From Propionibacteriaceae bacterium (GTDB taxonomy: Bacteria > Actinomycetota > Actinomycetes > Propionibacteriales > Propionibacteriaceae), in NCBI GenBank assembly GCA_031266665.1, contig JAISAO010000105.1, positions 1-35,044 on the forward strand: DNA of 35,044 nt, given 5' to 3'. The notes beneath the pieces are model-generated. The model saw nothing but the letters and a program-made list of their open reading frames with translations. It did no database searches and was not told the DNA's origin. Made by a program: the position numbers and the translations under genes. The stretch's first letter is position 1, and every line of letters starts with the position of its first letter. This document shows positions 1 through 35,044 of this stretch, piece by piece.

Positions 1-105
1 CTGTGTTTGCCGTCCCGCCTTTCGCCACGGTCCGGCCGGCGACGCCCCTGGCGTGCCGCGCGTCAGGCAGGAGCAGGTGTTGGTGTCGAGCATGTAGACG
101 GTCAC
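1..105 (-). CDS. vapC: VapC-like PIN-domain toxin, N-terminal part only
   Basis: The gene is cut by the window edge, so only about 35 codons are visible. It starts at a GTG whose upstream strand carries AGGAGG six bases away. The peptide begins VTVYMLDTNTCSC; the MLDTN motif, with its first acidic residue, is the hallmark of PIN-domain ribonucleases of VapC toxins. It lies 51 bp downstream of a VapB-like antitoxin on the same strand, the usual antitoxin-toxin order. Residues after about position 17 (GASPAGPWRKAG) do not look like a typical PIN helix, so a frameshift close to the edge is possible, but too little sequence is present to decide. Confidence 0.6.
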   Translation of the reverse strand, partial: MTVYMLDTNTCSCLTRGTPGASPAGPWRKAGRQTQ

Positions 106-156
106 CGGGCGCCTCCTCAGTCCACGTCGGGTTCAGTCCACGTCGGGCAAGACGGC

Positions 157-420
157 TCAGTCGAAGTCGATGACGGGGCGTCGTTCGGCTAGTTGGTCGA
201 AGAAGGCGTCGTCGGTCGCGTCCAACTGCGGGACCCACTGCTCGAAGAAGGACTCCCACGAAGGCCGGGCCGGTTTGATGGTCAGGACGTCGCCTACCTT
301 CGTCACCTGCACCTCGGCCACGTCGTCCGGGAAGCTCATCGCTTTGGGGATGCGGATGGCCTGATTGGCCCGATTGCGGAACACCGCCGCTCGCGCCGTC
401 AGGAGGGTGGTCTGGGTCAT
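157..420 (-). CDS. vapB: VapB/AbrB-type antitoxin
   Basis: This 87-residue protein should bind and neutralise the adjacent PIN toxin and repress the pair's promoter. Residues 8-50 (ARAAVFRNRANQAIRIPKAM, then VTKVGDVLTIKP) have the SpoVT/AbrB swapped-hairpin pattern of VapB proteins, in which the N-terminus binds DNA. The C-terminal part (SWESFFEQW, DDAFFDQLAERRP) is the acidic-aromatic tail that usually occupies the toxin groove. The frame stays open far upstream, but the ATG at 420 has a good AAGGGA ribosome site and the upstream part is out of character. A dyad lies 26 bp upstream and probably serves as the autoregulatory operator. Confidence 0.85.
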   Translation of the reverse strand: MTQTTLLTARAAVFRNRANQAIRIPKAMSFPDDVAEVQVTKVGDVLTIKPARPSWESFFEQWVPQLDATDDAFFDQLAERRPVIDFD

Positions 421-445
421 GGGCAGATCCCTTCGACGCCGCCAT

Positions 446-465
446 AGCATATGGCGACATATGCT
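446..465. promoter_or_regulatory. Inverted repeat upstream of vapB (probable VapBC operator)
   Basis: The perfect arms AGCATATG and CATATGCT are separated by GCGA. They lie 26 bp upstream of the antitoxin start, in an AT-rich patch within GC-rich DNA. VapB proteins usually autoregulate through such dyads. The assignment is by position only. Confidence 0.55.
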
Positions 466-482
466 GACAGGCATCGCAGGGG

Positions 483-1148
483 TCACGATGGCGGCGGGCT
501 GTCTGCTTCTGGCCGGGTCGCGTCGGCTCCGGGCGGGCAGATGGCGGACAGGGCGGCGTCCGCGCAGACGGCGGTCAGGGAGTCGAACCAGAGCGGCACC
601 GGGCCGCCCACGCGGGAGCGGATCAAACCGAGTGGTAGCTGGCAGACGACGGTGAAGACGTACTCGGTCAAGCCGGGGGCGCCGGGCGCGGTCAACACGG
701 GACTGGATGGGGCGGCCGGGAAAGCCTGAACGGCGAGTTCCGTCAGGCGGGCGAAGATGGCGTCGTTGATGACGGCGGCCTGAGGACGCAGGGACGGCGG
801 GCCCTCCGCGATCAGGCGGGCCTGGCTGAACAAGGTCATCGCCAAGGACGAGGCGGGCTGCTCGCGGACGTAGCGGACGACGGCCACGGCACATTCGCAC
901 AGAGCGGCACGAGGCTCCGGCTGGGCGTCCATGACCGCGAACAGGTATTGGTGGATGTGATGGATCTGGCGTAGCCAGAGGGCCCCGAAAAGCTCGTCGC
1001 GGGAGTCGAAACGATGGTAGATCGACCCCATCGAGACGTCGATCTGTTCGCCGACCTGGGCGATGGTCGTGCCCTTGCCGTGGACCGCGATGGCCGCCAG
1101 CGCCGCGTCGAGGATCCGGTCGGCGTCGAACTTGGAGTGTCTGGGCAC
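483..1148 (-). CDS. TetR/AcrR family transcriptional regulator
   Basis: This 221-residue protein starts at GTG. Residues 8-55 form the TetR DNA-binding helices: DADRILDAALAAIAVHGKG, then TIAQVGEQIDVSMGSIYHRF, ending with the SIYHRF recognition-helix signature. The rest is the variable ligand-binding and dimerisation domain, with a low-complexity Pro/Ala tail of about 25 residues. It is transcribed away from an ECF sigma factor gene at 1297. The AT-rich dyad between the two starts is the likely operator, so it may repress both itself and the sigma gene. The ligand is unknown. Confidence 0.88.
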   Translation of the reverse strand: MPRHSKFDADRILDAALAAIAVHGKGTTIAQVGEQIDVSMGSIYHRFDSRDELFGALWLRQIHHIHQYLFAVMDAQPEPRAALCECAVAVVRYVREQPASSLAMTLFSQARLIAEGPPSLRPQAAVINDAIFARLTELAVQAFPAAPSSPVLTAPGAPGLTEYVFTVVCQLPLGLIRSRVGGPVPLWFDSLTAVCADAALSAICPPGADATRPEADSPPPS

Positions 1149-1212
1149 GCGGTCAGTCTAGCGACGCCGCCCGGGGCTCCGACCGGTGGCTGCTGTGGAC
1201 AATCGCGCAAAG

Positions 1213-1250
1213 ATACTAGTAGAATTACTCTAGAATAACTCTACTAGTAT
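1213..1250. promoter_or_regulatory. AT-rich dyad between the TetR and ECF sigma genes
   Basis: The perfect 10-bp arms ATACTAGTAG (1213-1222) and CTACTAGTAT (1241-1250) flank two near-identical 11-bp direct repeats, TAGAATTACTC and TAGAATAACTC. The stretch is strikingly AT-rich against its surroundings and sits in the divergent intergenic region. It looks like a TetR operator overlapping one or both promoters. Confidence 0.6.
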
Positions 1251-1296
1251 TAGTGTTTTACGTTCTTGGGCAAGCTTCACTCCGTGGAGGCGAAAC

Positions 1297-2238
1297 ATGA
1301 TGAGTGACCAGGTCGCGACCGTTTCACCAGCCGACGAGTTGGACGAGGGTCCGGTCCGGGACCAAGAGTTGGTCGCGGCCTACCGTGGCGGTGAGGCGGA
1401 CGCGTTGGGGCGGCTGCCAGGGCCTGTGGGCAAGGACCAAGAGTTGGTCGCGGCCTACCGCGGTGGTGACGCGGACGCCTTGGGCGAGATCTACCGGGCC
1501 CACTATCCCGGCCTGTGGCGTGCCGCCCGGCGCTACACCAACGACCCGCACGAGGCCGACGACTTGGCCCAAGAGGCTTTCCTCAGGGTCGCTCTCGCCC
1601 TGCGCCGGGGAAGCGGGGGAGTCGCCCATCTGGGCGGCTACCTCAACACCACGGTGAGGCACCTGGCCGGTTGGAGGGCGAGAAAGGGGGCCTGTGTCCA
1701 TTTGGTGGACGACGTCGGGCGGTACGAGCGGCCGGTGATCGAGCATCTGCCGGAGGACGCCTACCTGGAGATGGCTTTCCAGGCTTTGCCGGAGCGCTGG
1801 CGCCTGGCCTTGTGGCTGCGCCTGGTCGAGCGACGTTCCCGGGCCGATGTGGGGATCGAACTCGGTGTCAGCCCGGAGGCGGCCGGGATGCTGGTCCGCC
1901 GCGCGCTCCAAGGCCTGCGCCAGGCCTACTTCGCCCAGGTCGGCTGGTGTGGCTCGGATGATCCGGCCGACTCGGCCGGTCCGACCGGTTCGGCCGAGTC
2001 GGCCGAAGGGGCCAGAGGGGCCAGAGGGGCCGGACCGACCGGTTCGGCCGGAGGGGCCGGAAGGGCCGGAGGGGGCCGCGACCGGGGAACGGACCCGTCG
2101 GCGGATAGCCGCTCCCCTCAGCGCCCGGCCGCGCGTTGCCCGTCGGGTCAGCAGCGCGTGCCCTCCGCCGGCACGGCCCCGTCGATCAAGAAGGCGTTGA
2201 CCGCGTCATCGACGCACTGGCTGCCGGCCAGGCCGTAG
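1297..2238 (+). CDS. ECF-type RNA polymerase sigma factor with an N-terminal duplication
   Basis: The protein has 313 residues. GGAGG six bases before the ATG decides the start. Residues about 60-130 form sigma region 2 (EIYRAHYPGLWRAARRYTND, HEADDLAQEAFLRV) and about 155-212 region 4 (LPERWRLALWLRLVE, GVSPEAAGMLVRRALQGLR). Two features are odd. First, DQELVAAYRGG(E/D)ADALG occurs twice, 25 residues apart, from an in-frame 75-bp duplication. Second, after region 4 there are about 95 residues of Ser/Gly/Ala/Pro low complexity, and the last 91 bp overlap the 3' end of the convergent peptidase gene. The tail may be read-through of a lost stop codon. No anti-sigma factor gene is adjacent. Confidence 0.8.
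   Translation: MMSDQVATVSPADELDEGPVRDQELVAAYRGGEADALGRLPGPVGKDQELVAAYRGGDADALGEIYRAHYPGLWRAARRYTNDPHEADDLAQEAFLRVALALRRGSGGVAHLGGYLNTTVRHLAGWRARKGACVHLVDDVGRYERPVIEHLPEDAYLEMAFQALPERWRLALWLRLVERRSRADVGIELGVSPEAAGMLVRRALQGLRQAYFAQVGWCGSDDPADSAGPTGSAESAEGARGARGAGPTGSAGGAGRAGGGRDRGTDPSADSRSPQRPAARCPSGQQRVPSAGTAPSIKKALTASSTHWLPARP
1360..1485 (+). repeat. 75-bp in-frame duplication inside the sigma factor gene
   Basis: Two copies of about 50 bp (1360-1410 and 1435-1485), nearly identical in sequence, begin 75 bp apart. They encode the repeated DQELVAAYRGG segment just before sigma region 2. Sequence similarity this high suggests a recent duplication. Confidence 0.85.
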
Positions 2239-3713
2239 ACGGTGTGCCGTTCGCCCTCGTAGGTCAACAGCACGCCCGATTCGAGTTGTTCGGCCAGAGC
2301 CACGGCCTGCGCGTAGGGCGTGGCCGGGTCGCCGGTGGCGCCGATCACCAGGATCGCAGCGGCCCCGGGAGCCGAGGCCGCATGGGGCGTCGAACGGGCG
2401 GGGACCGGCCAGTTGGCGCATTGGGACGGTCTGCTGGAGAACTGTCCCAGCACCGGCGCGGCCTGGCGCAGCGCCTCGTACTGGGCTGCGACGACTGAGG
2501 GATCGTTGTCTCTCAGGGCCTCGTTCAAGCAAGTGATAGCGGGAATCGCCTCATGTAGGTTGCTGTAATGCCCGGAGGCTGGATCGCGGCCGAGGTAGGC
2601 GTCGTTCAACTGGCTCAGAATCTCGCCCTTCCCGCCCGCCGCGGTGTAGAGACCGGCGCCCAGAGCCATCCAGTTCGCATCGCTGTAGAGCGCGCCGATG
2701 ATCCCGGACAACGCCATCTGTTGCGTCAGATAGCGTCCGTCATTTAGCGCCAGCGGCTGTTCCAAGAGGTTTTTCAGCAGCGTCACCACATCGGCCAGGA
2801 TCTGGTCGGCATCGTCCCCGAGGGGGCAGTCCGAGGTGGCGGCGCAGGCGGCTGCGAAAACTGCCAACGAACGGTCGAAGGCCGCCGCCTGTTCGAGGCT
2901 AAGCTCGTCGGCGCTCTTGGCCGGGTCGGCGGCGCTGTCCAAGACCAGTCGCCCGACCCGCTCCGGGAACAATTCCGCGTAGGCCACTCCCAGCAAGGAG
3001 CCATACGAATAGCCCACGTAGTTGAGTCTTTCATCGCCGAGCAGCGCTCGAATCAGATCCAAATCGCGGGCGGCCGATCCCGTGTCCACGAATCCGAGCA
3101 GTTCTCCCGTTCGTTCGGCGTAGGCCAGGCCGAAGTTTGCGGCGGCTTCGGAGGCTGCTGCCAGGCCGGCTTCGTCGTGCGGGAAGGAGGCGGCGAAGTA
3201 CTCGTCCATTTGGAGGTCGTCCAGGCAGTCGACCGGCGTCGACCGCCCGACGCCGCGCGGGTCGAAGGACACCAGGTCGTAGGCCGCCTGGACCGTCGCG
3301 GGAATGACCGTCGGCAGAGAGGCCAAGAACTCAATCCCGGAGGCTCCGGGGCCACCGGGATTGAACACCAGCGAACCCAGGCGCGATTTCGAGTTGGCGG
3401 TCTGGACCCGCGCCAGCGCCAGCGTGATCGAATCACCCGTCGGGTCGTCCCAATCGAGCGGCGCTTCGATCTCGCCGCATTGGGCGTTGGCCGGGCCACC
3501 CTGACCGCAGTCGGACCATTCGACGGTCTGGCCGTAAATCGGATCGGGGGATCCGGCCGCCGGGTTAGAGTTGGCGGATGACGCATCGGGTTGCGGATCG
3601 GCGCCGGCGCAGCCGACCAGGCCTGTCCCGGCCAGGATGAGCGCGACCAGCGGCGCGCCCGCCCGCCGCGCGAAGGTCGTGGGACTTGGCCGGGAATGGT
3701 GTGGTGCGGTCAT
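2148..3713 (-). CDS. Secreted alpha/beta-hydrolase, tripeptidyl aminopeptidase (TAP)-like lipoprotein
   Basis: The predicted product of 521 residues is exported and lipid-anchored: residues 19-35 form a hydrophobic signal segment ending in the lipobox LVGC. The frame is open upstream, but the ATG at 3713 has GGGAAG seven bases before it and places the signal peptide at the N-terminus. The family (peptidase S33) removes N-terminal tripeptides or hydrolyses small esters. Visible parts are the oxyanion loop NPGGPGASG (from residue 118), the nucleophile elbow GYSYG with Ser near 236, the Asp in GATGDPATPY, the His in GERHTVYG, and the C-terminal TAP-like domain with several cysteines. Convergent with the sigma gene. 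Confidence 0.88.
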   Translation of the reverse strand: MTAPHHSRPSPTTFARRAGAPLVALILAGTGLVGCAGADPQPDASSANSNPAAGSPDPIYGQTVEWSDCGQGGPANAQCGEIEAPLDWDDPTGDSITLALARVQTANSKSRLGSLVFNPGGPGASGIEFLASLPTVIPATVQAAYDLVSFDPRGVGRSTPVDCLDDLQMDEYFAASFPHDEAGLAAASEAAANFGLAYAERTGELLGFVDTGSAARDLDLIRALLGDERLNYVGYSYGSLLGVAYAELFPERVGRLVLDSAADPAKSADELSLEQAAAFDRSLAVFAAACAATSDCPLGDDADQILADVVTLLKNLLEQPLALNDGRYLTQQMALSGIIGALYSDANWMALGAGLYTAAGGKGEILSQLNDAYLGRDPASGHYSNLHEAIPAITCLNEALRDNDPSVVAAQYEALRQAAPVLGQFSSRPSQCANWPVPARSTPHAASAPGAAAILVIGATGDPATPYAQAVALAEQLESGVLLTYEGERHTVYGLAGSQCVDDAVNAFLIDGAVPAEGTRC

Positions 3714-3969
3714 GGTGAGTCTTCCCATCGTCGTGTCTGGAGCCTTCGGGGGTGGCGGCCGCGCCGCTTCCCCGGGAGTCATCCCTATAGAGAGGCCCCC
3801 GAGGCGTTTCCGAACGCCCGTCAAGGCGTCGGGTGTCGACGACGGTCGGGACCGATGGGACGGCGGCGGGGATGGCCGTGGCCTCGGAACAGGGGACCAG
3901 GCCCCGTTCCGGGGGACGGTGTCGGTGTCGGCGACGTTCGGAAACGGAGCCCGGGCGTCTCTGATTAAC

Positions 3970-3985
3970 AGTGAGTCGACTCACT
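3970..3985. promoter_or_regulatory. 16-bp perfect palindrome upstream of the DUF2867 gene
   Basis: AGTGAGTCGACTCACT is a perfect palindrome ending 17 bp before the start codon at 4003. The TGAGT/ACTCA half-sites are of the kind bound by many TetR-family repressors. It lies in the 289-bp divergent region between the peptidase and DUF2867 genes; I see nothing else definite in that region. Confidence 0.55.
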
Positions 3986-4002
3986 TAAGCGCGAGAGGAT
4001 AG

Positions 4003-4635
4003 ATGATGGGCGCGAATCCGGACTTCGGCGCGGTTGACCAGCCGCGTCCGGGCAGGTGGTGGCGGCGGGCCAGCACGATTTTGGCCGTGATCGGAGCCGT
4101 CCGCCTGGCGGTCTGGCTGTTCCGGCGCGGACGACGGCCGCCGCCCCGTCTGGTCGTCAGGCGCGACGTCGAGCCCAGCCCCGCCTTCGCCGAATGGGCC
4201 GGCCGGGTAGACGCCGCCGACTGCTGGGCGACTTCGATCTTGCCGGGCGACCCTAGGACGGCCGTCGACTGGGCGCACGCCGTCTTGACCGACTGGCCCA
4301 AGGCCGTCGTGGCCCTGCTGTGGCTGCGCGACCGGGCCGCCCGACTGATCCGGCTCAAGACCAGTCCGCCCGATTCCGAGCAGCCGTACACCGGGTTCCC
4401 GCTCTTGGCCGACGCCACCTCGGACGAGGCCATCATGGGTGTCCCCGACCGGCATCTGACCTTCCGTGTGTCCGTCCGCTTGGACGATGGCCTGGTGCTG
4501 GTCACCACCACCGTCACCATCCACAACCGGCTCGGACGGGCCTATTGGTTGGTGGTCGGTCGGGTTCATCCAGTGATCGTCCGCCGCTGCCTGAGCCGTG
4601 TGCCGCTCCCGGCGAGATCATCGCCGGAAGTCTGA
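4003..4635 (+). CDS. DUF2867 family protein with an N-terminal hydrophobic segment
   Basis: The 210-residue product has a basic N-terminus and a hydrophobic stretch at 23-40 (ASTILAVIGAVRLAVWLF), which may anchor it in the membrane. Residues about 75-200 match the DUF2867 pattern: GFPLLADATSDEAIMGVPDRHLTFRVSV, a beta-rich TTTVTIHNRLGRAYWLVVG, then RVHPVIVRRCL. The domain has a polyketide-cyclase-like fold and no established activity. The start follows GAGAGGA closely; the codon is doubled (ATGATG). A palindromic operator just upstream suggests repressor control. No partner gene is apparent. Confidence 0.7.
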   Translation: MMGANPDFGAVDQPRPGRWWRRASTILAVIGAVRLAVWLFRRGRRPPPRLVVRRDVEPSPAFAEWAGRVDAADCWATSILPGDPRTAVDWAHAVLTDWPKAVVALLWLRDRAARLIRLKTSPPDSEQPYTGFPLLADATSDEAIMGVPDRHLTFRVSVRLDDGLVLVTTTVTIHNRLGRAYWLVVGRVHPVIVRRCLSRVPLPARSSPEV

Positions 4636-4782
4636 ACCCCGCAGATTTGTTTGTTGCCGACGGGCCGACGTCAGGCGGGCGTCGTTCAACAACACCTGGT
4701 GGCCCTGGCCCGGACCCTGCGTCGACGAGCCCGGATCCCCACTCGACGGGATGACCGGGCTGGAGTGATGTCATGATAACCA

Positions 4783-4819
4783 GTGGAGTTCTCCGCTAGT
4801 GACTAGCGGAGAACTCCAC
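4783..4819. promoter_or_regulatory. 37-bp near-perfect inverted repeat upstream of the ATPase gene
   Basis: An 18-bp arm (4783-4800, beginning GTGGAGTTCTCC) is followed by one base and its exact reverse complement (4802-4819). It ends 20 bp before the ATPase start codon. It could be an operator, an mRNA hairpin covering the leader, or both. The remaining DNA from 4636 to 4782 shows nothing recognisable. Confidence 0.65.
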
Positions 4820-4839
4820 CATCGGATAGCCTTTGGAGC

Positions 4840-6090
4840 ATGGTCTCATACATGCCACGGGTGGTCGACTCCGAGTTATCGGCCGCCTTGGCCTCGGCTG
4901 GCGCGGTGGTGCTGCGCGGAGCGCGAGCGGTCGGCAAGTCCGAGACGGCGCGGCGAAAGGCCAAGTCTGAGCTGCGGCTTGACGGCGACTCGCCCAGGGC
5001 GGTTCTCGCCCGCTCGCAGCCATCGACCGCCCTCGCCGGAGACCAGCCGAGGCTGCTCGACGAATGGCAGGTCGCCTGGGGGCTGTGGAACCAGGTCAAG
5101 CACGCCGTCGATGACGAGCCAGGGCCAGGCCGGTTCATCTTGACCGGTTCGGCGCTACCAGACGACGACCCGTTGAGGCATTCCGGCGCTGGCCGGTTCA
5201 GGCGTCTGTTGATGCGAACCATGACGCTGGCGGAGTCCGGCGACTCGACCGGAGCGGTCACGTTGACGGACATCCTCGCGGGGAGCGTGGACCTGCAGGA
5301 GTCTCGCACCGACTTTCAACGGCTGGTGTCGCGGCTCGTCAAGGGAGGCTGGCCAGGCTGGATCCGCGACGGGGAGGTCGCCGCTCGAGGACGGATCGAG
5401 GCCTATCTGGATGACATCACTGAGGTCGAGTTCCCACAAGTGGCGGGGACCCGTCGCGATCCACGCCGGTTCTTGGCGTTCTTGGAGGCCTTCGCCGCGG
5501 TCACCGCGCAGCCGGCTCCGTTCGCAGCCATCACGAGGCGCATGAACGAGGCCTCGGCGCTCACGTTCGGCCCAATGGCCGTGCCCGAGTTATTCGACAT
5601 GGCGGCACGCCTGTTCCTGGTCGAGGATCTGCCGGCTTGGCCGCCCAAGCTCCGCTCCAAGACGACGGCTCTGCAGACCCCGAAGCGCCATTTCACAGAT
5701 CCCTCGCTGGCGGCCTGGCTGCTACGGGCCAACTCCGACCGGCTGATCCGCGAACCGGAGACGACGGGTTTCCTGTTCGAGTCGCAAGTCGTCCACGACC
5801 TGCGCGTCTACGCCCAGGCGCTCGGCTGGCGGGGAGTCTTCCATTTCCGCGACACCAAGGGTCGTGACGAAATCGATGTGGTGGCCGAGACCGACGCGGG
5901 CGATTGGATAGGGATCGAGGTCAAACTCGGGATGAACGCCGTCGACGGCGCCGCCCGGTCGTTGCTCCGAGTCTCGTCCGGAATCGCGCGTCCGCCGGCC
6001 GCGTTGGTGGTGGTCACCCCCACGGGAATAGCCCACAGGCGAGACGATGCCGTGTTGGTGGTCCCGTTGACCGTCCTGGGTCCCGGCTAG
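4840..6090 (+). CDS. AAA ATPase with DUF4143 and a nuclease-like C-terminal domain
   Basis: The protein of 416 residues has a Walker A loop (GARAVGKS, residues 27-34) and a Walker B segment (RLLDEWQ, 71-77), then the sensor-like ILTGSA. This is the order seen in the 'ATP-binding protein / DUF4143' family. Near residues 340-364, GRDEIDVV...GIEVKLG has the D-(x)n-E-x-K pattern of the PD-(D/E)XK fold typical of the DUF4143 tail. Family members are linked to accessory and mobile regions; their reaction is unknown. The ATG at 4840 has GGAG too close, so translation may begin at the ATG at 4852 instead. A long hairpin lies immediately upstream. Confidence 0.82.
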   Translation: MVSYMPRVVDSELSAALASAGAVVLRGARAVGKSETARRKAKSELRLDGDSPRAVLARSQPSTALAGDQPRLLDEWQVAWGLWNQVKHAVDDEPGPGRFILTGSALPDDDPLRHSGAGRFRRLLMRTMTLAESGDSTGAVTLTDILAGSVDLQESRTDFQRLVSRLVKGGWPGWIRDGEVAARGRIEAYLDDITEVEFPQVAGTRRDPRRFLAFLEAFAAVTAQPAPFAAITRRMNEASALTFGPMAVPELFDMAARLFLVEDLPAWPPKLRSKTTALQTPKRHFTDPSLAAWLLRANSDRLIREPETTGFLFESQVVHDLRVYAQALGWRGVFHFRDTKGRDEIDVVAETDAGDWIGIEVKLGMNAVDGAARSLLRVSSGIARPPAALVVVTPTGIAHRRDDAVLVVPLTVLGPG

Positions 6091-6102
6091 CCTCAATACC
6101 GT

Positions 6103-6216
6103 TTAGTTAGGTGTTCTGGTGGTGATGGTCCAGTCTGCGGGCGGTCTGGGGGTGGTGGCGCGTTTGACGGGGTGGCCGCCGTATTTTCGTTTGACGGCCC
6201 GGGGGTTCAAAGACGA
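6103..6216 (-). pseudogene. Transposase C-terminal remnant (possibly IS4-like)
   Basis: In one minus-strand frame ending with TAA at 6103-6105 the peptide reads SSLNPRAVKRKYGGHPVKR and then ATTPRPPADWTITTRTPN. A basic VVKRKMSN..VKR type ending is common in IS4-family transposases of actinobacteria. Nothing upstream in this frame resembles the rest of such an enzyme, so this is at most a short relic. Recognition is from pattern memory only. Confidence 0.35.
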
Positions 6217-6449
6217 GCTGATATGACAACCACTCGCCTACCAGGAGCCCATGCCCGCACCACCCCCGACACGCCCAACCCCAACCCATTGGCGCGACCT
6301 CTAAGGCCTGTTCGATGGGCCGTTGTTCATACTGTGACGGGGACATGTGCCCGAACGTGGCCCGGTCCGGACGGGTAGCGGACAGGATGATCAGTCGGTG
6401 GGTCGACAATAAGGTTGCACAACCCATGGGATCGGTAAGACAATAGAGC
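6217..6449. other. Intergenic stretch with no recognisable gene
   Basis: No frame here has convincing coding character. A small dyad, GGTTG-CA-CAACC, lies near 6413-6424, about 25 bp before the small ORF at 6450, and could be a regulatory site. The stretch is probably debris between mobile-element remnants. Confidence 0.4.
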
Positions 6450-6773
6450 ATGGGCGAATGGCGGTGGCTACCCTCCGGAATGCTGGAGACTTGGCGGTGG
6501 GCGACCCCTGCCGCCGCCATTGCGCTTGCCTGGGCACTAAGCCTTGTGCCCTCTCTCGTGGGCGTCATCGCAAGTGCCTGTAGGAGAGTATTGGGAGGAA
6601 GTCGTGAGCGCAAGGCCAAGCCTCCGCCAGAAAACACCTCTGAAGGCGGAGGACTTGATGGCGTTGTCGACGCCCCAGGCCGCCATCATTCGACAGGCCG
6701 GGGACTACGCAAAGAAGGAGCGCGCCGAGATGAAGCGACGCGAAGAAGCGGCCAAGCGCCAAAGGGCGCTTGA
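6450..6773 (+). CDS. Hypothetical small membrane protein
   Basis: This 107-residue frame has a Trp-rich start (MGEWRWLPSG) and a hydrophobic segment at about 20-45 (AAAIALAWALSLVPSLVGVI), followed by a basic stretch (RRVLGGSRERKAK). That is the look of a one-helix membrane protein. The second half, after about residue 55, overlaps a better-supported frame at 6604 and may not be under selection. The ribosome site is weak. I do not recognise the family. Confidence 0.35.
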   Translation: MGEWRWLPSGMLETWRWATPAAAIALAWALSLVPSLVGVIASACRRVLGGSRERKAKPPPENTSEGGGLDGVVDAPGRHHSTGRGLRKEGARRDEATRRSGQAPKGA

Positions 6774-6819
6774 TGCCGAACGTCGCCGCCGCCTCAGCGA
6801 GACCGCGCAGAAGCGATAG
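6604..6819 (+). CDS. Hypothetical small charged helical protein
   Basis: This 71-residue protein starts at GTG, with GGAGG five bases upstream. From about residue 30 it is a long, highly charged helix (KKERAEMKRREEAAKRQR, then ALDAERRRRLSETAQKR), likely a coiled coil or nucleic-acid-binding rod. It overlaps the 3' half of the frame that begins at 6450 and is followed by a strong hairpin at 6839. I know no family for it; it could be cargo of the degraded mobile element around it. Confidence 0.5.
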   Translation: MSARPSLRQKTPLKAEDLMALSTPQAAIIRQAGDYAKKERAEMKRREEAAKRQRALDAERRRRLSETAQKR

Positions 6820-6838
6820 GAGCTTAAGCCAAGACACG

Positions 6839-6886
6839 GGGTGTGCCCTCTCTGAGATGACTCGTTCACCCAGAGAGGGCACACCC
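6839..6886. terminator. 16-bp-stem hairpin after the small ORFs
   Basis: The perfect 16-bp arms (6839-6854, GGGTGTGCCCTCTCTG, and its complement at 6871-6886) have a 16-base loop. It sits 19 bp after the 6604 gene. There is no clear T run, so it could be a terminator or a regulatory structure for the tiny ORF at 6917. Confidence 0.5.
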
Positions 6887-6916
6887 GTATCCATTCACCA
6901 AGAGAGGATGAGAACC

Positions 6917-7003
6917 ATGCCAGTTTCCATTTTGTCGCTGTCGCCGGCAGAGATCGCAAAGCTCAGCGCGGTGAGGCCGAGCAAGACCACAGAGACGGCT
7001 TAG
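6917..7003 (+). CDS. Possible 28-residue peptide
   Basis: GAGAGGA lies eight bases before an ATG that opens MPVSILSLSPAEIAKLSAVR followed by PSKTTETA and TAG. The ribosome site and the hairpin upstream are the only support. No family is recognised and it may be chance. Confidence 0.25.
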   Translation: MPVSILSLSPAEIAKLSAVRPSKTTETA

Positions 7004-7431
7004 GCGATGGGCCAGCCGCGCCCGCCTGGCTGGAACTCGGCCTGGATGACCGATACGACTGCGCCGGCCAACGCGCCAGCCATCCAGAGGAAGTCCCAGA
7101 AGCCGAAGCCGTTGCCCATGCAAACGACCCAGAACAGCCCGCACAGGCTGAGGGCGATCAGTCCGGTCCCCCAGAGACGGAAGCCGAAGTCCTGGTCCAG
7201 GCCCGCCGGACAGCGCCGACGTGAGCCGCCACGGCCGGAGATCTGAAGGAAGCCCCGTGCGGAAGGTGGCCGGCGTGGCGGAGGCGGCCGGGGTGAAGTC
7301 TCCCAGCATCGAGCGGTCCTGGATGCCTGGCCGGTTCGGCGGTGCCTCGAAGCGGCCAGTGGCGATGTAGTGCTCGGTGCAGTCGGCCCACAGGGCAGCC
7401 ACGCCTTGGGCGGCCGAGATGGTCGGCCGGG
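7000..7431 (-). pseudogene. Degraded conjugation-type membrane protein gene(s)
   Basis: Two minus-strand frames look protein-like but do not join. The upstream one (about 7431 to 7205) reads AAQGVAALWADCTEHYIATG, RFEAPPNRPGIQDRSMLGDF and on. The downstream one (about 7210 to 7000) reads LDQDFGFRLWGTGLIALSLC, GLFWVVCMGNGFGFWDFLWM, then AGALAGAVVSVIQAEF, with two membrane segments. A frameshift near 7205 would fuse them into one gene. The 5' end is cut where the maturase fragment begins. Neighbouring genes suggest an actinobacterial conjugative element, but I cannot name the family. Confidence 0.4.
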
Positions 7432-7647
7432 AAGACTCTGGTCACCAGCATCGATGAGGGATTCGACTTCCTCGGGTTCCGCTTCCAGCGGCAAACCCAA
7501 CAGGGGTCGAACAGGAGATACGTCTACACCTGGCCGTCGAAGAAGTCTCTGGCTTCGGTCAAGACGAAGGTGAAAGCGATCACCACCCAAGAAACCAACC
7601 AACCGTTGTCAGTCATTTTGACCCAACGCAACGGGGTCTTACGAGGT
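7432..7647 (+). pseudogene. ltrA: Group II intron reverse transcriptase/maturase fragment
   Basis: About 72 codons read KTLVTSIDEGFDFLGFRFQR, then NRRYVYTWPSKKSLASVKTK and NQPLSVILTQRNGVLRG. In intact intron-encoded proteins this segment follows the RT palm, where GFDFLGF is typical, and leads into the maturase (X) domain. Both ends are missing: no YADD catalytic box lies upstream and the similarity stops after VLRG. It is a relic inserted against the truncated minus-strand gene. I find no intron RNA domain V/VI downstream. Confidence 0.75.
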
Positions 7648-7777
7648 TCAGACCCAAAATGCAGACACTCCCCATATAACAGCTTACACCGTCAAATCCA
7701 AAGAGCCACTTTTCGATATCACTCCAGAGTTCGGCGACGTTAGGATCGCCAGCCGGGTATCCTCACACTCAGCCAGA

Positions 7778-8821
7778 TCAGTTGTCGGCCTCGGCGCTGG
7801 GTAACGCGCGGCGGGCCACCCGCTCCCTGGCGTCGCGCAGTATGACTTGGAGGCGGTCTTCCAGTTCCTTCTTGGGGATGAACTCAGTCCAGTATTCGGC
7901 GACAACGATGTTGTCCTTGTGCAACTCAAGGAGTTCAACCGCTTCGCGGTCGGCCTCCGTGCAGAGAATCAAACCAATAGGTGTGTGCTCGCCGTCCTCT
8001 CGGTCGTAGCGCTCCAGCCATTTCAAGTAGAGCCGCATCTGTCCCAAATAGGCAGGCTTGAACTTGCCGATCTTGAGTTCGACGGCCACGAGCCGACGCA
8101 GCGGACGCGAGAAAAACAACAGGTCTAGGTGATAGTCCTCGCTGCCGACGGTCATGCGGACCTGGCGTCCGGCGAATGTGAAGCCGCGCCCGACCTCCAG
8201 GAAGAACGTCTCCAGGTCGCGCAGTATGGCCTGCTCCAGATCCGCTTCCAGGTAGCCGTCCCTGAGGGACAGCATGTCGAGCAGCATCGGGTCCCTGAAC
8301 GCGTCCAGGGGCACCGCCGACCCATGCGGTATCTGGGAGTTTGCGATGTCGCGCCGCTCGAAGGCTTTACGCCCGATGGCTTTCCGCAAGTCCCGCACAG
8401 CCAGATCCTTGGCCCCGATCTCCTTGACGTAGAACGCGCGGGCCTCGGCGGTGGCCAGAGGCAACAACTCCTTGACGTGCGACCAACTCAGGATTGGAGG
8501 CAGGGCAGCCACATCAAGGTCGGGGAACTCTTTTGCGAATTTAACCATGCGGTTGAGGTTCGTGCGGTCGTAGCCTTCGCCGTATCGGCCTGTGAGCCTG
8601 GTCGAGAGGGTGGCGACGATCTGTTTGCCGTAGTCGGCTCGTCCTCTACGAAGCGTCTCGACATGGATCAGCCTGCCCAGTCGCCAGTTGGAGATCAGGG
8701 CTACCGCGTTCGCGTGATAGGCAATGGCGGCACGAGCCTCTTCGATGACTTGGGCGGCGGCCCCATACAGGCCGTCATCGCCCAAAGGTGGCCCGGTAGG
8801 CGCGATTTCAAGGTCTGACAC
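7778..8821 (-). CDS. DUF1016 (YhcG-like) PD-(D/E)XK nuclease family protein
   Basis: This intact 347-residue protein starts at a GTG with GGAG just upstream. Residues about 20-150 form the DUF1016 N-terminal domain (YHANAVALISNWRLGRLIHV, YGKQIVATLSTRLTGRYGEG, SWSHVKELLPL). From about 170 comes the YhcG nuclease domain, with YHLDLLFF and LVAVELKIGKF supplying the D-E-x-K core. Family members appear in phage, defence and restriction-linked settings, but their role is unproven. It is the only clearly intact long gene in the mobile-DNA region. A perfect 24-bp palindrome lies 25 bp upstream and probably controls it. Confidence 0.88.
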   Translation of the reverse strand: MSDLEIAPTGPPLGDDGLYGAAAQVIEEARAAIAYHANAVALISNWRLGRLIHVETLRRGRADYGKQIVATLSTRLTGRYGEGYDRTNLNRMVKFAKEFPDLDVAALPPILSWSHVKELLPLATAEARAFYVKEIGAKDLAVRDLRKAIGRKAFERRDIANSQIPHGSAVPLDAFRDPMLLDMLSLRDGYLEADLEQAILRDLETFFLEVGRGFTFAGRQVRMTVGSEDYHLDLLFFSRPLRRLVAVELKIGKFKPAYLGQMRLYLKWLERYDREDGEHTPIGLILCTEADREAVELLELHKDNIVVAEYWTEFIPKKELEDRLQVILRDARERVARRALPSAEADN

Positions 8822-8846
8822 GATGACTCCAATCACGAGACCGACG

Positions 8847-8870
8847 ATTGGTGCTACGCGTAGCACCAAT
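8847..8870. promoter_or_regulatory. 24-bp palindromic operator, copy 1
   Basis: The half-site ATTGGTGCTACG is followed directly by its exact reverse complement. It sits 25 bp upstream of the DUF1016 start. A second palindrome of almost the same sequence occurs at 8982, so both are likely bound by one dimeric repressor. Confidence 0.7.
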
Positions 8871-8981
8871 CTGAGCTTGGAGACGTTCTCCGGCCTCTGA
8901 GAACAAGTATTCCCCACAGGTCTGACATTCTCGGGCCATCGCTGGATGTCCGAAGGCCACGACGCCGACCGGGCCGCACGG

Positions 8982-9005
8982 ATTGGTGCGACACGTCGCA
9001 CCAAT
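8982..9005. promoter_or_regulatory. 24-bp palindromic operator, copy 2
   Basis: The arms ATTGGTGCGAC and GTCGCACCAAT flank the central AC. It matches copy 1 (8847) at all but a few central positions. It faces the truncated ArdC-like gene at 9065, 59 bp away. The 111 bp between the copies contain no gene I can support. Confidence 0.65.
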
Positions 9006-9064
9006 CCGCTAGACCCCCGCTGGGAGTCGCCTCGCTCCAACCATTCCCAACGGAAGGGGCACTC

Positions 9065-9292
9065 ATGGTGTCGAACCCAGCTTGGCGCGATCGGCGCGAG
9101 GCGAAGTTCGAAGCTCTGCATGAGCGGCTGGCTGCCGCTGTCGAGGGTCTGGTGACGGGCGAGGACTGGATTCGGGCGATGACGTTCGCCGCCCGGTTCC
9201 GGTCCCGCAGCTTCACCAGCACCCTGCTCATCTACGCCCAGCACGCCGAGCGGTACGCCACCGGCTTGATCACCGAGCCGTTCCCCAGCTAG
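9065..9292 (+). pseudogene. ArdC/DUF1738-like N-terminal fragment
   Basis: The frame begins after a strong GGAAGGGG site and encodes 75 residues: RREAKFEALHERLAAAVEGL, then WIRAMTFAARFRSRSFTSTL, LIYAQHAERYATGLITEPFP. The 'F..RSF.NTLLI..Q' pattern is that of the N-terminus of ArdC-like ssDNA-binding or antirestriction proteins carried by actinobacterial conjugative elements, which are several times longer. A stop immediately follows where the sequence changes to an unrelated coding fragment, so this is a deletion remnant. Confidence 0.55.
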
Positions 9293-9509
9293 ATGGCTCG
9301 ACATTGACACCATCACGATCCCCGAGGCGTGGGGTCAGGCCGTCGCCAACGCCGCCGATGTCCAGATACTCCCCGGCATCACCGCCTATACCATCACCGG
9401 TACCCGCCACCGCGAAGGCGTCTACGACGACCAACCCACCAGCTACACCGAGACGGCCACGTTAACCGTGTTCGTCACCTGCGGACCGTCGTTCCCGGAG
9501 TGCACCTGA
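9285..9509 (+). pseudogene. C-terminal fragment of an unidentified conjugation-associated protein
   Basis: In the frame ending with TGA at 9507-9509 the peptide reads ARWLDIDTITIPEAWGQAVA, then NAADVQILPGITAYTITGTR and ATLTVFVTCGPSFPECT. Codon use looks genuine, but there is no start; the left end coincides with the break in the ArdC-like gene. It lies 42 bp before the next gene. I do not know the family. Confidence 0.45.
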
Positions 9510-9551
9510 TGCGCCTGTCCCTTCCGGGTGAGCCGTTGAAGTGAGGCCGAC

Positions 9552-10157
9552 ATGAAGAAAGCCGCCCCGATCCTGCTGATGTCCGTGTTGCTGCTCGGCC
9601 CGTCCCTGCCGCTGCTGGCCGTCGCCGTCGTGATGAACCCCGCCGCTAAAGGCACCAGTGTCATGAACTCCGGCCTGTCCGTCGGACAGATACCCGACTC
9701 GCTGACCGCGACTGCCGCAGACGGCACCACGATCACGCTGAACAAGGCCCAACTCACCCACGCCGAGATCATTATCACCGTGGGCTCCCGTGTGGAGGGC
9801 ACCAACCGCAACGCCGTCGCCCTCATGGCCGCCTTGACCGAATCATCGCTGCGGATGCTGTCCAACGTCTCGGCCTACCCCGAGTCCGCCGACTACCCCA
9901 ACGACGGGGACGGCGGCGACCGCGACGCCCTCGGTCTGTTCCAGACCGGAGACCACGTAGTCGCCGGGCAGCACATCGCCGATGTCGGCTCCAACAGACG
10001 GTCCACCGGCCCCCACCTTCACTTCGAGATCAGGCCGAACAACGACTACAGCCAGGTCACCGACGTCCACGTCTGGCTAGCCGAACACGAAGCCGCCACT
10101 CTCGACGGCGCGACCACCGGCCCCACCGGCTGCTACATCAACGCAGGCCGAGCGTAG
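9552..10157 (+). CDS. Transglycosylase/M23 cell-wall hydrolase with an internal deletion
   Basis: The 201-residue product has a signal segment (residues 4-27). Residues about 65-131 resemble the lysozyme-like lytic transglycosylase domain of conjugation hydrolases (NAVALMAALTESSLRMLSNV, then DGGDRDALGLFQ). At Q131/T132 (nt about 9945) the text jumps to the end of an M23 peptidase (TGDHVVAGQHIADVGS, GPHLHFEIR, VHVWLAEHEA). The missing middle would contain the rest of the transglycosylase and the first zinc-binding HxxxD of M23, so neither activity is likely to survive. The frame is preserved. It fits a VirB1-like role in an ancestral conjugative element. Confidence 0.7.
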   Translation: MKKAAPILLMSVLLLGPSLPLLAVAVVMNPAAKGTSVMNSGLSVGQIPDSLTATAADGTTITLNKAQLTHAEIIITVGSRVEGTNRNAVALMAALTESSLRMLSNVSAYPESADYPNDGDGGDRDALGLFQTGDHVVAGQHIADVGSNRRSTGPHLHFEIRPNNDYSQVTDVHVWLAEHEAATLDGATTGPTGCYINAGRA

Positions 10158-10177
10158 ACAACGCTCGCGTTGTCTAC
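10154..10177 (+). terminator. Hairpin overlapping the stop codon of the M23-like gene
   Basis: The perfect 10-bp arms GTAGACAACG and CGTTGTCTAC have a CTCG loop. The TAG stop lies inside the left arm. No clear T run follows, so termination is possible but unproven. Confidence 0.5.
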
Positions 10178-10234
10178 TGAGGCCAAGGCAGATGTGAGAG
10201 GGCACAAGCCCGAACACCTCGAAGGGAATTGACG

Positions 10235-10399
10235 ATGAGCCCCGATTTCTCCGCCACCAACGGCACCGTCCTCGCCAGCGTGGTCTGGGCGCTGCTCACC
10301 ATCGTCCTGATCGCCGCCGCTGCCGCCCTCATCGCCTCAGTCATCTGCTGGGCCTACGGCGGAGCCAACGGTTGCCCACACGATAGACCGCCCGTATAA
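10235..10399 (+). CDS. Truncated DUF6112-like small membrane protein
   Basis: The 54-residue frame starts after AAGGGAA and reads MSPDFSATNGTVLASVVWAL, LTIVLIAAAAALIASVICWA, then YGGANGCPHD. The 'ALLTIVLI...W A' hydrophobic pattern resembles the DUF6112 proteins found in actinobacterial conjugative operons, just after cell-wall hydrolase genes. The normal end appears lost: after ANG the frame runs into DNA that codes for another gene on the opposite strand. The similarity is from memory. Confidence 0.5.
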   Translation: MSPDFSATNGTVLASVVWALLTIVLIAAAAALIASVICWAYGGANGCPHDRPPV

Positions 10400-10592
10400 C
10401 CGCGACCGCCGCACCAGTCCTGACCAGCGTAACCAGACTCACCGGGCCGATCCACGTCAGCTTGAAGCCTTCCCAGCAGGTCAGCAGGACCAGCCAGTTG
10501 AGCCAGCCGGGTCCGCCGTCACACACGATGTCGGCCAGGACGGCGGCGGCCCAGCAGCAGGCCAGACCGAGGGCCATCGCGGGCCACCCCAT
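10341..10592 (-). CDS. Hypothetical membrane protein of mobile-element type
   Basis: From the ATG at 10592 the product of 83 residues reads MGWPAMALGLACCWAAAVLA, DIVCDGGPGWLNWLVLLTCW, EGFKLTWIGPVSLVTLVRTG and ends with a basic tail. Two hydrophobic helices flank a polar turn. The frame is open further upstream, but that part is not protein-like. Its 3' end overlaps the truncated gene at 10235 by 59 bp, which suggests a deletion junction near 10364. The family is not known to me. Confidence 0.5.
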   Translation of the reverse strand: MGWPAMALGLACCWAAAVLADIVCDGGPGWLNWLVLLTCWEGFKLTWIGPVSLVTLVRTGAAVAVIRAVYRVGNRWLRRRPSR

Positions 10593-10719
10593 TTCGAACC
10601 CTGCCGAGTCTGGATCGCGGCCAAGAGCCGGTTGGTCGGCGCCGCCGTCAGCGCGCCCGGATGGGGTCGCTCGGTAGTTGAAAATCGGTGGATCAGCTAC
10701 CCGCGACCGTCCGGCGGTT

Positions 10720-10735
10720 GCCGCTGCGAAGCGGC
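10720..10735 (-). terminator. Short hairpin downstream of the first MFS gene
   Basis: GCCGCT-GCGA-AGCGGC lies 32 bp beyond the MFS stop codon in the direction of its transcription. The stem is only 6 bp and no T run follows, so support is weak. Confidence 0.3.
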
Positions 10736-10767
10736 GGGTGGCGCCTTTCGGTCTCACCCCCCGGTGG

Positions 10768-12036
10768 CTACACCTCGATGATCTCCTTGGCGTAGTCCTT
10801 CTTTTTCAGCAGGCTGACCAGTGCGGTGGCGGTCAGCGATGTGCCGATGAACGCGATGTAGGCGCCTGTGGCGCTGCCTGTGGCCGAGCGTAAGGCGGCC
10901 AGGATGACGAAGGCGAAAGAGCGGATGACGCCGACCAGCATGTTGACCACCGACTGAGCCGTGGCGAAGCTGTGGCGGCCGTAGCAGAGCACGGTCATGG
11001 AGGGCTGGAAGTTGGCGTTGCCGCCGATGCTGACGCCGATCATGACGATGCCGACCATCAGCGTCGAAGGCGTGACCAGCATCACGATGGCGATGGCGTA
11101 CCAGATGCCGTAGCACTGCATCGCGAAGCGGGTGCCCCACTTCTGGTCGACGACGCCCCAGAGATAGGAGCCGACGACGCCGATCAAGGCGGCCACTGAC
11201 ATCATGCCGATGGCGCTCATCTGCTCGTAGCCGCGGCTGCCCGTCAGGAACACGACCATCTGAGACATGATGCCGACGTTGGCCATGCCGGAGACGCCGT
11301 AGGTGATGCCGACGATCCACGTCTTGCGCAGCTTAAGGACCTGGAGATACGTCAGCCCGGCATCGCCCGGGGTCTCCGGCGCGCCCACTCGGCCGGTCTC
11401 GTCCGGCTCGTTGTCCGGGAAGCAGCCCGCCGCCTCCGGCGTGTCCTTGACCAGCCCGTGGTTGAAAACCCCGACCACGGCCACGATGCCGGCGAAGACG
11501 TAGAGGGCGTGGGTCACGTTGCCCCTCGGGTCCCAGATCTGGCCGAACTTGGTCAGCAGGTAGGGGATGGAGGCGGAGGCGAAGTTCATGCCCATCGTGG
11601 CGAAGCCGAGCACGAGGCCCTTCTTGCGCGGGAACCAGTTGGCCAGCATGGCGTAGCCGCCGATGACGGAGAAGCAGTTGATGAACGTGATCATCAGCGT
11701 CTCCGTGGCGAAGTACATGACCGTGTTGACGGAGTTCGCGAACGCCACGAGCGAGAACGCGGCCAGGAAGAGCGCCAGGGTCGTCGCCTTCTTCAGGCCG
11801 ATCCGCCGGATCACGAAGCTCCAGAGCGAGGTCAGCACGAGCGCGACCATCGAGGCGGGCGTGGCGATGGCGAGAAGTTGGTCGGCGTCCCAGCCCTTCA
11901 GGGCGGCCAGACCGGGCACGACGATGTTGAGCCCGTCCACGGTCAGGCCGGTCATGAAGTAGACCAGAAGGCCGGAGTAGGCGATCATCGCGCCGCCCTT
12001 GAAACCGAAGTGGTACTTGACTCGCGAGGCGTCCAT
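10768..12036 (-). CDS. MFS transporter (oxalate/formate-antiporter-like), first of two
   Basis: The 422-residue carrier has about 12 hydrophobic helices. FPRKKGLVLGF between helices 4 and 5 is the MFS loop typical of OFA-type carriers for small carboxylates, and a hydrophilic loop (about 195-230) splits the two halves. The frame extends upstream, but the ATG at 12036 follows GGAG and begins MDASRVKYHFGFKG, just before helix 1. It is divergent from the CoA transferase operon and shares the regulatory region 12037-12362, which holds two copies of the cluster's 27-bp motif. It probably imports the acid or diketone substrate or exports an acid product. Confidence 0.85.
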   Translation of the reverse strand: MDASRVKYHFGFKGGAMIAYSGLLVYFMTGLTVDGLNIVVPGLAALKGWDADQLLAIATPASMVALVLTSLWSFVIRRIGLKKATTLALFLAAFSLVAFANSVNTVMYFATETLMITFINCFSVIGGYAMLANWFPRKKGLVLGFATMGMNFASASIPYLLTKFGQIWDPRGNVTHALYVFAGIVAVVGVFNHGLVKDTPEAAGCFPDNEPDETGRVGAPETPGDAGLTYLQVLKLRKTWIVGITYGVSGMANVGIMSQMVVFLTGSRGYEQMSAIGMMSVAALIGVVGSYLWGVVDQKWGTRFAMQCYGIWYAIAIVMLVTPSTLMVGIVMIGVSIGGNANFQPSMTVLCYGRHSFATAQSVVNMLVGVIRSFAFVILAALRSATGSATGAYIAFIGTSLTATALVSLLKKKDYAKEIIEV

Positions 12037-12123
12037 TCCTGGCTCCGTCCTGCCGACACCGCTGTCGCCCCCGCGCCGGTGCGGGGGAGGGGCTCTTGGC
12101 GGCGACATTAGGAGATGCCGTGT

Positions 12124-12150
12124 GCATGGGGAATTGCACGGATCGCATAG
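12124..12150 (+). promoter_or_regulatory. 27-bp cluster motif, copy facing the first MFS gene
   Basis: It follows the pattern GNATNNGGAATNNC, seven bases, GCAT. It lies 87 bp upstream of the MFS start at 12036, with the GCAT end pointing away from the gene, as in the other three copies. It matches the copy at 21084 in 20 of 27 positions. The rest of 12037-12362 (326 bp) has no supported gene. Confidence 0.6.
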
Positions 12151-12265
12151 GCCAGGCGGCAAGGGACCGGTCATGCGCCGCGCCAAGTCCGCCGCCAAGC
12201 GGCGGCGGCGAGATAGCTGCGGCGGGCGAGGGACGGATGCTCGTCTGTCTCGCCACTCGCGCCGC

Positions 12266-12292
12266 TTATGCGGAACCCGGCATTCCCTATGC
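12266..12292 (-). promoter_or_regulatory. 27-bp cluster motif, copy facing the CoA transferase operon
   Basis: Read on the minus strand it has the same GNATNNGGAATNNC...GCAT pattern. It ends 70 bp before the atoD start, the same distance as the thiolase copy. In this copy the inner part is a clear dyad (ATGC, eight bases, GCAT), as expected for a LysR-type activator site. Confidence 0.6.
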
Positions 12293-12362
12293 GCCCCCAA
12301 GGCCCAAGACTCCATCCAGCAAGGCCGGTCACGGACGACCGGCGCAGCCGAGGAGGCCACTC

Positions 12363-13055
12363 ATGGGCAAAGTCGAAGACATCGGCCGGGCCGTGAGCCG
12401 CGTCGCGGACGGGATGACCGTCATGGTCGGCGGGTTCATGGGCTGCGGCAATCCCCACTCCGTGATCGACGCCTTGATCGACGCGGGCACCACCAACCTG
12501 ACGTTGATCTGCAACGACGCCTCCTCGCCCGGCTACGGCGTGGCCAAGCTCGTGGAGCAGAAGCGCGTCACGAAACTCGTCGCCACGCACGTCGGGCTCA
12601 ATCCCGAGGTGGCGCGCCAGATGAACGCGGGCGAACTCGAGGTCGAGCTGATCCCGCAGGGCACGTTCGCCGAATGCATCCGCGCCGCCGGCGCGGGGCT
12701 GGGCGGCGTGCTGACCCCGACCGGCCTGGGCACGCCCGTGGCCGAGGGCAAGCCGACCGTGGAGGTCGACGGCCGCACCTACCTGCTGGAGAAGCCGATC
12801 CGGGCCGACGTGGCGCTGATCGCCGGCAACCGCGTGGACGAGTCCGGCAACATCTGGTACAAGGGCACGACGCGCAGCTTCAGCCCGCTCATGGCGCTGG
12901 CGGCCGACACCGTCATCGTCGAGGCCGATCACCTCCTCGAGGTCGGCGACCTTTACCCGGAGGACGTGGTCACGCCCGGCTGCCTGGTCGACCACATCGT
13001 CGTCTCCACCCACTCGGAGGACGACTTTAACTCGAAACTGGGGTACCCCGAATGA
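12363..13055 (+). CDS. atoD: 3-oxoacid (acetoacetate-type) CoA-transferase subunit A
   Basis: The 230-residue alpha subunit of a class I CoA transferase moves CoA between acyl-CoA and a 3-oxo acid such as acetoacetate. [20 protein letters not shown] near residues 22-41 is the family's CoA-binding glycine-rich segment. Later motifs, [20 protein letters not shown] and [19 protein letters not shown], then LTPTGLGT, are typical of AtoD/ScoA. The start follows GAGGAGG. The open frame extends upstream but is not conserved in character. The gene overlaps subunit B by 4 bp (ATGA), implying coupled translation. In this cluster it would activate the acetoacetate released by the BKACE enzyme. Confidence 0.93.
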
Positions 13056-13723
13056 CTCCCCTGGACCGCAACCAGCTCAAGCGCCACATCGCCGCCCGCG
13101 TGGCCCAGGAACTCCACGACGGCGACCTCGTGAACCTCGGCATCGGCCTGCCCACGCAGGTGCCGGACCACCTGCCGCCGGGCGTCAACGTCTGGCTCCA
13201 GTCGGAGAACGGCATCGTGGGCGCCACCGCCGCCGGCCACAAAGGCCAGCTCATCGACCAGGCCTTTCTGGTCAACGCGGGCGGCCAGCCGACCGGCATC
13301 CACCAGGGCGCGTCGTTCTTCGACTCGGCCACGAGCTTCGCCCTGATCCGCGGCGGCCACGTCGACGTGACCGTCCTCGGCGCCCTCCAGGTCGACGAGC
13401 GGGGCAATCTGGCCAACTGGATCATCCCCGGCAAGATGGTGCCGGGGATGGGCGGCGCGATGGATCTCGTCGTCGGCGCCAAGAAGGTCATCGTCGCCAT
13501 GGAGCACACCCAGAAGGGCGCGCCCAAGATCCTCAAAGTGTGCACGCTGCCGCTGACGGCCACGACCTGTGTCGACCTGATCGTGACGGAGATGGGCGTC
13601 ATCGAGGTCACGGCCGAGGGCCTCGTGCTGAAAGAGATCAACCCGGCCCACACCGTCCAGGACGTCATCGACGCGACCGAGGCCAGGCTGACCGTGGCCG
13701 AGGATCTATGCCCGATGAACTGA
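13052..13723 (+). CDS. atoA: 3-oxoacid (acetoacetate-type) CoA-transferase subunit B
   Basis: The 223-residue beta subunit carries the catalytic glutamate in the SENG motif ([12 protein letters not shown], near residues 47-58), preceded by [17 protein letters not shown]. Further family signatures are [20 protein letters not shown] and [15 protein letters not shown]. The full length agrees with AtoA/ScoB. Together with the upstream gene it forms the heteromeric enzyme. It is followed 46 bp later by an SDR gene on the same strand, probably in the same operon. Confidence 0.93.
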
Positions 13724-13769
13724 CTCCCACCCCGGAGCCTCTGCCAACCAACTCGGAAAGGACGCCCCA

Positions 13770-14534
13770 ATGCCCCAATTACAAGGCCAGATCGCCATCG
13801 TCACGGGTGGCAACTCCGGCATCGGCGAGGCCACGGCCAAGCTGTTGGCCCGCGAGGGTGCCACGGTCGTGCTCTGCGGCCGCCGCGCCGCGGAGAACGA
13901 GCGCGTGGCGGCCGGGATCCGGGCGGCCGGGGGAAAGGCCACGGCCGTGCAGGCCGATGTCTCGACCCCGGAGAGCTGCCGCGCGGTGGTCGACGCCACG
14001 GTCGCCGCTTACGGGCGCATCGACGCGCTCGTCAACAATGCGGGTATCGCCGACAAGCACAAGCCCATCGACGAGTGCGACGAGGCGTGGTACGACGAGG
14101 TCGTGAAGATCGACCAGTACTCCGTCTACTACATGACGAAGTACGCGCTCGAAGTGATGGTGCCCACGGGCCAGGGCTCGATCGTCAACGTGTCGTCGAT
14201 CGGCGCGGGTGGCGTGGCCGGCGTGTCGTACTCGGCGGCGAAAGCGGCCGTCAACGCCATGACCAAGAACATCGCCATCCGCTACGCGCCCACGGGTATC
14301 CGCTGCAACGCCGTCGCCCCGGGCCCCACGCCGACCCCGCTCAACGCGCCGGAGGCGGCGCAATACTTCCACCAGGAGTTCGCGGCGGAATGCGGCAAGC
14401 ACATCGACATCACGCTCCCGACGGCCAGCGCGGAGGACCAGGCCCAGGCGATCCTCTGGTTCGCGGGCCCACATTCCCGCTCGGTGACAGGCCAAGTTCT
14501 CTACGTCGACCACGGCACGAGCCTCTACGGTTAG
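13770..14534 (+). CDS. SDR-family NAD(P)-dependent dehydrogenase
   Basis: The 254-residue classical short-chain dehydrogenase has the Rossmann loop TGGNSGIG (residues 12-19), NNAG (89-92), a serine at 142-143, and YSAAK with Tyr154 and Lys158. VDHGTSLYG is a normal SDR end. It starts after GGAAAGGA. In an operon with atoDA it most likely interconverts a 3-hydroxy acid and its 3-oxo acid, feeding the BKACE enzyme. Reduction of a ring ketone or polyphenol (phloroglucinol reductase is also an SDR) is an alternative that sequence alone cannot settle. The last codons lie in a 22-bp tandem duplication. Confidence 0.9.
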   Translation: MPQLQGQIAIVTGGNSGIGEATAKLLAREGATVVLCGRRAAENERVAAGIRAAGGKATAVQADVSTPESCRAVVDATVAAYGRIDALVNNAGIADKHKPIDECDEAWYDEVVKIDQYSVYYMTKYALEVMVPTGQGSIVNVSSIGAGGVAGVSYSAAKAAVNAMTKNIAIRYAPTGIRCNAVAPGPTPTPLNAPEAAQYFHQEFAAECGKHIDITLPTASAEDQAQAILWFAGPHSRSVTGQVLYVDHGTSLYG

Positions 14535-14565
14535 TCACAACTGCCTCTACTGCTAGTCACAACTG
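14522..14565 (+). repeat. 22-bp tandem duplication across the SDR stop codon
   Basis: Two adjacent 22-bp units (14522-14543 and 14544-14565), each CCTCTAC..TAGTCACAACTG, differ only at positions 8-10. The first contains the gene's true end (Leu-Tyr-Gly-stop). Confidence 0.85.
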
Positions 14566-14586
14566 ATCCGACCCGATGTGGCAAGC

Positions 14587-14614
14587 GGCCCCCGGACGCG
14601 ATGGTCCGGGGGCC
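14587..14614. terminator. Bidirectional terminator hairpin between the SDR and second MFS genes
   Basis: The perfect 11-bp GC stem (GGCCCCCGGAC / GTCCGGGGGCC) has a six-base loop and sits between two convergent genes. No long T run is present, as is common in high-GC actinobacteria. Confidence 0.75.
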
Positions 14615-14627
14615 GCCGGCCGCGCTC

Positions 14628-15977
14628 CTACTCGGCCGTGACCGCTTCGGCGGCCAGGGTTTCGGCCGTGGGCCTCGTGTTCGTCAGGAGGAACAGGACT
14701 ACGCCTATGGCGCCCACTCCTATCAGGATGGTGTAGGGGCCGGCGTAGTTGGGGTTGGCCGGGTCAGGGCCGCCGAAGTGTTGTAGGCCGAAGGCCAGGA
14801 TGCTGGTCGCCAGGGAGCGGACGATGCCCTGCAGCGGCTGGACGACCGCGTTCGCGCCGACGAAGGCGCTGCGGGGGAACTTGTCGGCCACGATTGATGT
14901 GGCCAGGTTCGTGGCGCCGCCGAACGAGAAGCCCAGCATGATCAGCGAGATCCACAAGGTGATCGGGTTGAGCGAGAAATAGGCGTTGATAGAGATCGAG
15001 GCGATCCACCAGCAGGCGTAGACGATGATCGCCTGCTTGGAGACGATCCGGTGGCCCAGCCAGCCCCAGATGAACGCGCCGGGCACGCCGATGAAGGCCG
15101 CGATCGAGAGGTTCAAGACGGCCTGGGACTGCTCGATGCCGATCGACATCTGACGCGGCACCATCTGGCTCATGACGCCGACCAGCATGATGTAGACGCA
15201 GCCCGTGCCGACGGCCATCAGCCAGATGTCCTTCATCTTGAGGAGTTGGAGCGTCGTGTAGGGCGACTTGAAGTTGGCGGCGGCGGCGCGCGAGGCGGCG
15301 ATCTGCTCCGGCGTCATGGGCTCGTTGTCGGGGGTGCGGCCGGCCTGTTCCGGCAGGTCTTTGACGAACAGCAGCACGACGACGAACAACAGCGCCATGA
15401 CGATCGACATGCCCCAGAAGCCCATGGCCGGGTTGTCCGGGCCGGCCAGCTTGATGAACCACGCCAGCAGCGGCACGTAGATGCCGGTCGACATCGTCTG
15501 GCCCATCGTGACGAAGCCCAGAGCCGTGTTCTTCTTGCGCGGGAACCACATGTTGACGAGTGTCAGACCGCCGACGTAGCCGTAGCCCGTGCCGAAGAAG
15601 TTGACGATGGCGTAGGAGGTGAAGAAGCCCACGACCGAGTCGCCGATCATGCCCATCAGCCCGAAGGCCAGGGCGCAAACGATCAGCGAGACGAGGATGT
15701 TGAGCTTCGAGCCCCACTTCTCCGTCGTCTTGGCCAGCACGTAGGCGCCGAGCACGCCGCCGAACGTCGCCGGCGTGGCGGCGTAGAGCAAAGCGTTATT
15801 GTTGATGCCGTAGGCGGCCGACAGGGTCGGCGTGATCAGGTTGAGGCCGTGCGACGCGCTGCCGGCGGCGACGCAGATCAGCAGGCCCTCGATGACGATG
15901 ACGGACCAACCGCGGCGTCCGAAGCTGAAGGCGGAGCCCTTCCTCGGCGGGGCGGCGGGTTGGCTGGTGTTACTCAT
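14628..15977 (-). CDS. MFS transporter (oxalate/formate-antiporter-like), second of two
   Basis: The 449-residue carrier has about 12 helices. FPRKKNTALGFVTMGQT is the loop-and-helix signature shared with the first MFS protein at 10768; a central polar loop (PEQAGRTPDNEPMTPEQIAA) also resembles that protein's DTPEAAGCFPDNEPDE, so the two are probably paralogues. GGAGG lies about nine bases before the ATG. It is the last gene of the minus-strand unit buk-BKACE-ptb-MFS and ends at the terminator hairpin. A role in substrate uptake or short-chain acid exchange is likely; specificity cannot be read. Confidence 0.87.
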   Translation of the reverse strand: MSNTSQPAAPPRKGSAFSFGRRGWSVIVIEGLLICVAAGSASHGLNLITPTLSAAYGINNNALLYAATPATFGGVLGAYVLAKTTEKWGSKLNILVSLIVCALAFGLMGMIGDSVVGFFTSYAIVNFFGTGYGYVGGLTLVNMWFPRKKNTALGFVTMGQTMSTGIYVPLLAWFIKLAGPDNPAMGFWGMSIVMALLFVVVLLFVKDLPEQAGRTPDNEPMTPEQIAASRAAAANFKSPYTTLQLLKMKDIWLMAVGTGCVYIMLVGVMSQMVPRQMSIGIEQSQAVLNLSIAAFIGVPGAFIWGWLGHRIVSKQAIIVYACWWIASISINAYFSLNPITLWISLIMLGFSFGGATNLATSIVADKFPRSAFVGANAVVQPLQGIVRSLATSILAFGLQHFGGPDPANPNYAGPYTILIGVGAIGVVLFLLTNTRPTAETLAAEAVTAE

Positions 15978-16021
15978 GAATTGAAGCCTCCGACTTCCTG
16001 GTGGGTGGTGTGGGCATGGGT

Positions 16022-16929
16022 CTACTCCTTCGTGGGTTGGCTGAGCGCGCAGCAGAGGATGATCGAGTTGAGCTTTTCCGCGGCCCCGGCGGAGCGGGAG
16101 GTCAGCCCCACGGGCACACGGGCGCCGATGAGGCAGCCGGCGAGGGAATTGCGGGGGTCCGCGTTCCAGATCTTCGACATGATGTTGCCGGCCACCATTT
16201 CGGGCACGAGCAACAGGTCGGCGTCGCCGGCGTAGGGGGAGTCGTACTCCTTGATCCGGGCCGATTCCTCCGACGTGGCGAGGTCGTAGGAGATCGGCCC
16301 CACGACCACGGCGTCGCCGAACTCCCCGGCCTCGGCCGCCTCACGAGGGCGGCGGCGTCAACAGTCTCCGGCATCTTGGGGTTGACGACCTCGACGGCCG
16401 CCAGGGCGGCCACGATGGGCCGTGCGAAGCCGATGGTGTGGAGGGCCGCGACACCAGCGGCGACGATCTTCTTCTTCGCCGCCAGGTCGGGGTACGGGAT
16501 GATGGCCGAGTAGGACATGGCCAGCAGCTTGTGGTAGCCGGCGATCCGCATCAGCCCGAAGTGCGTGATGAAGCCGGAGTCGTTCAGCCCGGTCGACTTG
16601 TCCAGGATCGGCTTCATCAGGTCACGGGTTTGGAGATGGCCCTTGAGGATGAAGTCGGCCTCGCCCGCGCGCACCAGTCGCACGGCCACGGCGGCCGGGT
16701 TCTCGCCCTCCGTGCAGGCCACGCTGCGGTGCTCGCCGGAGAGGCCGAGCCGCTCGATCAGCGCCGCGATGGCCGCGGGCTGGCCGATCAGCACGGGCTC
16801 GACGTAGCCCCCGTCGGCGGCCGCGAAGACCGCCTCCAGGGCGTGCTCGTCGGCCGCGCCGGGCACGGCGTAGCGGCGCCGTCCCCCGGCCAGGGCCACC
16901 GCCCCCAAGTCGTCGAAGCTCGTGATCAT
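16022..16929 (-). pseudogene. ptb: Phosphate butyryltransferase, interrupted by a one-base frameshift
   Basis: The enzyme converts acyl-CoA and phosphate to acyl phosphate plus CoA. The first part (from ATG at 16929) reads ADFILKGHLQTRDLMKPILD, NDSGFITHFGLM, VAALAAVEVVNPKMPETVDA. Near 16343-16350, after AALV, the frame breaks. The continuation in the next frame (EAAEAGEFGDAVVVGPISYD, then DADLLLVPEMVAGNIMSKIW, GLTSRSAGAAEKLNSIILC) is the normal family C-terminus and stops at 16022. A single lost base restores one protein of about 300 residues, the family's usual length. Either a sequencing error or a very recent mutation explains it, since both halves are well conserved. It lies 11 bp after the BKACE gene. 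Confidence 0.85.
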
Positions 16930-16940
16930 CGTCGTGTCCC

Positions 16941-17810
16941 TCAGAGCTTCGCGCGGGTCTCGGCGACGAGTTCGGTGTCGCCGCGCAGGCCGAGGATCTG
17001 GCGGGCCTCGGCCGGCGTGGCCGGCTCCTGGCCGAACTCGGTGATGACGCGGACGGCGCGCTCGACCAGCGCGGGGTTGGTCGCCAGGACGCCCTTTGAG
17101 TAATAGACGTTGTCCTCCAGGCCGACGCGCACGTGGCCGCCCAGGGCGAGTGTGGCGTACATGATCGGCAGGTGGCCGCGGCCGATGCCGAAGGCCGACC
17201 AGGTCGAGCCCTCCGGGATTAGGCGCTTCAGATGCACGAGGTTGTCGACCGTGGCCGCGAGCCCGCCCAGCACGCCCAGCACGAACTGGAAGTGGAGCGG
17301 CGCCACGAGGATGCCCTTCTTGGCGTAGTACTGCGCGATGCCGATGTGGCCCGTGTCGAAGATCTCCAACTCCGGCTTGATGCCGAGGTCGCGCTCCACG
17401 GTGCCGAGCTTCTCCAGGAAGGCCGGGCTGTTCGTGAAAACGCCGTCCGGCATCCAGTTGAACGAGCCGGAGTCGTAGGAGGCGATCTCGGGGCGGACGA
17501 GCGGCAGGTGGGCCATGCGCTCGTCCTCGGTGGCCCGGTGGTCGCCGGCGGTCGTGCAGTTGATCACGACATCGCAGTCCTGCCGGGCGGCGATGCGTTG
17601 CACGGTGTCGACGAACTTGGCCTTGTCCATCGTGCCGAGGCCCTCGTCGTCGCGCATGTGGAGATGGACGATCGCGGCGCCAGCCCGCCAGCAGGCGTAG
17701 GCGTCTTGGGCGATCTCCTCCGGCGTGATCGGGATGTGGGGATTGAGGGATTGCGGGGTGACGGCGCCGGTCAGCGCGGCGGAGATGATCACCTTGTGGT
17801 TGAGATCCAT
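16941..17810 (-). CDS. Beta-keto acid cleavage enzyme (BKACE, DUF849)
   Basis: The 289-residue zinc enzyme condenses a beta-keto acid with acetyl-CoA and releases acetoacetate plus a new acyl-CoA. By comparison with 3-keto-5-aminohexanoate cleavage enzyme (Kce), the metal ligands are His49 and His51 (HLHMRD) and Glu232 (VRVGLEDN), with Arg228 and Asp233 as catalytic residues. Other family motifs are INCTTAGDH, YDSGSFNW, LEIFDTG and PLHFQFVLGVLGG. The ATG at 17810 follows AAGGAG; the longer frame is not credible. It stands between buk and ptb. Family substrates include 3-keto-5-aminohexanoate, dehydrocarnitine and 3,5-dioxohexanoate; neighbouring genes favour a dioxo acid here. Confidence 0.92.
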   Translation of the reverse strand: MDLNHKVIISAALTGAVTPQSLNPHIPITPEEIAQDAYACWRAGAAIVHLHMRDDEGLGTMDKAKFVDTVQRIAARQDCDVVINCTTAGDHRATEDERMAHLPLVRPEIASYDSGSFNWMPDGVFTNSPAFLEKLGTVERDLGIKPELEIFDTGHIGIAQYYAKKGILVAPLHFQFVLGVLGGLAATVDNLVHLKRLIPEGSTWSAFGIGRGHLPIMYATLALGGHVRVGLEDNVYYSKGVLATNPALVERAVRVITEFGQEPATPAEARQILGLRGDTELVAETRAKL

Positions 17811-17898
17811 CGTGGGCTCCTTGAGGTTGTGGTTTGGCGGGCGGCCAGGGCGACAGGCCTCGCGGCCCCAGGCCACGTTGCCAGTCCCCCCGGCCTGG

Positions 17899-19023
17899 TC
17901 AGGCGTAGGTGCTGGGGCGGGCGAGAATCTCCTCGTAGGAGGAGTAGCCCGGCGGGAGGACGTCGTAGTCCTGGATGGGTTCGAGGCCGGCGAGCACGCG
18001 CTCGGCGCCGGCGGCGAGGGCCTCCATCTCGCGTTCGCCGGGGATGATCGTGACCGGGGCGATGAACTCGACGAGTTCCGTGATCCGGCCGGTGAAGAGC
18101 TGGGAGTGGGCGACGCCGCCGGTCAGGATGATCTGGTCGACGGCCCCGGCCCGGACGACGGAGAGTTCGCCGATGCCCTTGGCCACGCCGAGGGCCATGG
18201 CCTCGTAGACGAGCCGAGCCCGCTCGTCGCCGGCCGCGATCATCGCCTCGACCTGGCGCACGTCCTGCGTGCCGAACCAGGCGGCGAGGCCGGACTGGGC
18301 GGCCAGGTAGACACGCAGTTGGGCGTGGTCGAAGCCGGACTCGTAGCAGAAATCCGCCAAGAAGCGGTTGGGGATGCGGCCCGCGCGTTGGGGCGACAGC
18401 GGACCCTCGTCGTCGTAGATCCAGTCGGCCACGCGGCCGTGGTCGTGGAACGCCATCGTGATGCCGCCGCCCAGTTGGACGATGATGAGGTTGAGGTCCG
18501 CGTAGCTTTTCCCGATGGACTCGGCGTATTCGATGCCTGCGGCCTTCGGGTTGAGAAGGTGGAAGACCGGCAGGTTGGCGATCTCCGGGATGCCCGTGAT
18601 CTTGGCCACGGGGTCGACGCAGTCGACCGGGGTCGGGTCGTAGATGATGACGGGAACGCCCGAGCCGCCCGCCAGTTCGACGCCGATGAGGGAGCCGAGC
18701 GAGGAGGCGTGCTGGGCGGGCGGGGCGTACTTCTGGGTGGCGACCATGAGGTCGTTGACCCTGTAGGCGCCGCCTTTGGGGACGTGGTGGATGCAGCCGG
18801 CCCGGGCCACGATCATGTCGAGGGTGGCGGGCTCGATGGCGTGGTCGTGGAGGAAGTCCGCCACCTGGGCGCGGCGGTATTCGAGTTGGTCGAGCACCAG
18901 GGGCGTCTCGGCCAGCACGGCGGCCGGCACGTCGAGCGAGCGCTTGTCGATCATGGCGCCGTCGTCGAAGTAGGCCACCTTGGTCGAGGTCGAGCCGCAG
19001 TTGATGGCGAGTATCCTGGTCAT
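17899..19023 (-). CDS. buk: Butyrate kinase (acetokinase family)
   Basis: The 374-residue enzyme makes ATP from an acyl phosphate. The N-terminus ILAINCGSTSTKVAYF is the acetokinase phosphate loop. ARAGCIHHVPKGGAYRVNDL, QHASSLGSLIGVELA, DPVAKITGIP, LNLIIVQLGGGITMAFHDHG and QIILTGGVAHS are the conserved butyrate kinase blocks in the right order. Family proteins are usually about 355-360 residues; the extra length is a short C-terminal tail. AAGGAG precedes the start. It opens the minus-strand unit and is divergent from the LysR gene 53 bp away. With ptb it would give substrate-level phosphorylation; acetate, butyrate or branched acids are all possible products. Confidence 0.93.
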   Translation of the reverse strand: MTRILAINCGSTSTKVAYFDDGAMIDKRSLDVPAAVLAETPLVLDQLEYRRAQVADFLHDHAIEPATLDMIVARAGCIHHVPKGGAYRVNDLMVATQKYAPPAQHASSLGSLIGVELAGGSGVPVIIYDPTPVDCVDPVAKITGIPEIANLPVFHLLNPKAAGIEYAESIGKSYADLNLIIVQLGGGITMAFHDHGRVADWIYDDEGPLSPQRAGRIPNRFLADFCYESGFDHAQLRVYLAAQSGLAAWFGTQDVRQVEAMIAAGDERARLVYEAMALGVAKGIGELSVVRAGAVDQIILTGGVAHSQLFTGRITELVEFIAPVTIIPGEREMEALAAGAERVLAGLEPIQDYDVLPPGYSSYEEILARPSTYA

Positions 19024-19046
19024 GCTCCGCTCCTTGAGTTCTCGTA

Positions 19047-19060
19047 GTGCGCCGGCGCAC
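19047..19060. promoter_or_regulatory. 14-bp palindrome between buk and the LysR gene
   Basis: GTGCGCCGGCGCAC is perfectly self-complementary and lies 16 bp before the LysR start and 23 bp before the buk start. It may be an autoregulatory site. It does not resemble the 27-bp motif of the other cluster promoters. Confidence 0.4.
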
Positions 19061-19076
19061 AGGCAGTGAGGCCCCG

Positions 19077-19979
19077 ATGGATCTGAACCCGCTCCGGTAC
19101 TTCCAATTCGTCGCGCTCTACCGCAATTTCTCGCGGGCGGCCGAGCACTTCTACATCTCCCAGTCGGCGCTGAGCCGCCAGATCGCGGGCCTCGAAGCCG
19201 ACCTGGGCGTGCAGTTGTTCGAGCGCGACACGCGCTCGGTCTCGCTGACCGACGCCGGTCGCGTGCTCTACGAGCGTTGCGACCTTCTCCTGACCCACTA
19301 CGACACGATCCTCGAACTGACCAAGGCGGCCGGCCAGGGGGCCGCGGGCACGCTGACGATCGCCGTCATCGCCTCGTTCCGCCACGTCTACCTCGACTTG
19401 GTGGGGGAGTTCAGGCGGCGCTTCCCGGGGGTCGAGACCGTGACGGAGGAGATCGCGTTCGACGCGCTGTCCGACGCGGTCGCCAACGGCGTCTACGACG
19501 TGGCCTTCACCCTCGACTTCATGGTGCCCTACCACGAGCAACTGGAGTCCGTCGAGGTCATGAGGGACCGGATGGTGGTGGCCGCGCCGGCCGCCCTCGG
19601 GCTGCCGGGCAAGGTCAAGCCGGTGGACCTGCTGCCCCACCCGGTGATCATGAACCGTCACGGCGTGCCGCCGATCCTGCGGCGGCTGCGCGTGGCGGCC
19701 GCGGAGCGGGGCGGCAGCGCGTCGGGCAGCGTGACGCTGGTCCCGAACACGCCGTCCGCCCTGCTCCAGGTCAGCCTGGGCCGTGGCCTCAACCTTCTGC
19801 CGAAGCAGGTGCTGGAGCACTACGGGGACGTGCCCCACATAACCGTCAGCGAGATCGACGATTCCGAGGCGGCCTGCGCCTTCGTGCTGGTGCGGCGCAA
19901 GGACCGCGAGTCCAAGACGATCGACAACTTCGTGGCCCTCGTGCGCGAACAGCGCCGTTTGGGGCGTCTGGGGCGCTGA
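19077..19979 (+). CDS. LysR-family transcriptional regulator
   Basis: The 300-residue regulator starts at the ATG at 19077 (GAGG five bases upstream), giving MDLNPLRYFQFVALYRNFSR. Residues 4-62 form the LysR helix-turn-helix (SRAAEHFYISQSALSRQIAG, LEADLGVQLFERDTRSVSLT, DAGR). The rest is the periplasmic-binding-like effector domain (GTLTIAVIASFRHVYLDLVG through GRGLNLLPKQVLEHYG). It is divergent from the buk unit and lies inside the catabolic cluster, so it is the obvious pathway regulator. The four 27-bp motifs upstream of other units are its most likely targets. The inducer would be a pathway intermediate. Confidence 0.92.
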   Translation: MDLNPLRYFQFVALYRNFSRAAEHFYISQSALSRQIAGLEADLGVQLFERDTRSVSLTDAGRVLYERCDLLLTHYDTILELTKAAGQGAAGTLTIAVIASFRHVYLDLVGEFRRRFPGVETVTEEIAFDALSDAVANGVYDVAFTLDFMVPYHEQLESVEVMRDRMVVAAPAALGLPGKVKPVDLLPHPVIMNRHGVPPILRRLRVAAAERGGSASGSVTLVPNTPSALLQVSLGRGLNLLPKQVLEHYGDVPHITVSEIDDSEAACAFVLVRRKDRESKTIDNFVALVREQRRLGRLGR

Positions 19980-20036
19980 GCCTGTCGTCCTGGTCATGGC
20001 CGTGGGTCCTTGGGCGTTGGGATTGGCGACAGACCA

Positions 20037-20969
20037 CTAGACTTCTTCGCCGGCTTCGATCCGGGCGCGGATCTTGGCCTGCATCGATTCCTTGGTCTCG
20101 CCCTCGGGGAGGCCGACGTTGCCCTTGTAATTGGGCCTGATGCCGAGGTGCTCGTTCATCGACGGCATGAAGGAGTGGGCCTGCTCGTGCTCGGTGAACA
20201 TGCCGAACATTTCCGTGCCGAACGCCATGTCGAGGTCGTCGACGATCTGCTGCTTCCACGGCCGGCGGATGATCTGCGTGTTGAGGCGGCGCATCACGCG
20301 CGGCTGCTTGATCAGCCGGTCGGCGATCTCGTGGGCGCGGTCCATCAGCTTCTCGCGCGGCACGATCTCGGAGACGAGGCCGTACTGGAGGAGCTGCTCA
20401 GAGGTCATAACGTCGCCCGTCATGAGATACCAGGCGGCCATGCGCGGGGGCATGAGGCGCATGAAGCAGGAGTGGATGCCGTCGCCGAACACGTTGCCGA
20501 CGAGCACATGCGGGTCGCAGATCTTGAGATCGTCGGCGGCGATGGCGAAGTCGCACATGAGCGCGAGCTCGGAATGCCCGCCGGAGCCGGACAACACGCC
20601 GATGGTGGGGACTTCCACGTCCTGAATCTGCGCGATGAGCATGCGGCGGCCGTCGACGAACATGTGGTCGTAGCGGCAGGCGGCCGGGTCGATCGTCTCG
20701 GCCAGCCAGGACTCGGCCTCGAAGTCCGTCACCCAGGCCTCCTCCGTGCCGGTGAAGATGATGAGTTCCGTGTCACGGTCCGTGCCGAGCAGACGCCACA
20801 TCTTGCCGATGGCGTCGTGCATCTCCATCGACCAGATGAGCGGTCCACCCTTGGTGTGCATCTGGACGGTGACGATCCCGTTGTCGGTCCGCGTGATGTG
20901 GAAAATCTCCGAGAACATGTCCTGGATCTGCTCGAACGTGGGCCATTTGACGAACTTGGCGTTGGTCAT
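20037..20969 (-). CDS. Crotonase-superfamily hydrolase, resembles 6-oxocamphor hydrolase (beta-diketone hydrolase)
   Basis: This 310-residue crotonase-fold protein would normally be called an enoyl-CoA hydratase, but details fit the C-C-cleaving 6-oxocamphor hydrolase (OCH) better. GIVTVQMHTKGGPLIWSMEM (31-50) parallels OCH 'VTVHTEGKSLVW'. In OCH the catalytic pair is His145 and Asp154; here PHVLVGNVFGDG places His154 and Asp163 at the same spacing of nine, in the same block before a conserved LMTG. Typical hydratase glutamates are absent from these places. OCH hydrolyses cyclic 1,3-diketones by retro-Claisen cleavage. A C-terminal extension of about 50 residues (after 258) is unexplained. 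A cluster motif lies 114 bp upstream. Confidence 0.75.
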   Translation of the reverse strand: MTNAKFVKWPTFEQIQDMFSEIFHITRTDNGIVTVQMHTKGGPLIWSMEMHDAIGKMWRLLGTDRDTELIIFTGTEEAWVTDFEAESWLAETIDPAACRYDHMFVDGRRMLIAQIQDVEVPTIGVLSGSGGHSELALMCDFAIAADDLKICDPHVLVGNVFGDGIHSCFMRLMPPRMAAWYLMTGDVMTSEQLLQYGLVSEIVPREKLMDRAHEIADRLIKQPRVMRRLNTQIIRRPWKQQIVDDLDMAFGTEMFGMFTEHEQAHSFMPSMNEHLGIRPNYKGNVGLPEGETKESMQAKIRARIEAGEEV

Positions 20970-21083
20970 GGCGGTGTGCCTTTCTAGAAGGGGCGGCGGT
21001 GCCGCCGACTGATGGAGAGAGTCCGAAGGTCCGGGCTGCTGTGCCTGTCCTAGGCTCTGATTTCAGGCTAGAACCGGTCCGGT

Positions 21084-21110
21084 GGATGAGGAATTGCCGA
21101 AAACGCATAG
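21084..21110 (+). promoter_or_regulatory. 27-bp cluster motif, copy facing the crotonase gene
   Basis: It has the GNATNNGGAATNNC...GCAT pattern, in the same orientation relative to its gene as the other three copies. It lies 114 bp upstream of the crotonase start at 20969, in a 184-bp gap that also holds the thiolase's likely terminator. Confidence 0.6.
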
Positions 21111-21119
21111 ATAGGGGGT

Positions 21120-21148
21120 GAGACAGGCGACCGGCGCCTTTCTGTCTC
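21120..21148 (-). terminator. Hairpin just downstream of the thiolase gene
   Basis: The arms GAGACAG and CTGTCTC, with an inner partly paired GGCG/CGCC core, begin 6 bp beyond the thiolase stop in its direction of transcription. It would isolate the thiolase from the crotonase promoter. Confidence 0.45.
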
Positions 21149-21153
21149 GCGGG

Positions 21154-22302
21154 CTACACCGTCTGGATCATTCCGGCGGCGCCCATGCCGCCACCGACAC
21201 ACATCGTGATCAACGCCTGACCGCCCCCTTTACCCCGCAGCTGCTCGATCGCCTTGATCGTCAGCACAGCACCGGTCGCGCCCAACGGATGCCCCAGGGC
21301 CAAAGCCCCACCCTGCACATTGACCCGCTGGTACGACACCCCGAGCTCCCGCAACACGGCGATCGACTGGGAAGCGAAAGCCTCGTTCAACTCGATCACA
21401 GCGATGTCGCCCAGCGTCCGCCCCAGGCGCGCCAGGAGCTTGGGCACAGCGACCACAGGCCCGATGCCCATATAGGCCGGATCGACCCCGGCCACGGCGA
21501 AGCCCGTGACACGGGCCAGGGGAGTCGCGCCGATGGCCTCCGCCTTGGCCTGGGACATGACCACGACGAAGGCCGCGCCATCCGACCGCGGCGAGCTCGT
21601 GCCGGCTGTCACCAGGCCGTCCTCTCCGAAGGCGGGTTTGAGCTGGGCCAGTTTCTCGGCCGAGGTTCCGGCGCGGACGCACTCGTCGCGCGTGACGGTG
21701 ACGGGAGAGCCGTCTGGTGCCTGACCCGTCACGGGCACGATCTGCCGGTCGAAAACACCGGCCTCCTGGGCGGCGGCCGCGCGGGCGTGGGACTCCACGG
21801 CCATCGCCTCCATCTCGGCGCGCGTGATACCCCACTGCCGCGCCACGTTGTCGGCCGTCAGGCCCATCGGGATGTAGGCCTCGGTCTGTTCGAGCAGGTA
21901 CGGGTCCTGGTACTGCGGGTTGTCGGAGAGCACGGGAGTCGACATGTGCTCCACGCCGCCCGCCACGATGACATCGCCCATGCCGGCGTCGATCAGCGCG
22001 GAGGCCGTGGCGATGGCTTGGAGCCCGGAGGAGCAGAATCGGTTGACGGTGAGGCCGGATACGACATCCGGCAGCCCGGCCCGGAGCACGATATTGCGCG
22101 CCGGGTTGAGCCCGAGCCTCGCCTCCGGCAGCGCGCAGCCGACGATGACATCGTCGATCTCGGCCGGATCGAGCCCTGGCAGGCGCTCCACGACGCCGCG
22201 GAGCACCTCGGCGCCGAAGTCGACAGGATGGGTCTGGGCAAGTGAGCCCTTGACGCCGCGGGTCACGGCGCTGCGGCCGTAGCCGACGATCACGCTGGTC
22301 AT
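21154..22302 (-). CDS. Thiolase (acetyl-CoA acetyltransferase type)
   Basis: The 382-residue protein cleaves acetoacetyl-CoA with CoA to two acetyl-CoA, or the reverse. The acylated cysteine lies in NRFCSSGLQAI, the active-site His in NVQGGALALGHPLGATG, and the second Cys in MCVGGGMGAAGM. ELNEAFASQ supplies the conserved NEAF block. Length is normal. The start follows GGAAGGA. It is the last step needed to turn the acetoacetyl-CoA from the CoA transferase into acetyl-CoA, which the BKACE enzyme also consumes. It has its own promoter region with a copy of the 27-bp motif 70 bp upstream. Confidence 0.92.
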   Translation of the reverse strand: MTSVIVGYGRSAVTRGVKGSLAQTHPVDFGAEVLRGVVERLPGLDPAEIDDVIVGCALPEARLGLNPARNIVLRAGLPDVVSGLTVNRFCSSGLQAIATASALIDAGMGDVIVAGGVEHMSTPVLSDNPQYQDPYLLEQTEAYIPMGLTADNVARQWGITRAEMEAMAVESHARAAAAQEAGVFDRQIVPVTGQAPDGSPVTVTRDECVRAGTSAEKLAQLKPAFGEDGLVTAGTSSPRSDGAAFVVVMSQAKAEAIGATPLARVTGFAVAGVDPAYMGIGPVVAVPKLLARLGRTLGDIAVIELNEAFASQSIAVLRELGVSYQRVNVQGGALALGHPLGATGAVLTIKAIEQLRGKGGGQALITMCVGGGMGAAGMIQTV

Positions 22303-22372
22303 GGTGAGTCCTTCCGGTGAAGCGGACGCCCCAATGCGCCTCGCCGCGCCGCCAGGCTAAGGAAGGAGAGGT

Positions 22373-22399
22373 GGATAAGGAATGACGGAAGTTGCATCA
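22373..22399 (+). promoter_or_regulatory. 27-bp cluster motif, copy facing the thiolase gene
   Basis: This is the most divergent copy, but it retains all 13 positions shared by the four (GNATNNGGAAT, the C at 14, GCAT). It lies 70 bp upstream of the thiolase start, in the common orientation. Confidence 0.55.
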
Positions 22400-22467
22400 G
22401 TGTCAGCCTGGCCCCGGAAATCGCCGCAGCCATCAAGAGCTTCGGCTCCACCCGCCTCAATCGTCTG

Positions 22468-22540
22468 TGGAGCCGACCGGACTCGAACCGGCGACCCTCT
22501 GCTTGCAAAGCAGATGCGCTACCAACTGCGCCACGGCCCC
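22468..22540 (-). tRNA. tRNA-Ala (anticodon TGC)
   Basis: The 73-nt gene has the acceptor arm GGGGCCG pairing with CGGCTCC (one G-T pair), the D-loop GCGCAGTTGGTAGCGC, the anticodon stem-loop CTGCTTTGCAAAGCAG with TGC in the loop, and the T-arm GCCGGTTCGAGTCCGGT. The CCA end is not encoded. In actinobacteria this tRNA often lies next to a DLW-39 gene, as here. Confidence 0.97.
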
Positions 22541-22594
22541 AATGAGCCGCCCAGACTAGCGTCTTAGGCCCGGCGGCGGACGGCCGGGGGAGGA

Positions 22595-22636
22595 CTCGGC
22601 CCCGGCGTCAACCTTAGGCGGGGCGCCGGGGCCGAG
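22595..22636 (-). terminator. Strong GC hairpin after the DLW-39 gene
   Basis: The perfect 13-bp arms CTCGGCCCCGGCG and CGCCGGGGCCGAG have a 16-base loop. They lie between the DLW-39 stop and the tRNA gene. There is no T run. The remaining bases of 22541-22716 show nothing further. Confidence 0.6.
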
Positions 22637-22716
22637 CGCCAGCCAACCGGTCGGGGCGCACGCCGCCTGCGGGCCCGGGCGTCGACGGCCCCGCCGGAGG
22701 CCGACGAGTGACAGTG

Positions 22717-22842
22717 TTAGTTGTTCGGGACGCGGTCGGTGATCTCGGCCCAGAGGGAGGCCTTGGCCCGTTGGTCGGACACCACCTTGTAAACGGCGGC
22801 GGCGCCCAGCAGGGCCAAGACAAACAATACAACCTTCTTCAC
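22717..22842 (-). CDS. DLW-39 family micro-protein
   Basis: The 41-residue product begins at GTG with AAGGAG six bases upstream and reads MKKVVLFVLALLGAAAVYKV, VSDQRAKASLWAEITDRVPN, N. It has a single N-terminal membrane helix, then a charged stretch with the LW-E-TD pattern that names the DLW-39 family. Such proteins are found only in actinobacteria, near tRNA-Ile/Ala and gyrA, and have no known function. It is too short for usual gene callers. It is divergent from the kinase-like gene at 22962, and a 16-bp tandem repeat lies between the two. Confidence 0.9.
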   Translation of the reverse strand: MKKVVLFVLALLGAAAVYKVVSDQRAKASLWAEITDRVPNN

Positions 22843-22851
22843 GTTCCACTC

Positions 22852-22883
22852 CTTCTCTTAAGGTTCGCTTCTCTTAAGGTTCG
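22852..22883. repeat. Two tandem 16-bp repeats upstream of the DLW-39 gene
   Basis: CTTCTCTTAAGGTTCG occurs twice in a row, immediately upstream of the DLW-39 ribosome site, and would lie in its leader or promoter. Confidence 0.7.
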
Positions 22884-22961
22884 CTCAAGGCCGTTCGGGC
22901 TGGAGGGCGCACGACACGACTAGACCAAGACTAGACTCCTTGGAGGCCTTAAGCTAGGCCC

Positions 22962-25646
22962 GTGACCTTCAACCGCCGCAGCGACCCCGAATACACCAGT
23001 CGCGACGACTGGATTTTCGACACCATGCTGGCGATCTTGTCCGTCGTGCTGGTATTGGCGCCGTACTTGGTGGTGATCGCGTTCTACGCGCCGGCCGTCT
23101 CGGGCCGCGCTCTGGCCGCCGCCGCCGTCATTGGCTTGGCCCTCAGCGCCAGCGTCGTCCTGCGCCGCCACCACCCCATGATCTGCCTCATCTTGGTGGC
23201 GGCTCTGACCGTGCTCCACGTCGTCTTGGTGCCCATCCCGTTCGCCTTGTTGCTGCTGGTGCCCGTCACCGTCCACGCGGTCGCCCGCTATGTCCGCGAC
23301 GGTGTGCTATGGATCTTGTTCTTCTGGGTGCCGGCGGCCATCGCCGCCACTGTGCGCTGGTATCTGGCCTTCACGCCCACGAACGCCTTGCGCCTGGTGG
23401 CCATGTTCGGCGGTGTGACCTTCGTCGGGGCCGTCCTGGCCGCTTACACCGTCGGCCGGCGGGGCTATGACCTGGCCGCCGCCCGCGACCGCTCCTTCGC
23501 CCAGGAGTTGGATCTGGCTCGTCAGGAGTGGGCCGGCTCGGCGGGCGGGGCCACCGCCGCCGTGGCCCCGGCGGCCGAGCTTTACCAGACCTACGCCGAC
23601 CGGGTCTCCCAGATCGTCGCCCGGGCGGACCAGGCCAAGACCCTCATCCGCCGCCACCCGGCCGAAGCTTCCAGCACCATTGAGAGCGTTGCCCGAACCG
23701 GCCGCGACCTGCTGTCCGAATTGCGCCGGTCCGCCGTCCGCGAGGTCGACCGAGGGCAGACGGGCGCCAGTGATTGGCCCGACAGCGGGCCGGAGCCGCT
23801 CCAGCCCGATCCGGCCAGCGGTTGGGATGAGACCGATCAGGCCTGGCCGGACGAGGCCTGGGGCAACGCCGATACTTGGGCGCGGACGGGCCAGTTCAGC
23901 CCGGCCGGCGAGACGGACGACTGGGGCGCCGACGCCGCCGGGGACCGGGATTGGGGCCGCGCCAGCGCCGCTTGGCCGGAGGTCGAGGCTTGGGATCAGA
24001 ACCCGGAAGCGGCCTCGGACTCGGAGTGGGGCCGTGCTGACGCCGCTTGGCCGGAGGTCGAGGCTTGGGACCAGACATCGGAAGCAGCCTCGGACTCGTA
24101 TTGGGGTCCGGCGGCGGCCGCTCCGGCCGGCACCGGAGCCGATGACTCGGAGGCTGGTCGCGCGGTCGAGCGGGCGCGGACGACGGCCGACTGGGACGAA
24201 GACACCACCTGGGACGACCAGACCGCGGCCAGTCCCGTCATCGCCGGGGACTGGTCCGGCGACGGCGCTGGAGCCGACTTGGCTGACGCTCACGACACCG
24301 GCTCGGCCGGCTCCGCGACCGACTGGCCCAACGCCTTAGAGGCGGACTGGACCGGCGGCTTAGAGGACGGACGGGCGGCGCCGCCTCAGACGGCCCAGGC
24401 GGATGTCGCGGCGGAGGAGACGCAGGAACACCTGCCGGGCGAAACCCTGGACGAGTTGCCGGGACTGGTCCGTCGGGCCGGCGCCGAGTTCCACTTCAAC
24501 CGTCGACCGCCGGCCGAGGCCGACGCCGTTATCGGCTTCTCGATCTACCGCATCGTGGCCGAGGCCCTGACCAACGTCCGGCGCCACGCCGGCCCCGGCG
24601 CCCCCACCCAGGTCTATCTGGACTGGGGCGACGACGATGTTGAACTGTCGGTGGTCAACCAGCCGACCGACTTCCAGGCCCCGCCCTCGACCACGGGAGG
24701 CGAGGGTCTGGACACGATGGCCGAACGGGCCGAGGCCGTCGGCGGCCTCTTGGAGACCGGTCCCACCGCCGAGGGCGGCTTCCACGTCTGGGCCAGCCTG
24801 CCCTATGACTGGGAGATCGACCAGGCGGCCGCCGTCGAGGCCGCCGCCGTTCCGGCCGACCAGCGGGGGACCGGCCAGTCCGGGGCCGCCCAGGCCCAGG
24901 GCGCCGACGTTGTGGCCGATCAGACTTGGGGTGCCACCACTGTCGGAGCCGGTCCCGACCAGGGCGCCGGTCTGGCGGGGGCCGCCGTCGGCTCTGAGAC
25001 CGCCGCCGGAGACGACTTCGACGCCGGGTCCCCCGCTGATCGGACCGCTGTTGGCGCCGCGACCGCCGATGAGTGGGACTCCGCCGATGAGTGGGACTCC
25101 GCCGCCGACTGGGCTTCTGCCTCCGACTGGGACTCTGCCGATTCCACGGCTGAGGCCGATTGGGACGCCGCCGATTCCCCGGCCGTCGCTGAGTGGGGGG
25201 CCGCCGATTCCCCGGCCGTCGCCGAGTGGGACGTCGATTCCACGGCTGAGGCCGATTGGAGCGCCCCGGCGGACTCCGTCGCCGACTGGGAGGCCGCCTC
25301 GCCCGGCGTTGCCCACTGGCCGGCCGAGACGACCGCCGGTTGGGCCGATAATCTGTCCACCCCTCCGCCCGCCCCGGTCAACGCTTATAGCCCAGACCTG
25401 ACGACCTCCTACGCCCAGTCAGACATCGATCGGATCGGGTCGCGGCGCCCCGCCGACGATCACCGTGAGGCCGTGGCCGCCGATTGGGCCGCCGCCCAGA
25501 TCGAGCCGCGGACCGCCGCCCAGACGGACGACTGGGGGGGCGACACCGCCTTTTGGACGACTGCCGATTGGGCCGTGCCGGGAGCGGATGACTGGTCCGA
25601 CGAGGCCTTGGCCTGGTCCGGTCATCCCGCCAGCGGGCGGCACTGA
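22962..25646 (+). CDS. Histidine-kinase-like membrane protein with Trp/Asp repeats and no phosphoacceptor His
   Basis: The 894-residue protein starts at GTG. Residues 20-165 contain about five membrane helices, as in NarL-type sensor kinases. About 200-258 align with the HisKA_3 dimerisation helix, but the usual ELHD-VVAHHLS reads ELYQTYADRVS, so Tyr208 replaces the phosphoacceptor. Residues 258-495 are a low-complexity insert rich in Trp, Asp and Ala. Residues 495-615 form a HATPase_c domain with an N-box (IVAEALTNVRRHA) and GGEGLDTMAERAEAVGG. The last 280 residues are again Trp/Asp repeats (ADEWDSADEWDSAADW). No response regulator is adjacent. It may act as an ATP-binding scaffold rather than a kinase. 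No good ribosome site precedes the GTG. Confidence 0.75.
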   Translation: MTFNRRSDPEYTSRDDWIFDTMLAILSVVLVLAPYLVVIAFYAPAVSGRALAAAAVIGLALSASVVLRRHHPMICLILVAALTVLHVVLVPIPFALLLLVPVTVHAVARYVRDGVLWILFFWVPAAIAATVRWYLAFTPTNALRLVAMFGGVTFVGAVLAAYTVGRRGYDLAAARDRSFAQELDLARQEWAGSAGGATAAVAPAAELYQTYADRVSQIVARADQAKTLIRRHPAEASSTIESVARTGRDLLSELRRSAVREVDRGQTGASDWPDSGPEPLQPDPASGWDETDQAWPDEAWGNADTWARTGQFSPAGETDDWGADAAGDRDWGRASAAWPEVEAWDQNPEAASDSEWGRADAAWPEVEAWDQTSEAASDSYWGPAAAAPAGTGADDSEAGRAVERARTTADWDEDTTWDDQTAASPVIAGDWSGDGAGADLADAHDTGSAGSATDWPNALEADWTGGLEDGRAAPPQTAQADVAAEETQEHLPGETLDELPGLVRRAGAEFHFNRRPPAEADAVIGFSIYRIVAEALTNVRRHAGPGAPTQVYLDWGDDDVELSVVNQPTDFQAPPSTTGGEGLDTMAERAEAVGGLLETGPTAEGGFHVWASLPYDWEIDQAAAVEAAAVPADQRGTGQSGAAQAQGADVVADQTWGATTVGAGPDQGAGLAGAAVGSETAAGDDFDAGSPADRTAVGAATADEWDSADEWDSAADWASASDWDSADSTAEADWDAADSPAVAEWGAADSPAVAEWDVDSTAEADWSAPADSVADWEAASPGVAHWPAETTAGWADNLSTPPPAPVNAYSPDLTTSYAQSDIDRIGSRRPADDHREAVAADWAAAQIEPRTAAQTDDWGGDTAFWTTADWAVPGADDWSDEALAWSGHPASGRH
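23952..24101 (+). repeat. Two 75-bp tandem units in the kinase-like gene
   Basis: Units start at 23952 and 24027 and encode the repeated segment WGRA(S/D)AAWPEVEAWDQ, ending EAASDS. A partial third unit follows. These repeats build part of the Trp-rich insert. Confidence 0.8.
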
Positions 25647-25889
25647 GCCCTGGTCTACCGCTTCTTGACCACCGAGCGACCTCATTCGGGCGCGCTAACT
25701 ACGGCCTCGACGCTCAACGGAGGTCCAGTCCGTCTTCGCCTCGGCCTCACCGCCACCACACCCGTCTAGGGCCGCCCGCCCCGGGGACCATCGGCGGATC
25801 AGGGCTGAGCCCAGATCCCAGATCCACGGGCTGGTCGAGATCCCGGATCGAGTTCGGGATGACGTTGGCAGGGGTCGGTGGAGGCGCCG

Positions 25890-27326
25890 CTAGAGCAGGT
25901 GTTGGAGGACCAGACCGGCGGCGTTGTAACCGGCCACGGTCGCCAGATCCACCGATGAGGCGGCCGACTCAAGACCATTGGTGTAGGCCACTCCGGGGGC
26001 CAGCAGGAACGCCGCCGCCTCGACGCCGGGGGCCAACACCGGATAGGCCCCTTTCCAGACGAAGCGCGACGTCTCCAGGCGTTCGCTGAAAACCCGGCCC
26101 AGCGTGGCTTCGCTGAGCGACCGCCCGGCCGTGAAGAACTGCCAGATGGGGCGGTCCCAGACCGGGGAGTGGGCCACGACGCCCAGTGACAAGAAGGGGG
26201 TCTTGGGCGAGCTGGCGGCGAAAACCGTCCCCGGCATCGGCTCGTCCTCGCCCAGGCCGAAATATGCCTTGGACGGCGTTCCGGCCACCAAGGTGACGTG
26301 AACCTCCTGGAATTGGCGCGGCGGCGTGCGCACTAAACGGCGGGCGGCCGACACTTTGAGGTCGGCCAATTCCAGGGGGGCGGCCACGATGACGGCGTCG
26401 AACTGGCGTTTCTGGCTGTCTTTGGCCGAATCCTTGCCCTCCTTGGCCCCCTCTTTGAACAGGACGGTCAATTTCCCCGAGGGCGCCGGCAGCGTCGGAT
26501 TGTCGGCCGACCGGCGCCGCCGCGTCGTCGTCGGGGCGTCCGGGCGCCAGGCCGGATCGGGGCTCTCGACGCGGATGACGCGCCGGCCCAACAGTAATTC
26601 GACCTGGAGTCGGTCGAGGGTCTGCTGGAAAAGCGTCTGCGTGCCCTCGGCCAGCATCTGGGTCGACCCGCCGCCCAGTCCCGTGCCGGCCAAGCCGAGC
26701 TGGCCGGCGAGGGCGTTGAGGCCGGCGTCCTGGGCGTAACGCCGCCGGGTCAAGGCGGAGACGATCTCGCTGGTGAAATCGCCCCGCACCCCGCTCCGGC
26801 CCAAGGCGTGGCGCAGCGACACCTGGGTCAAATCGGCCAGGTCGAGCGCGCCCAGCAATTCCGCCGGGGTCGTGAACAGACGCCCGGATTTCTGCCAGTC
26901 GTAGATCCGATTCCATTTGCTGGCCGTCTGACGGGTGACAGCGGCCAAGCGCACCAACGAGGCCGGCCCATAGCGCCTGACGGCCCCGGCGGTCAAACCG
27001 CCGGCCGTCGGCTTGGCCGCCAGGGTCCAGCCGGCCCCGTTCCAGAATCCGGCCCGCTTCCCGGCCGCGTCCGGGACCAGCCGGCCGGGTTTAGGCTTGA
27101 GCCCGGCCAGGGCGAAGAGGCTTTTGACCCACTGGCCGTCGGCCGGCAAAGCCGGGACGCCGAACTCGACCGCGGCCCCCGCGAATTGGTCGCGGCGCGC
27201 TCGGCCGCCCACCCGGTCTTGGCGCTCGAACACCGTGATCTCGGCCTTCGGCCCCAATTGTTGACGGACCCGGTAGGCGGCCATAACTCCGGCCGCTCCC
27301 GCCCCGACGATGGCGATCGTCCTCAT
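25890..27326 (-). CDS. FAD-dependent oxidoreductase resembling prenylcysteine oxidase
   Basis: The 478-residue protein opens with the FAD dinucleotide fold (IAIVGAGAAGVMAAYRVRQQ, then VFERQDRVGGRAR). Unlike ordinary amine oxidases, its second half follows the prenylcysteine lyase layout: LAGQLGLAGTGLGGGSTQML, FDAVIVAAPLELADL, VTLVAGTPSKAYFGLG, and the end WKGAYPVLAPG...YTNGLESAASSVDLATVAGYN, which parallels the eukaryotic 'AYP...YLNAIEWAASAMEMSAI' block. The eukaryotic enzyme frees isoprenoid aldehyde from prenylated cysteine; a bacterial substrate is not known to me. Residues about 280-335 are a charged, Lys-rich insert. AGGGAGG precedes the start. It is divergent from the NRPS-like pair. 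The 243-bp gap 25647-25889 shows no gene. Confidence 0.75.
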   Translation of the reverse strand: MRTIAIVGAGAAGVMAAYRVRQQLGPKAEITVFERQDRVGGRARRDQFAGAAVEFGVPALPADGQWVKSLFALAGLKPKPGRLVPDAAGKRAGFWNGAGWTLAAKPTAGGLTAGAVRRYGPASLVRLAAVTRQTASKWNRIYDWQKSGRLFTTPAELLGALDLADLTQVSLRHALGRSGVRGDFTSEIVSALTRRRYAQDAGLNALAGQLGLAGTGLGGGSTQMLAEGTQTLFQQTLDRLQVELLLGRRVIRVESPDPAWRPDAPTTTRRRRSADNPTLPAPSGKLTVLFKEGAKEGKDSAKDSQKRQFDAVIVAAPLELADLKVSAARRLVRTPPRQFQEVHVTLVAGTPSKAYFGLGEDEPMPGTVFAASSPKTPFLSLGVVAHSPVWDRPIWQFFTAGRSLSEATLGRVFSERLETSRFVWKGAYPVLAPGVEAAAFLLAPGVAYTNGLESAASSVDLATVAGYNAAGLVLQHLL

Positions 27327-27509
27327 GCGCCTCCCTTAACCCGCTCAGACTACCGTGGCCGCGCGCCTCGACTAGGTTGCCGGTCCACCGCTACAGTTAC
27401 GTCTGCCGCTGCCTTTTGATCCGAGGCCGGTTGGAGCCCGCGCCCGTGTGGTGTTCCGTCCCGGGGGACCGGGGCGCGTTGCCGTGTCACCCTGGTGGAG
27501 GAGACCGCC

Positions 27510-30500
27510 TTGAACGACCTGACCCTCACAAGCCGCCCTGGGGCGACCTTGTTGACGGTTTGGGACGAGCGGGTCGCGGCCCGCCCCGAGGCCGTCGCCG
27601 TCAGCGGACGAACCAGTTTGACCTACCGCCAAATCGACCAGTTGTCCAACCGGCTGGCCCGCCGCCTGCGCCAACTCGGCATCGGCCCCGGCGACCGGGT
27701 GGCCTTGCTCTGCGACCGGCAGCCCCGGGCCGTGGCCGCCTTCTGGGGCGTCCTCAAAGCCGGCGCCGTTTTCGTCGGCCTCGACCCGGCCGCCGGCGCC
27801 GACCGCCTCCAGGCGGTGCTGGCCGACGCCACACCTAAAGCCATATTGGTCTGTGGCGACTCGTCCACCCCGGGCGAGCCGGCCGCGCACCGGGCCTTTG
27901 GCCCGGACCTGGGGCCGTCGCCGGCCGATGATCCGACCACCGCCGCCGGCTTGGTCGTCGGGTCGGCGACGGCCCCGCCCACTAACCCCGCTATCCCTGG
28001 CTCCGTCGCCGACCCGGCCGTGGCCGGGGACGTCTATCCCACTTCGACGGTGGTGCCGATTCTGGAGGCCTTGTTCCCGCCGTCCCTGGTGTTCGATCTG
28101 GCGGACGAGGTCTGGCTCAGCCCCGATCCCGGACCGCTCGACCGGCCGCCTGACCCGGACCACCCCGCCCTCCTGCTCTACCCAGAGCCCGCCCCCGGCG
28201 CCCCGCCGGCCCCCGGAGCGGCGCCGACCCGTCCGGCCGTGGTCGAGGATCACGCCGGCCTGGCCGCCCTGGTGGCGGCCGACATCCCCGGCGACCTGTT
28301 CTTCCATCACCCCGATCCCGTCGTCCTGGCCGTCGCCGGCCACCACCAGGCCGCCTTCCTGCTGGACACCGTTCTGCCCCTGGTCCGCGGCCTTAGAGTG
28401 GTCACGCCGCCGGCCGCCGACCTGGCCGCGCCCGGCGGTCTGGGGGCCTGGGTGGAGCGCGAACGGGCGACGGTCATCGTGGCCACCCGGGCCAGCCTCG
28501 CCCCCCACCTGGCCGCCGCCGACCGGCGCTGGCTGGCCCGGCTGAGAGTACTGGCCCTGCACGGGCGGGACTTCTCGCCGGCTTTCTGGTCGGAGTTGCG
28601 CCCGGTCACGCCCGCCCTGCTGATCCGCCTCTACGGGCCGGTCGAGAGCGGCGGCCTGGTGGCCTTCACCCCGGTCATCGACCCGAGCGTGGTCGGCCTG
28701 GGCTACCCCGTCCCCAGCATCAGAGTCCATATTGTGGATGAGTCGGGCGTGGCGGTGGCGGATGGCCAAGCCGGCGAGTTGTGCCTGTCCGGTCCCGGCC
28801 TGGCCCGGGGCTACCGCCACGAGCCCTTGTGGCTGCGGGGCCGTTTCGCCGCCACCTGGGACGGCGAGCGCCGCTTCCACACCGGCGACCTGGTGCGCCG
28901 CCAACCGGACGGCCGGCTCGAACTCCTGGGCCGGCTCCCGACTCCGGCGCCACTGCCGCCATCGGCCGAGCCGATCCACTCGGTCAGATCGACCCCGCCG
29001 CTCGAACCCGTGCCGCCGGACGGGCTGGTTCCCCCATCGTCTGGGCCGCCTCCACCCCCTCCGCCGCCCGAGCCAGTGTCGCCGGACGCGCCGGTCCCGT
29101 CGTCGGTCGAATCGCCCGCGCCCGTGCCGCCGGATGCGCCAGTTCCGTTGTCGGTCGAGCCGGACGAGTTGGTTCCCCCATTGTCTGGGCCGCCTCCACC
29201 CCCTCCACCGCCCGCTCTCGAGCTGGAGCCGGCGGACAACCCGACGGATGAGGCCGATGACACCGCCGAGACGGCGGTCAGCCGCTTCCAGGCGGTGGTG
29301 GCCCGGAGTCCCCAGGCGACGGCCGTCAGCGATCCGTCCGGACTGGTCATCACCTATGCCATGCTCGACCTCGGCGCCCGTCGCCTGGCCGCCGCCCTGC
29401 GCGCCAGCGGCATCGCCTCGGGCCAGTCGGTCGCCCTGCTGGCCGACCGGGGCGTGGACTTCTATTGCGGCTTGCTCGGCATCCTCTACAGCGGGGCCGC
29501 CTATGTGCCGCTGGACCCGGCCGATCCGCCCGAGCGGACCACGGCCCGCTTGGCCGCCGCCGAGGTCACGGCCGTGGTGATCGATGACTGGGCGCTGTCC
29601 GAGCGGGCCGCCGCCCGGCCGGTGGTCAGCCTGCTCGACCCCGAGTTGAGCCGTCAGCCCGCCGACCCGCCCGACCGACTGGCGCCGGCCGATGTCGCCG
29701 CCCGCTTATTCGTGGACCGGCCCGGGACAGAGGCGACGTTGTGGCGGCTGACCCAGCGGGCGTTGGTCCAAACGGCCGACAGCGCCGTCGAGCGTCTCGG
29801 GCTGACTGATCGGGACAGCGTTTTGGCCCACGCCGGGCCGGCCGATCCGGCCGCGGTCTGGGACTGGGTCCAAGCCCTCCTGACGGGCGCCGCCGTCCGG
29901 GTCGTGCCCGCCGCCGTGGCCGCCGACTGCGACCAGTTGCGCGACTGCTTGGCGACCGGCGTCACCGTGGCCACGCTGCCCGCCTATCTGGCGGCCCTGG
30001 TCGGCCCCGCGCCGTTGCGGGTCCTGGCCACCACCGGCGCCGCCGCTGTGGCGTTGGCCGACTTCCCCGGCCGCCTGGTCCGCCTGGCCCCAGACGGCCG
30101 GCCCATTCCCGCTCTGCCGCCGCCGACCGACGACGCCACCGCCCTGGCGGCCGCTCTGACCGCCTGGCCCCAGGCGACCGACGCCGCCGTCATCGTCCAC
30201 CCCGCCCCGGCCGACCGGTCCCAGGCTTTGACCGTTCCGGTCGACCGGTCCGGCGCCCAGGCTGTTCTGGCTGACCGGTCCGACGCCCAGGCTGTTCCGG
30301 CTGACCGACTCGACACCACGGCCCCCCAGTCCGGTCCGGCGCCTGGTCTGGTGGTGGGGGACGGCGGTGTGGTTGACGGGTCCGGCCCGGCGCCCCTTCT
30401 GGCCGCCTATGTCGCCGGCTCCGACGGCCTCGACCTGGATGCCCTGAGGGCGGCTCTGGCCGCTAGGCTGCCCGATGTTTGGGCGAGGCTGAGCAGTCTC

Positions 30501-32351
30501 CAGCGGGTCGATCTCATCCCCCGCGCCGCTGACGGCGGTGTTGACGCCCGCGCCCTGCCCGGGCCGGCCGGCCAGCCGCCCGCCATCGGCTCGGCCCAGT
30601 CGGCGGTCGAGGCGGCCGGCGGCGTCGTCCTGGGGCGGCCGTTGGCCCCCGACGGCGACTTCCTGGCCCTGGGCGGGGAGGGTCGCGGCGTGATCCGGTT
30701 GCGCGAGGCCCTGACCACCCGAGGCTGGTCGGTCACGGCCGGTGATATCGTCACCGGCCGCACCCCCCAGGCCATCGCCGCCGTCATCTCCCGTACCTGC
30801 CAGGTCGCCCCCGCCCCCCAGGGGGAGTTGACCGGCCTGGTCGATCTGACACCGGGCCAGGCCGGATTCGTCGGCTGCCAAGGCGCCCGGGCCACCATCT
30901 TGGCCAGCCACCGGCCGTTTGACATCACGGCCTTGCGGGCCGCCTTGACGGCCGTCAACGGCTTCCACGACGCCCTGCGCGCCCGCCTGGCCGACGACCA
31001 CCAGGACATCGCCCCCGCCGCCGAGGCCATCGGGCCGCGACTCGATGTCAGGCTTTGGGCGCGGGAGCCGTCCGGCCTGGAAGCGGTGACCGCCGCCACC
31101 GCTCTGGCCGCCAGCCTCGACCCCGTGGCCGGGCCGCTCTGGGGGGCCCATCTGTGGCGCACCCCGACCGGCGACCGCTTGCTGCTGGCCGTCCACCGCT
31201 TCGCCGCCGACGCCACCTCCTTCGCCCTGGTGGTGAGCGACGTCCTGACCGCCTGGCGCCAGGCCGCCGCCGGGAAGGCGATCGACCTGGGGCGGAAGAC
31301 GGCCTCGCTCAAGGCCTGGAACCGGGCTTGGGCCGACGCCTTGGCCGACCCGGCCTTGCAGCAACAACTAAACCATTGGAGAGACAACGTCACCGCCGTG
31401 GCGGCCGCCCAGTTGCCGCTGTCCGAGCCGGACCGGGCCGCGCCCGATCAGACCACAGACGAAGGCGCCGGGTCGGATCGTCTGGGGGCCGGCGGCGCCG
31501 TGTCGGATCGTTCCGAGGCCGGTGGCGCGGAGTCGGATGGCTTAGAGACGGTGGGCGCCGCGCCCAGTCGTGACAGGCTCGACGAGGCCAAGTCCGACCG
31601 TCCGCCGGCCGACGACGGTCGGCGCCGCTTCAGCCAGAGGCTGGACCGGGAGCAGACGAACCGCTTGTTGACCACCAGCCTTCAGCCCTACTCCACCACC
31701 GTGGCCGATTTGATCGTGGCCGCCGCCGCCTGGGCCGTGCGCGAGGTCTACGGCCTCAAGGCGGTCGCCATCGAGGTCGAGGGCGACGGACGGCGCCCCC
31801 TGGGCGACCGGCACGACTGGTCGCGCACCGTCGGCTGGCTGGCCCACACCTTCCCCCTGATCGTGCCCACCAGCCCCATCGTGGCGGCCGCCGTCGTGGC
31901 CGCCAAAGAGGCCTTCCGGGCCGTGCCTCAAGGCGGTTTCGGCTACGCCCGGCTGGCCCAACTCCCCGGGTCGTCGGTGGTGGCGGAACCGGTCCTGGCC
32001 GTCCGGCTCGAGCTGGGGCCGGAGGCGGGCGCGCTGGGTCCTGACGTGGCCCTGTCCGACTGGCCCACCGGCCGCCTGGGGGACGCGGCCGCCCGGACGC
32101 CGCCCGTGGTCCTGACGGCCGCCGTCGACGGCGACGGGCTCGAGCTCAGCTTGGACTACGCCGCCGATCGACTCGGCGCCGCCACGGCCTGGCGGCTGGT
32201 GGTGGCCGTCCGCGACGGCTTGGCCGGCATCATCGAGCATTGCGCCGCCCAGTCGGCGCCCCTGCAAACCGCCGCCGACGTCGGCGCCCCCGGTTTGGAC
32301 GACGCCACCATCGCCGTGCTCAACGCCGCCGCCTCGAGGGACTACCCGTGA
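27510..32351 (+). CDS. NRPS-like protein with degenerate A-A-T-E/C domains
   Basis: About 1613 residues. TTG at 27510 lies five bases after GGAGGAG; GTG at 27495 is the alternative. Residues 1-475 resemble an adenylation domain (LTYRQIDQLSNRLARRL, YGPVES, FHTGDLVRRQPDGRLELLGR) but lack the SGTTGxPK loop. A Pro-rich linker follows (477-577). A second adenylation-like domain (580-1015; YSGAAYVPLDPADPPER) also lacks that loop, and its A10 motif reads DGGVDARAL, so the catalytic Lys of NGKVD is gone. The carrier-like domain reads LGGEGRGV, with Gly for the phosphopantetheine Ser. The last 500 residues resemble an epimerisation/condensation domain (EGDGRRP, SRTVGW) with HHxxxDG changed to HRFAADA. 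The frame is intact throughout. Its stop overlaps the next start (GTGA). Confidence 0.75.
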   Translation: MNDLTLTSRPGATLLTVWDERVAARPEAVAVSGRTSLTYRQIDQLSNRLARRLRQLGIGPGDRVALLCDRQPRAVAAFWGVLKAGAVFVGLDPAAGADRLQAVLADATPKAILVCGDSSTPGEPAAHRAFGPDLGPSPADDPTTAAGLVVGSATAPPTNPAIPGSVADPAVAGDVYPTSTVVPILEALFPPSLVFDLADEVWLSPDPGPLDRPPDPDHPALLLYPEPAPGAPPAPGAAPTRPAVVEDHAGLAALVAADIPGDLFFHHPDPVVLAVAGHHQAAFLLDTVLPLVRGLRVVTPPAADLAAPGGLGAWVERERATVIVATRASLAPHLAAADRRWLARLRVLALHGRDFSPAFWSELRPVTPALLIRLYGPVESGGLVAFTPVIDPSVVGLGYPVPSIRVHIVDESGVAVADGQAGELCLSGPGLARGYRHEPLWLRGRFAATWDGERRFHTGDLVRRQPDGRLELLGRLPTPAPLPPSAEPIHSVRSTPPLEPVPPDGLVPPSSGPPPPPPPPEPVSPDAPVPSSVESPAPVPPDAPVPLSVEPDELVPPLSGPPPPPPPPALELEPADNPTDEADDTAETAVSRFQAVVARSPQATAVSDPSGLVITYAMLDLGARRLAAALRASGIASGQSVALLADRGVDFYCGLLGILYSGAAYVPLDPADPPERTTARLAAAEVTAVVIDDWALSERAAARPVVSLLDPELSRQPADPPDRLAPADVAARLFVDRPGTEATLWRLTQRALVQTADSAVERLGLTDRDSVLAHAGPADPAAVWDWVQALLTGAAVRVVPAAVAADCDQLRDCLATGVTVATLPAYLAALVGPAPLRVLATTGAAAVALADFPGRLVRLAPDGRPIPALPPPTDDATALAAALTAWPQATDAAVIVHPAPADRSQALTVPVDRSGAQAVLADRSDAQAVPADRLDTTAPQSGPAPGLVVGDGGVVDGSGPAPLLAAYVAGSDGLDLDALRAALAARLPDVWARLSSLQRVDLIPRAADGGVDARALPGPAGQPPAIGSAQSAVEAAGGVVLGRPLAPDGDFLALGGEGRGVIRLREALTTRGWSVTAGDIVTGRTPQAIAAVISRTCQVAPAPQGELTGLVDLTPGQAGFVGCQGARATILASHRPFDITALRAALTAVNGFHDALRARLADDHQDIAPAAEAIGPRLDVRLWAREPSGLEAVTAATALAASLDPVAGPLWGAHLWRTPTGDRLLLAVHRFAADATSFALVVSDVLTAWRQAAAGKAIDLGRKTASLKAWNRAWADALADPALQQQLNHWRDNVTAVAAAQLPLSEPDRAAPDQTTDEGAGSDRLGAGGAVSDRSEAGGAESDGLETVGAAPSRDRLDEAKSDRPPADDGRRRFSQRLDREQTNRLLTTSLQPYSTTVADLIVAAAAWAVREVYGLKAVAIEVEGDGRRPLGDRHDWSRTVGWLAHTFPLIVPTSPIVAAAVVAAKEAFRAVPQGGFGYARLAQLPGSSVVAEPVLAVRLELGPEAGALGPDVALSDWPTGRLGDAAARTPPVVLTAAVDGDGLELSLDYAADRLGAATAWRLVVAVRDGLAGIIEHCAAQSAPLQTAADVGAPGLDDATIAVLNAAASRDYP
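29026..29214 (+). repeat. Direct repeats in the Pro-rich linker of the NRPS-like gene
   Basis: Two near-identical copies of about 45 bp (29026-29070 and 29170-29214) encode LVPP(S/L)SGPPPPPPPP. Between them lie shorter PDAPVPxSVE repeats. Confidence 0.75.
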
Positions 32352-34903
32352 CATCGACCAGTCTGTTGTCCCCGCTGATCCAGTCGGTGGCGCCCCTGAC
32401 ATCAGAACAACTATTCCTGCTGGGGGAGGGGTCGGCGGGGTCGCCCGCCGCCGGCCCGGTGGTCCAACGCTGCCTGGCCCTGCGCGGCCCGATCAACCCC
32501 GAACTGATGGCCGCCGCCCTCCAGTTGACCATCGTCCGCCACGCCGCCCTGCGCGGCCTGATCGTCTATCGCCACGTCGCCCAACCGGTCCAAGCCGTCT
32601 TGGCCCAGCGCCAGGCCCTGGTCGAGACCGTCGACCTGTCCGGCCTCGACGCCATCGCCCGGGGACGTCAGGCCGCCGCCTGGCAAGAGCGCGACCGCCG
32701 GCGGAGCTTCGACCCCCAGAGCGATCCCTTGCTGCGCCTGACCTTGATCCGGCGGGCCAGCGGCCAGGCCCTGGCGTTGTGGAGCTATCACCCGGTCGTC
32801 CTGGACGACTGGAGCTTCCCCACGGTCGTCGCCACCTGGCTGACCGATTATGAACAACTCTTGGCCGGGGCCAACCGTCGGACGTTGGCCCTTCAGGCTC
32901 AGGCCCAGGACCGGGCCGCCCCCAGCTTCCACGACTGGGTGCGCTCCCACCAGCGCCAGACCCTCGACCGGGAGCACTGGGCCGCCCTGGCGGACCCGGA
33001 CCGGCCCCCCTCCCGGCCCGCCGCCCTGACCCCGGCGGTCGACGGGGGCGGATCGGTCACGGCCGAGGACAGCCTGTCCCCAGACGGCAGCGCCCGTTGT
33101 GCCGCCGCCGCCGCCCGGCTGGGCCTGACCCTGGCCGCCTATGTCGGGGCCGCCTGGGGGTTGGTGCTGCAACGGGCCACGGGCCAGTCGGAGGCGGTCT
33201 TCGCCCGGGTGCGGTCGGGACGCGGGTCGGAGTCGGTCTTGGACGACCACTTGGTGGGCTGCTGCGCCGACACCATCCCGGTCTTGGTGCAGACGGCGGC
33301 CGACGACTCGATCCGCTCCTTCGCCGCCCGGGTGGCGGCCCAAGACGACGCCCAGGCCCGCCGTCCACGCTGCGACTGGCCGCCCGCCCAGCGGCTGGGC
33401 GGCTCGGGCCTGGCGGGCACCGTCTACCGCTTCCAGGACAACCCGCTGGACGACGCCGCCCTGTCCGCCATCGGCCGCCTCCAGGTCCGCTTGGAGGCCA
33501 GCCGCCCGGCCGGCCTGGCCGCCTGCCAGGCCGAAGCCGCCTGGGTGGCCGGGCGTTTGTGCCTGAGGGTGGACTGCGATCCGCCCTACGTCCGCCGCGA
33601 CGCCGAACGCATCCTCGACTGGTGGGCCGACGCCTGCGAGGCCCTGGACGGCGCGGCCGACCAGCCGTTGGCCGAACTCGACCTGTCGCCCCGGCGGGAG
33701 CGCCGCCAACTGCTGGAAGACTTCAACCCGCCCGTCTACCACTACCCCGACCAGGGCCTGGCCAGGCTGGTGTCCGAACAAGCGGCGGCCGCGCCCGACG
33801 CCGTCGCCCTGGTGGCCCCGGGGCGCAGCCTCACCCGGGACGACTTGGACCGGGCCGCCCGCCGGACCGCCGCCCGGTTGGCCGACGCCGGGCTGGCCCG
33901 GGGCGACCGAGCGACCGTCAGCGGCCCCCGCTCGGCCGAATTGGTGGCCACGGTCTTGGCCTGTGCCCGCCTCGGTTTGGAGTGCCAGCTCAAAGCCGGC
34001 GACAGCGCCGTCGAGGTGGTCGGCCCGAACGGCGGTGAGACCCTGGTGGACCAGTCGATCTGGGCCGACGACGCCCCGGCCGAGTCGGGCGACCCAGACG
34101 GCCCGAGCGACTGGGACGACGCCTCAGGCCTGGAGACCCCGGGGGAGCCGGGCGAGGCGGCGGGTGGTCCTCAGGATGGTTTCGCCGTCGTCCGGTCCCA
34201 CTCCGAGACACTGGTCTTGAGCCAACGGGCCTTGGTCAGTCTAGGTCTCAACCCCAGTGTGGACCCGTTGTTCGACCACGAGGCCCCCCGCCTGATCAGC
34301 GTCAACCCGGTCGGCAGCCCGGAGTTCTGGGTGGAATGTCTCGTGCCCCTGCTGCGCGGCCATGGCGTGATATTACCCCAGGCCGACGACCTGGCCGACG
34401 CCGGCCGCTTCCTCCGCCTGGCCTGGGACGCCGCGGCCACGGTCCTGGTCGCCGGTCCGGACCAGTTGCGCCGTCTGACCGACCGGCGCGACCTTCTGGG
34501 CAGCTTGACCGGCCTGCGTCAGGTCGTGGTCCCCGGCCCGGACCACCCGACCGCCCTGGTCCAGCGCTTGGCCCTGTACACGGCGGCCGGCTGGTGGCGG
34601 GCGCACACCCCGGCCGGAGCCGTCCTGTGGGCCACCCTCGGCCCGATCAGCCCGGCCAAAGCCGACCTCAGCGACGTCGGCCGGCCCCTGGCCAACACTC
34701 AGGTTTACGTCCTCGACCGCCTGCGGCCCTGCGGCATCGGTCAAGTGGGCGAATTGTGCCTGGCCGGCGACTCCCTGCCTCAGGCCGCGCCCGACCGACC
34801 GACCGAGGCCAACCCCTTCGGCCCGGGTCTCCTGCTGCGCACCGGGGAGGCAGCCCGCTGGCTGCCCGACGGCCAACTCGGGTTGGCCCCTCAGCCCGAC
34901 TGA
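32348..34903 (+). CDS. NRPS-like protein with degenerate condensation and truncated adenylation domains
   Basis: The 851-residue product starts at GTG overlapping the previous stop by 4 bp, so the two are translated together. Residues 15-450 have the layout of a condensation domain (LTSEQLFLLGEGSAG, SFDPQSDPLLRLTLIRR). The HHxxxDG site, usually FHHILLDGWS, reads YHPVVLDDWS: Pro149 replaces the second, catalytic His and Asp154 the Gly. Residues 470-851 resemble an adenylation domain, but the phosphate loop reads FAVVRSHSETLVLSQRAL, YGPTE is absent, and TGD reads RTGEAARWLPDG. The protein stops right after this, so the lysine-bearing C-subdomain and any carrier domain are missing. I see no thioesterase, MbtH or phosphopantetheinyl transferase gene nearby. 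Confidence 0.72.
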   Translation: MTSTSLLSPLIQSVAPLTSEQLFLLGEGSAGSPAAGPVVQRCLALRGPINPELMAAALQLTIVRHAALRGLIVYRHVAQPVQAVLAQRQALVETVDLSGLDAIARGRQAAAWQERDRRRSFDPQSDPLLRLTLIRRASGQALALWSYHPVVLDDWSFPTVVATWLTDYEQLLAGANRRTLALQAQAQDRAAPSFHDWVRSHQRQTLDREHWAALADPDRPPSRPAALTPAVDGGGSVTAEDSLSPDGSARCAAAAARLGLTLAAYVGAAWGLVLQRATGQSEAVFARVRSGRGSESVLDDHLVGCCADTIPVLVQTAADDSIRSFAARVAAQDDAQARRPRCDWPPAQRLGGSGLAGTVYRFQDNPLDDAALSAIGRLQVRLEASRPAGLAACQAEAAWVAGRLCLRVDCDPPYVRRDAERILDWWADACEALDGAADQPLAELDLSPRRERRQLLEDFNPPVYHYPDQGLARLVSEQAAAAPDAVALVAPGRSLTRDDLDRAARRTAARLADAGLARGDRATVSGPRSAELVATVLACARLGLECQLKAGDSAVEVVGPNGGETLVDQSIWADDAPAESGDPDGPSDWDDASGLETPGEPGEAAGGPQDGFAVVRSHSETLVLSQRALVSLGLNPSVDPLFDHEAPRLISVNPVGSPEFWVECLVPLLRGHGVILPQADDLADAGRFLRLAWDAAATVLVAGPDQLRRLTDRRDLLGSLTGLRQVVVPGPDHPTALVQRLALYTAAGWWRAHTPAGAVLWATLGPISPAKADLSDVGRPLANTQVYVLDRLRPCGIGQVGELCLAGDSLPQAAPDRPTEANPFGPGLLLRTGEAARWLPDGQLGLAPQPD

Positions 34904-34947
34904 GACCGCCGCCCACCGGCCGCCAGGCGTCTTGCCTCATGTCAAGT

Positions 34948-34993
34948 TGATCGCGAAATCTGAGCGTGTGCCTCACCGAAAATGATCGCGAAA
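34948..34993. repeat. Direct repeat TGATCGCGAAA near the window end
   Basis: TGATCGCGAAA occurs at 34948-34958 and 34983-34993, 35 bp apart, in DNA that follows the last gene. It may mark the end of an insertion sequence or a regulatory site. Nothing else is recognisable in 34904-35044. Confidence 0.5.
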
Positions 34994-35044
34994 CGCGGTC
35001 GGTCAGGCGGCTCCGCGCCGGACCCGGGTGCGGTCACGCGATGA

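Follow-up and report, generated by a model that had tools for sequence, protein, structure and literature searches.

What does a compact block of eleven genes in an actinobacterial genome degrade, and how would it break the first carbon–carbon bond? The window analysed here is a 35,044-nucleotide stretch of a Propionibacteriaceae bacterium (GCA_031266665.1, contig JAISAO010000105.1, 1..35,044), and the cluster lies at 10768..22302. A sequence-only reading had placed eleven genes there, two of them MFS carriers, and all eleven were recovered by Pfam or NCBIfam profile matches:

10768..12036, minus strand, MFS carrier 1 (Pfam MFS_1, 94 bits; likely ATG at 12036)
12363..13055, plus strand, CoA-transferase subunit A, AtoD type (TIGR02429, 230 bits, cut-off 128.5; ATG at 12363)
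13052..13723, plus strand, CoA-transferase subunit B, AtoA type (TIGR02428, 298 bits, cut-off 243.6)
13770..14534, plus strand, SDR dehydrogenase (conserved in loci G202 and G203; not in the clade of cluster phloroglucinol reductases)
14628..15977, minus strand, MFS carrier 2 (Pfam MFS_1, 97 bits)
16022..16929, minus strand, Ptb, phosphate butyryltransferase (frame break near 16.33 kb)
16941..17810, minus strand, BKACE, likely triacetate acetoacetate-lyase (Pfam, 346 bits)
17899..19023, minus strand, Buk, butyrate kinase (TIGR02707, 345 bits, above the cut-off of 289)
19077..19979, plus strand, LysR-type regulator (divergent from Buk, 53-base gap)
20037..20969, minus strand, crotonase of the 6-oxocamphor hydrolase (OCH) / beta-diketone hydrolase family, candidate ring-opener
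21154..22302, minus strand, thiolase, acetyl-CoA C-acyltransferase (TIGR01930, 426 bits, cut-off 241)

Both subunits of the 3-oxoacid CoA-transferase exceed their NCBIfam cut-offs, and subunit B retains the glutamate of the ENG motif. The second MFS carrier is duplicated (two copies) in G203.

On balance we favour the explanation that this regulated module ferments a cyclic 1,3-diketone via triacetate, yielding acetate and butyrate, with a crotonase-type retro-Claisen hydrolase instead of a cyclase; dihydrophloroglucinol or a compound very like it is the likeliest substrate. The OCH-type crotonase would open the ring by CoA-free hydrolytic retro-Claisen cleavage to 3-hydroxy-5-oxohexanoate, whose 3-hydroxyl the SDR would oxidize to give 3,5-dioxohexanoate (triacetate). 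BKACE would then convert triacetate and acetyl-CoA to acetoacetate and acetoacetyl-CoA, and the CoA-transferase and thiolase would regenerate acetyl-CoA. Part of the acetoacetyl-CoA would pass through Hbd, Crt and acyl-CoA dehydrogenase of the host to butyryl-CoA, from which Ptb and Buk would form butyrate and ATP. What we infer in this scheme is the identity of the substrate, where its ring-reduced form comes from, what the SDR does and in which order the steps run.

A module-type BKACE occurs in seven loci (the window, G202, G203, G126, G127, G183 and L024, the last from a Dactylosporangium MAG). Because BKACE, Buk and Ptb are co-located in 7/7 of these, the cluster is a conserved module and not a chance neighbourhood, as the comparison of gene neighbourhoods proposed in the sequence-only reading bears out. 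LysR and an OCH-family crotonase come next in all six loci whose contig reaches that side, one of the crotonases being a distant homologue; the G202 contig stops at Buk and is hence outside this count. Nine pairwise gene comparisons gave dN/dS values of 0.12–0.28, a tenth (the second half of Ptb) having been dropped as saturated, with frames not aligned. The stretches read at 4/7 loci hold no homologue of the window-type SDR. A PTE-family gene is present in four sister loci, three of which also carry an ene-reductase. Two of the closest named relatives are MAGs from a single sample series, Gsp477, which we take to be termite gut. Integration repeats were sought beside the tRNA-Ala, and none of the 20 largest of 42 repeat families touches the tRNA. 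Counted against the favoured explanation is the Actinotalea locus L025, which has a 73% crotonase match and no BKACE, Buk or Ptb match within 20.9 kb.

The Ptb gene is broken in this assembly. Its long open reading frame (16102-16929) matches Ptb up to about residue 197, and the remainder lies in another frame; Ptb is intact in 4/4 aligned relatives (L035, L063, L024 and L039). The break may be either an assembly error or a real frameshift, and we count it against the favoured explanation. Ptb and Buk, to which the sequence-only reading assigned the ATP yield, were both located, with Buk above its cut-off; that reading had missed the interruption of Ptb.

Sequence comparison, phylogeny, predicted structure and catalytic residues place the crotonase alongside 6-oxocamphor hydrolase and beta-diketone hydrolase. 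Its relative in G203 stands at 84%. Its nearest characterized relatives by sequence, tree and structure (for structures, among the matches listed) are crotonases of this kind, with an identity of ~25% over the aligned structures (1o8u and 2j5g). Together with its relatives it forms a separate clade (100/100) nested in neither reference's own clade, in a tree rebuilt without the 158-residue outgroup (branch > 5, no starred set with the window row), OUT_L004, L039 and L040. The excerpted text of PMC3584854 gives H43, H144, D153 and E243 as the catalytic residues of the Anabaena beta-diketone hydrolase (ABDH), and E144 and E164 as the catalytic glutamates of enoyl-CoA hydratase in 1ey3. By alignment, H51, H154 and D163 of the window crotonase are the equivalents of ABDH catalytic residues; E253 aligns to OCH E244 and was treated as the equivalent of ABDH E243. 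Across the 18 rows of the crotonase alignment (A4), H132, H154 and D163 are found in 18/18 and E253 in 14/18, the other four having Gln. The window enzyme has Phe161 where 17/17 other rows have Pro, and both this residue and the variability at E253 count against the favoured explanation.

Compared with two short-chain enoyl-CoA hydratases, the crotonase keeps the first glutamate (E134) and has the second replaced by His154. We take these two alignment columns to be E144 and E164 of 1ey3. An ordinary enoyl-CoA hydratase is disfavoured by this replacement and by the kinship with OCH and beta-diketone hydrolase, in keeping with the OCH-like crotonase proposed from the sequence. CoA-independent retro-Claisen C-C hydrolysis of a beta-diketone is the reaction expected of such an enzyme. 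A search of open-licence PMC text returned no paper combining oxocamphor hydrolase with diketone, and the titles and abstract starts of the resorcinol literature there yielded nothing on an OCH-type enzyme; in PMC10470551 the word 'crotonase' is present solely within a reference title. The one paper there that names 6-oxocamphor hydrolase deals with asymmetric catalysts.

The window BKACE is sister (support 96/95, 59% identity) to that of a cluster in Acetoanaerobium noterae (L087), called phloroglucinol-type from gene content alone, its record being unannotated. The BKACEs of two further phloroglucinol-type clusters (Novosphingobium and Mycobacterium, likewise labelled by gene content) fall elsewhere in the tree, as does the L091 BKACE, which adjoins quaternary-amine transport genes, in a tree without a characterized dehydrocarnitine enzyme. 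The L061 row (alignment A2, wrong reading direction) was left out of this tree, as was G126, near-identical to G127. The sequence-only reading had named grouping with dehydrocarnitine or aminohexanoate enzymes as a result that would speak against it; the module BKACEs are separate from the two Kce (aminohexanoate) enzymes. At the position of the amino-binding Glu14 of Kce the window enzyme has Val17, and 6/6 module enzymes have Val or Ile. The three phloroglucinol-type cluster BKACEs have W, I and I at this site, and Ile occurs there also in 5/8 other BKACEs compared. Neither the clade nor the site proves function, because two cluster BKACEs lie elsewhere and Ile is common in others. The best NCBIfam model is Kce, at 306 bits against a cut-off of 382; both NCBIfam models stay below cut-off for the window BKACE, and the A. 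noterae enzyme shows the same pattern. Kce identity is disfavoured by this score, by Val17 and by the tree. BKACEs are described as promiscuous in the excerpted text of PMC4922564, and at 59% identity the function may differ from that of the A. noterae enzyme. We regard the window BKACE as a likely, putative triacetate acetoacetate-lyase.

Searching the host genome (94.2% complete) for PF04199 cyclase (DPGC, the known ring-opener family) gave 0 matches, while the control search was positive in 8/14 genomes. The host genome carries Hbd, Crt and acyl-CoA dehydrogenase genes, which from their sequences could convert acetoacetyl-CoA to butyryl-CoA for Ptb-Buk. The SDR falls outside the clade of four cluster phloroglucinol reductases (labelled by gene context), and its identity as a phloroglucinol reductase was rejected on this position. 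It is the sole SDR in the block, where no phloroglucinol reductase was recognized, an absence that counts against the favoured explanation. The FMN ene-reductase of the sister loci has NCR, presumably 2-naphthoyl-CoA reductase, as its best solved relative; one of the best solved relatives of the PTE-family hydrolase is DR0930, presumably a delta-lactonase. The host genome holds no close homologue of the ene-reductase (best 31%), and its best match to the PTE is 30%.

OCH-family enzymes accept several cyclic diones, and the substrate might instead be a different cyclic 1,3-dione (1,3-cyclohexanedione derived from resorcinol or an alkylresorcinol, for example), an explanation that we consider unlikely though worth weighing. 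The crotonase would then yield a 5-oxo acid, the remaining enzymes would finish another, later beta-keto acid, and Ptb-Buk would conserve energy directly from the BKACE acyl-CoA. The NCR-like ene-reductase and DR0930-like hydrolase of the sister loci fit a six-membered 5-oxo or 5-hydroxy acid, and the hydrophobic BKACE site suits many neutral beta-keto acids. However, BKACE is closest to the A. noterae enzyme, and it would be idle without extra steps because 5-oxohexanoate is no beta-keto acid.

We hold as improbable a catabolism of open-chain beta-keto or sugar acids of the deoxyribonate type, in which the SDR would form a 3-keto acid for BKACE to cleave and the crotonase would have an unrelated role. 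It has a precedent of similar gene content in Pseudomonas simiae, where a putative operon combines genes for an SDR, a BKACE, a lactonase and two MFS proteins, and a thiolase is needed as well (excerpted text of PMC6365646), and the PTE-family gene of the four sister loci would suit it. Yet it leaves the crotonase conserved in 6/6 reachable loci (one a distant homologue) unexplained, the window SDR has no homologue in the stretches read at 4/7 loci, and glycerate kinase is absent among the eleven genes.

More doubtful still, the crotonase could open the trione form of phloroglucinol directly to triacetate in one redox-free step, with the PTE-like enzyme of the sister loci re-opening triacetic acid lactone. 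This would account both for the lack of a ring reductase beside the window genes and for the four loci with a lactonase-like gene and no window-type SDR seen beside it, but phloroglucinol is strongly aromatic, published routes begin with reduction (PMC10470551), and the SDR would be idle in three loci. Kce-type lysine fermentation, in which cleavage of 3-keto-5-aminohexanoate would supply butyrate formation, draws on the top NCBIfam model and the butyrate-type genes with Ptb-Buk, and is very improbable given the sub-threshold score, the Val/Ile site, the tree placement with the A. noterae BKACE, and the absence of aminomutase and ammonia-lyase genes among the eleven.

Returning to crotonase-initiated fermentation of dihydrophloroglucinol or an analogue, the general route foreseen in the sequence-only reading gains from the conserved module, the OCH-type crotonase and the BKACE position away from Kce, and loses by the broken Ptb frame. 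Its suggestion that the genes mirror the later steps of phloroglucinol degradation is now firmer, the BKACE being sister to the A. noterae enzyme. We advance tentatively, doubting it slightly more than we trust it, that actinobacterial phloroglucinol-type fermentation has a second, independently recruited anaerobic opening of polyphenol-derived rings, with a CoA-free crotonase-fold hydrolase for the Mn-dependent cyclase. It would comprise two sub-types, one with the SDR and one with the PTE-family (delta-lactonase-like) enzyme and, in 3/4 loci, an NCR-like ene-reductase as possible ring reductase. If this is true, the OCH family would take part in fermentative catabolism. PMC10470551 reports a genetically defined enzyme that opens the ring in anaerobic phloroglucinol breakdown and surveys genomes by that enzyme. 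Were the crotonase to do this work, surveys of that kind would overlook whole lineages, some Propionibacteriaceae included.

Among known systems, Kce shares with the window enzyme the BKACE family and an expected acetyl-CoA-dependent cleavage, but the window BKACE lacks the amino-binding Glu and lies elsewhere in the tree. The deoxyribonate operon is similar in its SDR, BKACE and MFS content and use of thiolase, whereas the excerpted text of PMC6365646 names no OCH crotonase or Ptb-Buk there. 6-Oxocamphor hydrolase (1o8u) and the Anabaena beta-diketone hydrolase (2j5g) resemble the crotonase in fold, catalytic residues and expected CoA-free retro-Claisen chemistry; the window enzyme differs in its own clade, its low identity and its fermentative gene context. 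The phloroglucinol degradation cluster of Clostridium scatologenes (PMC10470551) and the A. noterae cluster, which has the same gene content with Ptb and Buk nearby, share with the window a CoA-transferase, a thiolase, an MFS carrier and butyrate-type energy conservation. They differ in having a 3HCDH-type dehydrogenase where the window has an SDR, the window block in turn having LysR and no recognized phloroglucinol reductase, and in opening the ring with a Mn-dependent cyclase where the window's candidate is an OCH-type crotonase.

The eleven-gene block proposed for cyclic 1,3-diketone degradation lies complete at 10768–22302 of the window, which is contig 24 of a 3.28 Mb genome in 106 contigs (94.2% complete). 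The observation made in the sequence-only reading stands, with a correction to Ptb, which is frame-broken. The ORF at 16102–16929 matches Ptb only up to about residue 197, and the remainder is in a different frame that ends at 16022. Ptb is intact in all four aligned relatives, and the break in the window may be a genuine frameshift or an artifact of assembly. Two neighboring ORFs were read by eye: one at 7342–7743 resembles the tail of a group II intron reverse transcriptase, and a sensor-kinase-like ORF at 22962–25646 contains a long repetitive Trp/Asp/Ala-rich stretch.

A search of 198 family genomes with the BKACE sequence returned seven matches at E ≤ 1e-60, six of which, including that of the window, have at least 67% identity and are accompanied by the module. 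None of the 18 other genomes listed under the window's genus had a match at this threshold, and among 394 genomes sampled from the class the window alone reached 1e-85. The crotonase was found in seven of the 198 family genomes at 1e-30 and in 16 of the 394 class genomes at 1e-28 (window counted in both). A scan of public contigs revealed eight loci, four of them with crotonases of 72–85% identity. A tRNA-Ala gene is located at 22467–22540, 165 bases from the start of the thiolase gene. As this tRNA adjoins the thiolase, and no module-type BKACE or crotonase was detected in the 18 listed same-genus genomes, the block may have been acquired at tRNA-Ala; no repeats at this site were present among the 20 largest of 42 repeat families.

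Reading the neighborhoods revealed BKACE, Buk, and Ptb together in seven loci: the window, the relatives G202, G203, G126, G127, and G183, and L024 from a Dactylosporangium MAG. Both CoA-transferase subunits occur within the same block in all seven, separated from Ptb by two other genes in the window. A divergent LysR gene and an OCH (6-oxocamphor hydrolase)-family crotonase follow Buk in every locus whose contig reaches that side (6/6). Since the G183 crotonase is only about 33% identical, the association with the module holds for two divergent crotonases. No match to BKACE, Buk, or Ptb was found beside the crotonase and LysR in an Actinotalea locus (L025, 20.9 kb) or a short contig (L022, 4.2 kb). 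In G126, an HSP90-like ORF, read by eye, adjoins the thiolase within the module (L068, 44–1903).

The window BKACE scores 306 bits on the NCBIfam model for Kce, the lysine-fermentation enzyme (cut-off 382), and 229 on the 3,5-dioxohexanoate model (cut-off 430). A plasmid-collection search returned a 58% match in an unannotated 2.6 Mb record of Acetoanaerobium noterae. As this protein scores 324 and 228 bits on the same models, neither cut-off counts against the window BKACE. A tree of 19 rows places the A. noterae enzyme as sister to the six module BKACEs (96/95). The original reading withstood the main challenge set for it, a grouping of BKACE with aminohexanoate enzymes: the two Kce sequences lie elsewhere in this tree. 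Glu14 of Kce binds the substrate amino group, and the Clostridium scatologenes triacetate enzyme has Trp16 there, according to PMC10470551. All six module BKACEs have Val or Ile at this position, and the A. noterae enzyme has Trp. Neither the clade nor the site fixes function, because BKACEs beside a cyclase-family gene in Novosphingobium (L097) and Mycobacterium (L101) fall elsewhere in the tree, and Ile also occupies the site in five of eight BKACEs of other context.

The module occurs in two sub-types. The window, G202, and G203 carry the SDR, and no PTE or ene-reductase homologue was found in the window contig or the examined stretches of G202 (5.3 kb) and G203 (14 kb). In G126, G127, G183, and L024, a PTE-family gene separates BKACE from Ptb, and the encoded proteins are 57–67% identical to that of G183; Pfam confirmed PTE for the G127 and G183 proteins. 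The best solved relatives of the G183 protein are phosphotriesterase-like hydrolases (307 bits), including DR0930 (294), a delta-lactonase. Three of the four PTE loci (G126, G183, and L024; G127 was covered over 20 of 29 kb) also encode FMN/Fe-S ene-reductases that are 71–78% alike. Their best NCBIfam score is under cut-off, and the best solved relative of the G126 protein is NCR (258 bits), the dearomatizing 2-naphthoyl-CoA reductase. The best matches in the window genome are 31% identical to a sister-locus ene-reductase and 30% to a sister-locus PTE. A 1029-residue ORF in G183 (L062, 5414–8500) joins an OYE-type ene-reductase half to a vinyl-phenol-reductase-like flavoprotein half. NADH-dehydrogenase-like Fe-S proteins with a GltD-like half and a VprA-like flavoprotein adjoin the module at L036 (55–2831) and L037 (11415–12983), which suggests that electrons may be passed to an enone or an aromatic compound as substrate.

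No ring reductase was recognized in the eleven-gene block, and the clade formed by four cluster phloroglucinol reductases, assigned as such from gene context, excludes the window SDR. Locus L040 of G165 (9466–15258) encodes a distant OCH-family crotonase close to an SDR and an ADC-family protein; this SDR joins the reductase clade (98/96), a possible independent pairing of an OCH-type crotonase with a reductase-clade SDR. A crotonase clade of 39–43% identity lies near transketolase-half-like ORFs in L064, L065, and L066, with a 3-hydroxyacid-dehydrogenase-like ORF also in L064 and L066 (all read by eye); another ring substrate seems probable for this clade.

The host genome encodes an Hbd that shares 73% identity with its G183 counterpart, a Crt-like hydratase, and an acyl-CoA dehydrogenase alongside a butyryl-CoA:acetate CoA-transferase-like gene, a FixC-like protein, and a thiolase; two ORFs between these genes were read by eye as Fix/Etf subunits. 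Pta and AckA are encoded separately. Several of these host enzymes score under their equivalog cut-offs, so their substrates are putative. Judged from these genes, conversion of acetoacetyl-CoA to butyryl-CoA would be possible in principle. Butyryl-CoA is the usual substrate of Ptb-Buk. Acetyl-CoA need not be the substrate of the module Ptb-Buk.

In the best-supported route, the crotonase would open the ring by a retro-Claisen reaction, the SDR would oxidize the 3-hydroxyl, BKACE would cleave triacetate, and CoA-transferase and thiolase would lead to ATP-yielding butyrate formation. The ring-opening and BKACE chemistry is predicted from family evidence, and we infer the substrate, the step order, and the role of the SDR. 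The original interpretation is partly supported. The PF04199 cyclase, the known ring-opener of the phloroglucinol route, had no match in the host genome, in a search whose control was positive in 8 of 14 genomes. The A. noterae locus L087, with ORFs called in this analysis, encodes an SDR, a 3-hydroxyacyl-CoA dehydrogenase, a PF04199 cyclase, BKACE, a weak hit to DAPG-hydrolase (22.1 bits against a cut-off of 22.7), and chalcone isomerase, followed by Ptb, a 2-oxoacid oxidoreductase, and Buk. The locus is labelled a phloroglucinol cluster on the basis of this gene set. We propose that the module combines a triacetate-type fermentation with a different ring-opener, one of the crotonase fold.
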